From a virus: DNA of 64,000 nucleotides. The DNA is taken from IMG/VR virus record IMGVR_UViG_3300009152_000003, positions 1-64,000 of that record. One strand, 5' to 3'. This document shows, one piece after another, positions 1 to 64,000 of the stretch; position 1 is the first letter of the stretch; every line of letters starts with the position of its first letter. The notes under the pieces are model-generated. The model ran no database searches. It saw nothing but the letters and a program-made list of their open reading frames with translations, and was not told the DNA's origin. A program made the position numbers and the translations under genes.

Positions 1-1
1 A

Positions 2-298
2 TCACGCGAACACCCGCACCGGATTCAGCGGGGTCAACACATACGGCTCCCACGCCTCCGGGAGATCTCCGATGAAATTCACATGCCAGCCCTGCAGGAG
101 CACAGGGGCTTCCAACTGCCCGCCGGTTTCGGGATCCCAGGAGCCGCCACGCCAGATGGGGCCGATTACATCCAAGGCGTGGAAGCTGCCGGAGCACTGG
201 ATCTGCTCAGACCCATCTTCGGAGAGGTAGGTAAAACCTGCCTGCCTGATGGCCGCCACGCCCTCAACTTCGTTCGGCCAGCGCAGGCAGTGGGTCAT
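2..298 (-). CDS. Hypothetical virion-module protein, 98 aa
   Basis: Complete small protein whose stop lies at the window's left edge. It overlaps the stop of the fibre gene upstream by 4 nt (ATGA), so the two are translationally coupled and very likely co-expressed. It begins MTHCLRWPNE and is rich in Trp, Gly and Pro, with no signal peptide, membrane segment or motif I can name. Position at the end of a tail-fibre operon suggests a fibre chaperone or small tail component; this is inference only. Confidence 0.6.
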   Translation of the reverse strand: MTHCLRWPNEVEGVAAIRQAGFTYLSEDGSEQIQCSGSFHALDVIGPIWRGGSWDPETGGQLEAPVLLQGWHVNFIGDLPEAWEPYVLTPLNPVRVFA

Positions 299-2739
299 TG
301 AGTGATCCTCTGCAGCGTGGTGTTGGGGAGGCGCGTGGGCCAGAAGGTTAAACGCTCAATGGTGCCGTTTAATTGCGCCACACTTACAAAATTGCAGCCA
401 ATCATAAGACGATCTGGTGATGGCAATGAACCGGATGTGTCTGGCGTACCTAATGCGCCATTGCGCGCAGCGGCAAAATCGTTGATCTTGTACCCATAAA
501 CGGCGCTTTGCTTTTGCCCAACCGCGATCGAGCCAATGGCAACACTAGATTGCTGCGTGCTTCCGACAAATGTTTCGCCCCCAAGGGCTCCGCTGATCGT
601 ATATAGAAGATGACTATTGCTATAAGAGCTGCCAGAAGACAGGCCCATCAAATAGTTCTGGGAGGCAATGCCATTATTTACAACCTTTACAAACACCGTC
701 CCCTCATCCTGCCGATACCACGGACTAAACGCCGCCCCCGTAATGGTCGCCACATCGGCGGCCCTGGTGGCGGCTGCGGTGGTGGTGGGGATGACCGAAG
801 TGACAGAGGCGCCTTGTTCTAGCTGCGGTAGGCCGATGCGGAGGGTGATGTCAATAACTGCTCCGTTATTGAATGCAAGGTTAAGACCAGAAGTGGCACA
901 GTTAGTATTTGCATTGGAAAAACTACCTGACCTTAAATAGCGAGTTAAAGTTGTTGTTGGGGTAAAACTTGTGCTTCCAGACGCCGACTCTATAAAAGTA
1001 GTTCCAAGCTGACCAAAAATTAAATTGTTAAATACTGTAATGTTTGCGGCGGAACCAGCAACAATTTTTGAATAAAAAGAAGCAGTCCATGTTTGGCCGC
1101 TAGCCGCAGGTCCAACCCCAGATCCTCCTACATCAAATTGAATTTGAACTACGCCGCCTGCATTAGCTGTTCCATTGATACGAATGTCCGCATACGTTAT
1201 TCCGTTTTCCGTACCTATTTCAACAATTGAACGTGTTAACCCACCTTGCACTGCTGCGCCCCAATTCGTCGGCAACGTCCCCGGCGTACCAGTCACCGCA
1301 CCCACCATCGTGTTGTTGCGAATGCTGTTCGTCCTCTGCTCCTCCACCATCAGCCCCAGGCTCTCCGTATTGTTAATGGTTGCGGCTGCTGTTGTCGTGG
1401 GGACATACGGACCAACCGTGGCAGCTTGCTCAAGCTGGGCGCCCGCCACATACACCCCATTTATTCCATCAGCAACGTTGGTTTTAATTGCCCAGTAATC
1501 GCCACGATTTCCAGGCGCAGAGGTTGTCGTGGTAAAGGTCCAGGAAATGCGATACCAGCCGTTTGGAAAAGGAACAATGGAAGCACCTTGCAGCTCACTC
1601 GAAAGACTTGGTGCCGTACCATCGCCAGTTAATGTAAAATCAAAAACACCGCCACTGACGTTGCTGCGCAGTCTCAATACAGCGCTGCCGGCAGGTTTTA
1701 CAAATAAAGATTCAGTATATTGCGTTGAGTTAGTAAGCGTTAAGCCGCTTCCGTAGTTTAATCCATCTGAGGTGTTTCCAGTGTTTGTGCCAATGTTTAA
1801 TGTTAATAAAGAAGCAGTGGCAGATCCAGTAGGCGTAGCAGTGCTAACGGCCACAAGCGATCCACCTCCGGTCACGCTGTAGCCATTTGCAGCGAGGATT
1901 GCATCGCTGAATGTTCTAATGTTTGTCGTAGAAGACGTAATGCTGTGGTCGAAGCGGGGGGCAGAGTTGACTACTGAAGTGGTCGGGACGTATTCGCCAG
2001 CGGTAGAGGCTTGTTCTAGTTGGGCGCCCCAGATGTAGAGGCCGGAAGTGCCATCTCCGGTGTAGTTTTGAATAGTAGTACCGGAAATCAATAAAACCCT
2101 GATTACAATAGATGTTGCGGTCGCTGTAGTAAGCGACATTCGCAATCTGTACCAGCCATTCTCTATGGCTTGGGCGGAAAACGAGCGGTTTGTGAATCCG
2201 GTATCTTGAGCTGCTACCGAACCATTTTGAGCAAGAACAACACCTGCGTAATTAGTTGAGTCATTCACCTGCAAAAATGCGCTACGCCCAGCACCGTCAA
2301 ACTTAATATAAACTGATGCAGTAATTGCAGTGTTTGAGGGTATGGATGTAGAATTTGAATTTACAAAATGCTGAGCGGTTGTAGTATCTTCCGTGATCCG
2401 GTCTGCGGTTAAAGTCCCAGCCGGAGACGCTGTGGCGTTCTGTATTGAACCACTGCCGAATGGTAAAATCGCCGCTCGGTTCCAGCCTGCGCTATCAAAC
2501 TCTTCACTTCTCAGCAGCAAATTTGTCACCGCCATCCGCAGAGTCCCCGTGGAGTCCGTGTATGGACCCGCACCAGCACGGGAAAACGTAACCAGGCTTT
2601 GCCCGCTGACCGAATCCACCAGGGATTTGTTATCGGCAAACCTGAGATCCAGTGATGGCGCCGCCTGAGCTTTGCGCCATAGAGCGTCTTGATATTTGGC
2701 CCATGGTGGCGCCGAGAGGCGCCTTGCCGTCAGGCTCAC
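295..2739 (-). CDS. Tail fibre / spike protein with repeated beta-sandwich domains
   Basis: An 814-aa probable receptor-binding fibre. The N-terminus (about residues 28-75) has the phage pattern LDLRFADNKS...VTFSRAGAG...NLLLRSEEFDSAGW, seen at the start of head-spike/fibre domains. Three Ser/Thr/Gly-rich repeats follow (about 65-260, 280-450, 460-690), each with the motif E-Q-A-[AS]-T-x-G-x-Y-V-P-T-T or a variant. The C-terminus (about 690-814) looks like a LamG/concanavalin-type sugar-binding domain ending in LNGTIERLTFWPTRLPNTTL. No enzyme motif is seen. It overlaps the next upstream gene by 4 nt. Fibre role inferred from domain style; exact receptor unknown. Confidence 0.75.
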   Translation of the reverse strand: MSLTARRLSAPPWAKYQDALWRKAQAAPSLDLRFADNKSLVDSVSGQSLVTFSRAGAGPYTDSTGTLRMAVTNLLLRSEEFDSAGWNRAAILPFGSGSIQNATASPAGTLTADRITEDTTTAQHFVNSNSTSIPSNTAITASVYIKFDGAGRSAFLQVNDSTNYAGVVLAQNGSVAAQDTGFTNRSFSAQAIENGWYRLRMSLTTATATSIVIRVLLISGTTIQNYTGDGTSGLYIWGAQLEQASTAGEYVPTTSVVNSAPRFDHSITSSTTNIRTFSDAILAANGYSVTGGGSLVAVSTATPTGSATASLLTLNIGTNTGNTSDGLNYGSGLTLTNSTQYTESLFVKPAGSAVLRLRSNVSGGVFDFTLTGDGTAPSLSSELQGASIVPFPNGWYRISWTFTTTTSAPGNRGDYWAIKTNVADGINGVYVAGAQLEQAATVGPYVPTTTAAATINNTESLGLMVEEQRTNSIRNNTMVGAVTGTPGTLPTNWGAAVQGGLTRSIVEIGTENGITYADIRINGTANAGGVVQIQFDVGGSGVGPAASGQTWTASFYSKIVAGSAANITVFNNLIFGQLGTTFIESASGSTSFTPTTTLTRYLRSGSFSNANTNCATSGLNLAFNNGAVIDITLRIGLPQLEQGASVTSVIPTTTAAATRAADVATITGAAFSPWYRQDEGTVFVKVVNNGIASQNYLMGLSSGSSYSNSHLLYTISGALGGETFVGSTQQSSVAIGSIAVGQKQSAVYGYKINDFAAARNGALGTPDTSGSLPSPDRLMIGCNFVSVAQLNGTIERLTFWPTRLPNTTLQRITQ

Positions 2740-3527
2740 AGCCCAGCCTCCAGTACCTTGACCCGCAGCGAATACACCTCGCTGTTGGCCGCAGGGGTGT
2801 AGCCGCCGATCGTCTGCAATTCGCAGAACAGAGAGGTGCTAGCGCTGGCAAGCTTGAATAATTTGCCTGGGTAGTCAACTTGCGAGAAGCACGTAGAACC
2901 CAGGTCGACAGGGGTCGGGAGATCGATGTACCCGGTGTAGGCGCCGCGGTCCGTCGACGTCACATCAAAAGCGCTGGCGTTTGCCGCAGCCGTTGCAGGT
3001 TTACTCGTGTAAAAGTGCAACCGGAAACTACTCATGCCGCTTGGCAATGCACTGATGCCCAGCACGAGCTCGATGCTTTGCACGAGGACGAAGCCTCCGC
3101 TGGGGCCGGCGCTGGCCAGGGTCAAAATCGCGTCATCGCCGCTGCCCGTGCCAATGACCGCGCCTGCGGCATAGGCCGTAGTATTCGCCGGGCGGGTGAC
3201 GTCAAGCTGTACCCGGTAAGCCTTGCCGTCGACGGTGAGGGAACCTGCATTGTCGCCAACTGGAACCGCGCCGCCCTGCAAGGCAGCCAGCTTGCCGTCG
3301 ATGCTGCTCAGCGATGTATTGCCCGCGCCCTGCAGCGCGGATGTGCTGGCTCCGCTCGGCAGCGGCAGGGAGGCAACAGAGGCGGGTATCGGATTGCCGG
3401 CGTCGTTAGCTATTTCAACGGTTGTGCCAATCGTGACCGAACCGAGGCCGATGTCCACCGGGATCGGCACCGCAGCGACAATGGCAATCTCGTCGTAGGT
3501 CTGTCCGTTCAGGAACCTGGTTGCCAT
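2736..3527 (-). CDS. Hypothetical virion protein next to tail fibre, 263 aa
   Basis: Starts MATRFLNGQTYDEIAIV. The composition is Ala/Gly/Ser/Thr-rich and beta-prone, with few Lys residues and no membrane helix or catalytic motif. It overlaps the downstream fibre gene start by 4 nt (ATGA). A TAGCAT promoter-like box lies 26 nt upstream, inside the integrase stop codon, so this gene probably heads the fibre transcript. Best guess is a tail/fibre attachment or decoration protein. Confidence 0.6.
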   Translation of the reverse strand: MATRFLNGQTYDEIAIVAAVPIPVDIGLGSVTIGTTVEIANDAGNPIPASVASLPLPSGASTSALQGAGNTSLSSIDGKLAALQGGAVPVGDNAGSLTVDGKAYRVQLDVTRPANTTAYAAGAVIGTGSGDDAILTLASAGPSGGFVLVQSIELVLGISALPSGMSSFRLHFYTSKPATAAANASAFDVTSTDRGAYTGYIDLPTPVDLGSTCFSQVDYPGKLFKLASASTSLFCELQTIGGYTPAANSEVYSLRVKVLEAGL

Positions 3528-3552
3528 CCCTGCTGCGCGTTATGTCTCGCGT

Positions 3553-3560
3553 CATGCTAG
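3553..3560 (-). promoter_or_regulatory. Late promoter-like box CTAGCATG
   Basis: Minus-strand CTAGCATG, 26 nt before the start of the 263-aa gene. It is one member of the recurring CTAG-N-AT-[G/C] family. The TAG is also the stop codon of the integrase gene. No convincing -35 hexamer is visible upstream. Confidence 0.55.
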
Positions 3561-4741
3561 CCAGGACAGTCGAGGTACAACCCAATCGGGTCCTCGCCGC
3601 CAAGCCAACCCCGGTACGCCTTTTGATGAGCCGCGACCGTGTGCCCCATGAACAACGAAGCATGGGCATCGGTCACCCGGTAGCGCGGCGAATGGAGCCG
3701 GCGGGCGTAAGCATGCCGAAACCCGTAGGACGTTGCGCCGCCGGTCGCCACCAAGCCGCAACGGCGCAGCTGCTGGTTGACCCGGGCGCCGGCGCAGGAA
3801 AGGTCTCCAAGCCCCGGCAGTGATTCCCGCCAGAGCTCTTCCATTCCAAAACGCCTGAGCCATTCAGGGTGAAACGGCGGCGCCTGCCGCGGCCTTGTCG
3901 TGCCGTGGCGGTTGGTTTTCCCCATGCCGATCCAGGCACACCCCTCTCGCTTGATGCAGGGCTCAGCCACCCAGGCTTCCCAGGGCCGCAATCCGTAGAT
4001 CGCCAGCGCCGCTACGACGCGCCGCCAGGATGGACTCAACTTGGACCCCGGCGCCAGAATCGCCTCGATCTCCTGGTCCGAAAAAAATGATTGCGGCCTG
4101 TGCTGCACCGAGCGCCCGACATTTTGCAGGGGGTCCAGCAGCGCAGCATTCCAGTCCGCTCCGCACAGAGCGCAGAGTCGCCTCAAGAAGGCCACGACCC
4201 GCCGCCGCGTCGGAGAGCGGGGGTCGGTCTGCTCGATCGCCTTCAGGAGGGAGTCTTCGCTCAAGGGTCGCTTGGGGTCGAGCCGCCGCAGATGGACCAG
4301 GTAGTGCCGCTCGAAAGTCCCCTCGCCGACTCCCTCGGCCGTCTTGAGACGGTGCCACTTTGCCGCCACCTCATCGAGTCCCAGCCTGGTTTCTTTCGGC
4401 TTACCCTTTTTTACCCTTGAGTCCGTGCAGGCCTCCTTCCAGGGCCCTGTCTCGAAGGCCCCGTCCCGCTCCTGCAGGAAGGCCCGGAGCTCCAGGCCGC
4501 GGTTCACCACGTCCATCGGCGCGCTGTCGAAGTTCAGGTACAGCGGCACTTTCAGGCCACTGAGTTGGACGTAGAGACGCTGGCCGATCGCCTTGAGCCG
4601 GAACCCCTTTCCGAAGATCTCGCCGCTCTTGGCTGCCAGCAGTTGGACGCTCAGATCGACCACCTCTGACCCGCCCTGGGCAGGGTAAGAAGAGGCCGGT
4701 CTTACCCTTTTTTGACCCCTAATGGCCGCAGTTGGCTCCAC
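3557..4741 (-). CDS. int: Tyrosine recombinase / phage integrase
   Basis: A 394-aa site-specific recombinase. The C-terminal catalytic domain shows Arg252 (YGLRPWEAW), Lys275 (GKTNRHG), Arg342 with His343 in SYGFRHAYARR, His367 (MGHT) and nucleophile Tyr376 (KAYRGW). The usual first His of the HxxR box is Tyr here, a common natural variant. The N-terminal 100 residues would hold the arm- and core-binding regions. A tRNA-Thr fragment (attP) begins about 55 nt upstream of the start, the typical int-attP arrangement. The host-chromosome target would be tRNA-Thr(GGU). Sits between two tail-fibre blocks, which is an odd position. Confidence 0.9.
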   Translation of the reverse strand: MEPTAAIRGQKRVRPASSYPAQGGSEVVDLSVQLLAAKSGEIFGKGFRLKAIGQRLYVQLSGLKVPLYLNFDSAPMDVVNRGLELRAFLQERDGAFETGPWKEACTDSRVKKGKPKETRLGLDEVAAKWHRLKTAEGVGEGTFERHYLVHLRRLDPKRPLSEDSLLKAIEQTDPRSPTRRRVVAFLRRLCALCGADWNAALLDPLQNVGRSVQHRPQSFFSDQEIEAILAPGSKLSPSWRRVVAALAIYGLRPWEAWVAEPCIKREGCAWIGMGKTNRHGTTRPRQAPPFHPEWLRRFGMEELWRESLPGLGDLSCAGARVNQQLRRCGLVATGGATSYGFRHAYARRLHSPRYRVTDAHASLFMGHTVAAHQKAYRGWLGGEDPIGLYLDCPG

Positions 4742-4796
4742 TTGGCCCGACTCGTTGGAGCCGGAACCTTAGGTGAGGACAGGGTTTTCCAGGAAG

Positions 4797-4840
4797 CCCT
4801 TGACGAGACTTGAACTCGTGACCTCTCCCTTACCAAGGAA
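4797..4840 (-). other. attP: 3' half of tRNA-Thr(GGU)
   Basis: Read on the minus strand, this is an exact tRNA 3' half: anticodon loop TTGGTAA (anticodon GGU, Thr), stem GGGAG, 5-nt variable loop AGGTC, T-arm ACGAG-TTCAAGT-CTCGT, acceptor strand CAAGGGC and discriminator T. The 5' half (D-arm and 5' acceptor) is absent, so it is not a functional tRNA. Such a fragment beside an integrase restores the host tRNA 3' end on integration. It lies inside the sequence rather than at its ends, so this copy is probably the free phage form, not an integrated prophage. Confidence 0.85.
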
Positions 4841-4844
4841 ACTT

Positions 4845-5120
4845 TCAATCGCTGGAATCGTCTGGTATCAGAGGGTTTTCATTTTCAAAAACCGACTTAC
4901 CCTCAGTCTTACCCTTTCGCTGCAGATGCGCGGCACCCTCAAGGACGGGGCGTAATCGCTCCGCTCTGGGAAACCAACGCAGCAGAGCGCGGGCCTCGGC
5001 CCGTACTTCGCGGGGAATCCGCGGCGTCAAGTGATGGTCACTGAGGCGTAGCAGCAGCGTCCGGGCCTGCAGAACTGCGGCAACCTCCTGGATGCTGGTT
5101 TCGTAGGCAGTCGGTTCCAT
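4845..5120 (-). CDS. BPSL0761-like small phage protein, 91 aa
   Basis: Start chosen at MEPTAYE, giving the family-like sequence YETSIQEVAAVLQARTLLLR followed by TPRIPREVRAEARALLRWFP. This matches my memory of the BPSL0761 family (ERTRAVLQTREFL...TPRVPR...ALLRHYP). The function of that family is unknown; it is common beside regulatory genes of temperate phages. The gene ends just before attP. A longer in-frame extension exists upstream but has frame-shifted composition and is ignored. Confidence 0.6.
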   Translation of the reverse strand: MEPTAYETSIQEVAAVLQARTLLLRLSDHHLTPRIPREVRAEARALLRWFPRAERLRPVLEGAAHLQRKGKTEGKSVFENENPLIPDDSSD

Positions 5121-5247
5121 GGGCCTGGTAGATGACGTTGATCCAGAGGGCGTCGACGTAGTCCTTTTGCTCCGCAGCGCTGGCCTCAAGGAGAACGTCC
5201 TCCAGGCGCCGCCCGCCAAGCAGTCGGTCGATGTCGCCGGCCCTCAT
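5038..5247 (-). CDS. Small protein overlapping BPSL0761-like gene, 69 aa
   Basis: MRAGDIDRLLGGRRLEDVLL starts on the ATGA overlap with the upstream gene and the first 41 residues look genuine (acidic/helical, ending ALWINVIYQ). The last 28 residues overlap the next gene in another frame by 83 nt and have a frame-shifted look. It may simply have lost an earlier stop codon. No family recognised. Confidence 0.45.
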   Translation of the reverse strand: MRAGDIDRLLGGRRLEDVLLEASAAEQKDYVDALWINVIYQAHGTDCLRNQHPGGCRSSAGPDAAATPQ

Positions 5248-5738
5248 GCGCGCACCGCCAGCGTCCCCAGCTCCTCAAAGGGGCTCGCCTCGGGGCCGTC
5301 GTGTAGGGCTGCTAAACCACGGAAGTATTCAGTCCTCAACCCATCAGCCGCCCGCCGCAGGCGAATCGATTCAGCAGCGGCGGCATGGGCCCCCTCGCGG
5401 ATGGCACGAGCCTCTTCGAGGGATAACTTGCCGGACTGGGAGTCCACTTGTACAAGTGGCTGCGCCGGGCGAACGCTCACCTGGAGCTGCTCAGGGTGCT
5501 GCAGGGCGTGATTCATCAACGCCCGCCCCGCCGTCAAGCAGGTGTCCTCCCAGAGGCCCGTGAGGGTGCCGTGCTTTGGATGTGCTGGATCGCTGCGGCC
5601 ACTGGACTGATACAAGAGTTCCATCACCATGGCTCGAGCTCTGTCCAGAGCCAGCCCCTGGTTAACGCAGGTCAAAGCGGCCGGAGCGAAAGGCTCTAGG
5701 CCTGGGATGACGGGCTGCTCGTAGGAGGCGGTAGGCAT
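5244..5738 (-). CDS. Hypothetical protein of lysogeny island, 164 aa
   Basis: Start taken at MPTASYEQPVIPGLEPF, because the longer upstream extension is Cys/Arg-rich and antisense to the zinc-ribbon gene. Helical, with a conserved-looking stretch QGLALDRARAMVMELLYQ and KLSLEEARAIREGAHAAAAE. First gene of a three-gene overlapping run leading to attP. No domain recognised; a regulator of lysogeny or an integrase accessory factor is possible from context only. Confidence 0.55.
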   Translation of the reverse strand: MPTASYEQPVIPGLEPFAPAALTCVNQGLALDRARAMVMELLYQSSGRSDPAHPKHGTLTGLWEDTCLTAGRALMNHALQHPEQLQVSVRPAQPLVQVDSQSGKLSLEEARAIREGAHAAAAESIRLRRAADGLRTEYFRGLAALHDGPEASPFEELGTLAVRA

Positions 5739-5821
5739 CGATGTCGCTGTCGGTGCAGGCAGGCTACCGCCACCTCTGGCGTTCTGCCAGCCTGGGCATA
5801 CACCAAGCCTTGTTCCGGCCG

Positions 5822-6037
5822 ATGCGCTGCCCAAGCTGCGACTCCACTGATCACACCTGCGTCTTAAACACAGTCCACCGAGAGGACGGAGTTGTGCGAC
5901 GCAGGCGCGGCTGCAGGCTTTGCCAGATCCGCTGGACCACAAGGGAGCGGTTGGAGGCTGGCAGCCTCCTTAAGGCTTTTGTGCCCCGCCCAGTGGTCGG
6001 AAACGAAGAGCAGGCGGTAAGGAAGATCGCTACTTAA
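5822..6037 (+). CDS. NrdR-like zinc-ribbon protein, 71 aa
   Basis: Start MRCPSCDSTD. Two Cys pairs (Cys3/Cys6 and Cys31/Cys34) sit in the pattern CPSC...VVRRRRGCRLCQIRWTTRERL, which is the zinc-ribbon half of the NrdR repressor family. The ATP-cone that completes NrdR is missing. Likely a small DNA-binding regulator (zinc-ribbon phage activators such as Ogr are an analogy, not a match). Two other zinc-ribbon genes occur in this window (39282 minus, 48293 plus). It faces and almost abuts the fibre gene end at 6039. An upstream ATG at 5741 is possible but adds an unlikely extension. Confidence 0.65.
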   Translation: MRCPSCDSTDHTCVLNTVHREDGVVRRRRGCRLCQIRWTTRERLEAGSLLKAFVPRPVVGNEEQAVRKIAT

Positions 6038-6038
6038 A

Positions 6039-7391
6039 TCAGATCTCCGCAACGTTGTAAAATTGGTATCCCGCCGCTGCAACATCTCCCGCTGCGGTTG
6101 CATTTGTATAGGCTAAATAGCCTTTCTTTGTCTGCCAAAGGATGCTAGGAACGGCGCTAGCGTTGCTGAGGACACTGGTCCCATAGTCTGGATCGTTGAT
6201 AATAGAACCATTCCCGCCCACCTTGTACTTTAGTGCAGAATACCTGTAGTGAGTACCTACCCCCCCGCCGGCTACCGATTGGCTGCCAAAAACGCTGGCA
6301 GGGCACAATTCCAGGTATCGCTGGCAAAGGAACAGCTCATGGCCGTATGACCTCTGATCAAATGATGTCATCACCGCACCCGGCTCAAACTGTACCTCCG
6401 AGAAATAGGTGCTAACGGCACCAGCCCCTAGGCTGAGATGCACCTCGAGGCCTCTTGCTCCTGCCGCGGGAACGTTTACTTGTGCGCTATAGCGGGTGCC
6501 GGTTGCGTTGATTGTCCACGTTCCGCTTGCAATGAGCGTCTTGGTGGGACTAGCAGCGGTACCAAAAGTGTTTTCAGCTGTTGTCGGGTAATAGACCGAC
6601 CAGGTTACGCTCGTGTTGGTTGCCGATGAGATTGTTGCTGATAGCGTACAAGTATTCCCGAATAGGGACAGTGTATTGATTGCTTCAATTCGCTGAGCCA
6701 ACCCTGCAGCCGTGTTTGAGGCGGGAGCAGTTAACAGGACGCGGTAACTGCCATTGGCCGCTTTTGACCTGACAAGAGAGCCGTTAGCCGAGGCGTTGAC
6801 ATAGGCAAACCACCTGTCAACAATAAGGTATTGATAAAATCCAGAGGATTGCAAGCTGGTGACAGCCGACGCTGTCCCCTCCAGCTGGGCGACCAGAAAC
6901 CCGCCATTGATAAGCTTGTTTCGCCCAGTGCTGTTGCTGATTGCTCGATCAGCAATTGTTGCAAACTCAGTAGTCGCTAGCTGCGTGGTACTCGTCCCGG
7001 CCGTCGCCGTCGGAGCCGTTGGGGCGCCCGTGAAAGCTGGTGACGCCAAGTAACGCGCGTCAGGCGTCCTTGCTTCGTAGCTGATCCATTGCCAAGCAGA
7101 AAGCGACGCAGAGTATTGCAACCTGACTTGCAGGTCGCTGATGTCGCCAGTGCTTGGGAAGCTGGCCGGGATGCCTTGGACGTTTGAGAGCCCCCTGATC
7201 CCCGTGCTGTCACTGATCTCGATCCGATCACCACTTGCGGGTGAGGCCGGAATACCAGTAACGTTGGCAATCGGCGTGTAGACCCTCCCAAGCAGCGTCG
7301 CGGTATCGCTGGCTAGGCCGGTGAAATTGTTATCGACTTCGTCAAAAGTCAGCGCTGCGCCTTTGATGCGTCGAGTCGTGATGTTGGCCAT
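6039..7391 (-). CDS. Tail fibre protein
   Basis: A 450-aa fibre. It starts MANITTRRIKGAALTFDEVD, typical of tail-fibre N-termini that tile on the baseplate. Around residues 120-150 is the phage fibre repeat FTGAPTAPTA..STTQLATTEFA. Then comes a C-terminal domain common in phage fibres: NKLINGGFLVAQLEG, DRWFAY, and near residue 350 SFDQRSYGHELFLCQRYLEL. That last block (E/Q-R-x-Y-G-x-E-L-x-L-C-Q-R-Y) is a hallmark of phage fibre/appendage proteins. Presumed to contact host surface sugars. A TAGGAT box lies 46 nt upstream. Confidence 0.85.
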   Translation of the reverse strand: MANITTRRIKGAALTFDEVDNNFTGLASDTATLLGRVYTPIANVTGIPASPASGDRIEISDSTGIRGLSNVQGIPASFPSTGDISDLQVRLQYSASLSAWQWISYEARTPDARYLASPAFTGAPTAPTATAGTSTTQLATTEFATIADRAISNSTGRNKLINGGFLVAQLEGTASAVTSLQSSGFYQYLIVDRWFAYVNASANGSLVRSKAANGSYRVLLTAPASNTAAGLAQRIEAINTLSLFGNTCTLSATISSATNTSVTWSVYYPTTAENTFGTAASPTKTLIASGTWTINATGTRYSAQVNVPAAGARGLEVHLSLGAGAVSTYFSEVQFEPGAVMTSFDQRSYGHELFLCQRYLELCPASVFGSQSVAGGGVGTHYRYSALKYKVGGNGSIINDPDYGTSVLSNASAVPSILWQTKKGYLAYTNATAAGDVAAAGYQFYNVAEI

Positions 7392-7436
7392 GGCTTAACC
7401 CTGAGTGAAGCGGCTTGCATGGTGTGGCTCCATGGA

Positions 7437-7444
7437 GATCCTAG
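7437..7444 (-). promoter_or_regulatory. Late promoter-like box CTAGGATC
   Basis: Minus-strand CTAGGATC, 46 nt upstream of the fibre gene start, within the gap that follows the 97-aa gene. A member of the CTAG-N-AT-[G/C] family. Confidence 0.55.
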
Positions 7445-7474
7445 CGACGACCATCAGGGGACCAAGAAAACGGC

Positions 7475-7768
7475 TCAACTAAAGCCCACCGGCCATATCT
7501 GCCCTGTGGAGCGCAGTATTACCTGCAACGCAGCTACAACCACTGGGTCAAACCCTGCCGTGACCAGGAAAGTGGCGTTTGTATTTTGGGGGTTTTGAAA
7601 AACAGGATAGAGGCCATCAATTATGGTCGTAGCCCCAAAATAAGCCACCTTCTGAGCGGGGCCAGGCTGCCTGAAGAAGGCAAGCGTTCCGGCGTAAGCG
7701 CCAAGATCCCACAGCCCAGTGCCAACGCTTTGAGAGGAGCTAAATCCTGGACTTAAAATGGTATCCAT
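7475..7768 (-). CDS. Hypothetical virion-module protein, 97 aa
   Basis: Begins MDTILSPGFSSSQSVGTGLW. Beta-prone, Gly/Ala/Phe-rich and lacking charged clusters. It starts on the last base of the preceding gene's stop codon, so it is translationally coupled to the 327-aa gene upstream. No family recognised; a small tail or fibre-associated protein is likely from context. Confidence 0.55.
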   Translation of the reverse strand: MDTILSPGFSSSQSVGTGLWDLGAYAGTLAFFRQPGPAQKVAYFGATTIIDGLYPVFQNPQNTNATFLVTAGFDPVVVAALQVILRSTGQIWPVGFS

Positions 7769-8751
7769 TAAACTGTCCTGGCAAGGAGGACTGCGTTCGA
7801 GGTAACACTTCCATAAAATCCACTATTGACAAAATTAAGAATTTCATACTCTTCAACGTTAGCCGTAACAGTAGCGTTATCTTGGATGAAAACATTATCA
7901 CTGGTTTTTATAGTAGAAATTCCAAAATCAGCGGGGAGATCAGACGCATGGATGCTTGTCAATCTAAGGCCAGTAAAAATTGGGTTAAAATTGGAACCAA
8001 CGGCTGGGTTTGCGTCTGTTGTCCAACCGGGCAAAAGAAAACCTTCTGCAGGGAATATAGGGCCACCATAAGAGCCATGATTGCGTGGCAAACTATAAAT
8101 CATTGTAGTTGCACTTGCATTTTGATTGTAAGTAGCCGTATTCAAAGATGAGCCAACAAGTAAATCACGTCGCGTTCTGTAAGCTTGTTGTATTCTTATT
8201 CTCCCGGTGTCAGTGTAGGGAATGTAATACCCAGAATGGTATCCTAAATTAAGATTATAGAACGACTTAAACGTTGTACCTGCTGGATCAATTGTGAATA
8301 CGTGGTAAGTAGAGCCAGTCCTCATTGTAAAGAAATTTCGCGACCCAGTCGAGGTGTAACGAGTTATTGAGAAGCTAACCGTTGCATTAAGCGGCATTGG
8401 AGTAGAAGCATAGCTCAGATCACTAAGATCAGTCTTGTAAAAGTCTATGGCCTGTGTCCCGGCCGTGCCACCGGCTCCGCACGGAATATGTGAGGTAGCG
8501 TTCCAGCCAGTGCTTGTCCTCATGTAAATTTGCGCACCGTTAAGCTGAAAATGATAATAAGTCTTTCCGTAAGTTTTCGTGCTGTCATATACAACTTCTA
8601 GCACACGGTGCTCATATCCAACGGCAGTGAAAGAGTCATACCAAGCGGTCATCAAGCCACCGCCAATGAAAGCGTCGCGCAGGTTATTGCAAACCGACGC
8701 AACAGTCCAGTTGGACGCGTCAGTCACGTAAGCTTGCTTGGTAACAGCCAT
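7768..8751 (-). CDS. Hypothetical virion/tail protein, 327 aa
   Basis: Starts MAVTKQAYVTDASNWTVASV. Rich in Tyr, Thr, Ser and Gly with alternating beta-strand character, no membrane segment and no catalytic motif. The DNA here is noticeably more AT-rich than its neighbours, which suggests later acquisition, as is frequent for host-recognition genes. Located between two fibre genes and coupled to both. Likely an appendage protein. Confidence 0.55.
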   Translation of the reverse strand: MAVTKQAYVTDASNWTVASVCNNLRDAFIGGGLMTAWYDSFTAVGYEHRVLEVVYDSTKTYGKTYYHFQLNGAQIYMRTSTGWNATSHIPCGAGGTAGTQAIDFYKTDLSDLSYASTPMPLNATVSFSITRYTSTGSRNFFTMRTGSTYHVFTIDPAGTTFKSFYNLNLGYHSGYYIPYTDTGRIRIQQAYRTRRDLLVGSSLNTATYNQNASATTMIYSLPRNHGSYGGPIFPAEGFLLPGWTTDANPAVGSNFNPIFTGLRLTSIHASDLPADFGISTIKTSDNVFIQDNATVTANVEEYEILNFVNSGFYGSVTSNAVLLARTV

Positions 8752-8753
8752 GG

Positions 8754-10235
8754 TCAGGCCTCTTGTGGGTGGGTGGTTGTGGTCAGGGTCACGGCACTCG
8801 TGCCTACACTCTGCTTAACAAGTCTCACGTAGACGAGGCCAGCAGCATCCCCCTGCAGGAGCGGGGTTGGGTTCTGGATAATCGTCTGCGACGCGGATAC
8901 TGTTACGTTTTCGGAATAGGGTTTATTGTCCCCAAGGTTGATCATTGCTTGTAAGCTGCCGCCTGGGCTGAACCTCGTGTCAGCTGATCTTTGCGCGCTT
9001 GAACGGTAAATCCTGACCCAAGATGGTTCGGAAACCTGAATGGCCACCAGCTCCGAGAGTCTTCCTAGACTCATCGTGAAGTCTGCTGTTTCGTTTTGGT
9101 TTAGGGGTCCGGTGGTGTAACTGGTCTCCCCCCGTGCGTACGGTACGCAGGGAGAAATGCAGAGATCGACTGCCATGTACCCTTTCGCGACAGCGTTTGA
9201 GCCTGTTGGTGCGCAGCCTGAGCTGCTTGCCAAGTCTATCAGCAAGCCATAGGGTACGCTTGCCGAGCTTGCGGCCTCGCCAATCTCCGTACAGGGAGCG
9301 GAAATGATCTGGCTAGCGGAGAGCGAGTAAGGGACACCTCCCGAGGCCATCCCCCAAGTTGCAGCAACAACGTACTTGTGATTGCTTTCAAAGACGATTC
9401 CGCCTGTAACGTTAAACCAAAGATATGACCCAATCTGAGTGCCAACATCAGAAGCTAAAATTCGCTTTTGCCACAAGAGATTCCCTAGCACCTGGTTAGT
9501 GCTTGTCCAGTTATTGGCATCCCAGACGCCTACCGTGTGATCAGTAAGCCCAACGCCAGATGGCACGTAAATACCCACCTTTTCAATCAGTCCTTTCCTC
9601 TGCAATGAGAAGTGGTAGCCAAGGACGTAATTGCCGGCGGTAGCAAAAAGATTTGCTGTTGCCGGGGGATCCGGATTAAGTTCAAACAAATGATAAGAAT
9701 CGCAGGGGCAAAGGTCTGCAAACGGATTTGGCGGCGGATCAACAGGTGGATCAACAGGTGGATCAACGGGTGGGACAACGGGTGGGACAACAGGCAGTAG
9801 CGGCGAAGAGGACTGAAGCTGCACCCTTATGGCAAGACTGCCAACCGGAAAGTTAACAACTTCACCAGCAACAATTGTGAATGGGCCTGGGATGATCCCG
9901 TAGCCCAGAAGGCTCCCGCCCCTTGCCGAATCCCAGTAGGCAAAATAGGAGACCGTCGCCGTTCCCGCGGCAGCAGGGGAGAGCAAGATTGCTGCAGTGT
10001 TAGCAATTATGTAATGATAAATTTCTCCCTGTTGCACCAGGAACGGTTCGCTCCAGTTGGCGGCGGCCAACGCCCCCCTGGCCCCAACCGTTCCGGCGGT
10101 GACATCGTTCTCCTGGCCGCTTGGCCCTGGATGGCCGGCATGCAGGCTGATGTAAGCCATCGCCGGTGCCGCCGGCATGCTTGCACCACGGTGCCAATTC
10201 AGCAGGCTCGAGGCCAGGTACTGAGAGAAGGGCAC
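8754..10235 (-). CDS. Fibre protein: adaptor domain, Pro linker, DUF4082-like domain
   Basis: A 493-aa protein with a GTG start. Residues 1-135 match a small phage tail-fibre family (SLLNWHRGAS..YISLHAG.., ATVSYFAYWDSARGGSLLGYG) and have a paralogue at 18943-19362. Residues about 150-170 are a Pro/Asp linker from a 12-nt tandem repeat. Residues about 190-310 resemble a DUF4082-type surface domain (VLGYHFSLQRKGLIEKVGIY...HTVGVWD...NHKYVVAATWG). The C-terminus, from about residue 370, includes VRIYRSSAQRSADTRF, a common phage virion pattern. Likely modular host-recognition protein. Confidence 0.7.
   Translation of the reverse strand: MPFSQYLASSLLNWHRGASMPAAPAMAYISLHAGHPGPSGQENDVTAGTVGARGALAAANWSEPFLVQQGEIYHYIIANTAAILLSPAAAGTATVSYFAYWDSARGGSLLGYGIIPGPFTIVAGEVVNFPVGSLAIRVQLQSSSPLLPVVPPVVPPVDPPVDPPVDPPPNPFADLCPCDSYHLFELNPDPPATANLFATAGNYVLGYHFSLQRKGLIEKVGIYVPSGVGLTDHTVGVWDANNWTSTNQVLGNLLWQKRILASDVGTQIGSYLWFNVTGGIVFESNHKYVVAATWGMASGGVPYSLSASQIISAPCTEIGEAASSASVPYGLLIDLASSSGCAPTGSNAVAKGYMAVDLCISPCVPYARGETSYTTGPLNQNETADFTMSLGRLSELVAIQVSEPSWVRIYRSSAQRSADTRFSPGGSLQAMINLGDNKPYSENVTVSASQTIIQNPTPLLQGDAAGLVYVRLVKQSVGTSAVTLTTTTHPQEA
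9736..9795 (-). repeat. Five 12-nt tandem units encoding a Pro linker
   Basis: Five consecutive 12-nt units (GGATCAACAGGT on the plus strand and close variants) encode repeating PPVDPPVD / PPVVPP in the fibre protein. Such in-frame units can change in number by slippage and so alter linker length. Confidence 0.85.
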
Positions 10236-10255
10236 GCCAGGGTATTCAGTCTGTC

Positions 10256-10262
10256 CATTCTG
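10256..10262 (-). promoter_or_regulatory. Variant late promoter-like box CAGAATG
   Basis: CAGAATG on the minus strand, 21 nt before the GTG start of the 493-aa fibre gene. The same box with the same 21-nt spacing precedes its paralogue at 18943. Differs from the TAGAAT form at the first base. Confidence 0.45.
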
Positions 10263-10270
10263 GCAGGCGC

Positions 10271-11692
10271 TTACGCCCCCGCTGTAACCAGATCCGTCCC
10301 TTCGACCAACTGCACTACGGGAGTGCCCTCGCCGTCGACGGCAATCTTTTCGACAAACCTCTGCGCCTCAGGATTGAAGATCCGCAGCGTTGACGTCCCG
10401 ATCTGCAGCCACCAGTCGTCTACCACGGCCCTGGTCGCCGCCGGCTCGCGTTCCGTTGTCCAAAGCACAGGTTTCCTCCCCGGCTGAGCAGGCGCATTCT
10501 CGTCAGGAGACACCGTCTCCCCGGCGTCCAGTGAGATCCCAACAGCATCGGCAAGCGCTGGGGCCAGACGATCCAGCGTCAGTCCTCGCTGCTGGTGGTA
10601 GCGCACGGTCTCTGCTGAGGCAATCGATCCAATGGCGCCGCCAGAAAAGCGAGGCTCGCTGTTGCCGATCTCGTAGTCACTGGGCTCGTAGAACGGGTAG
10701 CCAACCGACCAGCGCGTTGCGTGAATGTGCTTGCACTCGCGGCGCTGATCAACCCGGAAGGACAGGTCACGCCACCGGCGCAGGTAGCCAACGTTGCCGC
10801 GCTCCCAGTTACTCTCCACGCTCCTGCCCGCGGAAGGGCGCGGAAAAAGGGCCTGGCTGCCGCTCTGGTTTCCCTGGAGGCTTGCCGTGCCATAGCCGCT
10901 GAAATCTGGGCAACTGCAGTAGAACCGGTGACTGCTGCACAAATAGCGACTGCCGTTGTTCCGCCAGGACATTGGATACTCCCTGTTGTACCGGATGCGG
11001 CTCCAGTAGGCCCGAGGAACTTCACCGTTCGGTCGACTCCTCATGAACGGCCGGGACAAGTCAAACAGCAGCTTGCCGCCGGCCTTGTCGACCTCCGCCA
11101 AGGTGTAAGCGATCGTGTCGATTGGCTCTTCTATCAGTCCGGACGGGAAGCCCGTTCCAGTTGCTGAGTCTTCAAACTGATCACCGATCAGCAGGCTCCA
11201 GTTGTCCAGCTGCTGGCTGCTCAGTGTCTGGCTGACATCAAGGATGAGCCGGTGCCGCTCAGGGTTCGGGTGACTGTTGTCGAGCGCGATGTCCGCCTGG
11301 CGCAACAGCTGCGGCAGGATGACAGCCCCCCGGCGGCGGCAAGTGACAACCCAGGAGGCGTCTGGAGAGCTGCTGCTGACAAAATACGCCGCACTCACCA
11401 GTCGCGGCCCTGGGTCGGCTCCAAAGTCCCTGAATGAGCGCACCAGGTAAAACTGCTCGATGTCGCTCCAGCCTCTGCCACTCCCTTGCCAGTAGTCCGC
11501 GCCGGCTCGCCAGCGCTTGTAATCGCTGTCGCGGTTGTAGGCCTCAATCACGGTCGGATAGACCGTTCCACCCGTCCCCCGTGGCGCCCGGTCTGCGGTC
11601 CGGCTCGAACCAGGCGAGCTGGGTTTCATGGGCCGATCGACGCGCCCCATCGAGCCCCCGGCATCAACCTTGCGGCCGTAACCGCCAGGCAT
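10271..11692 (-). CDS. Virion-module protein with interrupted SWIM-type zinc finger
   Basis: A 473-aa protein. The middle has FYCSCPDFSGYG (about residue 260) and, some 60 residues later, RRECKHIHATRW. The C-x-C...C-x-H ligand pattern, with the P-D-F and K-H-I context, is that of a SWIM zinc finger carrying a long insertion. SWIM modules bind nucleic acid or protein. It ends TTEREPAATRAVVDDWWLQIG...TPVVQLVEGTDLVTAG. It overlaps the 173-aa gene upstream by 1 nt. The position in the tail/head-completion block suggests a structural protein; function unknown. Confidence 0.6.
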   Translation of the reverse strand: MPGGYGRKVDAGGSMGRVDRPMKPSSPGSSRTADRAPRGTGGTVYPTVIEAYNRDSDYKRWRAGADYWQGSGRGWSDIEQFYLVRSFRDFGADPGPRLVSAAYFVSSSSPDASWVVTCRRRGAVILPQLLRQADIALDNSHPNPERHRLILDVSQTLSSQQLDNWSLLIGDQFEDSATGTGFPSGLIEEPIDTIAYTLAEVDKAGGKLLFDLSRPFMRSRPNGEVPRAYWSRIRYNREYPMSWRNNGSRYLCSSHRFYCSCPDFSGYGTASLQGNQSGSQALFPRPSAGRSVESNWERGNVGYLRRWRDLSFRVDQRRECKHIHATRWSVGYPFYEPSDYEIGNSEPRFSGGAIGSIASAETVRYHQQRGLTLDRLAPALADAVGISLDAGETVSPDENAPAQPGRKPVLWTTEREPAATRAVVDDWWLQIGTSTLRIFNPEAQRFVEKIAVDGEGTPVVQLVEGTDLVTAGA

Positions 11693-12213
11693 CAGAAGCT
11701 GCCGCCCTGCGCAAAGACGGCGATCTTCGTGGCCGGCGTAGGGGCCAGGATCGCTGTGTTGAGCCCCACGTACAGGACCTGGCCCTTCTCGACGTAAATA
11801 CCAGTGTTCTTCTTGGAGGTTTCCGTCAATGACGCCTGAGCCCCCAGGTCCGGCACGGGGATTGTCAGTGGCGGTAGGGAGATATTCGTGCGCACGCCGG
11901 CCGTTAAGGACTCCACAGTCGCCGAAGCCACCAACGCCGTATTGGCATCCGTGATCCCGAAGGTTGTCGAAGAGGTGCTCAGGAAAACAAGAACAGTCAC
12001 CGCGGACGTTGCGGCCTGCATTGCCACAATCGAGAGGCTGTCAATGACCGCCCCATCGGTGTCAATGCAGTTCACGAGCTCAGCGCAGCCGCCGCCCACG
12101 ATGGTCGAAAAGTTCGTGCTGCTTGCCAGCGCGGGAGTCGGACCAAGCGTCGCCCACTTGTGCAAGGGGCGATCCACCAGCAGTGGCTGCTTATTCGTGC
12201 TCGAGCTGCTCAC
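11692..12213 (-). CDS. Hypothetical virion protein, 173 aa
   Basis: Begins MSSSSTNKQPLLVDRPLHKW. Thr/Ala/Val-rich beta-type protein, no motif. A GTAGGATG box lies 23 nt upstream, so this gene probably heads the transcript that continues into the SWIM-type gene. Likely a decoration or tail component. Confidence 0.55.
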   Translation of the reverse strand: MSSSSTNKQPLLVDRPLHKWATLGPTPALASSTNFSTIVGGGCAELVNCIDTDGAVIDSLSIVAMQAATSAVTVLVFLSTSSTTFGITDANTALVASATVESLTAGVRTNISLPPLTIPVPDLGAQASLTETSKKNTGIYVEKGQVLYVGLNTAILAPTPATKIAVFAQGGSF

Positions 12214-12235
12214 AGGAAAAGACCGCTGACAGCTT

Positions 12236-12243
12236 CATCCTAC
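12236..12243 (-). promoter_or_regulatory. Late promoter-like box GTAGGATG
   Basis: GTAGGATG on the minus strand, 23 nt before the 173-aa gene start. Keeps the TAGGAT core of the family but has G in place of the first C. Confidence 0.5.
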
Positions 12244-12262
12244 CCAGAGCAAGCCCCATCAA

Positions 12263-12628
12263 TCAGCCGCGTCCTGATCGCTGGCGTGCCCCGGACAGCG
12301 ACGTGTCCATGCCTCCGGAGCGCAGCCGCGGCGGCACCCCTTGGCTGCTGCCCATCACGATCGTGCTGCCGCTGGCTGACCCGATCTGATCGAGTATTTC
12401 GCGGCTGGGGATCAAGTTGGGGTCGCCGGCGGCGTTGACATTGCCCTGCCGAGACGGAATCACCCGTTGTTGCGGGGCCGGAGTGACCTGCAGCCCGGTC
12501 GACGTGAACGGAGTTCTGCCATCGCCGTTTGGATTCGAGCGCTCACCGAATTGCGGCAGCATGTCCCGTGTGACATTGCCCGGATTATTCCGCGGCCCCA
12601 CAAGCTCGGTCGGGATGAAGGGGTTCAT
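12263..12628 (-). CDS. Disordered hypothetical protein, 121 aa
   Basis: MNPFIPTELVGPRNNPGNVT... is Pro/Gly/Asn/Arg-rich and probably unstructured. It is coupled to the 417-aa gene (shared base at stop/start). No domain recognised. Likely a virion-associated or assembly protein. Confidence 0.5.
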   Translation of the reverse strand: MNPFIPTELVGPRNNPGNVTRDMLPQFGERSNPNGDGRTPFTSTGLQVTPAPQQRVIPSRQGNVNAAGDPNLIPSREILDQIGSASGSTIVMGSSQGVPPRLRSGGMDTSLSGARQRSGRG

Positions 12629-13881
12629 CAGAAGATGTTGGCGGCGTTGAACGACTGCGGATTCCAGGAGACGTTGCCGGCGGCGTTCATGTTGGCGGGA
12701 CGCATGCCGCGAATCTGTTTGAGGTAGCGCTCATTGAGATCCTGGGCCTCCGGGGAGGTTTGCTGGAACGCTTGGGAATACCCGGTCCGTGGTGCCGCGG
12801 CCTGGCCCTGCCCCGTCAGGTCAAGATTCGGATCAAAGGCTGTTTCGACTGGCACCTTCGCCGCCGAGTACCCACCCGAAGACCCCCGGCCCATCAGGTC
12901 GAGGTTTGGGTTGAACGCCGCTTGCACGGGGACGTTGGCCATGCCGTAGCTCGCTGGAGCCTCCCGCTGACGCAAGTCAACAGTCGGGTCGAATGCCGTG
13001 GCCGTTTGATCTTTGCCGTTCCAGGTCTCGGCGGGGATGTTCCAGCCGGGCACCACCTTGCCGATCGGTGTCGCCAGGGTGCCTTCCATGCCGTACACCT
13101 TGCTGGCGTCCTGGTCAAGGGCTCCACTGAAGGTGATGTTGGGGGGCGCCCAAGGAGCCTGCTGCCCTTTGGCAACCTCAGGCAAGCCGTTTTGCTGCCT
13201 CAGCCTGTTGGCGAGGGTCGGGTTTGCCTTTGCCCAGGCGGCAATGTCGGCGTCGTTGTAGTAGTTCTCGCTGGCGGGGGTCAGGTTGGCTGGGATCTCG
13301 CCGCCCGCGGCGCGAGCCTCCCCGATCATTTGGTTGCGTGCGGTCTGGGCCAACTGGATGTTGTCGCCAGCCGCGGAATAGCGCACACCAGCGCCGGCCT
13401 GCTGGGCGGCAATATTCAAGGCGGAGGCCCGCCCACGACTAGCAGGAACCTGCACCTGCGTCGTCCCGAAGCCCGGTGCCGAGTGCGGAATCGGGGTCGA
13501 GTGCTGCGAAGGCATGGGCCGCCGAGGGGCCGCAGCGCGAGGCCCCTGGCCGCCGGAGCCTGCGGGGGCGGGAGACCATTGCCTTGCCGTGCTTGCCCCT
13601 GCGTTGCCACCACCGACGCCGGTAGCGCTTGAGCCGATACCCCGGTACTGCTGGCGACCAGCGTTTGCGTACACGGGCCGCCCTGTGGCGGCGTTGTAAG
13701 CAATACCCCCAACACTGTAGGAAGGTTTGCCAGCAGTGCCTGGGTTTTGCCCCCAGCCGATACTCTGGCCTCCGTCTGTCCCTCCGGGCCTGACCCTGTG
13801 CTCCCAGGCGTCAGAAAGACGATCGCTGCCCGTTTTCTTCGGGAGCATGGACCCGATCATGTCGAAGAGGGGGACGCCCAT
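12628..13881 (-). CDS. Low-complexity virion protein with internal repeats, 417 aa
   Basis: Starts MGVPLFDMIGSMLPKKTGSD. It is Gly/Ala/Pro/Gln-rich and largely disordered. Near residues 300-385 an approximately 30-residue repeat occurs three times around AFDPTVDLRQ, AFNPNLDLMG and AFDPNLDLTG, each preceded by VPV or similar. Such repeats may be short binding motifs for a partner. No homologue recognised. Follows the 161-aa gene by 3 nt. Confidence 0.55.
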   Translation of the reverse strand: MGVPLFDMIGSMLPKKTGSDRLSDAWEHRVRPGGTDGGQSIGWGQNPGTAGKPSYSVGGIAYNAATGRPVYANAGRQQYRGIGSSATGVGGGNAGASTARQWSPAPAGSGGQGPRAAAPRRPMPSQHSTPIPHSAPGFGTTQVQVPASRGRASALNIAAQQAGAGVRYSAAGDNIQLAQTARNQMIGEARAAGGEIPANLTPASENYYNDADIAAWAKANPTLANRLRQQNGLPEVAKGQQAPWAPPNITFSGALDQDASKVYGMEGTLATPIGKVVPGWNIPAETWNGKDQTATAFDPTVDLRQREAPASYGMANVPVQAAFNPNLDLMGRGSSGGYSAAKVPVETAFDPNLDLTGQGQAAAPRTGYSQAFQQTSPEAQDLNERYLKQIRGMRPANMNAAGNVSWNPQSFNAANIF

Positions 13882-13884
13882 GGT

Positions 13885-14370
13885 CTATCTCCAGTTGATG
13901 GCACCGGTCAGAGTCATCACGCGCGTGCCCACTGAGGTATCAGCAGGGCCCGGGACCGCCATGATGAACTCGGCACCGCTTCGCGTAAAGGCGTAGCGGC
14001 GGACGTCCTCCCGCCGGTAGTTGGGGACGTACAAAGTCTCAGCCAGCCTATCGACTTCACGGAGGTAAATTTCCCGGTACACCCGATCCGATTTCTCGGG
14101 ATCGGACTGGTAGATCGCGCGGTCGGTATCGCCAACAATGCGCTCTACCCGACTGGGCATCGGCTGGGTGTCGTCCCGGAGAACTTCAGAGCTCTTCCAG
14201 GCCTGGTCGCACCGATTGAGGTGCTCGACGATCTTCCCGTAGAAATACCCGTCAGGGACCCGTGCCATGGCTTCTTCCAGCCGTGCCAGGTCACCCGCAG
14301 GGACCTGAGCGCCGCTGTTGAAGCCGAGGTGAAATCGGCAGCGGGACTTGTCGTAACTGTTGAGTTCCAC
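13885..14370 (-). CDS. Hypothetical protein, possible head-tail connector, 161 aa
   Basis: Starts MELNSYDKSRCRFHLGFNSG. Mixed helical protein of connector size, with LARLEEAMARVPDGYFYGKI and EVDRLAETLYVPNYRREDVR. Comes after the capsid-HhH block in transcription order, where head-completion proteins normally lie. A TAGAAT box is 24 nt upstream. Assignment as connector is from position and size only. Confidence 0.5.
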   Translation of the reverse strand: MELNSYDKSRCRFHLGFNSGAQVPAGDLARLEEAMARVPDGYFYGKIVEHLNRCDQAWKSSEVLRDDTQPMPSRVERIVGDTDRAIYQSDPEKSDRVYREIYLREVDRLAETLYVPNYRREDVRRYAFTRSGAEFIMAVPGPADTSVGTRVMTLTGAINWR

Positions 14371-14393
14371 GCTGCCAGGGCTTGGCCTTCGGA

Positions 14394-14401
14394 GATTCTA
14401 G
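14394..14401 (-). promoter_or_regulatory. Late promoter-like box CTAGAATC
   Basis: CTAGAATC on the minus strand, 24 nt upstream of the 161-aa gene. Among the best matches to the family consensus. Confidence 0.6.
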
Positions 14402-14408
14402 GAACAGC

Positions 14409-14840
14409 TCAGGCGACGTAGATCACGTCTTCTGCCATGACCTCATCCCAATCGACTCGCTTCACCTGACGGACCTGGTCAAGCGTGACGAAACGCTCGC
14501 CAGGCAGGCCCAGCCGCAGCTCAACGATTCGCTTGGCTGTGGTGTAACCAATGCCCTTGATCCGATCGGCAATCGTCTCGGCCGATGCCAGGTTCAGGTT
14601 CAGCCGGGTATCGGGCGGGATCGACGAAGTTGGGGGGACTTCCGGATCCGGATCGTCGGCCTTGACGAGCGAGACCGGCTTCTCGGTCGTGCGCCCCTTG
14701 CCGGGCTCGTAGACCACCAGGTCATCGAGCGCGACATAGCCGACCACGCCGGCCTGGTTCTTGATCAGGGCGTAATCCTTGTCGTGGTAGCTGATCAGCT
14801 CCACGATCTGGCCGGTGCGTTGATTCTGAAAAAGGCTCAT
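14409..14840 (-). CDS. Helix-hairpin-helix (ComEA-like) protein, 143 aa
   Basis: The N-terminus (residues 1-60) looks like a small SH3-like barrel (TGQIVELISYHDKDYALIKN). The C-terminus (about 80-140) is a ComEA-type helix-hairpin-helix: LNLASAETIADRIKGIGYTT, then AKRIVELRLGLPGERFVTLD and VRQVKRVDWDEV. HhH modules bind the DNA backbone without sequence preference. In a head gene cluster it could touch packaged DNA or the connector. A TAGGAT box lies 41 nt upstream, just behind a terminator. Confidence 0.65.
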   Translation of the reverse strand: MSLFQNQRTGQIVELISYHDKDYALIKNQAGVVGYVALDDLVVYEPGKGRTTEKPVSLVKADDPDPEVPPTSSIPPDTRLNLNLASAETIADRIKGIGYTTAKRIVELRLGLPGERFVTLDQVRQVKRVDWDEVMAEDVIYVA

Positions 14841-14880
14841 GCGTTCAGCTCAATCACGAGCGGCGAGTCCTGCAAGTCAC

Positions 14881-14888
14881 GATCCTAG
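14881..14888 (-). promoter_or_regulatory. Late promoter-like box CTAGGATC directly behind a terminator
   Basis: CTAGGATC on the minus strand starts four bases beyond the T-tract of the terminator that ends the preceding transcript, leaving no room for a normal -35 element. This is the clearest sign that the box works as an extended -10 type promoter on its own. Confidence 0.6.
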
Positions 14889-14892
14889 GAGA

Positions 14893-14922
14893 ACAAAAAC
14901 AGGCGGGCCCGAGGACCCGCCT
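14893..14922 (-). terminator. Rho-independent terminator after capsid operon
   Basis: On the minus strand: AGGCGGG, 8-nt loop, CCCGCCT, then GTTTTTG. A perfect 7-bp GC-rich stem with a T-run. It ends the transcript carrying the major capsid gene and the 221-aa gene. Confidence 0.85.
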
Positions 14923-14946
14923 GAACTTTTCTCACCCAGTAGTGGG

Positions 14947-15612
14947 TCAGGCGGTAGGGGTAGGCAGGCCACCGATGTAGGACTCATCGGCGACGCCGTC
15001 TTCAAGGTAGTAGCAGACGTCAGCAATCAGGTAGCTCCCGTTGGTCTCGGTAGAAGACAGGGTGCCAGCAGGGGCCGTCGCGGCGGTGCCAACGTCCAGA
15101 TACAGCTTGAGGGTCAAGCCGCCGGACTGGGTGACCTGCACCGGAGTGATCACGCTGAACACCGAGCCAGCTGCGCCAGAAGGGGCAACAGTGCCACCGG
15201 TGCCGACCAGCGGGGGGCTGGCGGCCGAGGTTGCGCTGATGGCGCCCGCAGTGGTGCCGGTGCCCAGCGAACTGGCGAGCTTAATCCGATCGGTCGCGGT
15301 GGAGAACACCAGCCCAGAGCGAGCTGTCCCCAGGCCGCGGTCTTTGCGCGCGTCAAGCACGCGCAGGCCGACGGAATAGAGGAAGGCGTTCTGGGGGATC
15401 ACCAGGCCCGTAATGTCCGCACGAGGCTTGTCGTCCGTGCGTTTATCGGGGCTGGGGATGATCACGTCCCACGATGTGGCCCCCGTGGTCACCTTGATGT
15501 AGCCCACCGACTGGTAGTACACCCGGCCAGGCAAGGCGATCACCGGCTGGCTCTGGTAGGAACTCAGCGGGCAAACCCAGTTGCCGGGGAAAATGGCTTC
15601 TGAAATGCTCAT
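14947..15612 (-). CDS. Probable head decoration / minor head protein, 221 aa
   Basis: Starts MSISEAIFPGNWVCPLSSYQ with a clear GGAGGA ribosome site. Ala/Thr/Ser/Gly-rich beta protein. It directly follows the major capsid gene (15 nt) and is terminated just downstream, so it shares the strongly expressed capsid transcript. High expression plus size suits a decoration or capsid-stabilising protein, but a major tail protein cannot be excluded. Confidence 0.6.
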   Translation of the reverse strand: MSISEAIFPGNWVCPLSSYQSQPVIALPGRVYYQSVGYIKVTTGATSWDVIIPSPDKRTDDKPRADITGLVIPQNAFLYSVGLRVLDARKDRGLGTARSGLVFSTATDRIKLASSLGTGTTAGAISATSAASPPLVGTGGTVAPSGAAGSVFSVITPVQVTQSGGLTLKLYLDVGTAATAPAGTLSSTETNGSYLIADVCYYLEDGVADESYIGGLPTPTA

Positions 15613-15627
15613 GGTCGTGTCCTCCGA

Positions 15628-16812
15628 TCAGTAGACGAACGAGTAGGCAACCGTCACGAAATCCTTGTTCAGGATCTCGAAACCAGCAAAGAGCGACCAG
15701 ATCATGATGATGAAACGACTGAAGTCGTCGTTGTTGTTCAGCAGGATCTGAGCGTTCTCACCGCCAATGCCAACCCCGACGGACTGCATCCCGAAGAACA
15801 GCAGGGGGGCTGCGTCGTAGGTGGCAGAGCTGGAGTTACCGGTAACCGGGATGGTCGCGGTGAACGACTTGGTGGGGAGGTTGGTCGACTCGAAGAACCG
15901 CACACCCTCAAACACAAAGCCCGTGGGCATGACAGGCTGACCAGCCACAAAGCCCGCCTGGCCGTAGGCGGGACTCATGCCACTGAAGAAGTTGGCATTG
16001 GGCATCATGGCCGCCTGGCTGGGGTCAATCAGACCGCTGCCGGGATAGCGAGCAATCTCGCGGAAGTCGCTGTCCTGCCGAAGGTGCTTCATCGCCGTGG
16101 GATCGAGGATGGCTCGATAGAACCCGTCAGCGAAGGTGGGCACGTTGCGCTTGCGCAACTTCTCGACCACTTCCAGCAAGTCGTCCTTGGTGCCGAACTT
16201 GGCCGACTGGCCAGAGGCGTAGGCGGAAACGGTGGTGCCGCTTTTGGTCTTGCCCTTGGGGAAGAAGTAACCGCCCTGGGTGGAATCGGCGGCGCCGTTG
16301 GCCTCTGCTTTGAACAGTTCGTCGGCAAACACCCGATCGCGCCAGCGGCGATAGTCGTCCAGCAGGGTCATCGAACCGATGCTCTGGTGGAAGACGGGGA
16401 GCGAACCTGTGTCGAGCAGGAGGCGCTGGGCGGTGACCAGAGTCTCCCGAGCCACCTTGAAGGTGCTGGCTTGACTGGGGTTCGTCGGATCAGCGGGGCC
16501 CGTGTACTCCTTGAGGGTTACGGGGACTTTTTCCTTGACGATGTTCCGGGAAGAGCTGGTACCGATCGTCTGATCAGCGGTCCGCTCGCGGGAATCCTTG
16601 GTTCCAGGATTTCCCCAGTAGCGATACCGGTCCAGCTGTACCGTCTGCCCAGGCTGCGAACCGAAGTCATGGACCACAACGGGGTCCACGGCCATTTCGA
16701 TCACGTAGGCGGGGTGGGGCCGATACAGCTCGGCACCAAGCACCTTCGGGAAATCATTATCGACCCACATGGGTGCAATGCTCCGATCGATGAAGGGGGG
16801 ATTGGCACGCAT
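15628..16812 (-). CDS. Major capsid protein
   Basis: A 394-aa protein with the start taken at MRANPPFIDRSIAPMW, since the longer frame runs antisense into the endonuclease gene. Recognisable segments: VVHDFGSQPGQTVQLDRYRY, ETLVTAQRLLLDTGSLPV, FYRAILDPTAMKHLRQDSDF and a C-terminal FAGFEILNKDFVTVAYSFVY. The layout (N-arm, A-domain segment GFYRAILDP, late FEGVRFFES strand) suits an HK97-fold capsid protein of the type in N4-gp56-like and cyanosiphovirus capsids, from memory. A CTAGCGT box lies 17 nt upstream. Confidence 0.8.
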   Translation of the reverse strand: MRANPPFIDRSIAPMWVDNDFPKVLGAELYRPHPAYVIEMAVDPVVVHDFGSQPGQTVQLDRYRYWGNPGTKDSRERTADQTIGTSSSRNIVKEKVPVTLKEYTGPADPTNPSQASTFKVARETLVTAQRLLLDTGSLPVFHQSIGSMTLLDDYRRWRDRVFADELFKAEANGAADSTQGGYFFPKGKTKSGTTVSAYASGQSAKFGTKDDLLEVVEKLRKRNVPTFADGFYRAILDPTAMKHLRQDSDFREIARYPGSGLIDPSQAAMMPNANFFSGMSPAYGQAGFVAGQPVMPTGFVFEGVRFFESTNLPTKSFTATIPVTGNSSSATYDAAPLLFFGMQSVGVGIGGENAQILLNNNDDFSRFIIMIWSLFAGFEILNKDFVTVAYSFVY

Positions 16813-16828
16813 GTTGCTTGCCAGGTCG

Positions 16829-16836
16829 TACGCTAG
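16829..16836 (-). promoter_or_regulatory. Late promoter-like box CTAGCGTA before capsid gene
   Basis: CTAGCGTA on the minus strand, 17 nt before the capsid start. A weaker member: it has TAGCGT where others have TAGCAT. It lies between the divergent capsid and endonuclease genes. Confidence 0.4.
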
Positions 16837-16846
16837 CGACAGCGAT

Positions 16847-17473
16847 ATGGCGAAAATGGACACACCCGGTGTGCGAGGCCTGCTTGGCGTCCTGCTGGCC
16901 GACGCCTGTCTCATGCGTCAGCGCGCCCCGAGCCAGGATCGGATCTTTGCGGCCATGCATGGCGGCAGTAAAGAGCGGGACTTCCTGGAGGAGAAGGCAG
17001 AGGAAGTCCGCCGTTTCGTGCCAACCAAGGCTCGCGTTATCCCGTACCGCACGCCAATGCGTGAGTCAGGCAACAGCACGACGGTGCTGCGCTTCCGATT
17101 CACCTCGAATGCACTGCTGCCGATCTACAACCTGCTCTACCCATGTCGAGAACGGGAGATCACCGCCCCGGTGCTTGAGCTGCTTGGCGGGCGTGCCGCG
17201 GCCTGGCTCTGGGCAGAAGGTGCCTGCTTGCTCGGTGCGGAAGGCGCCACGCTCCGCCGCGTTGGCCGCTGGGAGGGGGAGGCTCGGCTGGTCTGCGCCT
17301 GGCTGAAAATGCTCACGGGCGCTGAATCCGCCGTCGTCTACCCCCGTGCAGGAGCCAACAGGGGCAAGGGGCTACCGCGGCTCTGGTTCAAGCCGGAGCA
17401 GACCCACCGGCTCCAGGCCTCCCTGCTCTCCTACGCGCCGGCAAGTCGGCTTCACTTGTTTACGGAGGGCTAG
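16847..17473 (+). CDS. LAGLIDADG-like homing endonuclease, 208 aa
   Basis: Start at MAKMDTPGVRG. The first LAGLIDADG-type helix is RGLLGVLLADACLM (acidic Asp kept); the second is probably GGRAAAWLWAEGACL (Glu kept). Between them are family-like segments: RDFLEEKAEEVRRFV, TTVLRFRFTSNALLPIYNLL and REITAPVLELLGG. Downstream, RLWFKPEQTHRLQASLLSYA resembles the end of LAGLIDADG_2 proteins. Likely a free-standing homing enzyme cutting DNA lacking the island. The capsid gene beside it is uninterrupted. Motifs are degenerate, so activity is uncertain. Confidence 0.6.
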   Translation: MAKMDTPGVRGLLGVLLADACLMRQRAPSQDRIFAAMHGGSKERDFLEEKAEEVRRFVPTKARVIPYRTPMRESGNSTTVLRFRFTSNALLPIYNLLYPCREREITAPVLELLGGRAAAWLWAEGACLLGAEGATLRRVGRWEGEARLVCAWLKMLTGAESAVVYPRAGANRGKGLPRLWFKPEQTHRLQASLLSYAPASRLHLFTEG

Positions 17474-17475
17474 AC

Positions 17476-18057
17476 GTGTCGGCCCAATTCGTAAGCCTTG
17501 CCGTCGGATATTCCCTCGCCCTCGGCCAGTTGCGACGCAAGGGTGTTCGCAGACGCCCCTGGCTGGAATTGCGCCGACTCGAGACTGAGTCGACCTACCT
17601 CGACCACCAGGTTCGCGCCCTGCGTCGCGCCTCTCGGCAGCCCCTGCGTGTCGACGTTGATCTACTGCCTGGCAAGGGGTACTACGACATCAGCCGGGTC
17701 AGGATCCATAGCCCTTCGCTCGAGCGCGTCCTGGAGATCCTTGAGGACGGCATTACAGAAGATGCTCTTCTTGTCGCTGGAACCCGAGGCTTGGCCTGCC
17801 TTTGGCTCGATCACGGTTTCTGGCGCGGTCAGTGCGGAGAGCTGACCTTTGCCCAGGAACCGGAGGCAGAGGCCTTCCGCTCTGCTCTGCATCGCCTTGG
17901 GATCCAAGCCATGCCGCCACTCAAGCGCCCTCGCCTGGTCCGCCTTGCGCCGGATGCCATGCACGGGTTGGCAACCAACCTGCGCCCCCATGTGCATCGG
18001 TCAATGCGTCACGCTCTGCGTCCGGGTGGGCGGCACGGGATTCACTTGCTGCGTTGA
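17476..18057 (+). CDS. Second LAGLIDADG-like protein, 193 aa
   Basis: GTG start, with TGTTTACGGAGGG upstream giving a good SD, immediately after the first endonuclease gene. It contains TRGLACLWLDHGFW, matching the A-x-W-[FL]-M/L-D-D/H-G helix, followed by ELTFAQEPEAEAFRSALHRL and LRPHVHRSMRHALRP. The latter corresponds to the usual LAGLIDADG_2 ending (I-x-P-x-x-x-x-S-M-x-Y-K-L). The first motif near FVSLAVGYSLALG is degenerate. The two genes could act as a heterodimer or be tandem paralogues. Confidence 0.55.
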   Translation: MSAQFVSLAVGYSLALGQLRRKGVRRRPWLELRRLETESTYLDHQVRALRRASRQPLRVDVDLLPGKGYYDISRVRIHSPSLERVLEILEDGITEDALLVAGTRGLACLWLDHGFWRGQCGELTFAQEPEAEAFRSALHRLGIQAMPPLKRPRLVRLAPDAMHGLATNLRPHVHRSMRHALRPGGRHGIHLLR

Positions 18058-18076
18058 GTTGCCCTGTCGGGATCCA

Positions 18077-18082
18077 TAGAAT
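18077..18082 (+). promoter_or_regulatory. Late promoter-like box TAGAAT (plus strand)
   Basis: CATAGAATTG on the plus strand, 33 nt before the GTG start of the 263-aa gene. The same TAGAAT core as on the minus-strand virion genes, here serving the plus-strand virion-type genes. Confidence 0.5.
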
Positions 18083-18115
18083 TGACCCGGCGCCACCCGG
18101 GAGCCAGGAGCAGCC

Positions 18116-18907
18116 GTGGATCAAAGTGCCGCCCAACTTGAGGTCATCAATGCGTACGGCTCCAGCGATGTTGCGAGCCCAAGCTTCAATCGCCCGCGTT
18201 ACGTCCGGTACACCTCGGTCCATGCGCCCAGGGACCTTGGCCCAGTTCGGAAAGCTGGTTTTGACTTCGAAGGAGTCGTTGGGGCGGAAAGCGGGTCTCA
18301 AACCCTCTTCTTTGTGTTTGAGGCACTACTGCCGTCAAGGATCGGCCTGCGTCGCATCCTGCTTAACCCTTACACCGATCAATACGTTTCTGTTTTTCTG
18401 ACAAACGAGGCCGGAACCGTTGCCCTCGCGACCGATGGCCTTGGCGACTCCCCGGCCCCTGCAGCTAGCGACCTTGCAGCGTCGGTAGTGCCGACGTTTG
18501 ATCTGGGCTACGTCCTTTGCGGCCACTGGGCCACGGGGTACTGCGAAAACGATTGCCGGCTCAGCTCTGACGTTGCAGCGGGTTCAGGGGTAGCTGTCAC
18601 TGGCGGCCCCGTGCTCGAGGAAATCCTGCCCGCGGGGACCTACAGCATTGTCATTTCCAATTCGGAATGGCCAGACCTGCCCTACCGGTTCCAGCTGTCC
18701 GTTAACCCACCAGGGGAGATCTCCGGTGCCTGCGACCTTCAGAACGAAACCTACGGGAGCCTGGCGCTTGCCAAGCTCGAAGGCAAGGCAGAGATGCGCG
18801 CGGCTCCCGCAGGCGCCCTTGTTCGGCAGGTTGCGTTGAGTGGTATCGCCGTGACGGAGGCCCGCCCAAGCGGCACGATCACCAGGACCTCTCCGTACGG
18901 GTCTTAG
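18116..18907 (+). CDS. Hypothetical virion-type protein, 263 aa
   Basis: GTG start, MDQSAAQLEVINAYGSSDVA. Beta-rich, with SQTLFFVFEALLPSRIGLRR and GTYSIVISNSEWPDLPYRFQ, which has the look of a jelly-roll or surface domain. No catalytic motif. Forms a pair with the fibre-adaptor paralogue 36 nt downstream, and both have their own late-type boxes. Likely a tail appendage. Confidence 0.5.
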   Translation: MDQSAAQLEVINAYGSSDVASPSFNRPRYVRYTSVHAPRDLGPVRKAGFDFEGVVGAESGSQTLFFVFEALLPSRIGLRRILLNPYTDQYVSVFLTNEAGTVALATDGLGDSPAPAASDLAASVVPTFDLGYVLCGHWATGYCENDCRLSSDVAAGSGVAVTGGPVLEEILPAGTYSIVISNSEWPDLPYRFQLSVNPPGEISGACDLQNETYGSLALAKLEGKAEMRAAPAGALVRQVALSGIAVTEARPSGTITRTSPYGS

Positions 18908-18915
18908 ACGCCTGC

Positions 18916-18922
18916 CAGAATG
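18916..18922 (+). promoter_or_regulatory. Variant late promoter-like box CAGAATG
   Basis: CAGAATG, 21 nt before the ATG of the 139-aa gene. About 40 nt around it (CGCCTGCCAGAATGG...) are nearly the same as the region before the minus-strand paralogue at 10235, including spacing. Confidence 0.45.
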
Positions 18923-18942
18923 GGCGGACTGACTGCCTTGGC

Positions 18943-19362
18943 ATGCCCTTTTCCCAATACCAGGCCTACAACCTGCTGAATTGGCACCGCGGCACGGCCA
19001 TGCCTGCGCCTCCGGCAACGATCTATATCAGTTTGCACTCAACCCTGCCGGGGGCCAATGGCACGCAAGGCGACGTCACTGCCGCTGTTGCTGGGGCCAG
19101 GGGCTCAATCGCAGCCGCCAACTGGAGCGCTCCCACCTCGGTGCAGGCGGGAGACATCCTTTCCTTTGAGAGCAGCAACACCGCTGTTGTGACGCTATCC
19201 GCCTCGGCCGTAGGCGCAGCAACCGTCTCGTACTTTGGCTGCTGGGATGCCGCCACCGGTGGCAACTTTCTCGAGTACGGCGTACTGACCAACCCGTTGG
19301 CGATCGCCATTGGCGATGTTGTCCGTTTTGCCGTCGGCGGATTGATCCTTAAGGAGATCTGA
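18943..19362 (+). CDS. Fibre-adaptor domain protein (paralogue of 8754-10235 N-terminus)
   Basis: A 139-aa protein, MPFSQYQAYNLLNWHRG..., aligning along its full length with residues 1-135 of the 493-aa minus-strand fibre. Shared blocks include LLNWHRG, YISLH, GARG-x-[IL]-AAANWS, ATVSYFG/AYWD and GG-x-LEYG/LLGYG. It lacks the linker and surface domain. The family occurs as short tail-fibre proteins in other phages. Could be an alternative adaptor or a donor for fibre switching. Converges with the transpeptidase gene (8-nt gap). Confidence 0.7.
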   Translation: MPFSQYQAYNLLNWHRGTAMPAPPATIYISLHSTLPGANGTQGDVTAAVAGARGSIAAANWSAPTSVQAGDILSFESSNTAVVTLSASAVGAATVSYFGCWDAATGGNFLEYGVLTNPLAIAIGDVVRFAVGGLILKEI

Positions 19363-19370
19363 GCCGACGG

Positions 19371-20099
19371 CTAGCGGTCCTGAAAAACCCCGACGTAGAC
19401 CGTGCCTTTCTTGCACAAGGGCAACACCTTGTCACGCAGGTCAGCGTTGTGGGCCCGCAGGCAGCCAAGAGTAGGGAGCAATGCCTGGGTCGGGGCCCAG
19501 GCGCCAGGCCAACCATTCCCTGACCCGCCGCCGTGCAACATGATCCCAGCGCGGCCATTGACAGCTTCCTGCCCTTCCAGCTCTTCGAGGTCGAACGAAT
19601 ACCAGCCATAGGCCTCCGCGTTGTCGGATTGGCGTGGCCATGGATTGTCGTCGTAGTCCCTGTAGATCTGTCCGATCCTGTACAGACCGGGCGGAGTGTC
19701 GCTGTTGCGCCTGCGCCAGTTGGAGCCGCCCACGCCGCGAGCGAGGCAAGGGACCTTCCACAAGGGTTTGCCCGTGTGGTCGTAGGCCTCCATGTCTCCA
19801 TCGCGGTCGTTGACCAGCAAATAGGAATCGCCGGGCTTGACGGGGGCCTTGATCCTGGGGCCGGTCAAGCCCTCCTCTTCCTTGCCGCGAGGGTCAAGCC
19901 CTGCAGTGGCAACGGTTGCACCCGGGGTCGGTGACGGAGCCTTGGTCTCGACCGCGGCTTTCCACAGCTCCCGCAGTTCTCCGTCCTCGTCCAGGGCCTT
20001 GGGGTCAAGTTCGATCAACCGGTCAAGCACCGCCTGTAGCCAAGCACGGTGATGTGCCTTGGCTGGATTGAAGAACGTCACATAGTTCGATTGGCTCAT
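19371..20099 (-). CDS. L,D-transpeptidase (YkuD) domain protein
   Basis: A 242-aa protein. Residues 90-242 form a YkuD-type domain: DSYLLVNDRDGDMEAYDHTG strand pair, DTPPGLYRIG (the T-P-x-G-x-Y/F signature), GIMLHGGG with His189, and LPTLGCLRAHNADL with the candidate catalytic Cys213. The usual S/T-x-G-C-[IV]-R motif is thus kept as TLGCLR. No signal peptide. The N-terminal 85 residues are helical and Pro/Glu-rich. L,D-transpeptidases act on peptidoglycan peptide stems. In a virion gene cluster this may modify or open the wall during entry, or support lysis. Confidence 0.75.
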   Translation of the reverse strand: MSQSNYVTFFNPAKAHHRAWLQAVLDRLIELDPKALDEDGELRELWKAAVETKAPSPTPGATVATAGLDPRGKEEEGLTGPRIKAPVKPGDSYLLVNDRDGDMEAYDHTGKPLWKVPCLARGVGGSNWRRRNSDTPPGLYRIGQIYRDYDDNPWPRQSDNAEAYGWYSFDLEELEGQEAVNGRAGIMLHGGGSGNGWPGAWAPTQALLPTLGCLRAHNADLRDKVLPLCKKGTVYVGVFQDR

Positions 20100-20350
20100 G
20101 ACGCACCTCCCTCGCTGCCCTGCTCAAGCGCTTCAACCGCCAAGTGTTGCGCAGCCTCATCGCTGTAGCCCTGCTCCAGCAGGGACCTGTACAGCTCATT
20201 AAAGCGTTCGACGCTCGTATCCATGCCTTCGCCGTGGGTTATTACCTCAGCCGCCATGTGCTGAGCCGCCGGGGGAGGCATGTCATCGCTGACGAAATGC
20301 TTCGCCAGCGCTTGGAACATCTCAGGGCTGCCAGCTAGCCGCATGACCAC
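20096..20350 (-). CDS. Small helical protein, 84 aa
   Basis: GTG/ATG-proximal start MVMRLAGSPEMFQALAKHFV. It contains two similar helical segments, PPPAAQHMAAEVITHGEG and YSDEAAQHLAVEALEQGS, which look like an internal duplication (AAQHxAxEx). Its stop overlaps the transpeptidase start (ATGA). A TAGCAT box lies 16 nt upstream, so it heads that transcript. Confidence 0.55.
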   Translation of the reverse strand: MVMRLAGSPEMFQALAKHFVSDDMPPPAAQHMAAEVITHGEGMDTSVERFNELYRSLLEQGYSDEAAQHLAVEALEQGSEGGAS

Positions 20351-20365
20351 TCACGGGTGTCACAC

Positions 20366-20373
20366 CATGCTAG
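20366..20373 (-). promoter_or_regulatory. Late promoter-like box CTAGCATG
   Basis: CTAGCATG on the minus strand, 16 nt before the 84-aa gene, in the short gap after the 92-aa gene. Confidence 0.55.
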
Positions 20374-20382
20374 ACGGGTCGT

Positions 20383-20661
20383 TCAGAGCATCTGCCAGGG
20401 GGCGTCCACCGAAGCCTTTTTCACGAAGCCAGGCAAATCCTCCATGCCGCGCGGATTCGTCAAAAGCCTCAATCGCAGCTTCTCCCTCATGACCGGATCA
20501 TTGGCGTTCGGGACTCCTTCGAAGTCCCTGCCCGGCACCTTGGGATAGCTCAGGTCAAAGCTGGGGTTTCCCGCCAAAGCATCGCCGCCTTCCCCTTGCC
20601 GCTCAGCCCAATCCATGTAGCGCCGGGCCCTGGCTGCTGCTTCAACTCGGTCTGCCATCAC
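20383..20661 (-). CDS. Hypothetical protein, 92 aa
   Basis: MMADRVEAAARARRYMDWAE then a loop-rich middle and a basic/helical end (MREKLRLRLLTNPRG). No family recognised. Lies between scaffold-region genes; likely virion or assembly protein. Confidence 0.5.
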   Translation of the reverse strand: MMADRVEAAARARRYMDWAERQGEGGDALAGNPSFDLSYPKVPGRDFEGVPNANDPVMREKLRLRLLTNPRGMEDLPGFVKKASVDAPWQML

Positions 20662-20673
20662 TCAGCGACTCTC

Positions 20674-21018
20674 TTAGTACCCGCCGAGCGCCATCTGCCC
20701 AAACTCCGCCAACTTGCCGCAGGACAGCCCGCACTTATGGATAACGTCCTCCTTCGCCCTGGCGACCAACGCCTGGGCCATCTCAGCCTGCGCATTCTGC
20801 TCGACTGTCCGGACCTGGTGCGTGGCCGTGTTCCCCGCGACGACAGCGTTGCGGGCCTCGCCAAGCATCCCTGCCGCCTGCTGCGTCCTGCTCTGGAGCT
20901 CCATGGCGCCGGCCGCAGTACCGATCCTCGAGGGCAGTACGAGGTTCTGCTGGTAAGCCGACATCCCGGCTCCCTCCGTGTGGAGCAGAGGGTTCTGCAC
21001 TCCTGGTGGCATCTTCAT
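20674..21018 (-). CDS. Hypothetical protein, 114 aa
   Basis: MKMPPGVQNPLLHTEGAGMS, followed by a long Ala/Gln-rich helix (RTQQAAGMLGEARNAVVAGN) and a short C-terminal CGLSCGKLAEFGQMALGG. Could be a small internal head protein. No homologue recognised. Confidence 0.5.
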   Translation of the reverse strand: MKMPPGVQNPLLHTEGAGMSAYQQNLVLPSRIGTAAGAMELQSRTQQAAGMLGEARNAVVAGNTATHQVRTVEQNAQAEMAQALVARAKEDVIHKCGLSCGKLAEFGQMALGGY

Positions 21019-21032
21019 GGCGGTTCTCGCGA

Positions 21033-22001
21033 TCAGGTGTCAGAGATCAACAGCTTGCCCCGCAGAGCATCGGCAGGGGCTTGGGACAGTACGCGCCAGA
21101 GCTGGTCGGGCTGACGCTCGGCCACTTGCGCAAAGTTCGACCAGAAGTCGCTGGGAGGAGCCTGGTAACCCGGGGCGGGCATCTGCATCTGAGGACGCTG
21201 GTAGCCGTAACCGCCGGCGTTGACTTCGGCCTGCAGGCGGTCCTGGGATGTCTCAACCGGTGCCGGACCGCTGGGCCCGAAGAACTCGTTGACGTAATCC
21301 GCCAGCAGGTCAGGATCGGTGGTCAGCAGGTTGTACGCCTGGTTGTCCTCGAGAGTCGCACCCAGCGCAACCTCCATCTGACGGAGATTGCTATGCAGCT
21401 GTTGCAACTGCTCGATCGCCTGGGAGCTCTGCTGTGCCTGGGCCAGTAAAGCGTCCTCGACGGTGCAGGCGTACCGGTTCAGCAGCGCGGGAGCTTCAGC
21501 GCCGAAGTGCTGCAAGACCTCCAGCGACTCATTGCTTACCTCGCTTAGGTACCCGTCGACCTGCTCGACGGCTGGGGCGCTCGGTGCGCTCGGGGCGCCT
21601 TGCCACGCGCTCGGATAGCTCGGCGAATACACCGGCGTTGCTTGGGGCAGCAATGTCGGCATCGCCGTACCGTATGCCTGCTGCTGGTAGCTGGGCGCCA
21701 CCGAAGGGAAGGGCGCCTGGTAAGCGGGTCCCGACGGGGTCCCGGGCCAGGAGGGTTCCTGGGCCTGGTATTGGGGCGTCGCGCTCAAACGGGCGGACAG
21801 GTTGGCGTACGCCGCCTGCCACGGATCCGCCGCTGGGGACGGAGCTGCCTGCTGCTGGTAGCTGGGCTGCGTCGGGTACGAAGTCGGGGCCATCGGTGCC
21901 TGAGGCATCGATGGGGAGGCCGGCATCGACACGGGCGCGCTGGAGGGGATTGAGCTCTGCGGGCTCACCTGAACCTGCGGCATCGCCGAACTGTCCTGCA
22001 T
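21033..22001 (-). CDS. Pro/Gln-rich protein, scaffold candidate, 322 aa
   Basis: Residues 1-150 are disordered and rich in Pro, Ser, Gln and Tyr, with SYQQQA repeated. Residues 150-250 are helical (EVSNESLEVLQHFGAEAPAL, QAIEQLQQLHSNLRQMEVAL). The C-terminus is again Pro-rich, with SDFWSNFAQVAERQPDQLWR. Position between portal and capsid genes plus this make-up fit a scaffolding protein. The first 473 nt overlap the portal C-terminal coding region in another frame, an unusually long overlap. Confidence 0.6.
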   Translation of the reverse strand: MQDSSAMPQVQVSPQSSIPSSAPVSMPASPSMPQAPMAPTSYPTQPSYQQQAAPSPAADPWQAAYANLSARLSATPQYQAQEPSWPGTPSGPAYQAPFPSVAPSYQQQAYGTAMPTLLPQATPVYSPSYPSAWQGAPSAPSAPAVEQVDGYLSEVSNESLEVLQHFGAEAPALLNRYACTVEDALLAQAQQSSQAIEQLQQLHSNLRQMEVALGATLEDNQAYNLLTTDPDLLADYVNEFFGPSGPAPVETSQDRLQAEVNAGGYGYQRPQMQMPAPGYQAPPSDFWSNFAQVAERQPDQLWRVLSQAPADALRGKLLISDT

Positions 22002-23742
22002 AAGTCAGCTCCCGTTTGAGGAAATCGAAAGTCCGGTAGAGGAATGGCGTCAGGTCGAGGCGTGCATCTGCCAGGAGTGGAAGATTCGGCGCCTGTGGAT
22101 GCGGGGTTTCCCGCATCGCTCTGATCAGGTTCAGGAATGTCGCAATGCTGGACTGCGTCGCCTGAGCCAACCTGAATGGGTACCCATTGAGCATAGCGCT
22201 CCTTTCCTCATCGGTTTTTGACGGGAACAGGTAGCGCAGCGCCTCGATCGAGTTGACTCCCAGCTCTTGGAGGTTCCGCACGACAATCGAGTTGTTCAGG
22301 ATGTCGTCGGTCGACTCCTCGAACACCGGGCCTCGCCAGCGCCACTCAATACGACGATCACCATCAGGGATCAGCCCTGCCACCCCGGGCGGGAACTTCT
22401 GCTCCTCGATGGCCTTGTCGATCGCCGCCTGCACCTTCTGCCGGTAAGCTCCATAGTCGGCCTGGTGCTTCTCAACGGCAGCTTGGTATGCCTCCTCGTC
22501 GCCAATGTCTTCTTTGATGGGCGCCACCGGTGCCTTGATCTTCACGGAAGCGGCGAAGCTCTCGCGGAAGACGTTCTCCTCGTTGTAGATCATCAGGGCC
22601 AGCAGCTTGCAGAGCCCATAGGTCAGCAGCCCACGGCACTTGCGGAATGCCGTTGTCGCCGCCCGGCCAAACAGGCTCTTGACCTCGTAGGCCGTTGCTC
22701 CCGAGCTGATGCCGATCTCGTCGACGCCCCCTAGGGCTGTGCGGATTTCCTCGCGGTACTGGCGGGCGTAGAGGTTCTGGTCACCGCTGACCGCATTGGG
22801 CGTGATGTACTGAACCCGGTCGGTCGCCTCCAGGTTGGCGATCAACCGGGGCACCCGTACCCCGCCGTCAAAACTGGGCGCCCCGGTCAGCGAGAAGCGG
22901 GTGCTGGGCCGGTCGGCCGATGAGAATCCAGCTCGGCTGCTGATCGTCGGACGCTGCATGCCGCCCCCGTCGCCAGACTCCACCAGGTCGTGCTTGGGAC
23001 GGCTTGAAACCAGAGTCGGGTTGCCGTAGAAGCGGATGTTCTCGCGGATATTCCGCACCAGCGAGTCGTGGTACAGAATGTGCCCCTCCGAGCCGGCAAA
23101 GTCGCCAGTGGCGTCCATTCCGGTCGGGCGCATCCAGTTGAAAGACTCGACTGCTGGGATGAAGCCCAGGGAGTTGCGCGTCGTGCGCCTGTCCCTGTTC
23201 ATCGACATCGCATCGGCTGGCAGGGGCGTGTCGAACTGGGGCTTCTCGGGGGTGATTGTCTCGATGATTTCGTTGCGCTTGACCCGCAGGCGCACGTACT
23301 TCTGGGTTGCGCCGCCAACCCCCGGCAGCGCGATCGCGCCTAGCTCGGAGCGGGCCCGAAAGGAGTAGATCAGGTCGAGTTCTTCGAGCTGCTCGTCGGC
23401 GTCGTAGTAGGCGCGGTAGTTCTCCTTGGAGAACCACATGATCCGGTAGTTCTCGCCTACCGGCCGGAAAAACCAAAGGCCGACGCCCTGGGTGATGAAG
23501 TCATCGACAATGCCCTCAAGGCGCTGGTCGATCTCGTTCTCCTCGATGATCTTCTCGACGAACGTGCGCCGGAATCCGTAGGTGTCGGTGCGGGGATAGA
23601 ACTCGATCCCCTGCCGCAACATAAACAGCCGCATCTGGGACAGGTGTCCCGATACGATCGTGGTATCGGCCGTGCCGTCGCCGCGTCGCTCACGAGCGGC
23701 ATCGACGATCTGACTGAACCGGTTCGGGTCAAGTTGAGGCAT
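21529..23742 (-). CDS. Portal protein
   Basis: A 737-aa portal. N-terminal half has portal-like segments: TFVEKIIEENEIDQRLEGIV, RIMWFSKENYRAYYDADEQL, then ALGGVDEIGISSGATAYEVK and a helical stem/crown region (AAVEKHQADYGAYRQKVQAA). Follows the terminase gene in transcription order, as portals do. The last about 157 residues (from roughly 580) are Pro/Arg/Gly-rich and lie in a second frame over the scaffold candidate; they may be a late extension after loss of a stop. A TAGGAT box ends only 6 nt before the ATG, implying a nearly leaderless message if used. Confidence 0.85.
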   Translation of the reverse strand: MPQLDPNRFSQIVDAARERRGDGTADTTIVSGHLSQMRLFMLRQGIEFYPRTDTYGFRRTFVEKIIEENEIDQRLEGIVDDFITQGVGLWFFRPVGENYRIMWFSKENYRAYYDADEQLEELDLIYSFRARSELGAIALPGVGGATQKYVRLRVKRNEIIETITPEKPQFDTPLPADAMSMNRDRRTTRNSLGFIPAVESFNWMRPTGMDATGDFAGSEGHILYHDSLVRNIRENIRFYGNPTLVSSRPKHDLVESGDGGGMQRPTISSRAGFSSADRPSTRFSLTGAPSFDGGVRVPRLIANLEATDRVQYITPNAVSGDQNLYARQYREEIRTALGGVDEIGISSGATAYEVKSLFGRAATTAFRKCRGLLTYGLCKLLALMIYNEENVFRESFAASVKIKAPVAPIKEDIGDEEAYQAAVEKHQADYGAYRQKVQAAIDKAIEEQKFPPGVAGLIPDGDRRIEWRWRGPVFEESTDDILNNSIVVRNLQELGVNSIEALRYLFPSKTDEERSAMLNGYPFRLAQATQSSIATFLNLIRAMRETPHPQAPNLPLLADARLDLTPFLYRTFDFLKRELTYAGQFGDAAGSGEPAELNPLQRARVDAGLPIDASGTDGPDFVPDAAQLPAAGSSVPSGGSVAGGVRQPVRPFERDAPIPGPGTLLARDPVGTRLPGALPFGGAQLPAAGIRYGDADIAAPSNAGVFAELSERVARRPERTERPSRRAGRRVPKRGKQ

Positions 23743-23747
23743 GAGTG

Positions 23748-23755
23748 CATCCTAG
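23748..23755 (-). promoter_or_regulatory. Late promoter-like box CTAGGATG before portal gene
   Basis: CTAGGATG on the minus strand, only 6 nt before the portal ATG. If it is a -10 box, the transcript would start at about the start codon. Alternatively the AGGA within it serves as a ribosome site. Confidence 0.45.
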
Positions 23756-23778
23756 GGATGGCGCCCCTGCAAGCCAAG

Positions 23779-25323
23779 TCACTCGATGTGGATCCTGCCT
23801 CTGCGGCAGCCCTGATCGAGCAGGATCTGCAGGGCGTCGGCGCAGTCGTCGTGAGGGGAGTTGCCGAGGTTCACGACCTCGTCAAACACGACCCGGAAAT
23901 CCCGGTACTTGTTGAAGACGACCTTACCCGTCTCGAACAATCCCATGACGCCGCGAAACCGTGCGAGCTTGTCGCCGCGGACCCCCGTCACCGGTGAGAC
24001 GCGCAGGTTGACCAGGGGCTGAGCAACCAGGCTCGACTCGCGGTGCGCGATCCGCTTGAAGTCGCCCTCGAACGACTGCTGGTACGCGACTGCTTCCGGC
24101 CAGACCGTCACGTCCGAAGCTGTTGGCAGGTAACGCCCATCGGAGTCCTGGTCCAGCAGGTTCCACTCGTGCAGCAACTCGCAGAGGGCCTCGACCTTCT
24201 CGATGTTGCCCATGCTGCGGACCCGCCGCTTGTCGATCACGTAGAACTTGTCGCCATCCAGGCCGCCCAGCATGAAGACCGTGTAGTCGTTGCGCTCCTT
24301 CAGGCCCGAGGAGAGGTCCATGCTCACCCCGATCAGATCGAAGTGCTCTGGGATCGTGCCACGAATGAAGAGCTCCGGCTTGATGCCCAACTCGGTCGAG
24401 CGGACCGCTCGGTTCATGTACTGGTACGCAAACGAGACCCGGTCCGTCTCTTGTACGCCGAGCAGGTATTCGAGCGACCACCATTCCGGCCAGTAGGAGC
24501 GCGGCACCCCCTCGTCGTCGTACAGCAGTGCGCCCTGGACCATGACCTTCCAGCCGTTGCGCTCGATGAAGGTCGTCGCAAAGACGTCATCGAAGTGGAA
24601 ACGGGTGCCCAGAGCGATCGCCCGGGCACCCTGGAACATGGTCGGAACGATCACGCTGTTCCAGTTGGCCTCCATCTCCCGGCGAATCTCGGGGTTGTCG
24701 ATCGACTTCTTGGACTTGATCAAGTCGTCTAGCACAACCAAGTTCGATCGCTTGGAGGTAATTGCGCCGGCCAGGCCTGCGCAGGCCAGGGTGAACGCGT
24801 CCTCACCGCGAACGTCGATGCCGGCGTATTCGAAGTCGATCGACCAGAGCTCATCGCTGGTCTTGGTCTTGGAGAGCCGCACGCAAGGGAAGATCTCCTG
24901 GTAGGTATCCGAGAGGATCGTGTTCTTGATGGCGCCGCTCTTGCCCCGAGCAACATCAACGATGAACGAGACGTAGAGGATCCGCAGCAGCTTCTTAGCC
25001 AGGGTGTGCCGGCCGATGCACCAGGCCAGAAGCAGACCAACCACCGTCGACTTCGCGGATCCCCGCGGGCTGAGCAGGCAAGAGTTGGGCCCAGCGATGT
25101 CGAGCAGGTGCTCATTGCTTTCGCCGGTCACCAGCTCCCGGTGCCACTCGAGCATGTGCGCGGCCGGCGGTTTGCCCATCGCCGCGCAGAAGGCGCCAAA
25201 GTCCTCCCGAGCCTGCTTGACACGCTCGCTGACAGCCTCGACCTCACCCTTGGTCTGCGGGACGCGCCGCGCCGTTAGCCGCCCGGTGCGCTTGTGTGCC
25301 CTGACGAGCGCAAGGTCTGCCAT
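23779..25323 (-). CDS. terL: Terminase large subunit
   Basis: A 514-aa ATPase-nuclease that packages DNA through the portal. Walker A is CLLSPRGSAKST (residues 82-93); Walker B is NLVVLDD (194-200). A coupling motif IALGTRFH follows. The RNase-H-like nuclease domain starts near residue 330 with SMDLSSGLKERNDY and ends with NSPHDDCADALQI, supplying the metal-binding acids. Length is usual for the family. Neighbours are a small-terminase candidate (upstream in transcription) and the portal (downstream). Confidence 0.93.
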   Translation of the reverse strand: MADLALVRAHKRTGRLTARRVPQTKGEVEAVSERVKQAREDFGAFCAAMGKPPAAHMLEWHRELVTGESNEHLLDIAGPNSCLLSPRGSAKSTVVGLLLAWCIGRHTLAKKLLRILYVSFIVDVARGKSGAIKNTILSDTYQEIFPCVRLSKTKTSDELWSIDFEYAGIDVRGEDAFTLACAGLAGAITSKRSNLVVLDDLIKSKKSIDNPEIRREMEANWNSVIVPTMFQGARAIALGTRFHFDDVFATTFIERNGWKVMVQGALLYDDEGVPRSYWPEWWSLEYLLGVQETDRVSFAYQYMNRAVRSTELGIKPELFIRGTIPEHFDLIGVSMDLSSGLKERNDYTVFMLGGLDGDKFYVIDKRRVRSMGNIEKVEALCELLHEWNLLDQDSDGRYLPTASDVTVWPEAVAYQQSFEGDFKRIAHRESSLVAQPLVNLRVSPVTGVRGDKLARFRGVMGLFETGKVVFNKYRDFRVVFDEVVNLGNSPHDDCADALQILLDQGCRRGRIHIE

Positions 25324-25344
25324 AGCAGTCAGCGTAGCCGCGCG

Positions 25345-25875
25345 CTAACGCTCGTCGTTCATCTGGCTCCAGAACGCCTCAAATCCCTGCTCCAGGGCTG
25401 CCTTCATTTCGTCGTTGTCAGCGAACATGTCCTGCTGGATCCGGAGCAGTCGATCGGCCCCGGTCAGCAGCAACCCGCGCCGGTCGACGGTTCGGGTCAT
25501 GCGTTCAACTTCGACCAGGTGCCCGCGCATCTCTTTCGAGAGGGACGCAATGTTGCGGGCCGAATCAGTCGGCCTGGCTGGCCTGGCACTTTCCTGATCG
25601 TGATCGACGATGACATCGGTGTCCCGCAGGGAGGCAATGTCGCTCTCAAGCTTGATGGCCTCAGCCAGCAACATCTTGCGCCGGTCGAGCCGGGGGTAGC
25701 GCTTTTGCAGCCAAGCTTCTAGCTGCAGGAAGTCTCCCTCGTACCCCATCGCCGAGGCGTACATCCAAGTCTGAATCGCCGAATCGCGGCACTCACAGGC
25801 GCCCAGGAACCGCTCCCGTTGGCCGTTACCCAGGGACGAGAGGAACCCGGCGACCTCGGGGTGCTGCTCAGCCAT
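25345..25875 (-). CDS. Terminase small subunit candidate, 176 aa
   Basis: Start MAEQHPEVAGFLSSLGNG, overlapping the 231-aa gene's end by 8 nt. Helical and charged: LEAWLQKRYPRLDRRKMLLA, EAIKLESDIASLRD, MRGHLVEVERMTRTVDRRGL, with a C-terminal AALEQGFEAFWSQMNDER. The size, coiled-coil-like middle and position just before terL fit a small terminase. No clear helix-turn-helix motif visible, so this rests on context. Confidence 0.6.
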   Translation of the reverse strand: MAEQHPEVAGFLSSLGNGQRERFLGACECRDSAIQTWMYASAMGYEGDFLQLEAWLQKRYPRLDRRKMLLAEAIKLESDIASLRDTDVIVDHDQESARPARPTDSARNIASLSKEMRGHLVEVERMTRTVDRRGLLLTGADRLLRIQQDMFADNDEMKAALEQGFEAFWSQMNDER

Positions 25876-26563
25876 AGAACCGCCGGCCGCCTGATGCAAT
25901 CGCGCCACGGGCGTCACGACGTAGGGCCAGGGTCTCTTCTGTTCCCTGCCGCAGTGTCTCGCGCTGCTCCCGTCCGGTCAGGCCGATCTGCCGTTCTTGA
26001 CTGTCGTAGCCGTATTTCTGGGCGTCGGCCGAGTATTTGACGCCTTCCACCTGCCTGTCGGCCGAATACTTAGTGCCCTCCACCTCTTTGTCGTAGCCAT
26101 AACGCGTGACGTCACCCCTCTGCTTATCGAGCTTGATGTCGGCATCGCTTTGCGACTTAATGCGCCGGTCCTCTGCCTCAGAAGCAATGCCTTGTGTGCT
26201 GCGCTGGTAGTCAATTGCCAAGGGGGTCATCGCCTTGGCGTAGCTGACATCAGATTCGCGTTGTGCGGTCGACTTCAAGACGTTATACGCCAGGTCTGCT
26301 CCAGCCGCGCCAACCGTTGGGTTGTCCTTGTTGCTGTCCAACCAACCTTTTGCAGAAGCATTGAAGCTATCGCTCATCCCGTAGAAAGAGCTTGGCGTGT
26401 TGAACGTTTGTCGAGCTTTTTGCTCTTGCTCCACCTTCTGGCGATCTTCTTCGGTGCGCCTGTTGTCGGCGTCCGCGGCCTCCCGCTTTTGCCTTTCAGC
26501 TACGGCTGCCCATTCGGCGGCCTGAGCTCTCGCCGCTTCCCTGCGCTTAGATGCTGCTGACAT
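25868..26563 (-). CDS. Coiled-coil internal virion protein candidate, 231 aa
   Basis: Starts MSAASKRREAARAQAAEWAA with a long charged helix. Residues 145-200 carry an approximately 11-residue repeat built on Y-G-Y-D / Y-S-A-D (TRYGYDKEVEGTKYSADRQV, EGVKYSADAQKYGYDSQ). Such YxxD repeats are frequent in phage internal virion proteins. No membrane segment. Part of the ejection-type cluster. Confidence 0.55.
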   Translation of the reverse strand: MSAASKRREAARAQAAEWAAVAERQKREAADADNRRTEEDRQKVEQEQKARQTFNTPSSFYGMSDSFNASAKGWLDSNKDNPTVGAAGADLAYNVLKSTAQRESDVSYAKAMTPLAIDYQRSTQGIASEAEDRRIKSQSDADIKLDKQRGDVTRYGYDKEVEGTKYSADRQVEGVKYSADAQKYGYDSQERQIGLTGREQRETLRQGTEETLALRRDARGAIASGGRRFYG

Positions 26564-26565
26564 GG

Positions 26566-27324
26566 CTAAATGCGGCTCGCGAGGTAGGCCAGACCAAGAC
26601 CCTTGACGAGGTCAAAGCCTTGCCGGATGGGACTGGGCTTGCTGGACTGCATGATCCGTTCAGCTGCCGCAAGATAGTCCTGCCTCCCGGTTCTTTCGCT
26701 GCTGAGAATTTGATTCAGGGCCGAGTTGTTGGGGTCCGAGCCAACAAGCATCCCAAGCTGCGCAGTCTCGCCGCCCAACAACCCCTGCTGCAGTCTGAAC
26801 GTATTGTCGAACAGTTGCCCCCGGGCGCGGCCCTGGATCTCCGCCAACGCTTCGGCTTCGGTGATTCGGTGCTGGCTCGTCCTGTCCAGCTTTCGAATGT
26901 CGTCGCTGGTCGTCGAGGTGTAGAGCTGGCCAGCAAATCCGGCCTGGGCGCCGATCTTTCTGATGTCGTTGCCGGTCGTCGTGGTATCAAGCTGGCCAGC
27001 AAGGTTCGTTTTGTGGGTCTCGCCGGTCATGGTCCTGCGATTCTCAGCGTCCAGCCCGGGCTGCGTGGCTGCGCTGACGGCTGCTGCCTGTCCAGGCAGT
27101 CGCTCCAGTGACCGGTCCAGGCGATCGTATCGCTCGTTTTCGCTCTGCTGACTCCGCTGCTCCTGCCGCTCTTGCTCCTTAGCGACCCTGCGTTCCCGCT
27201 GGGTCTCGCGTTCCCGCCCTGCCTGCCCAAAGGCGTCGCTGATCCTGCTCACCCTGCCAGCGGCGCGTTCGGCAGTGTTGGCTAGTCCCCTTCCCAGGTC
27301 AACTATCGGTAGCTGGAAAGGCAT
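26566..27324 (-). CDS. Virion-module protein with duplicated segment, 252 aa
   Basis: MPFQLPIVDLGRGLANTAER then a Glu/Arg/Gln-rich helix (RERRVAKEQERQEQRSQQSE). An internal duplication is seen: AGQLDTTTTGNDIRKI and AGQLYTSTTSDDIRKL. It ends RQGFDLVKGLGLAYLASRI. A TAGAAT box is 22 nt upstream. Likely internal virion protein; family unknown. Confidence 0.5.
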   Translation of the reverse strand: MPFQLPIVDLGRGLANTAERAAGRVSRISDAFGQAGRERETQRERRVAKEQERQEQRSQQSENERYDRLDRSLERLPGQAAAVSAATQPGLDAENRRTMTGETHKTNLAGQLDTTTTGNDIRKIGAQAGFAGQLYTSTTSDDIRKLDRTSQHRITEAEALAEIQGRARGQLFDNTFRLQQGLLGGETAQLGMLVGSDPNNSALNQILSSERTGRQDYLAAAERIMQSSKPSPIRQGFDLVKGLGLAYLASRI

Positions 27325-27345
27325 GACATCGACATCCTGTGGGCC

Positions 27346-27353
27346 GATTCTAG
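27346..27353 (-). promoter_or_regulatory. Late promoter-like box CTAGAATC
   Basis: CTAGAATC on the minus strand, 22 nt upstream of the 252-aa gene, between it and the 167-aa gene. Confidence 0.6.
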
Positions 27354-27383
27354 GCGACGTCCGTAAGCCGTATCAGGCGTGGG

Positions 27384-27887
27384 CTATTGGCCCAGGAGGG
27401 TGATGCCCATCTCCGTGGCGCCCCTGGCTCTCGCTGACCAGGGGTCAAGGAGTGTGCGCGTCTGATTCAGCCCGGCCACAGTGCCATTGACCCCCTGAAG
27501 GATCTCCTGCGATGTCCTTGGTGCGGCGGCGCCCATGAGCTTGGACACGAAGTCCGCGGAGCCAGCAAAGCGATCGCCCGAGCCTCCCGCAATCCCCTGG
27601 GCCGCAATATCAAACAGGCCTGTTCGTAAGGCATTTTTTGTCTCCAGCCTGGTCTTAAGGGTGAGATAGTCTCGCTCGCCTTGCCTGGCTGCTTCTTCGC
27701 GGGCGAGCATGCTGCTGCCCTGGAGCCGAGTCGTATCGAGGAGGTTCTTGGCGTTGATTTCAGCCAGGCGACGTGCACTCTCGCGTTCAGCGTCACTGTT
27801 TGAGCGTTGCTGAAACGTGGTGTCCCCAAACGGCCTTGGCGCGTTGGCAAGCAGGTCGCCAAATGACGAGGGGCTGAGGACAACCAT
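27384..27887 (-). CDS. Hypothetical virion-module protein, 167 aa
   Basis: MVVLSPSSFGDLLANAPRPF, followed by RFGDT-type and Ala/Arg-rich helix segments (AREEAARQGERDYLTLKTRL) and a Thr/Gly tail. The start PFGDTTFQQ resembles the N-terminus of the 103-aa gene at 29538 (VFGDTRFSD), suggesting related short proteins. Shares a base with the upstream gene's stop. Confidence 0.5.
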   Translation of the reverse strand: MVVLSPSSFGDLLANAPRPFGDTTFQQRSNSDAERESARRLAEINAKNLLDTTRLQGSSMLAREEAARQGERDYLTLKTRLETKNALRTGLFDIAAQGIAGGSGDRFAGSADFVSKLMGAAAPRTSQEILQGVNGTVAGLNQTRTLLDPWSARARGATEMGITLLGQ

Positions 27888-28636
27888 CAGCCCAGACCTC
27901 GTCCAGCGATCGCCCCCAGCATGCTGGTGAAATTGGGATCCCGATAGGCGCCCGGTACGCCCTGAGCGCCCTGGAAGAGCGCTTGGGCGTACAGCTGCCT
28001 GGCCTGCAGGTCAGCGGCAAGTTGAGCCTCCCGTTGATTGTTTTCCGACTGGGCACGCATGGCTGCTTGCTGCAGCGGCAGGGCCTTCCAGCCAGCCTGA
28101 GTCTGTGCGTCCGCCATCGACTCGTAGCGCCGCCGGTTGGCGTCGATCTCCTTGGTCACGGGGTCGTTGAATATGCCCGAGACAGCGTCGAAGGCGTTCC
28201 GGCCGGCGCTGCCACCGAGGCCAGTACCCAGGGCACCACCGATGCCAGCGCCGATCGCTCCGCCAAGGCCGGGGATCGGGATCAGTGCTTGTCCGATGGC
28301 GCCACCGGCCATCATGCCCAGTGCGCCACCACCCGCCGCTCCGAGCCCGCCGCTCAGGTTGCCGCCGGGATTCGTGGGGTCGGCGCCCAGCTGTTCCATG
28401 GCGCCGATGGCAACGGGAACCCCAGCCAAGAGAGCGCCACCAAGTCTGCCGCGAGGGCTCTTCAGGAAGCTGAGAATATCGCCAGCAAAGCGCATCTTGT
28501 CACCGTTGCTGTTCGGGGGATTGTTCGGTCCGGAGCTCGCAGAGCCGGGAGCCGACGGAATGTCGTACGACTGGTCAGCCCTTGACAAGCCGTAATGCAG
28601 GTACGGGTCGGGGCCTCCCGGGTAGTAATTCGCCAC
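27887..28636 (-). CDS. Gly-rich membrane-type ejection protein candidate, 249 aa
   Basis: The middle (about residues 65-155) is a run of Gly/Ala/Leu-rich hydrophobic segments (GGALLAGVPVAIGAMEQLGA, LGMMAGGAIGQALIPIPGLG) resembling glycine-zipper membrane inserts. The ends are polar and helical (ANRRRYESMADAQTQAGWKA). Glycine-zipper proteins in phage head clusters are often ejected to cross the host membrane. A TTAGAATC box is 27 nt upstream. Confidence 0.55.
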   Translation of the reverse strand: MANYYPGGPDPYLHYGLSRADQSYDIPSAPGSASSGPNNPPNSNGDKMRFAGDILSFLKSPRGRLGGALLAGVPVAIGAMEQLGADPTNPGGNLSGGLGAAGGGALGMMAGGAIGQALIPIPGLGGAIGAGIGGALGTGLGGSAGRNAFDAVSGIFNDPVTKEIDANRRRYESMADAQTQAGWKALPLQQAAMRAQSENNQREAQLAADLQARQLYAQALFQGAQGVPGAYRDPNFTSMLGAIAGRGLG

Positions 28637-28662
28637 GTTCGCTCCAGGAGACCCTTTTGCTC

Positions 28663-28670
28663 GATTCTAA
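28663..28670 (-). promoter_or_regulatory. Late promoter-like box TTAGAATC
   Basis: TTAGAATC on the minus strand, 27 nt before the 249-aa gene. It overlaps the TAG stop of the CysH-like gene. Confidence 0.55.
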
Positions 28671-29536
28671 GCAGTCAATCCGACAGCCTCGTCAAGCATG
28701 TACCTCGGTCGAGTCGGCTCCGTCCAGGGCAGGACCTCGCTGCAATTCACGACCTGGGCATCGAGCTTGGGGCAGTAGACAAACCGCGAAGCGCCCGGCC
28801 GGGGGTCGATACACGCCGTGCAGGTGAGGACGTAGTCAGAGTTGTGCTGCCGGTCCGGCCACTCGACAGGATGCCCGTGTTGCGGGTCGATGGCGCCGTA
28901 CCTCTCCCGGTCGTACGGCACGTCAAACTCCTCGATGTAGCGCCAGATGTCCGCGTGGCTCCAGTGCCGCAAGGGGAACAGCGCCAGGGCCCCATCGACC
29001 CGCATGGCCGCGTCGGCACCAGTGCCAGCCGCACCGCCCAGGACGATGTCACTGTCGCAGCCCTTGTGCCCGACCCAGAAGGCCTGAAACGGCGTGTGCA
29101 TTTCCAGCCGCTCCTGTTTCGGGCGGCGAGCCATGTCAACTGCACAGGCCCAGGGTTCTTCGGGGCCGCTGGAGGGGCCTTCGCCGCGGTGCGTGATCCC
29201 TGTGGGGCACGAGAAGTTGCCAGCGTCGAGCGTGTAGACGTTCTGCAGCTCGAACTCATTGCCGGTCACCTGAAAAGCCACCATGGCTGGGTGCCACGAG
29301 ATCACCTGCAGCCCCCAATCTCGGATCAGCTGGTCGTGAAACGAGTACCGCCGTGGCTGCCAGGGCTCACGAAAGAGAATCAGCGGCAGCTGCAAGCCGG
29401 CTTCGCGCAGCAGATGCAGCAGCACCATCGAGTCCTTGCCGCCGGACCAGAGGATTGCGCTCAGCGGAGCCTGACGGGCCCAGCGCTCAATCGACTTCCT
29501 GGTATCCGCCAGGAGGGGCCAAGACTCTTCCCTCAT
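28667..29536 (-). CDS. cysH: PAPS reductase family protein (CysH-like)
   Basis: A 289-aa protein with the start at MREESWPLL, 1 nt after the preceding stop. PP-loop SGGKDSMVLLHL (residues 31-42) binds the nucleotide. LFPLRHWSHADIWRYIEEFD is the family signature (P-x-x-x-[WS]-x-x-x-D-[IV]-W). A late LTCTACIDPRPGASR and two further Cys could bind a metal or serve in catalysis. Cellular CysH reduces (P)APS to sulfite. Related phage proteins are common auxiliary genes, but some family members modify nucleic acids instead. Lies inside the ejection-protein cluster, so late expression is expected. Confidence 0.8.
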   Translation of the reverse strand: MREESWPLLADTRKSIERWARQAPLSAILWSGGKDSMVLLHLLREAGLQLPLILFREPWQPRRYSFHDQLIRDWGLQVISWHPAMVAFQVTGNEFELQNVYTLDAGNFSCPTGITHRGEGPSSGPEEPWACAVDMARRPKQERLEMHTPFQAFWVGHKGCDSDIVLGGAAGTGADAAMRVDGALALFPLRHWSHADIWRYIEEFDVPYDRERYGAIDPQHGHPVEWPDRQHNSDYVLTCTACIDPRPGASRFVYCPKLDAQVVNCSEVLPWTEPTRPRYMLDEAVGLTA

Positions 29537-29537
29537 T

Positions 29538-29849
29538 TCAGATGAGGGCAATGCCTGCTGTGACGGCCGCTCCAACGCCCGTCGAGACGGCAGCCCCGGC
29601 GGCGGTCTTGACCAGGTCCATACCCAGGTTGGACTGCTTCGGAGCCTGCTGCTGATAAGACTGTTGCCCCTGCTGCTGCGCCTGCAGCTTCCGCTTCCCC
29701 GCTATTTCGTAGGCCTTGACGCGGCCATCGTTCTTGATCTTTTCAATTTGGTAAGCGTTGTCGAGGTCGTCCTGATCTTGCTGGGCGTCGCTGAACCTCG
29801 TGTCTCCAAAGACCTTGGAGGCTCCGCTCGGTGCAAATGGATCAAACAT
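29538..29849 (-). CDS. Small protein with C-terminal hydrophobic helix, 103 aa
   Basis: MFDPFAPSGASKVFGDTRFS then a charged helix, a Gln-rich stretch (QAQQQGQQSYQQQ) and a hydrophobic C-terminus (LVKTAAGAAVSTGVGAAVTA). May insert in a membrane. The pattern VFGDTRFSD recalls the 167-aa gene's start. Likely ejection-cluster protein. Confidence 0.5.
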   Translation of the reverse strand: MFDPFAPSGASKVFGDTRFSDAQQDQDDLDNAYQIEKIKNDGRVKAYEIAGKRKLQAQQQGQQSYQQQAPKQSNLGMDLVKTAAGAAVSTGVGAAVTAGIALI

Positions 29850-29852
29850 GAC

Positions 29853-30209
29853 TCAACCGAGGAGGGAACCTTTCATTGAGAACCCCGTCTTCCACGCGGT
29901 CTCCATTGGGTTGGACGCGGTCTTCGGCTGAAACAGTGACCCAATACCTCGGCCAAGGGCACCACCCACTGCATCGCCAATGACGCCACCGGTCTGTTGA
30001 GCCAGTGACGACCAGGGCCCCTGGCTGCTGCCCTTGCCCGGGCTGGGAGCCGTATTGGCATTCCCTTGGCCAATTGCGCTGTACATCGCGGCAGCTTTGT
30101 CGACCCGCTGACCGTCCTCTGCGACGCGGCGCTGGGTCTGCGCCCGCTGCAGCGCCTGCAGGCGGTTGCCGAATGGACTCTCGCTGTAGATGGAGGAGCT
30201 ACTGGCCAA
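29853..30209 (-). CDS. Small virion-module protein, 118 aa
   Basis: MASSSSIYSESPFGNRLQAL with Gln/Arg-rich helix, a Ser/Pro linker and a Gly-rich segment (GGVIGDAVGGALGRGIGSLF) of the same zipper type as the 249-aa gene. A TAGACT box lies 26 nt upstream. Confidence 0.5.
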   Translation of the reverse strand: MASSSSIYSESPFGNRLQALQRAQTQRRVAEDGQRVDKAAAMYSAIGQGNANTAPSPGKGSSQGPWSSLAQQTGGVIGDAVGGALGRGIGSLFQPKTASNPMETAWKTGFSMKGSLLG

Positions 30210-30234
30210 CTGGCTTGCACCATGCCTGCCCAGG

Positions 30235-30242
30235 CAGTCTAG
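30235..30242 (-). promoter_or_regulatory. Late promoter-like box CTAGACTG
   Basis: CTAGACTG on the minus strand, 26 nt before the 118-aa gene, overlapping the TAG stop of the 494-aa gene. Has C at the fifth core position where most have A. Confidence 0.45.
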
Positions 30243-31723
30243 GGGAGATCAGGTCGCTGGCCCGTGGCTGGAGCGATCAGTGCCGCTGCCCGGCGCGCTT
30301 CCTCTTCTTCCTGGCGATTTTGCTCCAGGTTGTTGGCCCGGCGGATCTGCTCCAGCAGCATGGCGCCCGCGCCGGTAATGCCCAATCCTGCCGAAGCACC
30401 CAGAACCGCCCCCTTGAGCAAGGGGAGCTCTACCTTGTCGAGCTGGGCCGCGTGTGCCCGGGCTGCCTCGTTGTGGATCTGCGTGGCTTCTTCGATCGTG
30501 AACTTGCCATTCAGTGGCCCGAAGACCCCGACCTCCTGTCCGTCCCTCTTCCCGCCGCTGACTCGGGCTCGATCGGTCCCCGTGCCATGGCGCTTGGCGT
30601 CCGCAAGGAGGCTGCGTGCTTGCTTGAGTCGCTCCTTGGTGCCAAGGATTTCGTCTTTCTCAAAAGGATCGAGTGCGCCTCTGGCATTCAGCCGACTGAA
30701 CTCTCCCTTTGCGGCAACCCCGCGGCCTGCCATCCGGATCCCCTCTCGCATGCCGGCAATCCCGCCAATAACCGGCAACAGGCCGGTCAGAAGTGGGATT
30801 GACTTGCCGACGAAGTTGACTTCCGGGCCATTGACTCCCTCCGGAGTGAACTTGATCATCGACTTGTCCCCGTGCAGGAACGCTTTGTACGACTCGTATT
30901 CACCCCTGGAGATGTCCGGTCGCTCTTGGACGAACTCGTCGTACGGCAGCAGGGAGCCGGTACGGCCGACTGCGCGCATGGCAGCCTCCGCCAGGGGGTC
31001 GGAGCTCTGCCGCTTGTCCTCTTCGCTTGGCAGCACGGCCGAATAGCCGGGTTGGCGGAACAGGGTCCCGGTCGCGGCAGAGGCACCCAGGATGATCGGA
31101 AACGCCGCCGCAAAGCGCAGGTGATTCCGTGACATTGGGGCGCCTGGAGGCGCGTCAAACCTGTTTTCCCTGAGCGGCTCCCTGATGTCCTCGATGGACC
31201 CGTGGATCGCCATCCGGCCGCCGAGGTTGGATGCAGCCTCGTAGGCGTTGAGGAACCACCAGATGTTCTGGAGCCCCTGGGTCGTCACATCCTTGGCGGC
31301 CAGACCAGCAATCTGGGCAGCTTGGCGGCCGATGGTGCCGGCCCTCCCGGGCGTGCGGGGCATGCCGCTCAGCTCGGGGTACTGCCCGATCCGCGTCGTG
31401 CGCTCCCTGACTTCGGGCTCCCGAACTCGCAGCTCGTCGAACTCGTTGTTGATCTCGTCCCCGTAGCCGCCGACCGCGATCTTCTTGCCGCGGACGTCAA
31501 ACTCAAAGCGTGGGGCCACCTGCCGCGCGGCATCGATCAGGCTCGACTGGCTCAGCAACCACGCCAGGGGGTTGGCATCGGAGCGATGTTGCGTGGGGTG
31601 CTGGTTGCCGGAGCGGAAGTCCGGGACGCTGGAATAGGCCCGCCCAAACACCTGGGCAGCTTCATCGAGTCGGGGGCGCAGGTTCTCCCAGCTCCAGCGA
31701 TTACCTGGCATGCCGCCAGCCAT
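30239..31723 (-). CDS. Large virion/ejection protein candidate, 494 aa
   Basis: MAGGMPGNRWSWENLRPRLD start. It contains hydrophobic Gly/Ala segments (FAAAFPIILGASAATGTLF, about residue 205; LTGLLPVIGGIAGMREGI, about 305; VELPLLKGAVLGASAGLGIT, about 435) separated by charged helices. The C-terminus is Glu/Arg-rich. This arrangement is usual for inner-core proteins ejected into the host envelope. No lytic domain motif recognised. Shares one base with the upstream 182-aa gene's stop. Confidence 0.5.
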   Translation of the reverse strand: MAGGMPGNRWSWENLRPRLDEAAQVFGRAYSSVPDFRSGNQHPTQHRSDANPLAWLLSQSSLIDAARQVAPRFEFDVRGKKIAVGGYGDEINNEFDELRVREPEVRERTTRIGQYPELSGMPRTPGRAGTIGRQAAQIAGLAAKDVTTQGLQNIWWFLNAYEAASNLGGRMAIHGSIEDIREPLRENRFDAPPGAPMSRNHLRFAAAFPIILGASAATGTLFRQPGYSAVLPSEEDKRQSSDPLAEAAMRAVGRTGSLLPYDEFVQERPDISRGEYESYKAFLHGDKSMIKFTPEGVNGPEVNFVGKSIPLLTGLLPVIGGIAGMREGIRMAGRGVAAKGEFSRLNARGALDPFEKDEILGTKERLKQARSLLADAKRHGTGTDRARVSGGKRDGQEVGVFGPLNGKFTIEEATQIHNEAARAHAAQLDKVELPLLKGAVLGASAGLGITGAGAMLLEQIRRANNLEQNRQEEEEARRAAALIAPATGQRPDLP

Positions 31724-32271
31724 CAGACCATGCCTCCTTCCATGCCACCGCCAAGGAATGGCAGTTGCATCCCGGGCGGGAACATGTAGCCGCGGATCCC
31801 GGCAGCGACCAGGGCCTCCCGGCGGATCTCTTCGTCACGAGCGGCCAACTCGTCACGCTGCTCATCGCTCATGCGCTTTTCGAAGTCCTCGTAGGCGCTG
31901 GTCGCAAACGGCCTGGGCACAAAGCCATATCCAAGCAGTTCGGTACCCATTTCTGAGGCACCCTTGATCCCTGCGGCCATCTCATGGCCAAGGGGAGCCC
32001 CCATGCGGCGAGCGCCGCCAACAACGCCATGGCCAAATCCACGGCCCAGGGTCTGCAGCATCAGGCCGCCGGCCAAGTCTTCTGCGCCGGCTCCGAAGCG
32101 AGTCAGGTTGTCAGTCCCCTCCGGTTGGTTCATGGCCGTCATGCCAGCAAAGGCCACGTTGGGCACGACGCTCATCATCCACTCCGCCCCGGACTGGGGG
32201 AGGACCGCCCTACCGACGCGGCTCCCGGCCAATCCCCTAAGACCTTGCAGTGCTTGAGCGGCGAATCTCAT
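31723..32271 (-). CDS. Virion-module protein, 182 aa
   Basis: MRFAAQALQGLRGLAGSRVG with hydrophobic Gly/Met-rich segments, then a charged helix (FEKRMSDEQRDELAARDEEI) and a short Gly-rich end. Same style as neighbouring ejection-type proteins. No family recognised. Confidence 0.5.
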   Translation of the reverse strand: MRFAAQALQGLRGLAGSRVGRAVLPQSGAEWMMSVVPNVAFAGMTAMNQPEGTDNLTRFGAGAEDLAGGLMLQTLGRGFGHGVVGGARRMGAPLGHEMAAGIKGASEMGTELLGYGFVPRPFATSAYEDFEKRMSDEQRDELAARDEEIRREALVAAGIRGYMFPPGMQLPFLGGGMEGGMV

Positions 32272-32276
32272 GGGGA

Positions 32277-32555
32277 TTAGGCGAGGGAGCTTGCAGGGTG
32301 AGCCAGCCCGGCGTTGACGTCGAACGCCTGCAGGCGTGCCGTGTAGTCGTCAAAGTGGTTGCGGTACCGGTTGGACGCGTCCGCAAATTCCCCTTGCTGG
32401 CCAACCTTCCCAAAGTTGCTGGAAGCCGACTTGACGGGGGTGCCTTCAACAGAGGTCATCGCAACGTCACCCTTGCGCTCCTCTTCGAGGCTGGCGGCGT
32501 TGAGGGCCGCCACGAGTTGATCGCCTGCAAAGCGATTGCGGGTAGAGCTCCTCAC
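32277..32555 (-). CDS. Small hypothetical protein, 92 aa
   Basis: GTG start, MRSSTRNRFAGDQLVAALNA, preceded by CAGAGGAGGACC, a strong ribosome site. Helical and charged (ASLEEERKGDVAMTSVEGTP). A TAGCAT box lies 21 nt upstream. Confidence 0.5.
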   Translation of the reverse strand: MRSSTRNRFAGDQLVAALNAASLEEERKGDVAMTSVEGTPVKSASSNFGKVGQQGEFADASNRYRNHFDDYTARLQAFDVNAGLAHPASSLA

Positions 32556-32575
32556 GGCTGGTCCTCCTCTGGGGT

Positions 32576-32583
32576 CATGCTAG
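32576..32583 (-). promoter_or_regulatory. Late promoter-like box CTAGCATG
   Basis: CTAGCATG on the minus strand, 21 nt before the 92-aa gene, in the gap after the 1115-aa gene. Confidence 0.55.
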
Positions 32584-32609
32584 GCGGGGCGAGACTGAGT
32601 CCCGGCCGA

Positions 32610-35600
32610 TCACGAATAGGCGGTGCCAGGCCTGGATCGTTGGGGGCCGTAGACCGCCCAGCTACCGGAGGGGCTGAGCAGGTCCTGCAGGTAGGCAGCG
32701 CGTTCATTTTCGGCGTCCGCCTGTGTCAAGGCGCGGAAATCTCGGCGTGCTTGCAGCTCTCCTTGAGGGGAGATCGACGCAAGCTTTGCCTTCCGCGGCG
32801 AGTAGTTTGGCTGTCTTGGCGCGTTGTACCGGTCGCCTCGCTGCCCCCTCCATTGACCCTCTTCGGGGGCCAGCCATGGAGCGGGGCTGTTCCCCAGTCC
32901 TTGCACTTGTTCGCGCCCGGTGACAAGACCAGGCCTGACGATCTGGGCGACCCTGCGAGCGATCGCCATGTCGTCGATGGGCGCGCCAGTCGCCTGAGCA
33001 AAGGCGCTCTCGGCGACCTGGGCCGCGTGTCCAGGCGATAAGTTTCCAAGGCGCTGGGCCAGCCGTATGAACGGCTCCAGCGCAGCCTGACGCCCAGTGA
33101 TCGGACCATCGGCATCGCCGGCGCGCTCTAGCACCCTGTACCCCAGATTGCTCGAGCCTTCGTTGCTGCCAATCTCGACAAGATCGCTCCACCCGGGCTG
33201 GCGCTGCGTCACTCCAAGCTCTTCGAGTAGCGCGTCTTCGTCGAAGTCCTCAGGCCCGGGCGGGTAGAGCTCAGGCCCGAGCGGGTAGAGCCCCTGATTC
33301 CGCTCGGGCAACAGTTTGGCCAGGCTTGGGCTGGCCGCCAGGGCTTTGTCGCCACCACTGGCCGCGAGGATGTCGAGTAGGGGGGTCCCCGACAGTTCCG
33401 ACTGAGGGACTGCAGCTGCTTCGGCGAGAACCGCGGCGCGCTGCTGGTCCATCCGGCTGCGGATGTCGCGGGTCCTTGCGGAGCCCGAGAGACGAGGCTC
33501 CGCCTGCCGTGAAGTCCTTGACCAGAGCTCCCTGAGCGTCCGCGGCCCCGTCTGCTCCGGCTTCCTGGGGGCAAGTCGCTCGAACCCTGACTGAGGGTCG
33601 ATCCCTCTCAAGACACCCGGTATCGGCTCCTGGACAAAGTGAGCGTTGTTGGCCAGCGTTTGAGTCGCTTGCCGGAGCTGCTCCAGCTGCGTTTCGCTCT
33701 GTCTGCCGGCCGCGCCGCGCGGCACGGCCTGGCCTAGCGCGATCGAGAACGCCCCGGGGTTGACAGGGTCCATGAATCTCTCGATCCCTGCACCTTGCCC
33801 CGCAAACCCTGGCTCGGCACCGGTGTACCTTGCGATTTCATCCAGAAGGCTGATCGTTGTCCAGCCCTCTGGGTTGAGATCTTGCCGCTCTGCTATGGCT
33901 TTTCTGACTGCTGGCTGATTGGACAGCAGGTCGATGCCTGTGTGGGCCTTGGAGAAGCGACCGCTGTTCCATTCGTCGCTCCCGACACGGATCATGCGCG
34001 AGCTGGGCTCAGGGGTTCCGGTGTTGACGCCACCGGCGGCAACGATGGTTGGCCTCACCAGGTAGCCGGAGTCTCCCCAGCCCCCCAGGGTGCCGCCTGG
34101 GCCGGCTTCGTACTTGGAGAGGAACGGATTATCGGTAGGGGTGATCGAATATCCCCCTTGTCTGGCAGCCTCGAGGACCTGAGCAGAGACGTAGCGTCCC
34201 ATCTTTGAGTTGTCACCAGCGACTTGGGCTTGGCTGACTGGATCGACATCGACGTCCCTGGCAAATCCAGTGGCCTGGTTGAACTCTTTGAGCAGGGCGT
34301 CGTAGTTTCTGTTCATGGGATGCCCAATTCTGTAAAGGGGCTCGCCCGATTCGCCCCTTGCCTGGTACAACGGCACCGCTGTTGTTACCAGAGGCTTGCG
34401 CTGGCTGATCGCTTCAGCAACCTCGGGAAGATTGAGCCCAAGGAACATTGGATGATCCGGCCTTTCGGTTACAACAACACGGCCAATCCGGGTGCCGCCC
34501 TCTGACGCCTTTTGCGGGTCCTCGGGGATGAAGCGCTCAGACGTCAGAACCTCCTCGGGGCGGCTCAAGAGCGGAGTCTTGTGCCTGTCCAGCAAGAACT
34601 GAGTGAACTCGGGCAGCCTGACTTCCTTTTGCCTGTCCCAGGCAGCCGTGCTATCGGGGTCCATGTCCCGAGTCAAGACGACCATTGAGGGATCGACCCA
34701 TGCCCCACCGGGCTGCCACTCGCCCTGCGGCAGCCGGGACGCGCGAGTGGGGTTTTGATTTAGCTCTCGGGACGCAAGGTTCAGTGCACCGCCGTACTCT
34801 CTGTAAAGTCGGCCCCCTTTGGCGTCTTTCCGGCCTACTTGGCCTGCGCCAAGCTCTCCATCTAGGTAGCCATCAGATCGGGGTCCACGAGGCTCCGGAG
34901 GGTTGACTCTCCGCGAGTCGCGCCCTTGACGCTTCCTGTCGATAGCGCGCATGGCACGCCATTGCCTGGACTCTCCGCGATCGTATCCACGCAAATCCTC
35001 AGGCGTTGCAATATCTTCACCGCCAAAAGAGACAGCCGGATCGCGCATTGGAGCGTACCGGCGCTGCTCCCTTGGCAATCTGTCAGTAAGGTCGGCTTCC
35101 CTTTGACTGTTGTATTTCAGGAGATCAGCATTGGTAACAGCAAGGAAATCGGAACCGTCTGGATTCAACTGAACTAGGACCCCTTGCTCGCCTAGTGCGC
35201 CCGGTTCTCCCCTCTGGTTTGCGTATTCCCAGACGTCAGACCTGTAACCGGGTTGCGTGAACACCCCAGACCCTTCCCCTATCTCGGTGGAGACGGCCGC
35301 AGCGGAGGGGTACGCCTTGACTTCGTAGTCGGATCCAGCGGCTGCATCGATGTCAGCACGCGTAACACGCTTCCCTAGCGGCGTCAGCACTTGCCTGCCC
35401 AGGGGGTCCCGCCCGCGGAGGGCAAGAGTTCCGTCCAGAGCGCCCTTGCGGATTGCTTCTGTGATTGATTGGGACTGCGCTCCGCTTTCCCGACTGAACG
35501 CGGCAAATTTGGGCAGTCGAACCACGCGATCTTCGTCGGGCATCGCGGTGTAAACGCTTCCCTGAGGAGCTCCCTCCGTTGCCGCCTGGATAGCGCGCGC

Positions 35601-35957
35601 CGTGTCATCTACTGCCTGGTTTGCGTACGTTGCAGGGTCAAACAACAACCCTTGGCTGGAGTAGCCAGACCGCCGATCGGCGCGTTCGCTCCGTCCAGGG
35701 CCGGGGCTTTTGCTCCAGGTCGCCCACGGGGTTGGTTTTGGTGGTTTGCTTGAGTCGAACTTTGACGGTTGGGGGTCGTAATACGCGGGAGCGTGCCTGA
35801 TCGGTTCAAACAGCGCGCGAGCCGCGTTTTCCTCCCCGAAACCGGGCATCCCGGGCGAGGCGGGGCCCTTGGGCACCGAGCCAAATGCTTTGCGGGGCTC
35901 TCCGATGTCGCGAATCCCACCAATTCGCCGGCCGATGCCCCCATCGCGACCCGCCAT
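32610..35957 (-). CDS. Giant virion/ejection protein candidate, 1115 aa
   Basis: Largest protein in the window, first gene of the leftward module. The N-terminal 150 residues are Pro/Arg/Gly-rich and disordered. The middle (about 150-700) has mixed globular segments, e.g. GTRIGRVVVTERPDHPMFLG, LNQNPTRASRLPQGEWQPGG and GTLGGWGDSGYLVRPTIVAA. The rest is helical and polar (QSETQLEQLRQATQTLANNA). No membrane segment or catalytic motif recognised. Size and position match inner-core or DNA-injection proteins. ADP-ribosyltransferase-like or other effector folds cannot be excluded by eye. Confidence 0.55.
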   Translation of the reverse strand: MAGRDGGIGRRIGGIRDIGEPRKAFGSVPKGPASPGMPGFGEENAARALFEPIRHAPAYYDPQPSKFDSSKPPKPTPWATWSKSPGPGRSERADRRSGYSSQGLLFDPATYANQAVDDTARAIQAATEGAPQGSVYTAMPDEDRVVRLPKFAAFSRESGAQSQSITEAIRKGALDGTLALRGRDPLGRQVLTPLGKRVTRADIDAAAGSDYEVKAYPSAAAVSTEIGEGSGVFTQPGYRSDVWEYANQRGEPGALGEQGVLVQLNPDGSDFLAVTNADLLKYNSQREADLTDRLPREQRRYAPMRDPAVSFGGEDIATPEDLRGYDRGESRQWRAMRAIDRKRQGRDSRRVNPPEPRGPRSDGYLDGELGAGQVGRKDAKGGRLYREYGGALNLASRELNQNPTRASRLPQGEWQPGGAWVDPSMVVLTRDMDPDSTAAWDRQKEVRLPEFTQFLLDRHKTPLLSRPEEVLTSERFIPEDPQKASEGGTRIGRVVVTERPDHPMFLGLNLPEVAEAISQRKPLVTTAVPLYQARGESGEPLYRIGHPMNRNYDALLKEFNQATGFARDVDVDPVSQAQVAGDNSKMGRYVSAQVLEAARQGGYSITPTDNPFLSKYEAGPGGTLGGWGDSGYLVRPTIVAAGGVNTGTPEPSSRMIRVGSDEWNSGRFSKAHTGIDLLSNQPAVRKAIAERQDLNPEGWTTISLLDEIARYTGAEPGFAGQGAGIERFMDPVNPGAFSIALGQAVPRGAAGRQSETQLEQLRQATQTLANNAHFVQEPIPGVLRGIDPQSGFERLAPRKPEQTGPRTLRELWSRTSRQAEPRLSGSARTRDIRSRMDQQRAAVLAEAAAVPQSELSGTPLLDILAASGGDKALAASPSLAKLLPERNQGLYPLGPELYPPGPEDFDEDALLEELGVTQRQPGWSDLVEIGSNEGSSNLGYRVLERAGDADGPITGRQAALEPFIRLAQRLGNLSPGHAAQVAESAFAQATGAPIDDMAIARRVAQIVRPGLVTGREQVQGLGNSPAPWLAPEEGQWRGQRGDRYNAPRQPNYSPRKAKLASISPQGELQARRDFRALTQADAENERAAYLQDLLSPSGSWAVYGPQRSRPGTAYS

Positions 35958-35988
35958 TGCTTGCTTGCCCCACGAATTGCCGTCAGAT

Positions 35989-35996
35989 CAGTCTAT
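35989..35996 (-). promoter_or_regulatory. Late promoter-like box ATAGACTG
   Basis: ATAGACTG on the minus strand, 32 nt before the 1115-aa gene. A weak variant (first base A, fifth core base C), but in the expected place for the first gene of the leftward module. Confidence 0.4.
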
Positions 35997-36650
35997 CGGT
36001 GTTGTTTGCTAGGGCTTGCGGAGCGCTTGAGCGCGTCATTATGCGTTTTCGCACTACGATTCAAGGACCTGAAGCAAAAAAGGGCTCCTATAGGACCTTC
36101 AATTTTTTGTTGCGGCGCGCGACAGACATCAAAACCCACCCCAAGCGAGCAAGATTGCGGGAGGAAAAAAAAAGAGTGCAGTTGCGGCCAAGATGCTGGG
36201 CACGCATGCGTCCATTGCCTATTAATAGCAGGCACCAGCAGCAAGAGCAGGCGCCGTAGCAGCGCGCATGGCGCCTCAGCAGCAGCACACGCCATCCCCA
36301 CGCAGCTCGTGCTATCCACACGCCTCGTAGGCGCATGCACGCGCTACTCACGCGCTCGCTTACGCACACCGCAGCGCTGCAATCGCAGCCTGCGATCTCT
36401 CCTGCAGCTGCAACACACGCGTCTGCAACACACGCAGCGCCTGCAGCGCACACGCACACACACTCGCTACACATCACTTCCTATTCCTTCTACCCTCTTA
36501 CTCATTCTCTACCTATCTCAACGCCTCAAACCCCCTCCAACGCAGTCACTCTCCACTGCTTCCTTAATAGCTCACCTGCACACTCGCTACGCGGGAGCAC
36601 GCTCGCCACACACACTCCACGCACGCTGCGTAGGGGGCAGTAGTGGCATT
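35997..36650. other. Divergent noncoding region, possible origin/control region
   Basis: No convincing gene on either strand; open frames here have composition typical of chance. It contains direct repeats (TGCAACACACGC twice near 36417-36440; CACACTCGCTAC near 36460 and 36580), a CA/GC-alternating stretch (about 36440-36465), an almost pure pyrimidine stretch (about 36478-36540) and an A-run near 36164. It separates leftward virion from rightward early transcription, so it probably holds promoters; a replication origin is possible. Confidence 0.5.
36038..36064 (-). promoter_or_regulatory. Possible host-type promoter for leftward transcription
   Basis: Minus strand: TTGAAT, 15-nt spacer, CATAAT. 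The -10 has five of six sigma-70 consensus bases; the spacer is short. It would read leftward toward the 1115-aa gene with a leader of about 75 nt. Confidence 0.3.
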
Positions 36651-36653
36651 GGT

Positions 36654-36694
36654 GTGCTCACTCAGCAGTGCACGTGCCTGCTGTGCAGCATACA
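36654..36694 (+). repeat. Hairpin leader repeat, copy 1
   Basis: CTCAGCAG (36661-36668), loop TGCACGTGC, then CTGCTGTG. The CAGCAG/CTGCTG stem is fully Watson-Crick here where other copies have a G-U pair. An ATG follows 61 nt downstream of the left arm, opening a frame that joins the 48-aa gene. Confidence 0.7.
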
Positions 36695-36745
36695 CGCTCC
36701 AGCAACCACTTGGTTTCGCTTATGCGCAATCAAGGGGGTTCAAAT

Positions 36746-36783
36746 GAGCTCACTCAGCAGTGCACATGTTTGTTGAGCAGCTC
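36746..36783 (+). repeat. Hairpin leader repeat, copy 2
   Basis: GAGC...CTCAGCAG, loop TGCACATGT, TTGTTGAG...GCTC. The outer GAGC/GCTC pair extends the stem. Followed by GTCCTCTC and a small hairpin with a GCAA loop. The left arm is exactly 68 nt before the start of the 48-aa gene. Confidence 0.8.
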
Positions 36784-36820
36784 ATGTCCTCTCTTGGCCC
36801 AGCGCAAGCCGGCTTCGCTC

Positions 36821-36967
36821 ATGCTCCGCATCATTTCCTTCGCTCAAGACAACCCCAAGACTTACTTGGCCGGATGTCTTGCATTCGGGACCCTCCTCCG
36901 CCTGGCCATGTGCCACGGCAACTTGGATCTCTTCATGGATCCCCTCTATCCGCTCATCCACCGCTAG
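36821..36967 (+). CDS. Small protein with hydrophobic segment, 48 aa
   Basis: MLRIISFAQDNPKTYLAGCL followed by AFGTLLRLAMCHGNLDLF: a possible single membrane helix (about residues 14-30). Start chosen because the repeat-leader spacing to this ATG (68 nt) equals that of the next gene. It forms a self-contained unit: repeat leader, gene, hairpin, terminator. Function unknown; small early phage proteins of this type often act on the host. Confidence 0.55.
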   Translation: MLRIISFAQDNPKTYLAGCLAFGTLLRLAMCHGNLDLFMDPLYPLIHR

Positions 36968-36987
36968 TGCCACATCTGGCACCCCCG
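36965..36987 (+). repeat. Conserved 3' hairpin TAGTGCCA-CATC-TGGCACC, copy 1
   Basis: GTGCCA, loop CATC, TGGCAC, then CCCCG. The first three bases are the stop codon of the 48-aa gene. An identical 23-nt element occurs at 38144-38166 behind another small gene. Confidence 0.8.
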
Positions 36988-36992
36988 TCTCG

Positions 36993-37028
36993 CCCCTGGT
37001 CCCGCACACGCGGATCAGGGGCTTTTTC
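36993..37028 (+). terminator. Rho-independent terminator
   Basis: CCCCTGGTCCCGC, loop ACAC, GCGGATCAGGGG, then CTTTTT. A long stem with one bulge and one wobble pair. The next hairpin leader repeat begins four bases later, so the next gene must have its own promoter in or right beside the repeat. Confidence 0.85.
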
Positions 37029-37031
37029 AGT

Positions 37032-37069
37032 GAGCTCACTCAGCAGTGCACATGCCTGTTGAGCGGCTC
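37032..37069 (+). repeat. Hairpin leader repeat, copy 3
   Basis: GAGC...CTCAGCAG, loop TGCACATGC, CTGTTGAG..GGCTC. Directly behind a terminator. Followed by GACCTCTC and a CCCGG-TGAAAG-CCGGG hairpin. The left arm is 68 nt before the ATG of the 189-aa gene, the same as copy 2. Confidence 0.85.
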
Positions 37070-37106
37070 AGGGACCTCTCGCCCCGGTGAAAGCCGGGTT
37101 CCCTCA

Positions 37107-37676
37107 ATGGCTACCACTCAGACCAAGGCCGCTCTCGCCGAAGCCCTCGAGGCTGCCACCAGCCGCATCAGCGAACTGGAAGCCCTCATCGCTGCCGCCC
37201 AGAGCGAGCAGCAACAGCCAACCGCTGCCGCCCATCTGGATCAGGTCCTCTGGATCCAGCGCAAGCCGCTCGCGGAGCGCACACCTGACGGCAAAGGCAA
37301 CATTGGCTACACCCGCAGCGGAATGCTCACTGTGCGCTTCGCCGCGCAATACGCCTCCCTCGACAAACGGACAGGCACCCGCACCTTCGGCGTCTGGAAG
37401 TTCTTCACTTCCTACGGCGAAGTCGCCCAGCAGGTCATCGACCTGATGCGCACTGAAGACCGCCTCGTCCGAGTCCAGGCCTACGAAGAGCCCTGGTCCA
37501 GCGCTCAAGACCCCAACGCTCGCAACAGCGACTGGGTCGTACGAGGCTTCAACCCTATCGGCCGCGGCGCCGGCACTCCCCCGGAGCTGCCGCCCGTGCC
37601 CGCCAAAGCCGCCCCTGCTGCAGCACCCGCTGCCGCAGCGCCTGCCCAGCCCCAGCTGGCACCAGTCGCCTTCTGA
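37107..37676 (+). CDS. Possible OB-fold ssDNA-binding-like protein, 189 aa
   Basis: Residues 1-40 are an Ala/Glu helix (ALAEALEAATSRISELEALI). Residues 45-150 look like an OB-type domain: LWIQRKPLAE, SGMLTVRFAAQYASL, FGVWKFFTSYGEVAQQVIDL, RLVRVQAYEEPW. The last 35 residues are Ala/Pro-rich. This is similar in order to SSB-like proteins but lacks a clear acidic tip. Encoded as a single-gene unit between a repeat leader and its own terminator. No Shine-Dalgarno; the leader ends in GGTTCCCTCA. Confidence 0.5.
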   Translation: MATTQTKAALAEALEAATSRISELEALIAAAQSEQQQPTAAAHLDQVLWIQRKPLAERTPDGKGNIGYTRSGMLTVRFAAQYASLDKRTGTRTFGVWKFFTSYGEVAQQVIDLMRTEDRLVRVQAYEEPWSSAQDPNARNSDWVVRGFNPIGRGAGTPPELPPVPAKAAPAAAPAAAAPAQPQLAPVAF

Positions 37677-37683
37677 GGCACAC

Positions 37684-37724
37684 GCCCCCGGCTCCGCCAT
37701 CTGGCGGGGTTCGGGGGCTTTTTT
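37684..37724 (+). terminator. Rho-independent terminator
   Basis: GCCCCCG-G-CTCCGCC, loop ATCT, GGCGGGG-TT-CGGGGGC, followed by TTTTTT. Strong. Copy 4 of the leader repeat starts within a few bases of it. Confidence 0.9.
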
Positions 37725-37727
37725 ATT

Positions 37728-37766
37728 GGCCCCACTCAGCAGTGCACATGCCTGTTGAGCGGGCGC
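37728..37766 (+). repeat. Hairpin leader repeat, copy 4
   Basis: GGCCCC-A-CTCAGCAG, loop TGCACATGC, CTGTTGAG-C-GGGCGCC. The outer arms (GGC-CCC / GGG-CGCC) differ from copies 2 and 3 but still pair. Followed by GTCCTCTC and a hairpin CCCGGC-GAAA-GCCGGG (GNRA loop). 73 nt from left arm to ATG. Confidence 0.85.
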
Positions 37767-37806
37767 CTGTCCTCTCTCATCCCGGCGAAAGCCGGGGCGT
37801 TTTGTC

Positions 37807-38127
37807 ATGACCGAATCCCGGCTCTATGACCTCTCCCAGCAACTCCGCCTGCTGGCACGCCGTGACTGCCATCTCTCAGCCCATGGCAGCCTTCTCAACG
37901 GCTCCGTCGACCGCAAGGTCGAGGACGCCCGCGAGGAACTCCTCGTTGCCCTGGAACTCATCCAGGACCGCCAAGCTCTAGACGTCCAGCACCTGGACGC
38001 CATCGACTACTGCCAGGCCCTTGCCTGGCGCAACCGCCATCAGATCCAGGCACTCCGCCGCCAGTCGGAGTTCGAGCAACGCCTGGAAGCGCAAGCTCCA
38101 CGGCCACTCCGCCTCGAGGCCGCCTGA
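37807..38127 (+). CDS. Hypothetical helical protein, 106 aa
   Basis: MTESRLYDLSQQLRLLARRD, all-helical and charged, with a His/Cys-containing start and a Gln/Arg-rich second half (ALAWRNRHQIQALRRQSEFE). Single-gene unit behind repeat copy 4. No family recognised; small regulator possible. Confidence 0.55.
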   Translation: MTESRLYDLSQQLRLLARRDCHLSAHGSLLNGSVDRKVEDAREELLVALELIQDRQALDVQHLDAIDYCQALAWRNRHQIQALRRQSEFEQRLEAQAPRPLRLEAA

Positions 38128-38136
38128 CCCCCTCAT

Positions 38137-38168
38137 ACCGGGGTAGTGCCACATCTGGCACCCCCGGT
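38137..38168 (+). terminator. 3' hairpin with conserved TAGTGCCA element, copy 2
   Basis: ACCGGGG-TA-GTGCCA-CATC-TGGCAC-CCCCGGT: a 13-bp nested stem containing the same 23-nt element as 36965-36987. No strong T-run follows, so it may be an mRNA end stabiliser or a weak terminator rather than a classical one. Confidence 0.6.
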
Positions 38169-38247
38169 GTGCTTCATTACCGACCGCTCTAGCTGACAGT
38201 CCCTGCTACCCTCCCGCAATTCGCCCGGGCACTGCCCGGCTTACAAC

Positions 38248-38589
38248 ATGACACCCGCTTCCGCGGGGCGCCTCGCCGGCATTGCCTGGCGACACAGCGC
38301 CCCTGTCTTCTTCCTTGCCTGGGCTCTCGCCCGGGCACTCTTCGCCCTCTTCCTCCTGACCGGCGACGCCATTTGGCAGCGCCGTCAGAGCATCTTCCAG
38401 GGCATCCTGCACGCCCTGGTACACGCCTACGTGGCCGCTGAGGCCACCTACCACGCAGGCCGCCGCGTCAGGGCCCGCCTAGGCGCTCATGGCGCCCTCA
38501 GCGGTACCTCCGCTGCCCAGGCTCCCCAAGTCCTGCGCCTGGCGCTCCTGCGCTTCCTGGCGCGCCGCTACGGCTGGAGGCTGGCGTGA
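38248..38589 (+). CDS. Membrane-type small protein, 113 aa
   Basis: MTPASAGRLAGIAWRHSAPV then FFLAWALARALFALFLLTGD, one clear membrane helix (about residues 19-40). The rest is Arg/Ala-rich and helical. Overlaps the next gene start by 4 nt. No homologue recognised; an envelope-acting early protein is possible. Confidence 0.5.
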   Translation: MTPASAGRLAGIAWRHSAPVFFLAWALARALFALFLLTGDAIWQRRQSIFQGILHALVHAYVAAEATYHAGRRVRARLGAHGALSGTSAAQAPQVLRLALLRFLARRYGWRLA

Positions 38590-38780
38590 TCACCATCACC
38601 GCCCCCAACGGCCAACTGCTCGCCGACCAGCGCGGGCAGTTCTTTTACTCCCACAAGGGCCAGCTCGTCTCGGTTCCGCCGACCTCCTGTCGCTGGGACC
38701 TGGCCGACATGGCCCGCCTCTGGGGCGACATGTGCGCCGTCACTGGCAACCCATACGTCCTCTCCATCAGCCCTGGCTGA
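38586..38780 (+). CDS. Small hypothetical protein, 64 aa
   Basis: GTG start on the GTGA overlap. MITITAPNGQLLADQRGQFF, a small beta-type protein with a short C-terminal helix (DLADMARLWGDMCAVTGN). Family unknown. Confidence 0.5.
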   Translation: MITITAPNGQLLADQRGQFFYSHKGQLVSVPPTSCRWDLADMARLWGDMCAVTGNPYVLSISPG

Positions 38781-39282
38781 CACCTTCCCGTTGCCCCGTC
38801 TGACGCCTCCTACCCTTGGTGGCGTCATGAGACGGGGACTCGCTCTTGCTTGGCCTGCCCAGGCGAGAGCTTTCATCCTCCCCACCCCCATGGTCAAAAC
38901 CTTCTCCATCTTCATTTCCGGCGTCGTTGGCGTCGGCATGATTGCCGGCGCAATCGCCGACTACCGGGCCCTCCGTCTGGAGGCCCAGGCCGGGATCCCC
39001 GTCCCGGAATGCGCCAACATCAGCCTCCTTAGGCCCCCCTGCCGCTGACCTCTCGACCATCCATTGCAGCCGATCGCGGTCAATCAGCAGGTCGCCCCTG
39101 ACCCAGCTGATCACGCAGTTCGGTAACACCTGCTCCTCTGGCACCGGCGGCTGCCAGCTGTACCAGCTGTGCTTGCACCGGCGACACCTTCGCCAGCGAA
39201 TCCGACCGCCTTCTAGGTCGACCGCTGGACGACTGGTGACGCAACCAGCCAAGCCGTTGCACCGGGAGCACCTCACTGTCAC
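38767..39282 (-). CDS. Zinc-ribbon protein, NrdR-like N-terminus
   Basis: GTG start, MTVRCSRCNGLAGCVTSRPA. Cys5/Cys8 and the pair in RIRWRRCRRCKHSWYSWQP form a zinc ribbon like the other two in the window, with a following LLIDRDRLQWMVERSAAGG helix. From about residue 90 the frame is Gly/Asp/Glu-rich and antisense to a plus-strand small gene, so the true end may be earlier in evolution and the tail an extension. Minus strand within a plus-strand early region. Likely a DNA-binding regulator. Confidence 0.45.
   Translation of the reverse strand: MTVRCSRCNGLAGCVTSRPAVDLEGGRIRWRRCRRCKHSWYSWQPPVPEEQVLPNCVISWVRGDLLIDRDRLQWMVERSAAGGPKEADVGAFRDGDPGLGLQTEGPVVGDCAGNHADANDAGNEDGEGFDHGGGEDESSRLGRPSKSESPSHDATKGRRRQTGQREGVSQG
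38795..38838 (+). terminator. Hairpin, possible terminator
   Basis: CCCCGTCT-GACGCC...GGCGTC-ATG-AGACGGGG: two stacked stems of 8 and 6 bp. No T-run after it; behaves at most as a weak terminator or RNA stabiliser. Confidence 0.45.
38843..38871 (+). promoter_or_regulatory. Leader hairpin before 52-aa gene
   Basis: GCTCTTGCTTGG, loop CCTGC, CCAGGCGAGAGC: a 12-bp stem with two wobble pairs, 18 nt before the ATG at 38890. Sequence unrelated to the seven-copy repeat but placed the same way. Confidence 0.5.
38890..39048 (+). CDS. Small membrane protein, 52 aa
   Basis: MVKTFSIFISGVVGVGMIAG: an N-terminal hydrophobic helix (residues 4-22) with a short basic start, so either a membrane anchor or uncleaved signal. 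Then a polar tail with two Cys. Family unknown. Overlaps the antisense zinc-ribbon tail. Confidence 0.45.
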   Translation: MVKTFSIFISGVVGVGMIAGAIADYRALRLEAQAGIPVPECANISLLRPPCR

Positions 39283-39330
39283 GCTGCCTGACTGCCATAG
39301 CGGTCAGACAGTTTACCCCCCTCTCGCCTC

Positions 39331-39549
39331 ATGATTCTCGAAATCTTTTGCGGCCACGAGGCCTATGGCCCCGCCATGGGCAGCGCCAGATACCTCAGGC
39401 GCCTTGCCAGGGCCTTCCAGCGCGTTCACCCGCACGCTCGCGTTGTCCTCTCCCCAGAGGACGGCTACAGGCCCGCCCAGCTGGCCCTCTTGGCCGCCAT
39501 CGCCGATCAAGGCGAGCGCGACATGCGCGAGCTCATGGAGGCCCCATGA
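39331..39549 (+). CDS. Small hypothetical protein, 72 aa
   Basis: MILEIFCGHEAYGPAMGSAR, helical Arg/Ala-rich. First gene of a run of overlapping small genes (39.3-41.5 kb). The leader is pyrimidine-rich (CCCCCCTCTCGCCTC) with no SD. Family unknown. Confidence 0.55.
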   Translation: MILEIFCGHEAYGPAMGSARYLRRLARAFQRVHPHARVVLSPEDGYRPAQLALLAAIADQGERDMRELMEAP

Positions 39550-39878
39550 CCACACAATCACTCTCCCTCCGCCTGGCGGACGACCTCGCCGCCAATCCCC
39601 TGACCTGGCCGGGGCTCTACCCCCGCTACGGCGTCACCAACGACGGTCAAGCGCTCTGCCCCGACTGCTGCCGGACGGAGCGCAAGTGGATCGCCACCAC
39701 CACCGGCTCTGACGGCTGGTGCCTCATCGACGTCTCCGTCGACTGGGGCGATAGCGACATCAGCTGCAGCCATTGCAGCAAGCCAATCCTCGAGGCCTGC
39801 CTTGAGGAACCCCAGGTCGGCACCGACGCGCCCACCGTTGAAGAACGCAACTCCCTCACCCTCGCCTACGCCCAATGA
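39546..39878 (+). CDS. Small protein with two Cys pairs, 110 aa
   Basis: Start MTTQSLSLRLADDLAANPLT on the ATGA overlap. Cys pairs CPDCCRTERKW and CSHCSKPI suggest one zinc ribbon (ligands about residues 37/40 and 77/80). The family is common in phage early regions but I cannot name it. Ends with TVEERNSLTLAYAQ. Confidence 0.55.
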   Translation: MTTQSLSLRLADDLAANPLTWPGLYPRYGVTNDGQALCPDCCRTERKWIATTTGSDGWCLIDVSVDWGDSDISCSHCSKPILEACLEEPQVGTDAPTVEERNSLTLAYAQ

Positions 39879-40288
39879 ACCCTGCCATCAAGACCCAATG
39901 GGTCGCCGCCCTTCGCTCCGGTGAATACCAGCAAGGCAGAAACTTCCTTCGCACCGACGAGGGCTTCTGCTGCCTAGGGGTCCTCTGTGACCTGGCCGCC
40001 AAGGCCGGCATCGGTGTGTACTGGAGCAAGCCCGCCGCAGCACCCACTCTCGACGGCCGCGTCTACGACGACGTTCAAGCCTGCTGCGACTCAACTGGAA
40101 TCCTGCCTGCGGCCGTCATGTGCTGGGCTGATCTCGACACGGACTCTCCCGAGGTAACCGCTGTCAATGGCCTAAACATTGACGTGACCACCGACGGCGA
40201 TTCCAACGTAATCCCGCTGGCACGCCTCAACGACACGCATCTGTTTGATTTTTCCATCATCGCTGACCTCATTGAGGCTCAATTGTGA
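39875..40288 (+). CDS. Conserved phage protein, 137 aa
   Basis: MNPAIKTQWVAALRSGEYQQ GRNFLR, then FCCLGVLCDLAAKAGIGVYW. This N-terminal pattern (K-x-x-W-V-x-A-L-R-S-G-x-Y-x-Q-G...CCLGVLCDLA) recurs in many phages and prophages; its function is not known to me. Coupled by 4-nt overlaps on both sides. Confidence 0.7.
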   Translation: MNPAIKTQWVAALRSGEYQQGRNFLRTDEGFCCLGVLCDLAAKAGIGVYWSKPAAAPTLDGRVYDDVQACCDSTGILPAAVMCWADLDTDSPEVTAVNGLNIDVTTDGDSNVIPLARLNDTHLFDFSIIADLIEAQL

Positions 40289-40560
40289 AGCAGATCTCCT
40301 ACACCGAACTTGCGTCTCACTTCCACCCCGAAGTGCACGACAGCCTCAAGCGCGTCGCCTGCCACCCAGGCGCTACGCACCTGGTCTTGTTCCAGAACCA
40401 GGCTCTTGATTCATCTGCCCACGGCCTCTGCTCTGCGTTGGCTGTGGGCCCCGGCTGCACCCGCGCCTCCCTCGAGGAGGCGTATGCCGGCCACCTGAAT
40501 GACCTGCCGTCCCAGCGGCAATATCCCATCGCCCATTGCGAGCTGCCCCATGCCGCATGA
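40285..40560 (+). CDS. Hypothetical protein, 91 aa
   Basis: GTG start on the GTGA overlap. MKQISYTELASHFHPEVHDS, mixed alpha/beta, His-rich near its start, ends QRQYPIAHCELPHAA. No family recognised. Confidence 0.55.
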   Translation: MKQISYTELASHFHPEVHDSLKRVACHPGATHLVLFQNQALDSSAHGLCSALAVGPGCTRASLEEAYAGHLNDLPSQRQYPIAHCELPHAA

Positions 40561-40855
40561 CCCCCTCTGGTCCGGCTGGTTCGATGGCCGCACGGCCATT
40601 CGTGACCTGCTGGCTGACTGTATCAAAGACTGCTCGGCTCGCGAAAGCGACGTCAGCGAAGCTGTTGACCACTGGGTCAAGAAGCTCCAGCTCGAGGCCC
40701 CACCCTGGCTGCTGCGCGAGCACCTCCGCGGCACCGGGGGCTACGAGCCCTGGCAGCTCTGCGATCACCAGGCGAACCTGCGTCGCCTGCTCTTTTCCTG
40801 GGCCTGCGACTGCCGCGAGAGCGGTCTCAACCTTCCCATCTATCTCGCTCGATGA
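40550..40855 (+). CDS. Hypothetical helical protein, 101 aa
   Basis: MPHDPLWSGWFDGRTAIRDL LADCIKDC... helical, with WVKKLQLEAPPWLLREHLRG. Overlaps the previous stop by 11 nt. No family recognised. Confidence 0.55.
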   Translation: MPHDPLWSGWFDGRTAIRDLLADCIKDCSARESDVSEAVDHWVKKLQLEAPPWLLREHLRGTGGYEPWQLCDHQANLRRLLFSWACDCRESGLNLPIYLAR

Positions 40856-41046
40856 CGGCCCGCTCTGCGCCTTTCCTCTGCACCAGCATCTTCACCTGCG
40901 GTGTCTGCCTGGCGGATCTCGTCGACCGCAACACCGCGGACCACTCCTTCTACCCCCAGGCCTGGATCCCTGGGCCCCACCCATCCCCTGCGGCGGTTGA
41001 GCTCCACGAGCTCCGCCGCTGGCAGACGCTTGCTAGCACACCATGA
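40852..41046 (+). CDS. Small Cys-containing protein, 64 aa
   Basis: MTARSAPFLCTSIFTCGVCL, with C-x5-C-x2-C near the start, possibly metal-binding, then a Pro/His-rich middle. Coupled by ATGA overlap on both sides. Family unknown. Confidence 0.5.
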   Translation: MTARSAPFLCTSIFTCGVCLADLVDRNTADHSFYPQAWIPGPHPSPAAVELHELRRWQTLASTP

Positions 41047-41252
41047 ACTCCCCACTGCCGCGAGAGCGGCCTCAGCCTCTCACTCTCAAGGTAGAAGCCA
41101 CCGGCGCCACCGACGACGACTTGCTCATCGCTCTCGACGAAGTCAAGCGCCTCATCTCTGAAGGCTTCAGCTCAGGCTTCGGCTCCAACGAGAGCGGCTC
41201 TTTCAGCTTCGAATACAGCGACACCGCCTGGAGACAAACCAATGAATCTTGA
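41043..41252 (+). CDS. Small acidic hypothetical protein, 69 aa
   Basis: MNSPLPRERPQPLTLKVEAT, then ATDDDLLIALDEVKRLISEG and a Ser/Gly/Phe-rich end (FGSNESGSFSFEYSD). The style recalls small phage proteins ending in a G-x-N-x-S-G-S-F-x-F strand. Function unknown. Confidence 0.55.
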   Translation: MNSPLPRERPQPLTLKVEATGATDDDLLIALDEVKRLISEGFSSGFGSNESGSFSFEYSDTAWRQTNES

Positions 41253-41454
41253 CTTCGACGCCGACCTCGGCGCCCCCGGGGCTCCGGCGTCCCGGCGCTT
41301 CGTGTTCATCACTCGAACAATCGGCCCCTCTGGCGGCCACGCCCTTGACGCTATTGCCGACGACGGCACTGCCTGGTACGCCGTGCTGCAGCGTGGCGCC
41401 GGCCTCAGCGTCTCGTCCTGGCAGCCGCACCCGCCTCTGCCGCCGATCAACTGA
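41242..41454 (+). CDS. Small hypothetical protein, 70 aa
   Basis: MNLDFDADLGAPGAPASRRF, then beta-type RFVFITRTIGPSG and ADDGTAWYAVLQRGAGL. Overlaps the previous gene by 11 nt. Last gene of this overlapping run. Confidence 0.55.
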   Translation: MNLDFDADLGAPGAPASRRFVFITRTIGPSGGHALDAIADDGTAWYAVLQRGAGLSVSSWQPHPPLPPIN

Positions 41455-41668
41455 ACACCGGCTCGGCCACGCCTAATGACCGGGGGACAGCTTCCTCTTG
41501 GATGTCCGCCACCCGGCCAGCGCGGGCGCGCATCAGTTCTCTAACGCGCTCGCCCTCGGCGTTCCAGCCCATCGCAGGCAGCGCAAGGCCTCTCACTAGG
41601 GCCTCTTGCCATAGAGCTGCCTCGATCAACCCAGCCAGATCAATCTGGTCCCCCGCAAACCTCTCCAC
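41447..41668 (-). CDS. Small hypothetical protein, 73 aa
   Basis: GTG start one base after the upstream stop. MERFAGDQIDLAGLIEAALW, helical with GERVRELMRARAGRVAD. Transcribed with the 163-aa gene from a late-type box, so it belongs to the virion-type genes. Confidence 0.5.
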   Translation of the reverse strand: MERFAGDQIDLAGLIEAALWQEALVRGLALPAMGWNAEGERVRELMRARAGRVADIQEEAVPRSLGVAEPVFS

Positions 41669-41669
41669 A

Positions 41670-42161
41670 TCAGGCGAGCGGGCTGTTCTCTGTCCTCTCG
41701 CCTGTCGTCGAGCCCTCCTGCAAGAACCCCATCAACTGCAACAACTGCTGGGCGGGCGCTGTCAACAGCGCACCGCCACCCACGATCGCCGTCGGCAACA
41801 CGCCGCGACGGACGTAATCGTTCGTTGCGATCCCTTCGTTGATCATCTCCATCGTGCCGCGACCTGTCCAACCACCCTGCCCGCGACGCATGTCGGGGGC
41901 GTACTGGCTGGCAATCCTGGCGCGGCCCTTTTGATTGCCCAGGGCGCTCTCGATCCCCGCAACGGCATCAGCCGCCGGAGGAGCGAAGCCCCTGGTAATC
42001 CGCTCCATGATCTGCGAGCGGTACTTCCCTTCGGTATCGCCCTGGATCATCGCGGTGTTCCGCGCAATCCCAGCAGCCCTGTCCCCTGCTTGGCGCTTGG
42101 CTGCCTCCTCGGCAATCCAGGCGTCAAGCCCAGCAAGCTTGCCCTGAATCTGACCCCACAT
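41670..42161 (-). CDS. Virion-type hypothetical protein, 163 aa
   Basis: Start MWGQIQGKLAGLDAWIAEEA. Helical and charged, with a hydrophobic Gly/Ala segment (VRRGVLPTAIVGGGALLTAP) near residue 135. Its TAGAAT box (22 nt upstream), strand and make-up resemble the ejection-cluster genes, yet it sits alone in the early region: probably a displaced late gene. Confidence 0.55.
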   Translation of the reverse strand: MWGQIQGKLAGLDAWIAEEAAKRQAGDRAAGIARNTAMIQGDTEGKYRSQIMERITRGFAPPAADAVAGIESALGNQKGRARIASQYAPDMRRGQGGWTGRGTMEMINEGIATNDYVRRGVLPTAIVGGGALLTAPAQQLLQLMGFLQEGSTTGERTENSPLA

Positions 42162-42182
42162 GGATAGCACCTCGGATCGTTC

Positions 42183-42190
42183 GATTCTAG
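42183..42190 (-). promoter_or_regulatory. Late promoter-like box CTAGAATC
   Basis: CTAGAATC on the minus strand, 22 nt before the 163-aa gene. Its presence in the early region exactly before the only virion-type gene there supports the motif's meaning. Divergent from repeat copy 5. Confidence 0.6.
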
Positions 42191-42202
42191 GTGGATCTTT
42201 GT

Positions 42203-42238
42203 GGGTCCACTCAGCAGTGCACATGCCTGTTGAGCCCC
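42203..42238 (+). repeat. Hairpin leader repeat, copy 5
   Basis: GGG-TCCA-CTCAGCAG, loop TGCACATGC, CTGTTGAG-CCCC. Outer GGG/CCC arms pair although they differ from copies 2-4. The left arm is 55 nt before the ATG at 42265. Confidence 0.85.
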
Positions 42239-42264
42239 TTTATCTCTCTGTTTGGAACAAGACC

Positions 42265-42666
42265 ATGCCCATCATCGCTTTTGGCCCCTTCGAAATCCGC
42301 CTCAACTCCGGCACCACCGGCGTCAACTGGACCGACACGGAGCTTGCCTTCGTGACCGGTCGTAACGGCGCCGGCTTCGCGACACGAGAAACCGCACTTC
42401 GCGCCGGCTTCAAGTCCGAGCACCTGCTCGAGCTCGCCGGTGAGGACGACACCAACGACACCAAGGTCGTCAACGGTGCCACCTACCACGGCAAGCGCAG
42501 CACTGGCTTCGACGGCAAGGACTACGTCCTCTCTGCTGAGCAAATCGCCGCACGCGCCGAGTACCGCAAAGCCATGCGCGAAAGCCAAAACCAGGCCAAA
42601 CGCGCCGCCGAGTTCGCCGCAGGCAGCGACCCCTCGATCACCGTCGAGGCCGCACCTGCGGGCTGA
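42265..42666 (+). CDS. Hypothetical protein, 133 aa
   Basis: MPIIAFGPFEIRLNSGTTGV NWT..., a beta-type N-terminus, then a helical charged C-terminus (AARAEYRKAMRESQNQAKRA). Single-gene unit between repeat copy 5 and a terminator. Family unknown. Confidence 0.6.
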   Translation: MPIIAFGPFEIRLNSGTTGVNWTDTELAFVTGRNGAGFATRETALRAGFKSEHLLELAGEDDTNDTKVVNGATYHGKRSTGFDGKDYVLSAEQIAARAEYRKAMRESQNQAKRAAEFAAGSDPSITVEAAPAG

Positions 42667-42690
42667 TCCCTCAGGCCCTGCCACAATCAC

Positions 42691-42727
42691 AGCCTCGGCG
42701 TGCGTCCTGCATGCCGAGGCTTCTTTG
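42691..42727 (+). terminator. Rho-independent terminator
   Basis: AGCCTCGGCGTG, loop CGTCCTG, CATGCCGAGGCT, then TCTTTGT: a 12-bp stem with one wobble pair. Ends the 133-aa gene unit. Confidence 0.8.
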
Positions 42728-42744
42728 TGACAACAGTGACCGCC

Positions 42745-42942
42745 ATGGCAAGCTATCGCACCAATGCCGTGCTACACGTCCATCGCCTGCGTGACTGGTC
42801 TGCCATCTTGCTTCGTCAAGCAAGGGCCAGTTTCGACGCCGGCGATGGCAGTCAGACGGCCGAGTCCGTCGCTGCCATCCGCGACCTCCACCGCTCGTTC
42901 CAGCAACGAGCCCAGCAAATCGACCAAACCCTTTCCCTATGA
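42745..42942 (+). CDS. Small helical protein, 65 aa
   Basis: MASYRTNAVLHVHRLRDWSA, all-helical, basic. Overlaps the Gp157-like gene by 4 nt, so likely works with it or is merely co-expressed. Family unknown. Confidence 0.55.
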   Translation: MASYRTNAVLHVHRLRDWSAILLRQARASFDAGDGSQTAESVAAIRDLHRSFQQRAQQIDQTLSL

Positions 42943-43634
42943 CCATCGCCCCCTCTAAACCCAAAACCCCTTCCCTCTTCCAGATCACCCTGGAAAGCCA
43001 GGAGATCGACGGCGAGCTTTCGATCGCCCTAGCCAAGGCCAGCTCCGAGGACCCCGAGGAGCAAGCCGAAGCCGAGGCTCTGATCACCAGCCTGCTCGAG
43101 CGGGCCAATGACAGCCAGCGCATGCTGCTTCGCAAGGCCAACGGCATCTGCCAGATCCGCGAGATGCTGCTCGGTAAGGCCGAGTTCCTCCGCAAGGGCG
43201 CAGCCGAGCGCATCGCCAAAGCCGAGGCCGAGGAACGCGCCGCCCAGCGCCTGGAGGACTACCTCCTGCGCTGCCTGCAAGCCCTCCACCCCGGACAAAC
43301 GAAGTTCGAACTGCCCGAGTTCACCATTGTTTCGCGTCCAAGCGAAGCCGTCGAAGTCGACACCAGCCTCGACGCTCCAGACATGCCCGAAGAGTTCACC
43401 CGAGTTGAACTCAAGCTCAAGCTTTCAGGCCACGGCAGCACCAGGGCCTGCGACATCGAGCGCCTACTGCGTGGACACCTTGAAGACATGCTCGATGGCT
43501 GCCCTCCCGGCACCTACGAGCTGGCCGAGCCCAAGGCTGCGCCCGACAAGACGGCCATCAAGGCCGCCATCAAGGAGGGCGCCACCGTCCCCGGCGCACA
43601 ACTGGTCAAGCGCCGCTCCTGGTCCATCAAGTGA
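42939..43634 (+). CDS. Siphovirus Gp157-like protein
   Basis: A 231-aa protein. Long coiled-coil (residues 35-110: EEQAEAEALITSLLERANDS, AERIAKAEAEERAAQRLEDY LL), then the family-like beta end: HPGQTKFELPEFTIVSRPSE, AVEVDTSLDAPDMPEEFTRV and a C-terminal DKTAIKAAIKEGATVPGAQL. This K-x-x-I-K-x-A-[IL]-K-x-G...V-x-G-A-x-L ending is characteristic of Sipho_Gp157, proteins linked with replication/recombination and phage resistance. About 50 residues sit between the FTIV strand and the ending, slightly longer than usual. Confidence 0.75.
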   Translation: MTIAPSKPKTPSLFQITLESQEIDGELSIALAKASSEDPEEQAEAEALITSLLERANDSQRMLLRKANGICQIREMLLGKAEFLRKGAAERIAKAEAEERAAQRLEDYLLRCLQALHPGQTKFELPEFTIVSRPSEAVEVDTSLDAPDMPEEFTRVELKLKLSGHGSTRACDIERLLRGHLEDMLDGCPPGTYELAEPKAAPDKTAIKAAIKEGATVPGAQLVKRRSWSIK

Positions 43635-44278
43635 CCGTCAAGTTCCCAATCAAGTTCCCATCAGGCGTCTGCCAAGCATCACCAGGCGCCCAGCAAGTAC
43701 CCATCAAGTACTTGCTTTCTCGATACCTGCCAAGTATTCGTTTTCCGGGTACTCGCTTCCCCCGGCCCGACTTCCTGCGCGTGACCACGCCGTCGGGCCG
43801 GTTCCTGGTCACACCCAACAGCGGCAGAGCACGGCTGGCCCTCAACCAGCTGTGCGATCCCTCCCTGCCGCGTCTCGGTGACGCTCTGCTGCTCTCCCCT
43901 GAGCAGGCAGCTGGCGTCACCGCCTACCTCCAGTCCCTCTCCTTCTCTGTAAAGCCATGGCAGTCCATACCATCACCTCGGCCCCCAGGCCCAGCTTCAG
44001 GCACAACGGTTACCACTTTGCCTACTACGACCGCGTTGCCCCCACCGGCAAGCAATGCGTGGTTGCCTTCCCAACCAGTCTCGCTGACACCATCAAGCCT
44101 GGCTTTCAGTTCGACGAAGCCACCAGTGTCCACTGGGACGACGCTCTCAAGGCGTCTGTCCTCCACTTGGACTTCGATGAGCGCGAAAGCCTGGCTGAGC
44201 CTTCGCTCCCTCCTGACCCTGAGTCCGGGTGGGGCGACATTGACTATCCCGCTCCCTCCCCTGCCGAAGTCGAGCTGA
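43631..44278 (+). CDS. Hypothetical protein with 3' out-of-frame extension, 215 aa
   Basis: GTG start on the GTGA overlap. The first 110 residues look genuine: FRVTTPSGRFLVTPNSGRAR-like strand and LLLSPEQAAGVTAYLQSL helix. The N-terminus has repeats at DNA level (AAGTTCCCA, AAGTACCCATCAAGTA). Residues beyond about 110 overlap the next gene for 322 nt in another frame and look like shadow sequence. An ancestral stop has probably been lost. Confidence 0.45.
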   Translation: MTVKFPIKFPSGVCQASPGAQQVPIKYLLSRYLPSIRFPGTRFPRPDFLRVTTPSGRFLVTPNSGRARLALNQLCDPSLPRLGDALLLSPEQAAGVTAYLQSLSFSVKPWQSIPSPRPPGPASGTTVTTLPTTTALPPPASNAWLPSQPVSLTPSSLAFSSTKPPVSTGTTLSRRLSSTWTSMSAKAWLSLRSLLTLSPGGATLTIPLPPLPKSS

Positions 44279-44586
44279 CTTCCGGCAACAACCACGCAAC
44301 ACCTGCCGCCAATAGCCAGCCAGCCATGCGCGGCCCGGCTCACCGCAAATCGGAAGCTCAGAAGGCTATCGAGCAGGGGGCTCAGCTGCCCGCGGCCTAC
44401 CTCAAGATCAACTTGGAGGTCAGTCGCTCCTTCCTGCTCCAGCTGCGCCTGATTGGCAACGCCGTTGGCGAACACAATCGCGCAATGATTGCTCAGAAGC
44501 TCTGCGCTATTTCGTCCATTCCCTACTACAAACAAATCGGCGTCAACCTCACAGAAGAAGACGTCAACAGCATGACTGCCCTCTGA
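43957..44586 (+). CDS. Hypothetical protein, 209 aa
   Basis: MAVHTITSAPRPSFRHNGYH FAYYDR, a mixed N-terminus, a disordered middle and a helical C-terminus (AAYLKINLEVSRSFLLQLRL IGNAVGEHN, then LCAISSIPYYKQIGVNLTEE). Starts within the previous gene. No family recognised. Confidence 0.55.
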   Translation: MAVHTITSAPRPSFRHNGYHFAYYDRVAPTGKQCVVAFPTSLADTIKPGFQFDEATSVHWDDALKASVLHLDFDERESLAEPSLPPDPESGWGDIDYPAPSPAEVELTSGNNHATPAANSQPAMRGPAHRKSEAQKAIEQGAQLPAAYLKINLEVSRSFLLQLRLIGNAVGEHNRAMIAQKLCAISSIPYYKQIGVNLTEEDVNSMTAL

Positions 44587-44612
44587 TACCGGCGAATGAG
44601 TGCGTTCTTGTG

Positions 44613-44634
44613 GGTGCACTCAGCAGTGCACATT
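44613..44634 (+). repeat. Hairpin leader repeat, copy 6 (right arm lost)
   Basis: CACTCAGCAGTGCACAT is kept, but the CTGTTGAG arm is absent. Instead the flank makes GTGCAC-TCAGCA-GTGCAC, a perfect 6-bp hairpin. The left arm is 36 nt before the ATG at 44655, the shortest spacing. Confidence 0.7.
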
Positions 44635-44654
44635 CCTTGTTCCTTGTTTTCGCT

Positions 44655-45251
44655 ATGGAAGCTCTCCTTGCTCCGCAAGACACCGCTCTTGCTCCTCTCC
44701 CCTCGTGGGCTGTTCCGGCCACGCCCGAGCGCAACTACACCACCGTCGGCATCTCTGCTGACGGCCTCCTCTACATCTACGGCGACAGCGCCTCATCGCC
44801 AGGTCCCATCCTGCCCAGCGTGCTTGGCGTCGTCGTCGACATCCAAATCAGCCAACACGGCGGTGCCAGCCGCTACGGAGTCCGAGACTACCTGGACCTC
44901 CACCTGGGCACCGCCATCCCTGGTGAGTTCGTCGTGCTGCGCTTGCCCTGTCAGGCAAAGCCGCACCTCGATACCAGCGAGCTACAGACCCCGTGGTCCG
45001 TACGCTCCCTCGTTGGCGCTCTCCTCCTGCTTGACTTGCAGGAGACAGCGATCAAACTGCAAACCAAGCGCGGGAACACCACCACGTTCTTCCGCGTCTT
45101 CCCCCACTCCGCCGAGGGGATCGAGCAACCCGAAGTCCGGGCCGAATCCATCGGACCGGCACAGGGCGACCTCGAGATCGCTGTTAACCGACTGCGCAGC
45201 CAGCTCGGTCTCCCTCCTCAATTCACCGAGCCCTTCGTTGATGTCACCTGA
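44655..45251 (+). CDS. Hypothetical protein, 198 aa
   Basis: MEALLAPQDTALAPLPSWAV, beta-rich (GLLYIYGDSASSPGPILPSV LGVVVDIQI), with GEFVVLRLPCQAKPHLDT and a C-terminal helix. Behind repeat copy 6 with the leader TTCCTTGTTTTCGCT. Overlaps the next gene by 11 nt. No motif recognised. Confidence 0.55.
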   Translation: MEALLAPQDTALAPLPSWAVPATPERNYTTVGISADGLLYIYGDSASSPGPILPSVLGVVVDIQISQHGGASRYGVRDYLDLHLGTAIPGEFVVLRLPCQAKPHLDTSELQTPWSVRSLVGALLLLDLQETAIKLQTKRGNTTTFFRVFPHSAEGIEQPEVRAESIGPAQGDLEIAVNRLRSQLGLPPQFTEPFVDVT

Positions 45252-45765
45252 CCCATCTGTACCGGACCAGATCTCCCAGGAATCCCTGCAACAGTTCCTG
45301 CTCAACGCCTCATCAGCAGGTGCCAGGGATCTGCCAATCGGAACCAAAGTTCCTCGGCTGCCGCTTAGCGACCCTGACTTTGGGGCCGCCGACTTGGTCG
45401 TCGCCTTGGAACAGCTCCTGGCAGCGGCGGGTGGAGCCAACTCGCTTCACCTCATGCACGCCAGCAGCTTCCTGCTGAGCGTTGTCGTCGCCGCTATGGA
45501 GCGACGCCTCGAAGATCCGGAGATTGCCGAAATCGGCGGGCTGGCCGGACTCGTCTTTCTGGCCACAACTCGAACGCTGATCAGGGGCATCGTCACCTGC
45601 ATCGGTCAGATCGATGACTTCATCGGTCCCCTCACCGTTGTCCACGCCGAGAGCATCGGCGGCGGCCCTGGCAGCCGCAAGGGGCTCGTCAGTGACGGCA
45701 CCCTTTCCGCCCTGGGTCTCGACATCGAGGACTACGACCGCGAGTTCAAGCGGCGCGTCCCCTGA
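45241..45765 (+). CDS. Hypothetical protein, 174 aa
   Basis: MSPDPSVPDQISQESLQQFL, helical; moderately hydrophobic helices ASSFLLSVVVAAMERRLEDP and GGLAGLVFLATTRTLIRGIV could pack in a bundle rather than a membrane. Translationally coupled to the 198-aa gene. Family unknown. Confidence 0.55.
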   Translation: MSPDPSVPDQISQESLQQFLLNASSAGARDLPIGTKVPRLPLSDPDFGAADLVVALEQLLAAAGGANSLHLMHASSFLLSVVVAAMERRLEDPEIAEIGGLAGLVFLATTRTLIRGIVTCIGQIDDFIGPLTVVHAESIGGGPGSRKGLVSDGTLSALGLDIEDYDREFKRRVP

Positions 45766-45807
45766 CCTTCCCCACTCGCACCTCTCTCTTCATCCCCTTC
45801 TCACCCC

Positions 45808-46890
45808 ATGTCAAGCGAGTTCACTTCAGGCGTCTTTGCTTTCGGCACCAAAGCCTGGCACAACGAAGGCGATGTCATCGAAGGCACCCTGCCGGCTGAC
45901 GAGATGTTCCGCCGCGCCCAGGCCCTCTTCCCCGTCGAGACGCTCCAGCTCCACGCCGGCGACATTGACAGCCCTGCCCTGCACGACGCCATCGCCCGCG
46001 CTGCCGATCAGTCCTTCAGCTCACCAGAAGAGCGCGGCATCGCCATCCACCAGGCACTTCAGCAGCACCTGGTCTCGCTCAGGGAAAACCGTGTCGGCAT
46101 CTGGCGCCCCGACGAACGCAAGATTCTCGGCACCGCCAGCCCTGGCTACCGCGTCATCCCCAACGTCCGACTCCTCGACTTCGCCCAGGCCATCCGCGAA
46201 GAAACCGACATGGACGCCTGCGTCGTCCTGCGCAACGGCGCCAAGGTCGCCTTCACGGCCAAGATTCGGGGCACCGACCAGCAGGTCGTGCCCGGCGACA
46301 AGGTGTACCGCAACATCGTGGGCTACCTCGGTCATGACGGCTCGACCGCGTTTGGCGGCATGTTCTCAGACATCCGCGTTGTCTGCCGCAACACCCTTGG
46401 CTTTGCGATGAGCGATGCCAACCGCCACGGGCGGCAGTTCACTATCCGCCACACCGACAACGACGTCGCCCAGATCGACAACGTGCTTCAGAACATCGAC
46501 ATCGCCCGCCAGACCTTCGCTGCCGTCCTTGACGACTACCGCAGCATGCAGGCCACGCCGATGGGCCTCGACCTCTACCGCCACTGGCTGGAGCAGGTCT
46601 ACCAAGTCCCCGACGTCAAGCTCGTCGGCGGCGACACTCGCCCGGGCCGCATCGACGACATGCCCCGCAAGTGGGCGCAGCTTGAGCGTGCCTGGAACTA
46701 CGGCCTCGGCCGTGACATCCCCGGTGTTTCCGGCACCGTCTACGCCGGCCTCAACGCCGTCACCGAAGTCGAGACTTCGATGCTGACTGCCGGTGCCGGC
46801 AAGCGCCGCCTGCACTCGACCCTGTTCGGCACCGGTGCTGGCGTCATCCGCCGCGCCAACGAACTGGCGCGTGATCTGGTGACTGCCTGA
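45808..46890 (+). CDS. DUF932 phage/plasmid-like protein
   Basis: A 360-aa protein with the DUF932 (phage/plasmid-like, TIGR03299) layout: GTKAWHNEGDVIEGTLPADE near the start, DERKILGTASPGYRVIPNVR (R/K-x-L-G-x-V-x-x-x-Y near residue 105), then AFTAKIRGTDQQVVPGDKVY, GGMFSDIRVVCRNTLGFAMS and MLTAGAGKRRLHSTLFGTGA at the end. Family function is unknown; it is frequent in phages and conjugative plasmids. Leader is purely pyrimidine-rich with no SD. Ended by a terminator. Confidence 0.8.
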   Translation: MSSEFTSGVFAFGTKAWHNEGDVIEGTLPADEMFRRAQALFPVETLQLHAGDIDSPALHDAIARAADQSFSSPEERGIAIHQALQQHLVSLRENRVGIWRPDERKILGTASPGYRVIPNVRLLDFAQAIREETDMDACVVLRNGAKVAFTAKIRGTDQQVVPGDKVYRNIVGYLGHDGSTAFGGMFSDIRVVCRNTLGFAMSDANRHGRQFTIRHTDNDVAQIDNVLQNIDIARQTFAAVLDDYRSMQATPMGLDLYRHWLEQVYQVPDVKLVGGDTRPGRIDDMPRKWAQLERAWNYGLGRDIPGVSGTVYAGLNAVTEVETSMLTAGAGKRRLHSTLFGTGAGVIRRANELARDLVTA

Positions 46891-46901
46891 TCGATCTTCC
46901 T

Positions 46902-46930
46902 GCCCCTGCTGTTTGCGGGGGCTTCCTCTC
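46902..46930 (+). terminator. Rho-independent terminator
   Basis: GCCCCTGC, loop TGTTT, GCGGGGGC, then TTCCTCTCTTTC. An 8-bp stem with one wobble and a U/C-rich tail, after the DUF932 gene. Confidence 0.6.
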
Positions 46931-46949
46931 TTTCCTCTCACCTCACTCC

Positions 46950-48296
46950 ATGGCCAAATTCCAACTGACCATCAGCTCCGACTACGTCAGCGACTGGAGC
47001 GCCTACGAAGGCGTCCGTGAATCCATCCAGAACGCCCTGGATGGCAAGGATGCCGGCCATCCCATGCACATCCGTCATAACGGTGACACCCTCAACATCG
47101 CCAACTTCGGCGTGCGCCTCGACCGCTCGGTCTGGCTGATGGGCAGCACATCCAAAGCTGAGACCGACGCCCGCGGCCACTTCGGCGAAGGGCTCAAACT
47201 CGGCGCCCTGGCTCTGGTCCGTGCCGGCCGCAAGCTCCGCATCGTCAACGATGACGAGGACTGGCTCTGCACCCTTGAGGACTCCAAGGCCTTCCCGGGC
47301 CAGCAGGTCCTGACTGTCACCACCCGCAAGCGCCCCACCCCGCTGGGTGCCTTCTCGGTTCAGGTCCTCTGTTCCGAGGAGGAATGGAGCGAGTGGCAGG
47401 ACTCCTTCATTGACCTCAAGCCCAAGGCTCTGAAGTCGATCCCCGCCGGCGGCGTCCAGATCCTCACCGATCCCGTCGAGCGTGGCCGCTGCTATGTCAA
47501 AGGCATCTTTGTCGAATACAAGCCGGATCTTTACGCTGGCTACAACTTCAACCGCGACGTTCGCACCGACCGCGATCGCCGGGTGATGAACAGCTTCGAC
47601 TTCGACTACCACGCCGGCAACGCCTGGATCGGCGCCCTCACCGACGGAGAGATCACTCCCACCGACATGCTGGCCATGCTGCAATCAGCAGCGCCAGATG
47701 CTAAGGCAACCGGCAACCGCTATTGCCCCGCTTCTGGTATCGAAGCCGTCGGCACTGCCTGGACTTCCATCCATGGCGCCTCTGCTATGCCTGTTCTTGA
47801 TCAAGCCGGCGCCATCGAAGCTGGTCACTATGGCCGGATCGGCATCATCGCCAGCCCTGCGACCTGCACCTTCCTCGATGACCACCCGACATTGAGCCTC
47901 AAGTCCCTGCGGGTGGCGAAGCGCAACGACGTCACGGCCACCTACGGCCTGGGCGATCTCACCTATTCCGAGCGTTTCATCTACCAGTCCGCCATCGAAG
48001 CCATCACCCCGACGCTTAACTCCATGGGCATCACGCCCATCGCGCCTCGTCTCGGCCTCGTCGACTTTCAGTGTGACGACGTCCTTGGCCTGCACCGCTT
48101 CAACCGAGAAGAATCCGTGCACCAGATCCTGGTGGCACGGCGCACCCTCAAGTCCCTGCCCTCCTTCCTGCAGGTGCTCGTCCACGAGATTGCTCACGAC
48201 TTCGGCGGCGACGGCGAAGTCAGTCACGAGCGCGCCGAAGGCGAGATCTTCTCCAAGGTCATCAGCCGACTGCTCGATGCCGCCCTGGTCGCATGA
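46950..48296 (+). CDS. GHKL-type ATPase fused to HExxH metallopeptidase-like domain
   Basis: A 448-aa protein. N-terminus has the GHKL layout: N-box AYEGVRESIQNALDG (Glu24, Asn28), a glycine-poor G1 (LNIANFGVRLD, residues 48-58) and G2 GHFGEGLKLGALALVRAG (77-94). The C-terminus holds VLVHEIAHDFGGDGEVSHER: HEIAH (412-416) is a zincin zinc site, with His426 or a following Glu as possible third ligand. The middle (200-380) is unassigned. Could be an ATP-gated protease or a cut-down GHKL switch against host defence. Upstream leader is CT-rich with no SD. Confidence 0.65.
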   Translation: MAKFQLTISSDYVSDWSAYEGVRESIQNALDGKDAGHPMHIRHNGDTLNIANFGVRLDRSVWLMGSTSKAETDARGHFGEGLKLGALALVRAGRKLRIVNDDEDWLCTLEDSKAFPGQQVLTVTTRKRPTPLGAFSVQVLCSEEEWSEWQDSFIDLKPKALKSIPAGGVQILTDPVERGRCYVKGIFVEYKPDLYAGYNFNRDVRTDRDRRVMNSFDFDYHAGNAWIGALTDGEITPTDMLAMLQSAAPDAKATGNRYCPASGIEAVGTAWTSIHGASAMPVLDQAGAIEAGHYGRIGIIASPATCTFLDDHPTLSLKSLRVAKRNDVTATYGLGDLTYSERFIYQSAIEAITPTLNSMGITPIAPRLGLVDFQCDDVLGLHRFNREESVHQILVARRTLKSLPSFLQVLVHEIAHDFGGDGEVSHERAEGEIFSKVISRLLDAALVA

Positions 48297-48592
48297 CCGA
48301 CGGCGCCATGCGACAAGTCGGGACGCCCTGTCCCGACTGCGGCTCGATCGAGCGCGGTGTCATCGAGTCGCGGCCCCGCAGTGGCGGCTCGATCTACCGC
48401 CGCTGCTTTTGCCGCCGGTGCGGTACTCGCTACACCACTCGGGAACAACTGGTCGGCGAGGCAGCCACCAAGACGCCCGACGACAGCCGCGCCGAACGGC
48501 TCAGACGCGCGGCAATGATCGATCAGATCGATCGCATCGAGCGCAGCCTTGCCGTCCTCAGGAAGAACGTGCCTCCTGTCAATTTGACCTGA
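48293..48592 (+). CDS. NrdR-like zinc-ribbon protein, 99 aa
   Basis: Starts on the ATGA overlap with the GHKL gene. MTDGAMRQVGTPCPDCGSIE, then GSIYRRCFCRRCGTRYTTRE: C-P-D-C-G-S and C-x-x-C-G-x-R-Y-T-T-R-E are the NrdR zinc-ribbon signature. No ATP-cone; a C-terminal helix (MIDQIDRIERSLAVLRKN) could dimerise. Probably a transcription factor. Coupling with the GHKL-zincin gene suggests the pair acts together. Confidence 0.65.
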   Translation: MTDGAMRQVGTPCPDCGSIERGVIESRPRSGGSIYRRCFCRRCGTRYTTREQLVGEAATKTPDDSRAERLRRAAMIDQIDRIERSLAVLRKNVPPVNLT

Positions 48593-48601
48593 TCTTTGTA
48601 G

Positions 48602-48641
48602 CCCCACTCAGCAGTGCACAGATCTGTGTTGCTGGCTGGGG
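48602..48641 (+). repeat. Hairpin leader repeat, copy 7
   Basis: CCCCA-CTCAGCAGTG-CACAGATCTGTG-TTGCTGGC-TGGGG. The conserved left arm is kept, while the right half differs from other copies, yet a longer hairpin (CCCCA/TGGGG, CAGCA/TGCTG, CACAGA/TCTGTG) still forms. Followed by GTCCTCTTTG. 71 nt from left arm to the ACG at 48678. Confidence 0.8.
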
Positions 48642-48677
48642 TTGCTTGTCCTCTTTGTTTCCTAGCTCCCTCCTTCC

Positions 48678-49229
48678 ACGACCGAAACCAACGCCATCCA
48701 GTATTTCGACATTGCCAAACAGATTCAGCAACGCTACGAAAACCTGAGTTCCGAAAAAGACCAATGTGTCTTGCAGTTGCGGGCAATCTTTGCTTTCCTA
48801 CGCACCAAGTACCCCGACCTGCGGCGCATCGAAATCGTCTACGACGGCTGCGGTGATAGCGGCCAGGTCGAATCGATTCACTTTAGCTCGGACTGCGATG
48901 TTTGGACGCACTCGACCAACTTAAAAATCGACGACTCGGAGGTTCTTCCCAACGAAATCGCCTGTGGCCACACAGCTCGCAAAGGGCACTGGTGCAACGA
49001 GCGCCGCGAGTGGGTTCAAGACGAAGAGCTTCGCAATGAAAACATTGCAGACGCTCTAGACCGCATTGGTTGGGACATCGCCTATGGCGAAAACCCTGGC
49101 TTTGAGGTCAACGAAGGCGGTTACGGCACCGTCTCTGTCTCCACTGACGGCGACTCCGATGAGATCCGGGTCAACCTTGAGCACAGCGAACGCTACGAGT
49201 CGACAACCGATACCTCTTACACCTATTGA
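48678..49229 (+). CDS. Hypothetical protein with apparent ACG start, about 183 aa
   Basis: The coding signal begins upstream of any ATG/GTG/TTG: the frame from 48678 reads TTETNAIQYFDIAKQIQQRY ENLSSEKD and continues as LRAIFAFLRTKYPDLRRIEI, with a stop at 48663. The codon at 48678 is ACG in the context CCTTCCACGACC, exactly where copies 2-4 of the repeat leader place their ATG (68-73 nt). A TTG at 48771 is the first standard start, giving 152 aa. C-terminal half: FEVNEGGYGTVSVSTDGDSD, acidic. Family unknown. Confidence 0.55.
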   Translation, partial: TTETNAIQYFDIAKQIQQRYENLSSEKDQCVLQLRAIFAFLRTKYPDLRRIEIVYDGCGDSGQVESIHFSSDCDVWTHSTNLKIDDSEVLPNEIACGHTARKGHWCNERREWVQDEELRNENIADALDRIGWDIAYGENPGFEVNEGGYGTVSVSTDGDSDEIRVNLEHSERYESTTDTSYTY

Positions 49230-49636
49230 TGTCTCACTACCACTACCACGCCGTCAGCAGTGCCAATGCGTTTGGCGGTGCGCCTGAAGACTATCACAAG
49301 TTCCATCAGTGGATGGACCGAGGTCGCGTCGGCACCGACCGGCTACTGCATCGGATGCTCGCTCATCACACCCAAGGTATCCAAGATGCCATCGCGCTGT
49401 TTGGCGACACCATCACCAACAGCAAAGGACGTCAAGTCCCGACATCTCTGCTGGCGCATCAGCACATCCTTGAGGACCTCGGCTTCGTGCCCACGCTTGA
49501 ACACTGCCTCGAACTGCTCCACTGTCCGCGCTGGGCCAGCAAGCCGGCGCGCCTGCTGCACAGCCGACTCAGCGAAGTCCTCCCCGTCGACCCTGAACCT
49601 GCTTCTTCCCCCGCAACCCCCATTCATGGAAACTAA
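49229..49636 (+). CDS. DUF6915-like protein, 135 aa
   Basis: MSHYHYHAVSSANAFGGAPE DYHKFHQWMD... RMLAHHTQGIQDAIALFGDT ITNSKGRQVPT, then HQHILEDLGFVPTLEHCLEL. The pattern (H-x-S-A-x-x-F-G-G-x-x-E-D-Y...H-Q-W...R-x-x-x-H-H-x-x-G-I...F-G-x-T-I-x-x-S-x-G-R-x-V-P) fits DUF6915 from memory. Role unknown; found in phages and prophages. A TTG at 49226 precedes the ATG; the ATG is preferred. Confidence 0.65.
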   Translation: MSHYHYHAVSSANAFGGAPEDYHKFHQWMDRGRVGTDRLLHRMLAHHTQGIQDAIALFGDTITNSKGRQVPTSLLAHQHILEDLGFVPTLEHCLELLHCPRWASKPARLLHSRLSEVLPVDPEPASSPATPIHGN

Positions 49637-49687
49637 ATCCATCGACCACTACCCCGAACCCTGAGTTCGCTGCAGTGAGATCATGCT
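49626..49687 (+). repeat. 62-nt duplicated gene start, copy 1 (interrupted)
   Basis: Matches 49999-50060 over 62 nt with about five differences. It reads METKSIDHYPEP then a TGA stop, where the intact copy has Gly. The frame then continues VRCSEIML... into the 96-aa gene. Looks like a relic of a duplication or of a gene insertion at this start site. Confidence 0.8.
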
Positions 49688-49973
49688 TTCTGATCCCCAA
49701 TTTTCTCCTTCCATGCCTGACACATCTGAAGAGCTGATCACGATCAGCGAGAAAGATCTCGTCGAGTCTCTAGCCCTTGCAATGAGCGCCGAGGACATCG
49801 ACGAAGACATCTGCAACAGCGTGATCGCCACGTTGCTTGATGCCATCACCAACCACTGCGATTCGCTTCCTAGTGATCTTAAGGCGCAGCAGCGTTACGA
49901 CAGCAACGACGAAACAGCAATGGCTGCTTTCAACTTTCCCAGCGATTCTTTCGAAGTCCAGCGCTGGATCTGA
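49683..49973 (+). CDS. Small acidic helical protein, 96 aa
   Basis: MLSDPQFSPSMPDTSEELIT ISEKDLVESL..., acidic and helical (SAEDIDEDICNSVIATLLDA). A second Met at MPDTSEE (49713), preceded by CTCCTTCC, may be the true start. Follows in the frame of the broken METKSID copy. Family unknown. Confidence 0.5.
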   Translation: MLSDPQFSPSMPDTSEELITISEKDLVESLALAMSAEDIDEDICNSVIATLLDAITNHCDSLPSDLKAQQRYDSNDETAMAAFNFPSDSFEVQRWI

Positions 49974-49998
49974 CTCCAAATTCCCCACTCTTTCTGCA

Positions 49999-50403
49999 AT
50001 GGAAACCAAATCCATCGACCACTACCCTGAACCCGGGGTTCGCTGCAGTGAGATCACGCTCACTGTTCGCATAACCTACGAATCCTTTTTCACCGCTCCT
50101 GGTGAATGGGACCACGACCACATGTTACACGCACTTGTCGGTGACTCGCCTCTCGAGCGTTACGGAATCGAGGGCTACGACGTCAACTGCACCAGCCACG
50201 TCGAATGGGTTGAAATCAACCCCATCACCTACAGCCCTGGCTTCGACAAAAGCGTCGTCACCACCGCTCCGGTGGACGAGACCAACTACCGCGATCACTG
50301 TCGAGCGCTCAATCGCGTCCCCTCGCAAGCCGGCTTCTGGCGATACGTCCTCAAAAACCTCCACGGCATTCAAAAGCTCCCACCCTCCAATGCCCCTCAC
50401 TGA
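49999..50403 (+). CDS. Hypothetical protein (intact METKSID copy), 134 aa
   Basis: METKSIDHYPEPGVRCSEIT LTVRITYESFF..., beta-type N-terminus, acidic. A long loop VNCTSHVEWVEINPITYSPG and a C-terminal helix with SQAGFWRYVLKNLHGIQKL. Its first 62 nt are repeated at 49626. Overlaps the next gene by 14 nt. Family unknown. Confidence 0.55.
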   Translation: METKSIDHYPEPGVRCSEITLTVRITYESFFTAPGEWDHDHMLHALVGDSPLERYGIEGYDVNCTSHVEWVEINPITYSPGFDKSVVTTAPVDETNYRDHCRALNRVPSQAGFWRYVLKNLHGIQKLPPSNAPH

Positions 50404-50764
50404 TCCCAAGCTCCATCCCCTAGCCGTCCTCGGCAAAGCGCCTGAGCCCAGCGGCTGCCTCAAGGGTTACTGCAACACGACCTACGACAACCTCGTCGCC
50501 CTGCTGGGGCAGCCGCACACTCACCGCGGCGACAAGACCAACGTCGAGTGGGCTTTTCGCTGCAACGACGGGACCACCTTCCACGTCTACGACTGGAAGC
50601 TGCCTTCCACTCCCAAAGGCCCGTACGACTGGCACATCGGCGGCAGTAGCAGCTCTGCCCTTGTCGCCTTTCATCGCTTCACGGGACTGCCGGTGACGCC
50701 ACTCGACGTCGAGTCCTACCAAGTCGCCTACGTCTGGAAACCAAACTCAATCTTTCCCCTCTGA
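50390..50764 (+). CDS. Conserved-looking phage protein, 124 aa
   Basis: MPLTDPKLHPLAVLGKAPEP, then YNTTYDNLV-type segment (CNTTYDNLVALLGQPHTHRG DKTNVEWAFRC) and TTFHVYDWKLP...YDWHIGG. The order L-x-x-x-L-G-x-P...D-K-x-x-x-E-W...F-x-I-Y-D-W-K is seen in a widespread phage protein family of unknown role. Shares a base with the following start. Confidence 0.6.
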   Translation: MPLTDPKLHPLAVLGKAPEPSGCLKGYCNTTYDNLVALLGQPHTHRGDKTNVEWAFRCNDGTTFHVYDWKLPSTPKGPYDWHIGGSSSSALVAFHRFTGLPVTPLDVESYQVAYVWKPNSIFPL

Positions 50765-51372
50765 TGCCCATCAACAAAGCAAAAGCACTCAAGCTCAAGA
50801 ACAGCTTGCTTGAGCATCACTCTCTCTCTGACTTTCACAGCCTACCCAGGGTTGACCTAGTGCAGAGAATCGTTCACGACGCCGGCCTGGCCACGGCGTT
50901 CATCCCCATGATGGAGCGCTATAAGAAGGACCACAGCACTGCCAAGTGGCGCATGCACCTGGCAGTTGTCGACCCCGGCAACAACGACGTTTGCTTCTGG
51001 TGGGATCGCTTAGAGGCCATCGACCCCGCTTACGCCCTCATCGAATTGAGGCCGATGACCGACTACGTCGGCACGCTCGATACGTGCAACCTTTCCAGCC
51101 TCTGGTGGTCCGCCATGGGAGCTGGCCACGAACTGGCCAGCCTGCTCGCTCCGGACTGGCGCAAAGTTCGCGACCAGATGCGGGACAAGGGGCCGGATGG
51201 GCGCGCTCACTGGGGCACCCAGTTCCGCGGGGCATTTGCTCAAGCCTTTGACGACCACTGGGCTGATGACAGTCTCGTGCTTCGGCCCACGGTCAAGGCC
51301 GACAAACGGCTGCTGCGCTACTGCACGGCACCGCGGATCAATCCACCAACCATTGCAGCTTCTGAACTATGA
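50764..51372 (+). CDS. Hypothetical protein, 202 aa
   Basis: MPINKAKALKLKNSLLEHHS, mixed alpha/beta with Trp-rich middle (FWWDRLEAIDPAYALIELRP; LSSLWWSAMGAGHELASLLA) and a charged end. No motif recognised. Overlaps the next gene by 4 nt. Confidence 0.55.
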   Translation: MPINKAKALKLKNSLLEHHSLSDFHSLPRVDLVQRIVHDAGLATAFIPMMERYKKDHSTAKWRMHLAVVDPGNNDVCFWWDRLEAIDPAYALIELRPMTDYVGTLDTCNLSSLWWSAMGAGHELASLLAPDWRKVRDQMRDKGPDGRAHWGTQFRGAFAQAFDDHWADDSLVLRPTVKADKRLLRYCTAPRINPPTIAASEL

Positions 51373-51686
51373 GCATCCAGCACAACATCACTGAAGTCCA
51401 GGGAAAAATCAGCCTCGCTCTTGAAGCCCTCGATCTTGCCGCTCACTTTGGCGGCACCTGGGGTGAGCACCCCCAGCATGAAGTCGGCGCCTGGGCCGAA
51501 GAAGTCGCCAGCGAAGACACCCGCCTGGGTTACTGGGAGTGGGTCGCCAACCGCATCGACAGCGGTGACTTTGATCTCGATGACGACGAGAGCGACGACG
51601 ACACGGACGAAGGCGGCGGAACGGACGACCAGGCAAACAGCGTCGCAGCGATCCTGAAGGCTGGCTTCGATGAGATGTTCGAATGA
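51369..51686 (+). CDS. Acidic phage protein, 105 aa
   Basis: MSIQHNITEVQGKISLALEA. Segment HPQHEVGAWAEEVASEDTRL GYWEWVANR matches a widespread small phage pattern (HP...V-x-x-W-x-x-E-V-x-x-x-D-T-R-x-G-Y-W-E-W-V). Then an Asp/Glu run (DFDLDDDESDDDTDEGGG), strongly acidic and DNA-mimic-like. Function unknown; anti-restriction activity would be speculation. Confidence 0.6.
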   Translation: MSIQHNITEVQGKISLALEALDLAAHFGGTWGEHPQHEVGAWAEEVASEDTRLGYWEWVANRIDSGDFDLDDDESDDDTDEGGGTDDQANSVAAILKAGFDEMFE

Positions 51687-52108
51687 TCGACTACGACCGC
51701 TACACCAAGTACATCAAGGCCGCCCAGGGCAAGTTTGCTGGCGACCATGACGTCCTCATTTGCAACGACGCTGACGTTGACACCGACGTCGAACCTCGCA
51801 ACCCCGGCGCCTGGGTTGACGCCCGAATCTTCGTGCATGACGACGAACTCGAACCCGTTCCCGGTCCGACTTACGACGTCTGGATTGGGGAGCAGGGGGG
51901 GCTTGGGCCAGCCCCGGGTGGCACCTTCCTTGGCGACAACTGGGTCTGGACCTTCGACCAGTCCTTCACCTGCGACGACGACCCCGACGGCAAGGGCGCA
52001 CGCCTCCACGCGCACGAGTACGCCCGCTACCTGCGCAACACCTATCCCTGCGCCTTCGCGGCTGTCAGGCCCAGCGGCAAGTGCCCACTGCCGATCAAGC
52101 ATTCCTGA
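51683..52108 (+). CDS. Hypothetical acidic protein, 141 aa (paralogue of 53193 gene)
   Basis: MIDYDRYTKYIKAAQGKFAG, then GAWVDARIFVHDDELEPVPG PTYDVWI and ARLHAHEYARYLRNTYPCAF AAVR. The order matches the 159-aa protein at 53193 (YWVQAEVFV..DLEP.P.P.YTVWE; RRKAHDRAKYLRRHNSCGF). Diverged paralogues in one operon. Family unknown. Confidence 0.6.
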   Translation: MIDYDRYTKYIKAAQGKFAGDHDVLICNDADVDTDVEPRNPGAWVDARIFVHDDELEPVPGPTYDVWIGEQGGLGPAPGGTFLGDNWVWTFDQSFTCDDDPDGKGARLHAHEYARYLRNTYPCAFAAVRPSGKCPLPIKHS

Positions 52109-52121
52109 ACCCCTTCCTCTA

Positions 52122-52628
52122 ATGGACCTTTCTCGCTACGTCGTCCTGGACCGCACGTCCGGGACGTTCTTCAACGCAGCACACGCCGTGCTGATTGATG
52201 TCGACGCCCTCCCCGAAGGCCTCGAAGAGTCGATGCTCAACGAAGGCAGCGACACCGACCGCTGCGAGCTGGCCGACATCCACGGCATCGACCTTGAGGC
52301 TTGGTCGCCAGCCTCTCCTATCCCACCGCCGGAGGAGGTAAGGGAAGTGGCAGAGGCGCTGCGTGGACCGCTCATGGAACCATGGGCCGGACTTCACGGA
52401 GCCAACGTCCTTGCTCGCGCCGCCGAGCTGTTGACGCAGCTCTCTGTAGCCGCAACCCCACCGGACGACAAAAACGCCCAGGTCCTCGACGCCGTGGCCG
52501 AGCTGCTCAACAACGAGCAATGGAGCTCCGATCACCTGGAAGCAGTGGCTGACATGGTGCGCGCCACAAGCCGCGCCATCGGTGACAACTTCCATGCCGA
52601 CGCACCTTCTGAATCCTCTCCTCTCTGA
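52122..52628 (+). CDS. Hypothetical protein, 168 aa
   Basis: MDLSRYVVLDRTSGTFFNAA HAVLIDVDAL PEG..., then a Pro-linker and two helical segments (PWAGLHGANVLARAAELLTQ; DAVAELLNNEQWSSDHLEAV). The leader CCCCTTCCTCTA has no SD. Family unknown. Confidence 0.55.
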   Translation: MDLSRYVVLDRTSGTFFNAAHAVLIDVDALPEGLEESMLNEGSDTDRCELADIHGIDLEAWSPASPIPPPEEVREVAEALRGPLMEPWAGLHGANVLARAAELLTQLSVAATPPDDKNAQVLDAVAELLNNEQWSSDHLEAVADMVRATSRAIGDNFHADAPSESSPL

Positions 52629-52632
52629 ACCC

Positions 52633-53196
52633 ATGGGCTGGCTATTCGACACTCATCCGACCTCCAAGGCCAACTACGTCAAGGAACTCTTGGCGCGCAA
52701 CTTCACATCAAGCTCATCCTGCACTTTGCTGGATCATTCACTTCGGGGCAACTGCCTCTGGGTCCTGGCCCAGCCGGCGGGACAAGAGCCCTTCATCCTT
52801 CTCTTCCTGCTCGAGTGCCACGACGGCTGCTGGGGCTACAAGGATATGGACGAATCCTGCGGCCCCTACTACCACAATTGTCCGCTCAAGTTCCTTGAGC
52901 AGGCGCCGGAGCCCCAGGGCCACAACCGCAACCACGCCGGCAGTAGCAAGAGCTGGCGGGACTTCGTCCGCGAGCACCACGCTGCACTCAGGCAACAGCG
53001 CAAGTCACGGCCCGTCGTCGGCCAGAAGATCCGCCTCGATGGCGAACGCTTCCCCGGCTACGAAGCCACCTACACCGTCACCGCAGACCTGGGCCGCAAA
53101 GGGCTGCTGCTCAACAACTACCTCCGGCTCAACGCCCGCCAGATCAAGTGGGCTGAGCTGGTGGGATCTTCTGTTCCCTCAGCGCCTAGCTCATGA
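52633..53196 (+). CDS. Phage protein of the MGWLF type, 187 aa
   Basis: MGWLFDTHPTSKANYVKELL ARNF... LRGNCLWVLAQ, then a His/Cys-containing middle (CHDGCWGYKDMDESCGPYYH NCPLKFLEQ) and a C-terminal beta part (VGQKIRLDGERFPGYEATYT). The pattern M-G-W-L-F...N-x-L-W-x-V...C-x-x-x-x-W-G-Y-K-D-M-x-E-S-x-G-P-x-x-x-x-C-P is widespread in phages and prophages; role unknown. The GYKDMDES motif is very typical. Confidence 0.7.
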   Translation: MGWLFDTHPTSKANYVKELLARNFTSSSSCTLLDHSLRGNCLWVLAQPAGQEPFILLFLLECHDGCWGYKDMDESCGPYYHNCPLKFLEQAPEPQGHNRNHAGSSKSWRDFVREHHAALRQQRKSRPVVGQKIRLDGERFPGYEATYTVTADLGRKGLLLNNYLRLNARQIKWAELVGSSVPSAPSS

Positions 53197-53672
53197 CCAC
53201 TCTTAGCCAACGCATCCGCGAGTGCATCCAGCACGAATACAACAACGCGGAAGTTCGACTGCCTCCGCCTGACCCCCTCGACCCCGACGACATCAGCTAC
53301 ACGCTTGACGACCGCGACGGCGGCTACTGGGTCCAGGCCGAAGTCTTTGTTTCTGCTATGGACCTTGAACCTAATCCAAACCCTGTCTACACCGTCTGGG
53401 AGTGCGAGGACTTTTCCACTGAATGCGACTGGTCCGATGTCTCCGACTGGCGGCTAGACGAGGTCTATCAATGCGAAAGTGATGACGCATCTGGCACAGC
53501 TGCCCGTCGCAAGGCGCACGATCGCGCCAAGTATTTGCGACGCCATAACTCTTGTGGGTTTCTGTTTGCGGTAAGGCTTGGCAACCAGCCGCCAAGACTC
53601 CTCCCTGTCAACCCAACCGCCAGCGCGAATTTTGCCAACTACCTCAGCTCTCACGCCGCGACAACGTCATGA
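53193..53672 (+). CDS. Hypothetical acidic protein, 159 aa (paralogue of 51683 gene)
   Basis: MTTLSQRIRECIQHEYNNAE, then YWVQAEVFVSAMDLEPNPNP VYTVWE and RRKAHDRAKYLRRHNSCGFL FAVR, aligning with the 141-aa protein upstream. It carries an extra C-terminal tail. Overlaps neighbours by 4 nt on both sides. Confidence 0.6.
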   Translation: MTTLSQRIRECIQHEYNNAEVRLPPPDPLDPDDISYTLDDRDGGYWVQAEVFVSAMDLEPNPNPVYTVWECEDFSTECDWSDVSDWRLDEVYQCESDDASGTAARRKAHDRAKYLRRHNSCGFLFAVRLGNQPPRLLPVNPTASANFANYLSSHAATTS

Positions 53673-53914
53673 GCAAACGCTACACGCACTACTTTGACGT
53701 ACGGCTGGCTAACTCGTTTCAGTCCGACACCGAAGACTTCGACGAGGCTTTTGACGTCTGGTGCAACTCCTTTCCCGACAGGCCTTCCCTGCGCAAGGAG
53801 CTGCTGGCTCCCGACGAAGACACCAAGTCAATCCTCGGGGGAGTCACTTACAGCGACACCTGCATCAATCAAGACACCCTCGCCCCGGCAGCAGCCGGTG
53901 AATCTAATGGCTGA
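53669..53914 (+). CDS. Small hypothetical protein, 81 aa
   Basis: MSKRYTHYFDVRLANSFQSD, acidic, with DEAFDVWCNSFPDRPSLRKE. Overlaps the next gene by 8 nt. Family unknown. Confidence 0.55.
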   Translation: MSKRYTHYFDVRLANSFQSDTEDFDEAFDVWCNSFPDRPSLRKELLAPDEDTKSILGGVTYSDTCINQDTLAPAAAGESNG

Positions 53915-54197
53915 AATCGATCGCGTCTTGCGCGTCTCCACCCGGCACATGCCGGACTGCACCCAAGACCTCTCGGTCTGGCACTGGGGCGAGACCGATG
54001 CCATGGGCTTGACCTGGATCTACGCCTACGAAGAAGACTGCTTCTCTCGTGAGCAAGCAATCCCCGACTGGCTCCTGCCCATCTGTATTGCCGCACGCCA
54101 GACCTATGACTGCAACTGGATTCTCCTGGATCCAGACGCTGACTCGCTTGATGATTTCCCCACCTACGACGACAGGGAGGACAACGACGATGCCTAG
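53907..54197 (+). CDS. DUF5983-like acidic protein, 96 aa
   Basis: MAEIDRVLRVSTRHMPDCTQ, GLTWIYAYEEDCF, IPDWLLPICIAARQTYDCNW, ILLDPDADSLDDFPTYDD. The order (V-S-T-x-H...W-x-x-x-V/Y...P-x-x-L-x-x-I-x-x-x-A...x-W-I-x-x-D-x-D-A...L-P-x-Y-D) fits DUF5983, small phage/plasmid proteins of unknown function. Very acidic C-terminus. Confidence 0.6.
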   Translation: MAEIDRVLRVSTRHMPDCTQDLSVWHWGETDAMGLTWIYAYEEDCFSREQAIPDWLLPICIAARQTYDCNWILLDPDADSLDDFPTYDDREDNDDA

Positions 54198-54468
54198 CTA
54201 CCCCGGTGAACTCGGCCGAAGAGGGAAGGGCTACATCCCTCTCATCTTTCCCAACCGCACGCAACACGACTTCTTCCGCCATCTCACGGGTGCCGGCCAT
54301 CACTGGTACCACGGCGGCCAGGGGGCCATTCTCGCCAACGGCAAGGTCTACTGCACCCTCCACGACAGTAACCACGAAGCACTCTATTACGCCATCTGCT
54401 GTGGCGCGCGCGTTCCGCCTGACGCCTGGCTTGCTCCACCCAATCCTGACTCTGAAGCCGATGCCTGA
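54190..54468 (+). CDS. Small hypothetical protein, 92 aa
   Basis: MPSYPGELGRRGKGYIPLIF, then WYHGGQGAILANGKVYCTLH DSNHEALYY. Compact alpha/beta. Overlaps neighbours by 8 nt on both sides. Family unknown. Confidence 0.55.
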   Translation: MPSYPGELGRRGKGYIPLIFPNRTQHDFFRHLTGAGHHWYHGGQGAILANGKVYCTLHDSNHEALYYAICCGARVPPDAWLAPPNPDSEADA

Positions 54469-54784
54469 CCCCGCTTTCGATCTGCTCCAGCTTGAGCGAC
54501 ATCCCAATTGGTACGACCTTCTCCCCCAGCTAGAGGCCGCCCAGGCTGAGTTCGACCGGATCTACCGAATCCGCTGCGCTGCCGGCTGGGAGATCACCGA
54601 GCTCGGTACTTGGCTCACTCACGACCACGATGCCTCTGGCGATCGCATCACCGCTGAAGCGTGGGAGCTCGATGGCTACCCCAAGCCCGAAGACCCCGAC
54701 TACGGCGAGTGGCACCGCGCCGCCTACACCTACGAAGCGCGGGACAACGACCAAGACGGACCTGAACCTTACCCGCTCGGATGA
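54461..54784 (+). CDS. Hypothetical acidic protein, 107 aa
   Basis: MPDPAFDLLQLERHPNWYDL, helical start (LEAAQAEFDRIYRIRCAAGW) and acidic end (ARDNDQDGPEPYPLG). Last of the overlapping run that began at 48.7 kb. A 16-codon open frame (54781-54831) overlaps its stop and is not called. Confidence 0.55.
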   Translation: MPDPAFDLLQLERHPNWYDLLPQLEAAQAEFDRIYRIRCAAGWEITELGTWLTHDHDASGDRITAEAWELDGYPKPEDPDYGEWHRAAYTYEARDNDQDGPEPYPLG

Positions 54785-54872
54785 ACACTGCAATCGATCA
54801 GCCCATATCACCTCCGTCTTCAGCTCCTTGACACCCATCACCCTTCGCTGAACCCCTTGTCTCTCTCTGGTC

Positions 54873-55040
54873 ATGCCTCTCGACTGCTCCCGCAAGCCCG
54901 TTCGCGTCTCTATCACCGTGTCCTGGGCCCTCCATGAAGCCCTGATTTCCCGGGCCAGCTCCGAAGGTCGCTCGCTATCAAACCTGCTTGCCTTTCTGCT
55001 CGAACGTTCCCTTCGATTACCCAGCCATGCTGACTCCTGA
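54873..55040 (+). CDS. Ribbon-helix-helix (CopG/Arc-type) regulator, 55 aa
   Basis: MPLDCSRKPVRVSITVSWAL HEALISRASSEGRSLSNLLA FLLERSL. A classic RHH: beta strand PVRVSITV, helix 1 WALHEALISRASSEG, turn RSLS, helix 2 NLLAFLLERSL. The strand of a dimer enters the DNA major groove, so a small transcription repressor/activator is expected. Overlaps the next start by 14 nt. Leader GTCTCTCTCTGGTC lacks an SD. Confidence 0.75.
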   Translation: MPLDCSRKPVRVSITVSWALHEALISRASSEGRSLSNLLAFLLERSLRLPSHADS

Positions 55041-55461
55041 CCAGCCTCAATCCATCCGCCCCGATCTGAGCGGACCCTACGCCAAGCTCGCGCGCCACAT
55101 CACGGCGATGTACGAGATCGTCCGCCTGGCGCCAACCAACGATCCCTCCCAGCCCGGCAGTCCTTCTATCGGCCTGTCCCATCGTGACCGGGCGGGGGTC
55201 ACGGAGCATCTTCGCGAGTGTCTGGAGATGATCTGCACCCTGGAGAAATGGATGATGAATTCTGTCGCGGTCGCCAATCCCGACGCCCCTGGCAAATGGT
55301 TCCGGATGGCCGCTGGCGATTCCGTCGTGAAACGATCCGACTCCAAACCCGACCGGCCGGAGGATCACCTCGATCTCGGGTTTGTCGGCAGACAGCGGGA
55401 GATGCTCGACCGCCTGCACACCAACGATGACGCGGCTGAGTCCAGGGCGACCGACAGGTAG
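55027..55461 (+). CDS. Hypothetical protein, 144 aa
   Basis: MLTPDQPQSIRPDLSGPYAK, helical (LARHITAMYEIVRLAP; HLRECLEMICTLEKWMM), with polar C-terminus. Coupled to the RHH gene (overlapping start), then a terminator. Family unknown. Confidence 0.55.
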   Translation: MLTPDQPQSIRPDLSGPYAKLARHITAMYEIVRLAPTNDPSQPGSPSIGLSHRDRAGVTEHLRECLEMICTLEKWMMNSVAVANPDAPGKWFRMAAGDSVVKRSDSKPDRPEDHLDLGFVGRQREMLDRLHTNDDAAESRATDR

Positions 55462-55497
55462 CTGCCAGTCCCGCCCTCACCCTCAGCTTCAACAACC

Positions 55498-55543
55498 AGC
55501 CCGACTCGCCCAGGCAGCAGCCACGGCGAGTCGGGCTTTCTTG
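55498..55543 (+). terminator. Rho-independent terminator
   Basis: AGCCCGACTCGCC, loop of about 14 nt, GGCGAGTCGGGCT, then TTCTTGT: a perfect 13-bp stem. Separates the RHH operon from the GP88-like gene. Confidence 0.85.
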
Positions 55544-55560
55544 TGTCCTCTCAATCTCTT

Positions 55561-56346
55561 ATGAATCTCTCACGCACCGCTTCTCACTTCCAGCGCGGCA
55601 TCCCTTTCTTCGGGCACGGCAATAGCAAGCTCCCCGACTCGACTCTCACTTTCGCACTGCCATCCGGTCACACCTGCCCGGGCGCCCTTCAGTGTCTGGC
55701 CTTGGCGGACCGTGAGACCGGCAAAATCACCGACGGCCCGCAGCAGACCTTCCGCTGCCACGAGGCCTCGATCGAAAACTTCCGCCCCAGCGTGCGCGCC
55801 AGGCGCTGGCAGAACTTTGAGATCATCCGCGGCCTCAACCCCAACGAAGTCACCGACCTCTTGCTCGCTGGCATCGGCCAGGCCCTCGATCACAAGAGCA
55901 CCCACTGTCGCTGGTTCGTCGGCGGCGATCTCTACTCGGTCGTCCTGCGGGACGCCATCTTCCAGGCCTGCCGCGAAACCAAGGACCTCACCCATTACTT
56001 CTACACCAAGAACCTGCCACTGCTTGCCCCCTCATACGAGCGGGTGATCGACCTACCCGACAACCTGCGGGTCGTGGCATCCTGGGGCGGCAAGTTCGAC
56101 TACCTCGCACCCCTCTTCCCCCGTACCGCCCGGGTGCTCCACACCCGCGCCGAAGCCGAACGCATGGGACTGCCGATCGACACCACCGACCGGCTGGCCT
56201 GGCAGGACGAACCTGTTCACTTCTGCCACCTCAGTCACGGCATGCAGCCCGCTGGCTCTCCGGTCCACGCGGCCATTGCCGCTCGGCGCAAAGAAGGCGA
56301 CTTCACGGGCTACGGATCCAAGCGCAAGAGACAGCTTGCTGCCTGA
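55561..56346 (+). CDS. GP88-like phage protein
   Basis: A 261-aa protein. FFGHGNSKLPDSTLTFALPS GHTCPGALQCLALADRETGK ... FRCHEASIENFRPSVRARRW QNF: the L-P-x-G-x-T-C-P-G-A-x-x-C...F-R-C-x-x-A-S-x-E...R-x-x-R-W-x-N pattern matches the gene-product-88 family of actinophages and others. Then FVGGDLYSVVLRDAIFQACR and VASWGGKFD. The Cys cluster (CPGALQC, FRC) may bind metal; a radical-SAM-like core has been suggested for this family, from memory. Leader CCTCTCAATCTCTT, no SD. Confidence 0.7.
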   Translation: MNLSRTASHFQRGIPFFGHGNSKLPDSTLTFALPSGHTCPGALQCLALADRETGKITDGPQQTFRCHEASIENFRPSVRARRWQNFEIIRGLNPNEVTDLLLAGIGQALDHKSTHCRWFVGGDLYSVVLRDAIFQACRETKDLTHYFYTKNLPLLAPSYERVIDLPDNLRVVASWGGKFDYLAPLFPRTARVLHTRAEAERMGLPIDTTDRLAWQDEPVHFCHLSHGMQPAGSPVHAAIAARRKEGDFTGYGSKRKRQLAA

Positions 56347-56557
56347 CTCCATCGAGATCACCAGCCACTGCCTGTTGCGCCTCACCACCGCTCTGGCCCT
56401 GGAAGCAGCGGGACTCCCCCACGGGTTCCCGCTCGCTGCCCTGGAGCTCAACCAGCAAAGCGGCCGCACCCTCTGCGCCCAGCAGTGGCTGCAGATCCTC
56501 GAGCCTGCCTACCTCCAACGCTTCTCACCTAACGACCCCAACTACCACCTCGTATGA
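56336..56557 (+). CDS. Small hypothetical protein, 73 aa
   Basis: TTG start (overlapping the previous gene by 11 nt) is the most economical: M(L)PDSIEITSHCLLRLTTA. Helical with LALEAAGLPHGFPLAALELN and HTH-like QQWLQILEPAYLQRF. Overlaps the next gene by 4 nt. Family unknown. Confidence 0.5.
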   Translation: MLPDSIEITSHCLLRLTTALALEAAGLPHGFPLAALELNQQSGRTLCAQQWLQILEPAYLQRFSPNDPNYHLV

Positions 56558-56754
56558 CCAGCTCCACCAAGCCAAACAACGCCTATTCCGTTGTTTGGGA
56601 ACGCCCCTGCGGGCGCTTTGGCTTTGTCGGTATCGAAGAGTGCGCCTCCTGCGAAGAGGCCGCCACGCACTTCTACGATCACGTCCGCGGCAAGGGCCCT
56701 AAAGTCCCGGCCGATGCACAGATCTCAGTCGTTCGCCTGGTCGCTACCAACTGA
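56554..56754 (+). CDS. Small hypothetical protein, 66 aa
   Basis: MTSSTKPNNAYSVVWERPCG, with a CASCEEAATHFYDHVRGKG segment. Compact alpha/beta. Starts on the ATGA overlap. Family unknown. Confidence 0.5.
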   Translation: MTSSTKPNNAYSVVWERPCGRFGFVGIEECASCEEAATHFYDHVRGKGPKVPADAQISVVRLVATN

Positions 56755-56759
56755 TCTCT

Positions 56760-57005
56760 ATGGACACCGTCACCTACCGCGTCGAAGCCCACGATGGCAG
56801 CAGCTGGGGCTTTGGGATCCGCATGAACCCCAACAGCAGGTTGCCCGAGTTCTGCTCTCTGGGCGACGCCGATCGTTTCGGCAGCCGCGACGACGTCTTT
56901 GACCTGGCGGACGCCGCGGCTCGCCTCTGCGGTGGCACCCTCCGTGTCATCCAGCTTCGTGACCACGGAGGCCTGGTCGAGGTCCAGGCCGTGCCGATCG
57001 CATGA
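56760..57005 (+). CDS. Small hypothetical protein, 81 aa
   Basis: MDTVTYRVEAHDGSSWGFGI, beta start, acidic helix DDVFDLADAAARLCGG, beta end LVEVQAVPIA. Last gene of this plus-strand run before a convergent holin-like gene. Confidence 0.55.
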   Translation: MDTVTYRVEAHDGSSWGFGIRMNPNSRLPEFCSLGDADRFGSRDDVFDLADAAARLCGGTLRVIQLRDHGGLVEVQAVPIA

Positions 57006-57011
57006 GCTAAC

Positions 57012-57191
57012 TCAGCGGTCGTGTTCCAGATCCCGCAGGCGGCCCTCGTGGTCAGTCAGCATTTTTTGGATGCCCTCCAGGATGGTCCCGGTCCTTGCTT
57101 CAAAGCGACCCAGGCCATTGGCGATTTTCCAAAGGGCCACGACGCCAGAGCAGCCAAGGGCTCCAAGCGCAATGATCGCTTCCGGGCCCAT
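57012..57191 (-). CDS. Small membrane protein, holin-like candidate, 59 aa
   Basis: Start at MGPEAIIALGALGCSGVVAL: one N-terminal membrane helix (about residues 4-24), then a charged coiled-coil (RFEARTGTILEGIQKMLTDH EGRLRDLEHD). This one-helix plus coiled-coil form occurs in small phage lysis-associated proteins (XhlA/hemolysin-like). Holin role is inference. It has its own late-type box (TAGGATG) 28 nt upstream, fitting late expression. Confidence 0.55.
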   Translation of the reverse strand: MGPEAIIALGALGCSGVVALWKIANGLGRFEARTGTILEGIQKMLTDHEGRLRDLEHDR

Positions 57192-57218
57192 CGTTCGCTG
57201 CGACAAATGCACTGGAGC

Positions 57219-57226
57219 CATCCTAC
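57219..57226 (-). promoter_or_regulatory. Late promoter-like box GTAGGATG
   Basis: GTAGGATG on the minus strand, 28 nt before the small membrane gene. Another isolated late-type gene in the early region with its own box. Confidence 0.5.
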
Positions 57227-57247
57227 GAAGACCAGGCTGGCGAAACC

Positions 57248-57281
57248 GTGCATCGTGCTAGCCCTGGCATGCGCGATGCAC
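57248..57281 (+). promoter_or_regulatory. Leader hairpin containing an alternative ATG
   Basis: GTGCATCG...CGATGCAC, an 8-bp perfect stem with an inner TGC/GCA pairing. The right arm contains an ATG (57276) in frame with the 57309 gene, so folding could hide the longer start. Confidence 0.45.
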
Positions 57282-57308
57282 TACCTTCGTGGTCCCTGGG
57301 CGCCTCCT

Positions 57309-57950
57309 ATGCGGCTGACCTTCAACTCCGCTCTGCTCGCCTACGCCGCCAGCTTCACTGGCAAGTTTGGCTCTGATCAGGGGATTGAGGTCACGCCCCT
57401 GCGCGCCGGTGAGCCCGAATCCGGCGTCACTGTCGCGGCCTTCAATCGCGGCGCAATCGGCATGATCGGCTACGACCCAGACGGCAAGGCCGACAGCAGC
57501 GCCCTGGTTTTCCCCGACTCCGCTTTGGTCAAAGCGGCCAACGGCATCAAGACCGCCGGACGTGACGTCTGTATCGAAGGCGATGACCTGACGGCGCTAT
57601 CCGCCCGGGTCACCACCTACTACAAGGAGCACAACACCTTCAAGGACTTCACGGTTCGCGCTTCCCTCGAGCTCCCCTCCTACCGCCCTGCAATCGCAGC
57701 GGCCCTTAAGTGCTGGGGCAGCACCCCTGAAACTTCCACGACGGCCGGGCGCTACGACCTCAGCTTGCTACTGCCGGCCATCAAAGCCATGGTCGATGAC
57801 AGTGACTCCCTGGTCCTCTCCGGTTACCACGGCGGCCCCTTGCGGCTGCAGCGAGAGGACCTCCAGATGGTCGTTCTGTTGATGCCACAGACTGCCTTGC
57901 CGATTCCTGCCGCACCGGACTGGCTCGGTCAGTACGCACACGCTCGATAG
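57309..57950 (+). CDS. Hypothetical replication-module protein, possible sliding-clamp-like, 213 aa
   Basis: Start chosen at MRLTFNSALLAYAASFTGKF (an ATG at 57276 would add 11 residues). Mixed alpha/beta with DLSLLLPAIKAMVDDSDSLV LSGYHGGPLRLQREDLQMVV LLMPQ: this ending resembles the last clamp domain of DnaN (helix, strand, P-L-x-L, strand, x-x-M-P). The gene is about half DnaN length. It directly precedes SSB. The assignment is weak. Confidence 0.4.
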   Translation: MRLTFNSALLAYAASFTGKFGSDQGIEVTPLRAGEPESGVTVAAFNRGAIGMIGYDPDGKADSSALVFPDSALVKAANGIKTAGRDVCIEGDDLTALSARVTTYYKEHNTFKDFTVRASLELPSYRPAIAAALKCWGSTPETSTTAGRYDLSLLLPAIKAMVDDSDSLVLSGYHGGPLRLQREDLQMVVLLMPQTALPIPAAPDWLGQYAHAR

Positions 57951-58014
57951 ATCTTCCGCGGTGCTTGCCAAGGCGCACACGCCGCTTAAGCTGGCGTGCC
58001 CTTCGCACAGCACC

Positions 58015-58695
58015 ATGAGCTATGCCTCATCCATCGTTGCCCTGAGCGAGAAGCCCCAGGCCCACACCGTCGACGGCAAGGACTACCTGCAAGCCGCTGG
58101 GGCCATCTGCGGGCAGGACCAAGTCAGCGTGCTGCTACGCGCCTACGCCGACAGCGTGGCCGCCAAAGCCTTGGCTGAGAAAACTTCCGGCGATCGCTTG
58201 ATCGTTTCAGGAGAAACCTCCCTTCATCAGCCGGACAACGACCTGCCGATCATCATGGCTTCGGTCGTCTCCAATGCCAGCGATGACCAGTACCTCAACG
58301 AGGTCGTCATCGTCGGCCGGCTCGGCACTGAGGCCAAGGACGCCGAATCGGGCAAGAGCACCCGGCGATCCGTCGCTGTAAACCGTTTCTTCCGCAGTCC
58401 AGATCCCGCTGTTACCGAGCCGGTCGAGGTCACCGACTGGTTCTCGATTCGCGCCTACGGCTTCACAAAGGACCGGCTCGCTGGCGCTGATGTCGGCGCT
58501 CTGGTCGAGATCAATGGCTGCTTCACGCAGATGACCAACGCAACCGGCAAGCCCTACGTCGAGGTCAAAGCTCGCATGGTTCGCGTCCACCGCGGCTCCA
58601 AGGGCGGCAGCAACCCTGCTGCTGGCACCAGCGCCGTCGGCTACGACCACGAGTCGTTCCAAGGCCAACCTGACGAGTGCCCGGCTGCCTGGTAA
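58015..58695 (+). CDS. ssb: Single-stranded DNA-binding protein
   Basis: A 226-aa protein. Residues about 97-205 form an SSB OB-fold: YLNEVVIVGRLGTEAKD, STRRSVAVNRFFRSP, VTDWFSIRAYGFTKDRL, GALVEINGCFTQMTN, KPYVEVKARMVRVHRG. The first 95 residues look like the second half of another OB domain (SVLLRAYADSVAAKALAEKT SGDRLIVSG), so a duplicated or fused OB is likely. The tail ends PDECPAAW, lacking the usual D-D-x-P-F tip. Binds and protects ssDNA in replication/recombination. Confidence 0.75.
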   Translation: MSYASSIVALSEKPQAHTVDGKDYLQAAGAICGQDQVSVLLRAYADSVAAKALAEKTSGDRLIVSGETSLHQPDNDLPIIMASVVSNASDDQYLNEVVIVGRLGTEAKDAESGKSTRRSVAVNRFFRSPDPAVTEPVEVTDWFSIRAYGFTKDRLAGADVGALVEINGCFTQMTNATGKPYVEVKARMVRVHRGSKGGSNPAAGTSAVGYDHESFQGQPDECPAAW

Positions 58696-58741
58696 TTCAG
58701 GTAAGCCTCGTCCCAGTTTTCAACAAACCCGCCCCCTACCC

Positions 58742-59443
58742 ATGTCGATCTTCCCCGCCAACTACGTCGCTACCAACCAAGAGGACCCCGCGGTTCCCGC
58801 CAAATACTTCGAGCTCAAGAAGCTCGCTGACGGCGAAACCACAACCATTCGCCTTTGCGGCACCGCCGACACCGGCCACTGCATTGCCGGGTACCAATAC
58901 TTCACGACGGAAGGTAAGCCGCGGCGCTTCCCCACCTTCCCCAAGAAATACATGGACGACATCGGCCTGACCTTTGAGGCCAAGAAGACCGGCGGCACCG
59001 AGAAAGCCTCCCCGACTTTCTTCCTGGCCTGGGCCTGCAAGCGCAAAGAAGCCGACGACTACCAGGTTTTTGACATCGGTCAGCTCAAGGTGAGGGAAGC
59101 CATCGAGGCCATTCTCAACATCGAAGACTACACCATTGAAGTTGGCGAGATGGCCAATTTTTATCTAACTATTACCCGCCGCGGCCAGAAGCTTGAGACG
59201 AAGTACGACGTCACCCCGGTGCTCAAGGCCCCCAGCGCGGCCGAGATGAAGCACTGGCGCAGTCGGGCTGATTCCATCTGGCTGCCAGCGCTCTTTGAAG
59301 GGGGCGATCCCTTCGAGGGCCGGCCAGCCGGGTCAAAAGCTCCATCCCACGAGCCCCTAACCCGCCGCGATGAGTTAGGCGCCGACGAAGACCTTCCTCA
59401 ACCTGTGAGCCAGGCCACAGTGCTTCCGGCCGCTGGGTGGTAA
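58742..59443 (+). CDS. Cyanophage-type conserved protein, ssDNA-binding candidate, 233 aa
   Basis: MSIFPANYVATNQEDPAVPA KYFELKKLADGETTTIRLCG, GYQYFTTEGKPRRFPTFPKK YMDDIGLTF, FFLAWACKRKEADDYQVFDI GQLKVREAIEAILNIEDYTI. This N-terminal layout resembles proteins I associate with cyanobacterial phages and with phage ssDNA-binding annealers. C-terminal 55 residues are Pro/Glu-rich and disordered, as in SSBs. Placed between SSB and the nuclease. Confidence 0.55.
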   Translation: MSIFPANYVATNQEDPAVPAKYFELKKLADGETTTIRLCGTADTGHCIAGYQYFTTEGKPRRFPTFPKKYMDDIGLTFEAKKTGGTEKASPTFFLAWACKRKEADDYQVFDIGQLKVREAIEAILNIEDYTIEVGEMANFYLTITRRGQKLETKYDVTPVLKAPSAAEMKHWRSRADSIWLPALFEGGDPFEGRPAGSKAPSHEPLTRRDELGADEDLPQPVSQATVLPAAGW

Positions 59444-59457
59444 CGACCTGATTACCT

Positions 59458-59500
59458 GTGCGCAGGGGGCAAGCCTTGCCGCAATGTCCACCCTGCGCAC
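59458..59500 (+). other. Perfect inverted repeat with nested hairpin
   Basis: GTGCGCAGGG and CCCTGCGCAC form a 10-bp stem; inside is GGCAA-GCC-TTGCC. The structure ends 41 nt before a run of ten T (59541-59550), too far for a terminator. Could be a protein site, cruciform or RNA element for the next gene. Confidence 0.6.
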
Positions 59501-59559
59501 ACCAAGTTCCCCGCTTCGTGTACACTCTTACCCCCCAGACTTTTTTTTTTATAGGCTAT

Positions 59560-59913
59560 ATGAGCGCAATCGTTGCCCATTCGTTTGATCGAGCCTGGCA
59601 AGACCTTGCTCCTATCCCTACTCATCGCGCCCTTCGCGATGTTCTTGCTCTTCAGTTGGGATCCCCTTCTTTCGCGGTCCCTGTGGCCCATCCGGACAAT
59701 GAAGGGGCCAAGGCCTACGCCCAGGTGCTTTTCCTGCCATCGACCGCTTCACCTGAGGCGACGGACGCAGCCTTCCGCCAGCTTCGGGACGCGGGCCGCC
59801 TGATTGCCGCAGCCGGGCGCATCGCCGTTTCCTGTCCCCACAACCTCACTGCGTACCTTGTCTTGCGACCCGACGATCCTGCTTGCTCTGCAGCGTGCCA
59901 CCAGGGGCTCTGA
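59560..59913 (+). CDS. Hypothetical protein, 117 aa
   Basis: MSAIVAHSFDRAWQDLAPIP, alpha/beta, with NEGAKAYAQVLFLPSTASPE and RDAGRLIAAAGRIAVSCPHN. The leader is unusual: ten T then ATAGGCTAT before ATG, AT-rich in a GC-rich genome. Family unknown. Confidence 0.5.
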   Translation: MSAIVAHSFDRAWQDLAPIPTHRALRDVLALQLGSPSFAVPVAHPDNEGAKAYAQVLFLPSTASPEATDAAFRQLRDAGRLIAAAGRIAVSCPHNLTAYLVLRPDDPACSAACHQGL

Positions 59914-60100
59914 TGTCAGGGCCATCAAAGAGCGCCATGATCATGAGAGTGTCAACAGCGCTTGGCAGCAGCTGAGCCCTGCTGAGCGCGGCGCCTTGCT
60001 CCTCTGCCGGCAATTCGATGGAACCGTCATCACCGACCCAGAAGGGCCTCTCCCCGAAGCCAGTCCCTACGGAGCTCAGCGAGCTGACCAGGATTCGTGA
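59858..60100 (+). CDS. Small hypothetical protein, 80 aa, start uncertain
   Basis: Coding signal is clear in IKERHDHESVNSAWQQLSPA ERGALLLCRQFDGTV, a helical phage-like segment. No ATG in frame; TTG at 59858 is the nearest accepted start and would overlap the previous gene by 56 nt. Overlaps the following gene by 83 nt. Confidence 0.4.
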   Translation: MSCDPTILLALQRATRGSDVRAIKERHDHESVNSAWQQLSPAERGALLLCRQFDGTVITDPEGPLPEASPYGAQRADQDS

Positions 60101-60473
60101 GCAGCTCACCGTCCTTGTCGACCAGGGGCAGCGGCAGGGTGAGCAACAACGGCAGATTGCCCAGAGCCTGACAGAAGTCGTACGCCTACTTGAGGGCTTT
60201 ACATCCGGCGGCTCCTCGTTTCAGGCCTACCAAGTCAGCCCCATGGTGCTGGTGTATTCCGCCATCCTGGGGCCGATCCTGGGCGATCGCATCGATGGCC
60301 TGCGCCCCAAGGAAGGCGACTACCTCGATGAGATGACCAAGGGCGCTGCTGTCATGGCTCGCCAACTCCTGCGCACCCTTGATGCTTATCAAGGCGAGCG
60401 AGGAACTCTTGACTACCTCGAAGCCAACTGCGGCGACATCAAGCCACCCGATCAGCCAGCGACCAACGGCTGA
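60018..60473 (+). CDS. Hypothetical coiled-coil protein, 151 aa
   Basis: MEPSSPTQKGLSPKPVPTEL, coiled-coil (SELTRIREQLTVLVDQGQRQ GEQQRQIAQSLTEVVRLLEG) then a helical domain with PILGDRIDGLRPKEGDYLDE. May oligomerise. Ends at a terminator. Family unknown. Confidence 0.55.
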   Translation: MEPSSPTQKGLSPKPVPTELSELTRIREQLTVLVDQGQRQGEQQRQIAQSLTEVVRLLEGFTSGGSSFQAYQVSPMVLVYSAILGPILGDRIDGLRPKEGDYLDEMTKGAAVMARQLLRTLDAYQGERGTLDYLEANCGDIKPPDQPATNG

Positions 60474-60483
60474 TACGTTTCCT

Positions 60484-60511
60484 GACGGCAGCAAACACTG
60501 CCGTCTCAATT
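60484..60511 (+). terminator. Rho-independent terminator
   Basis: GACGGCAG, loop CAAACA, CTGCCGTC, then TCAATTCTTGT. A perfect 8-bp stem with a U-rich tail. Confidence 0.7.
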
Positions 60512-60556
60512 CTTGTCTCTCAGGTCTCGCTACATTCTCTGAAAGGAGAGGCGAGA

Positions 60557-61381
60557 TTGAAGCAGCTGACCCGGTTCGAAATTGACGGCGTCCGCCACTA
60601 CCGGACCGGCGACCGGCCTGACTGCGCCTACCCTTCTGTCACCGCCATCCTCGGCAAGACCGCCAGCGCTCGCTCTAAGCAGACGCTTGAGCAGTGGAAC
60701 ATCAAGAACCCAGGCGGCAAAGAGGCCGCCGCCCAGCGCGGTTCGATCATCCATAAGGCTTGCGAAGATCATCTCCGCGGCAAGGCCGTGGACGTCCCAA
60801 CCGATCTCACCCCTTACTGGGACGGCGTCGCTCCTCACCTCGACACCTACGACTACTTCACCTGGTCAGAGAAACCGCTCCGGCCGGACTGGTCGTTCTG
60901 CATCGGCGAAGACGGCATCTCCCGCATCTGGTCTCACGAGCACAAGTTCTGCGGCTGCCCTGACATCGTCGGCGTTCGCGGCGGCATCGTCACCCTCGCT
61001 GACGTTAAGTCCAGCAATGGCCCCTACTGCCGCTACTTCCCCAAGGGCGAAGAGAACGGCGTCCCCCGTGAGAACTACGGCGGCTGGATGAAATTCAACA
61101 AGTGTGCCCTCCAGCTGGGCGCCTATGCGATCGCCCTCGAGGAGACCCTGGGGATCTCGGTCGAGATGGCCCAGATCCTGGTCACCACACCCAAGACCAC
61201 CCAGAGCTTCCTGCTTCGCGGTCACGAGCTCCACTCCTGGCGCTACAAGTGGACCCAGCGGGTCGCCGACTACTACCAAATCATCGACCGTGAGAAGGAG
61301 CTTGCAGCCCTGGGGCTCGATCCATCAAGCACTCTGGAGCTTCCTTCTAGCATGAGCCAGAAGCTTCTGGTCACTGCATGA
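60557..61381 (+). CDS. PD-(D/E)XK exonuclease, RecB/Cas4-like
   Basis: A 274-aa protein with a TTG start after AAAGGAGAGG, one of the few strong ribosome sites here. RGSIIHKACEDHLRG gives the early His66/Glu70. GCPDIVGVRGGIVTLADVKS has the metal core Asp136 and Asp149-x-Lys151. QLGAYAIALEE gives the Q-x-x-x-Y motif of RecB-family nucleases. Early YPSVTAILGKT and W-N-x-K-N-P are common to phage members. Likely a recombination or DNA-degrading exonuclease working with the nearby ssDNA-binding proteins. Confidence 0.8.
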   Translation: MKQLTRFEIDGVRHYRTGDRPDCAYPSVTAILGKTASARSKQTLEQWNIKNPGGKEAAAQRGSIIHKACEDHLRGKAVDVPTDLTPYWDGVAPHLDTYDYFTWSEKPLRPDWSFCIGEDGISRIWSHEHKFCGCPDIVGVRGGIVTLADVKSSNGPYCRYFPKGEENGVPRENYGGWMKFNKCALQLGAYAIALEETLGISVEMAQILVTTPKTTQSFLLRGHELHSWRYKWTQRVADYYQIIDREKELAALGLDPSSTLELPSSMSQKLLVTA

Positions 61382-61596
61382 ACAGCCCGCAACAAGGCGC
61401 CGCCCCCAACGATCGCCAGGGTGTGCTCAACAAGCACAAGGACCGGGCCAAGAAGATGATGCGCCGCGGCAAGGACGGTCAGCCCGTCGGGCAGGAGCAA
61501 GGCGACCCCAACCTTCAGGCCGGCTATCGCCCCGGGCAGCGACCCAACCAGCGATCCATGCCGCAGGGGCAACAGCGGCCTGCTCGGGGGCGCTGA
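61378..61596 (+). CDS. Basic disordered protein, 72 aa
   Basis: MNSPQQGAAPNDRQGVLNKH KDRAKKMMRRGKDGQ..., very basic, Gln/Gly/Pro-rich, likely unstructured and nucleic-acid binding. Starts on the ATGA overlap with the nuclease gene. Confidence 0.55.
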   Translation: MNSPQQGAAPNDRQGVLNKHKDRAKKMMRRGKDGQPVGQEQGDPNLQAGYRPGQRPNQRSMPQGQQRPARGR

Positions 61597-61641
61597 GTCA
61601 TAAACACGCGTTTCGCAGGCAGCGACCCAGACCTTCACGCA

Positions 61642-61974
61642 TTGACTGTCAACACTCTCGCTCAGCTGGGGCTGGGGGCTACCAACCTCTACGGCGCAGC
61701 CGACCTCTTCATGGGCGATACCGACGGGTCGAACTCTGGAGAGATTCCTCTCAACTTGTTCATCTCCCTACTGCCCTACGCAACCGCCACAGGAGGCGCT
61801 CTTGCCGGAGCTCACTCAGTCAGGCCCCGTTCTGTTGGCAGTCTCCTTGAAATCGAGCGCCTCGAACGTCAGAGCGCCCGTCGCGGTGCCTATGGCGCCC
61901 TGGCCGGTGCCATCGCAGGCGGGATCCCGGCCGTCATGATGATGCGAGATCAGGAGCAATCGCAACGTGTGTGA
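61642..61974 (+). CDS. Small membrane-type protein, 110 aa
   Basis: TTG start; no ATG/GTG in frame. MTVNTLAQLGLGATNLYGAA, hydrophobic segments about residues 38-55 (LNLFISLLPYATATGGALAG) and 85-100 (AYGALAGAIAGGIPAVMMMR). Ala/Gly-rich, like the ejection-cluster proteins. Family unknown. Confidence 0.45.
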   Translation: MTVNTLAQLGLGATNLYGAADLFMGDTDGSNSGEIPLNLFISLLPYATATGGALAGAHSVRPRSVGSLLEIERLERQSARRGAYGALAGAIAGGIPAVMMMRDQEQSQRV

Positions 61975-62054
61975 CCGCTTCGCTGGGGCTGCCTGACACG
62001 GCTTGCGATCCGCTTCCCTACCCTGTAGAACACCTCTGCGTCTCAAGCTGTTTC

Positions 62055-62288
62055 ATGGACGACCCCAAAAAGCCTTCCCGCTCTTTTGATCTCAACATCG
62101 AAGTCGCCACCAGCGGTTTGACAATTGTCTTGGTCTCGGCCATCGTTGCCGCCGGTAGCTACGGCTGGGGCTGCAACATCGGCAAGCTCATGAACAACAG
62201 CTGCGGTCAGGGCAACTACGGTTGCCTGATCGTCCGCGGCGCTGGCATCCCCATCGTGCCGGTTGGTGCCGTCGCTGGCTACTTCTGA
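62055..62288 (+). CDS. Small membrane protein, 77 aa
   Basis: MDDPKKPSRSFDLNIEVATS, membrane helix GLTIVLVSAIVAAGSYGWGC (about residues 21-40), a Cys/Gly-rich loop and a second hydrophobic stretch GAGIPIVPVGAVAGYF. A holin or superinfection protein is possible. A GTG start at 61971 would give a longer form. Confidence 0.5.
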   Translation: MDDPKKPSRSFDLNIEVATSGLTIVLVSAIVAAGSYGWGCNIGKLMNNSCGQGNYGCLIVRGAGIPIVPVGAVAGYF

Positions 62289-62303
62289 TCGCCAGGCAGC
62301 TGC

Positions 62304-62630
62304 TCAACCCCCGTCCGCGGCGGCGGGGGATTCCAACCATTCCCTGATCACTCCCTCCCTGGTGACGCAGTGAAACGGCTGATCTGCGTACCACTGCCAG
62401 ACATCGCAGTGGTTCTTTGAGACGTTGCAAGGAGCGCAGGCTGGTACCAAGTTCCCCTTCTGCGTTGTCCCGGCCTTGGCCTTAGGCACGACATGATCGA
62501 GCGTGATCTTCTCGGGCCGGCAGCCGCAGTAGGCGCAGCACCCGTCCCAGGCGTTGATGATCTCTCGCCTGAAGCTGTTCTTGGTGACACGTTTTGAGAC
62601 CAGCTCCGACCCTTCGATTCTGTGAGACAC
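62304..62630 (-). CDS. HNH endonuclease
   Basis: A 108-aa protein, GTG start. WDGCCAYCGCRPEKITLDHV VPKAKAGTTQKGNLVPACAP CNVSKNH: zinc Cys pair CAYC, catalytic His in LDHV, and CAPC with the final N-x-x-x-N/K-H block. Typical compact HNH nuclease. Roles in phages include homing and terminase-assisted DNA cutting. It resumes minus-strand coding; a CAGAATC box lies inside its first codons. Confidence 0.85.
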   Translation of the reverse strand: MSHRIEGSELVSKRVTKNSFRREIINAWDGCCAYCGCRPEKITLDHVVPKAKAGTTQKGNLVPACAPCNVSKNHCDVWQWYADQPFHCVTREGVIREWLESPAAADGG

Positions 62631-62703
62631 AGGCTTCCGTCTCGCTGGTTGTCAGGCGCCAGCCCAGGCTAACGAGGGCGACCCATGCACTTCTCCATGG
62701 GTC

Positions 62704-62988
62704 TCACCAGCTCCAGTGACAACTCCAATACCCCGGCGTGGTCTTATCGTTCTTCTCGCTGCAATTGTGGCGTGACTTGAAATTCGCCCTGCGATCCTCA
62801 TCGCCATGGCCGCCCTTGCCGCCCGGGCCGTTGCGGTAGTTCTGCATCGACGGATCCCCGAAGCGCACAATCTTCTGATCACCGTCGTTGTCCTTGACCA
62901 GCACGGCGAACTTCTTGTTCTCGCCAGGCGTGCGCTTGGGCTGGTTGTAGCCCTGAAAGATCTCGCCGGCGTAGCGGATGCTGGCCAT
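62704..62988 (-). CDS. Conserved small phage virion-region protein, 94 aa
   Basis: Start MASIRYAGEIFQGYNQPKRT. KKFAVLVKDNDGDQKIVRFG DPSMQNYR, then FKSRHNCSEKNDKTTPGYWS CHWSW. The I-R-F-G-D-P-x-M-x-x-Y-R...F-x-x-R-H-N-C...x-Y-W-S-C-x-x-W pattern is widespread in tailed phages, often near portal or prohead protease genes; function unknown to me. The longer frame upstream is shadow sequence. Confidence 0.75.
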   Translation of the reverse strand: MASIRYAGEIFQGYNQPKRTPGENKKFAVLVKDNDGDQKIVRFGDPSMQNYRNGPGGKGGHGDEDRRANFKSRHNCSEKNDKTTPGYWSCHWSW

Positions 62989-63116
62989 CAGCCGCGCCCC
63001 TCCTTCACTGGCACACAGTTCGGCACCTGGCGGCCGTCTTTGATCTTCGTGCCGATCGCTTCGTAGCCCTTCCAGCAGGCGGCGGCGAGCTTGTCTCCGG
63101 CTTTTCGGATGGCCAT
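62988..63116 (-). CDS. Very small conserved phage protein, 42 aa
   Basis: MAIRKAGDKLAAACWKGYEA IGTKIKDGRQVPNCVPVKEG RG. The pattern C-W-K-G-Y-x-x-x-G-x-K-x-K-D-G-x-x-V-P-N-C-V-P is common in phages, especially cyanophages and pelagiphages, beside structural genes. Start 3 nt after the upstream stop; its stop overlaps the next start. Confidence 0.75.
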   Translation of the reverse strand: MAIRKAGDKLAAACWKGYEAIGTKIKDGRQVPNCVPVKEGRG

Positions 63117-63118
63117 GG

Positions 63119-64000
63119 TCAGCTTGCTCCCAGCTGGCGCAGCTGGCGCTCCAGCTCCTCGATGCGCCGGTCCTTCGGCGACTGCATGCCCAGGGCGCTG
63201 GCCAGGGCGCCGCCTGCGGCCATGCCGCCGATGATCCCGATCTCGTCACCAATGAAGCGACCGGCAAACCTGCCGACATGCTCACCGGTTACAGGCTCAG
63301 CTCGCTGTCTGAGGGAGGCCATGGCGTCAGCCACGTCGAAGCCAAGAAAGTCGCGAACCTTTTCGGCGCCGTCGGGATCCTCCTCCATCACGCTGCGCGC
63401 AGACTTTTCTGCCCTTTCGAGATATTCGTCAAGGTTGTCAGCGGCCATGTTGCCAGCAGCCTTTTCGGCCCGGGAGTAGTTGTCAAGGATCGTGTCAACG
63501 AACTGCTTACGCTGCTCCGGCTTCATCCTGCCCATGGCCTCGACGGCCTGCGTGCCAAGGCCGCCCATCTTCAGGGCAGGCTCGAGACGCATGAACTCAT
63601 CACTGCTCAGGCCGTACTTGCCGGCGAAGCTGACGGGGTCGGCCGCAGCGTGCCTCATCATCTCGGCTGAGCCCTGGCTTCTTAGGCCGTCTTCGATCGT
63701 GCTTCGGTACGAGCGGAGCTGATCGCCAAACCCTGCGGCTGTCGTTTCTGATCCCATCAACCGAGAGATGGTCGCCACTGGCCCAAGCTGATCCTTCAAC
63801 TCCTCTTTGTGAAACCTTTTGCCCAAGCGCGCGCCCAGCCGGCGACCGAGCGCGCCGACTCCGATACCGCCCGCGATGGCCGTTGCCGTCTGCAGAGCCG
63901 TCTGTCCAAGGGACTGGTCAGCAGCAAGGCCGGGTAGTCCTGCCATCAGGCCGCCCATCGTTCCTTCGAGGACCTCTTCTCCAAGGGGGTCAGTGAACAG
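63119..64000 (-). CDS. Virion/ejection protein candidate, 5' end beyond window
   Basis: At least 293 residues; the frame is open through the window edge (LFTDPLGEEVLEGTMGGLMA and on), so the true start lies outside. Gly/Ala-rich hydrophobic start (GLAADQSLGQTALQTATAIA GGIGVGALGRRLG), charged helices, then a second hydrophobic segment (IGIIGGMAAGGALASALGM) and a coiled-coil end (DRRIEELERQLRQL). Same style as the 27-32 kb ejection cluster. Coordinates mark the visible part only. Confidence 0.6.
   Translation of the reverse strand: MFTDPLGEEVLEGTMGGLMAGLPGLAADQSLGQTALQTATAIAGGIGVGALGRRLGARLGKRFHKEELKDQLGPVATISRLMGSETTAAGFGDQLRSYRSTIEDGLRSQGSAEMMRHAAADPVSFAGKYGLSSDEFMRLEPALKMGGLGTQAVEAMGRMKPEQRKQFVDTILDNYSRAEKAAGNMAADNLDEYLERAEKSARSVMEEDPDGAEKVRDFLGFDVADAMASLRQRAEPVTGEHVGRFAGRFIGDEIGIIGGMAAGGALASALGMQSPKDRRIEELERQLRQLGAS

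Follow-up and report, generated by a model that had tools for sequence, protein, structure and literature searches.

Seven copies of a short repeat stand before small genes of a viral genome, and the locus raises the question of whether they act as RNA leaders, as promoters or as sites bound by a regulator. The virus record has 83,980 bases (~84 kb), of which the first 64,000 form the window, the whole stretch of DNA that was analysed. Among deposited phages its large terminase is best matched by that of Synechococcus phage S-EIV1 (51% identity), whose counterpart of the 737-aa virion protein is likewise the nearest (43% identity). On these two similarities the record is taken as that of a putative freshwater cyanobacterial virus related to S-EIV1. 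No nucleotide-level relatives of the record were found among deposited phages and plasmids, and most of its relatives are metagenomic fragments. The S-EIV1-like lineage is reported to be widespread in the title of Chenard et al. 2015 (cited in PMC8790148). In the literature, nothing was found that describes gene control in this lineage, nor any description of the repeated site.

The virion genes occupy the minus strand left of 36 kb. To the right, the plus strand carries small ORFs and replication/recombination genes (exonuclease, SSB and a VapE-type primase/helicase, the last one beyond the window). The genes behind the repeats are called early from their position and type, an attribution that is presumptive. 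Note that the first gene of the leftward operon (32610-35957, minus strand) is the record's largest ORF; it codes a 1115-aa protein without PHROG or Pfam match that is barely conserved even among close relatives.

The seven copies and their genes

The original prediction of seven repeat copies holds: all are present, on the plus strand, between 36,653 and 48,645, and the 84-kb record has no further ones. Their coordinates had been placed 5-7 nt too low. The core CACTCAGCAGTGCACA has six exact matches in the 84-kb record and a seventh with a single mismatch, and none in the backward reading, with no copies expected by chance against the seven observed. CTCAGCAG starts at 36661, 36753, 37039, 37735, 42210, 44619 and 48607. 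The predicted short distance to a start codon stood for copies 2-6 (68, 68, 72, 55 and 36 nt, respectively).

Copy 1 (36653-36692), composed of TG, the core (36662-36674, one mismatch) and the right arm, has no clear gene ahead of copy 2. Copies 2 (36745-36784), 3 (37031-37070), 4 (37727-37766) and 5 (42202-42241) precede the ORFs 36821-36967 (48 aa), 37107-37676, 37807-38127 and 42265-42666, respectively. Copy 6 (44611-44650), followed by ORF 44655-45251, features an alternative stem GTGCACT/AGTGCAC at 44614-44631; this pairing (GTGCACTCAGCAGTGCAC), already noticed in the prediction, is present and retained in relatives. In copy 7 (48599-48645) TA replaces TG and the stem is shifted (CCCCA/TGGGG). 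The frame behind it, which runs to 49229, opens on ACG at 48678, whereas ATG is read in the relative G004; the start may have changed, the start codon may be an unusual one, or the sequence may contain an error. No clear Shine-Dalgarno sequence was found for any of these genes.

Intrinsic-terminator-like hairpins followed by a T run, as read from the sequence, lie on the plus strand directly upstream of copies 3 (36993-37027) and 4 (37684-37725). A second leader hairpin of the same strand is located between copy 3 and its ATG (CCCGGT-GAAA-GCCGGG, 37083-37098) and between copy 4 and its ATG (CCCGGC-GAAA-GCCGGG, 37780-37797). Such GC-rich hairpins with a GAAA loop are found in the element-to-ATG gap of some copies, and their stem sequence changes in relatives. 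Copy 5 is adjoined by a divergent conserved gene of unknown function (41670-42161, minus strand), whose putative -10-like box TAGAAT (42184-42189, minus strand) is conserved.

Across the arrays the unit is a site, a small ORF and a terminator, repeated 7-13 times on one strand. The TG has a terminator ending no more than 14 nt before it in 30/66, 35/44 and 24/31 copies, as compared to 2-5% of random places. The first copy of each array is preceded by a long non-coding stretch without a terminator. This repetition on one strand points to small units that would be started separately and be governed by one switch. Note that conserved blocks are found 5' of the first copy in the window (~36500-36650, CACGCACGCAGCG-like in the window clade) and in clade B (TGTTAA...GGTACACGC; G034:64460-64530, G035:14290-14359, G029:30550-30617). 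They are perhaps origin, packaging or promoter sequences.

No -35/-10 boxes were found in or beside the copies. Close upstream of the first copies there is no good match to a sigma70 promoter, the best weak ones being more than 70 nt off, and the sole match to a sigma70-like consensus in the window between 36 and 49.5 kb is on the opposite strand. A sigma70 -10 box within the T-run was considered and dropped, the T-run being the preceding gene's terminator, which is missing at first copies. The structured promoter that had been proposed may still apply, despite this lack of boxes.

A constant site and a variable hairpin

The window clade, aligned in a core-anchored profile, comprises nine contigs with 24 nonredundant copies. 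TG is found at -9/-8 in 96% of them, TCAGCAGTGCACA is nearly invariant and the right arm is loosely conserved, with no sequence conservation at -45 to -23 or past +30. The spacing between TG and core is fixed in these copies and in all clades. The invariant part is the bipartite TG-N8-CARCAGTGCA, of fixed spacing and on a single strand, in 7-13 copies per genome.

A covariance model of the window-type hairpin had firm matches in the window clade only; a terminase scan led to more distant relatives in which the site has drifted. The GC-rich records G034, G035, G043, G029, G031 and G028 carry TG-N7-(T/A)CAGCAGTGCAT or close variants. The AT-rich records G032, G033 and G030 carry TG-N7-TCAACAGTGCATT, with 12 copies in G033 and 13 in G030. 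In these marine relatives the ATG lies 0-8 nt after the core in most copies and the hairpin is almost absent. The comparison of GC-rich and AT-rich records thus shows that it is the sequence, and not the hairpin, that stays constant. The G041 group has a changed site, TG-N7-TCATCAGTAC, and several of its copies carry the matching left half TGTAC; ~12 copies of this switched site are found in a sister lineage (L225; G041:47747-59850, minus strand), which is without the XRE-like gene described below. The pattern thresholds in these searches were set by the authors, and pattern matches in unrelated contigs were put down to chance. Scanning the species-genome collection for DUF932 and for the terminase yielded no host copy, retrieving only two phage-like contigs (metagenome bin).

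The original prediction that the outer flanks of the hairpin covary is borne out by two tests. Alignment A3, whose 17 window-type copies were picked for good pairing, contains 10 double-change cells where shuffles give 3.9 +/- 1.6, and 0/500 shuffles reach that number. The test relied on is free of such selection: left and right flanks were exchanged between copies, which were then folded. In the window clade (35 copies) the native pairs are far more stable, with z of about -7 (-6 to -8). For 45 nonredundant copies of several clades z is -11 (0/5000). Copies within a lineage are kin, so that the permutation p-values overstate independence. By clade, z is -7.0 in the window clade, -8.0 in B, -3.6 in G028 and -2.35 in the AT-rich clade. 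Covariation thus persisted when homologues were added, the hairpin surviving in the GC-rich clades; the structure is weak in roughly a third of the window-clade copies.

The outcome of the flank swap is unchanged for sense folds, antisense folds and folds without G-U pairs, and energies therefore cannot separate an RNA from a DNA structure. The mismatches inside the stem favour a structure of the sense strand, G.T exceeding A.C by 19 to 2 (15/19 G.T fall at two core positions). The stem ends at TG, complementarity beyond it being that of chance (0.52, 0.29 and 0.24 versus 0.46, 0.38 and 0.36 expected). In the 64 kb no Rfam family matched at the gathering threshold, and the region gave only a chance miRNA match (E = 5). 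The idea of a structured RNA leader is accordingly upheld in part: flank pairing in GC-rich clades speaks for it, but it cannot be the whole function because TG-N8-CARCAGTGCA persists in AT-rich relatives that have lost the hairpin.

Two other identities of the site were rejected. The CTCARC/GTTGAG arms in the window resemble the R boxes of an integron attC-like site, but the site precedes an ATG and its right arm is missing in AT-rich relatives. Mimicry of 16S rRNA (CAGCAGTGG) was discarded since the match disappears where the core has become CAACAGTGCA.

Different repeats were seen in other contigs. Viral contigs bearing DUF932 (L066, L067, L070-L075; e.g., L066:9215, 9614, 11071 and 11815) have a repeated leader made of a sigma70-like -10 (TATTGT/TATTAT), ACGAGGC-GNRA-GCCTC with a varying loop (GCGA, GAGA or GCAA) and a CU-rich stretch, followed by ATG. 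A relative of the window's terminase is not detectable in these contigs. Near-exact tandem repeats with ~170 bp spacing at G002:86891-88097 and G006:29836-31042 probably sit in a tail-fibre gene.

A candidate regulator and the readings weighed

Conservation is mirrored within the site (n = 120) at T-9/A10 (0.91), G-8/C9 (0.96) and C-5/G6 (0.82), as compared to only 0.30-0.38 at the other mirror positions tested (-7, -6 and -4). The dyad is imperfect, its right half being far better conserved than the left. Mirrored half-sites at a fixed spacing are what the operator of a dimer would look like. A candidate for its ligand is a 214-aa XRE-like HTH protein coded just outside the window (record 64616-65260), divergently from the primase/helicase. 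Its predicted structure is of medium confidence (pLDDT 73, pTM 0.42). The amino terminus domain matches XRE/lambda-repressor-like folds in Foldseek with probability 1.0, these matches being weak (E 0.02-0.3), and the protein weakly matches transcriptional regulators of PHROGs.

A profile search found the protein in the window clade, G034, G030 and G033 and not in G041, G011 and S-EIV1, which lack the canonical site. Co-occurrence was counted in records of at least 50 kb, to which a primase scan added, two or more canonical copies defining a site-positive record. The HTH gene is present in 13/13 site-positive records and missing in 8/9 site-negative ones (Fisher p = 2.8e-5 before allowing for kinship). 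The ninth, G061, has the gene, but this record probably ends short of the site region. Several changes of state of the gene are seen on the primase tree: its absences fall in at least three separate groups, one sister to a gene-bearing record, and a few isolated absences are due to loci truncated beside the primase. The co-occurrence is partial. G056 lacks the gene, yet has two weaker copies, and on this record a perfect link was dropped; G041 lacks it and yet keeps the drifted site. With such exceptions beside few independent events, the link between gene and site is suggestive and not exclusive.

The reading preferred, tentatively, places a phage operator/promoter site across the 5' end of every early unit, the leader hairpin being an addition of the GC-rich members. 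Each copy would control, from its 5' end, a small unit of site, ORF and terminator. The constant part of the site would be the dyad TGnnC-N10-GTGCA, whose right half is lengthened to CARCAGTGCA. A phage-encoded regulator, for which the XRE-like HTH protein is the best candidate, would bind the site in its double-stranded DNA form, either covering the transcription start or immediately at it. Binding, with a sign of regulation that is conjectural, would switch 7-13 small genes over ~12 kb together. In GC-rich members the flanks would have evolved to pair, giving a hairpin with TG as its 5' boundary. Located at or near the mRNA 5' end, it would probably be secondary and serve stability or insulation from upstream read-through. 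The operator reading is silent on why the GC-rich flanks pair so strongly, and the lack of promoter hexamers on which a repressor could act counts against it. Confidence is further tempered by a tension over the start. Transcription from TG would fit the hairpin boundary and leave no room for an ordinary promoter behind the terminator; if it began near the core, this would suit an operator and leave half of the hairpin outside the RNA.

If, instead, the transcript starts at about TG and folds into a 5'-terminal hairpin, a cis-acting RNA leader could be the main function, presenting or burying the core and so controlling mRNA stability or translation. The strongly selected flank pairing, the stem that stops where complementarity falls to chance, the G.T excess (with its concentration at two core positions) and the invariable sense orientation agree with such a leader. 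It is made somewhat unlikely by the AT-rich relatives, which retain the sequence but hardly the hairpin, and by the T-run of the preceding terminator at -16 to -12, which leaves no room for an ordinary promoter starting at TG. A start inside or just after the core would be explained by a non-canonical promoter used by a phage-modified host polymerase or by an unrecognised phage polymerase or sigma-like factor. The monocistronic layout behind terminators, the lack of a sigma70-like promoter on the site strand between 36 and 49.5 kb or near first copies, and a core-to-ATG distance of at least 11 nt in the AT-rich clade are in line with this explanation. It is judged quite unlikely: PF00940, a model that is not specific for the N4 virion RNA polymerase, detected the T7 RNA polymerase in the T7 control and nothing in these records, and none of the conserved large proteins resembles a polymerase. 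Least probable of all is a processive antitermination or mRNA-processing element acting on read-through transcripts (put/nut-like, or an RNase site between two hairpins). It would suit such an element that the site, with its U-rich linker, follows a terminator hairpin and precedes the next gene. One antitermination site per operon is normally enough, but 7-13 occur here, each lying past the terminator that it would need to suppress, and the first copies have no terminator upstream.

A related claim, considered unlikely, is that of a hybrid control site with an invariant DNA recognition sequence common to the entire cyanophage lineage, no -35/-10 boxes and a covarying hairpin added only in GC-rich members, its start coinciding exactly with the recognition sequence. 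If true, the site would represent a class of phage promoters/operators that acquires and sheds its RNA or strand structure along with genome composition, and that changed its specificity in a single lineage alongside loss of the regulator gene. The signature TG-N8-CARCAGTGCA after a terminator is searchable; it would mark a co-regulated gene set and points to a candidate regulator. The same site with the hairpin (GC-rich) and without it (AT-rich), plus one lineage with a switched site, offers a natural experiment.

Comparison with known systems

The site is not assigned to the ESAS, T4 PeSL or N4-type elements. The promoter early stem-loops (PeSL) of T4-type phages are intergenic stem-loops with an embedded early promoter that are mobile between intergenic sites. 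The element studied here is also an intergenic stem-loop beside early-gene starts and terminators, but no sigma70 early promoter was found in it, and the parallel drawn in the original prediction stands as a concept only. The hairpin promoters of the N4 virion RNA polymerase have stems that may vary provided that pairing holds. The copies resemble them as promoter-like sites with variable but paired stems. They differ in that AT-rich relatives are largely without the hairpin, that the stem is large and irregular and that the mismatch pattern points to the sense rather than the template strand; a giant virion polymerase was not seen, the largest ORF having 1115 aa and being barely conserved. 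The stoperators of cluster A mycobacteriophages are short sites of one orientation scattered among genes. The present sites share these traits, but have a dyad-like form, lie at gene starts and, in some clades, fold into hairpins.

Of the elements described so far, the SAS/ESAS of cluster K mycobacteriophages come closest: repeated, start-associated inverted repeats whose consensus varies by subcluster (PMC3203893, PMC11373665); stoperators are also mentioned in the first of these papers (PMC3203893). ESAS contain SigA-like promoters with -35/-10 boxes (PMC11373665), whereas no sigma70/SigA-like -35/-10 is found near the copies here. Left/right departures in SAS/ESAS repeats do not support RNA pairing according to their authors (PMC3203893), in contrast to the flanks that covary here in GC-rich clades. 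Their consensus is GGGATAGGAGCCC with 17-bp inverted repeats, as compared to TG-N8-CARCAGTGCA, and sequence, host and phage lineage differ. Both systems combine a conserved core with an imperfect inverted repeat, in many same-strand copies just upstream of gene starts.
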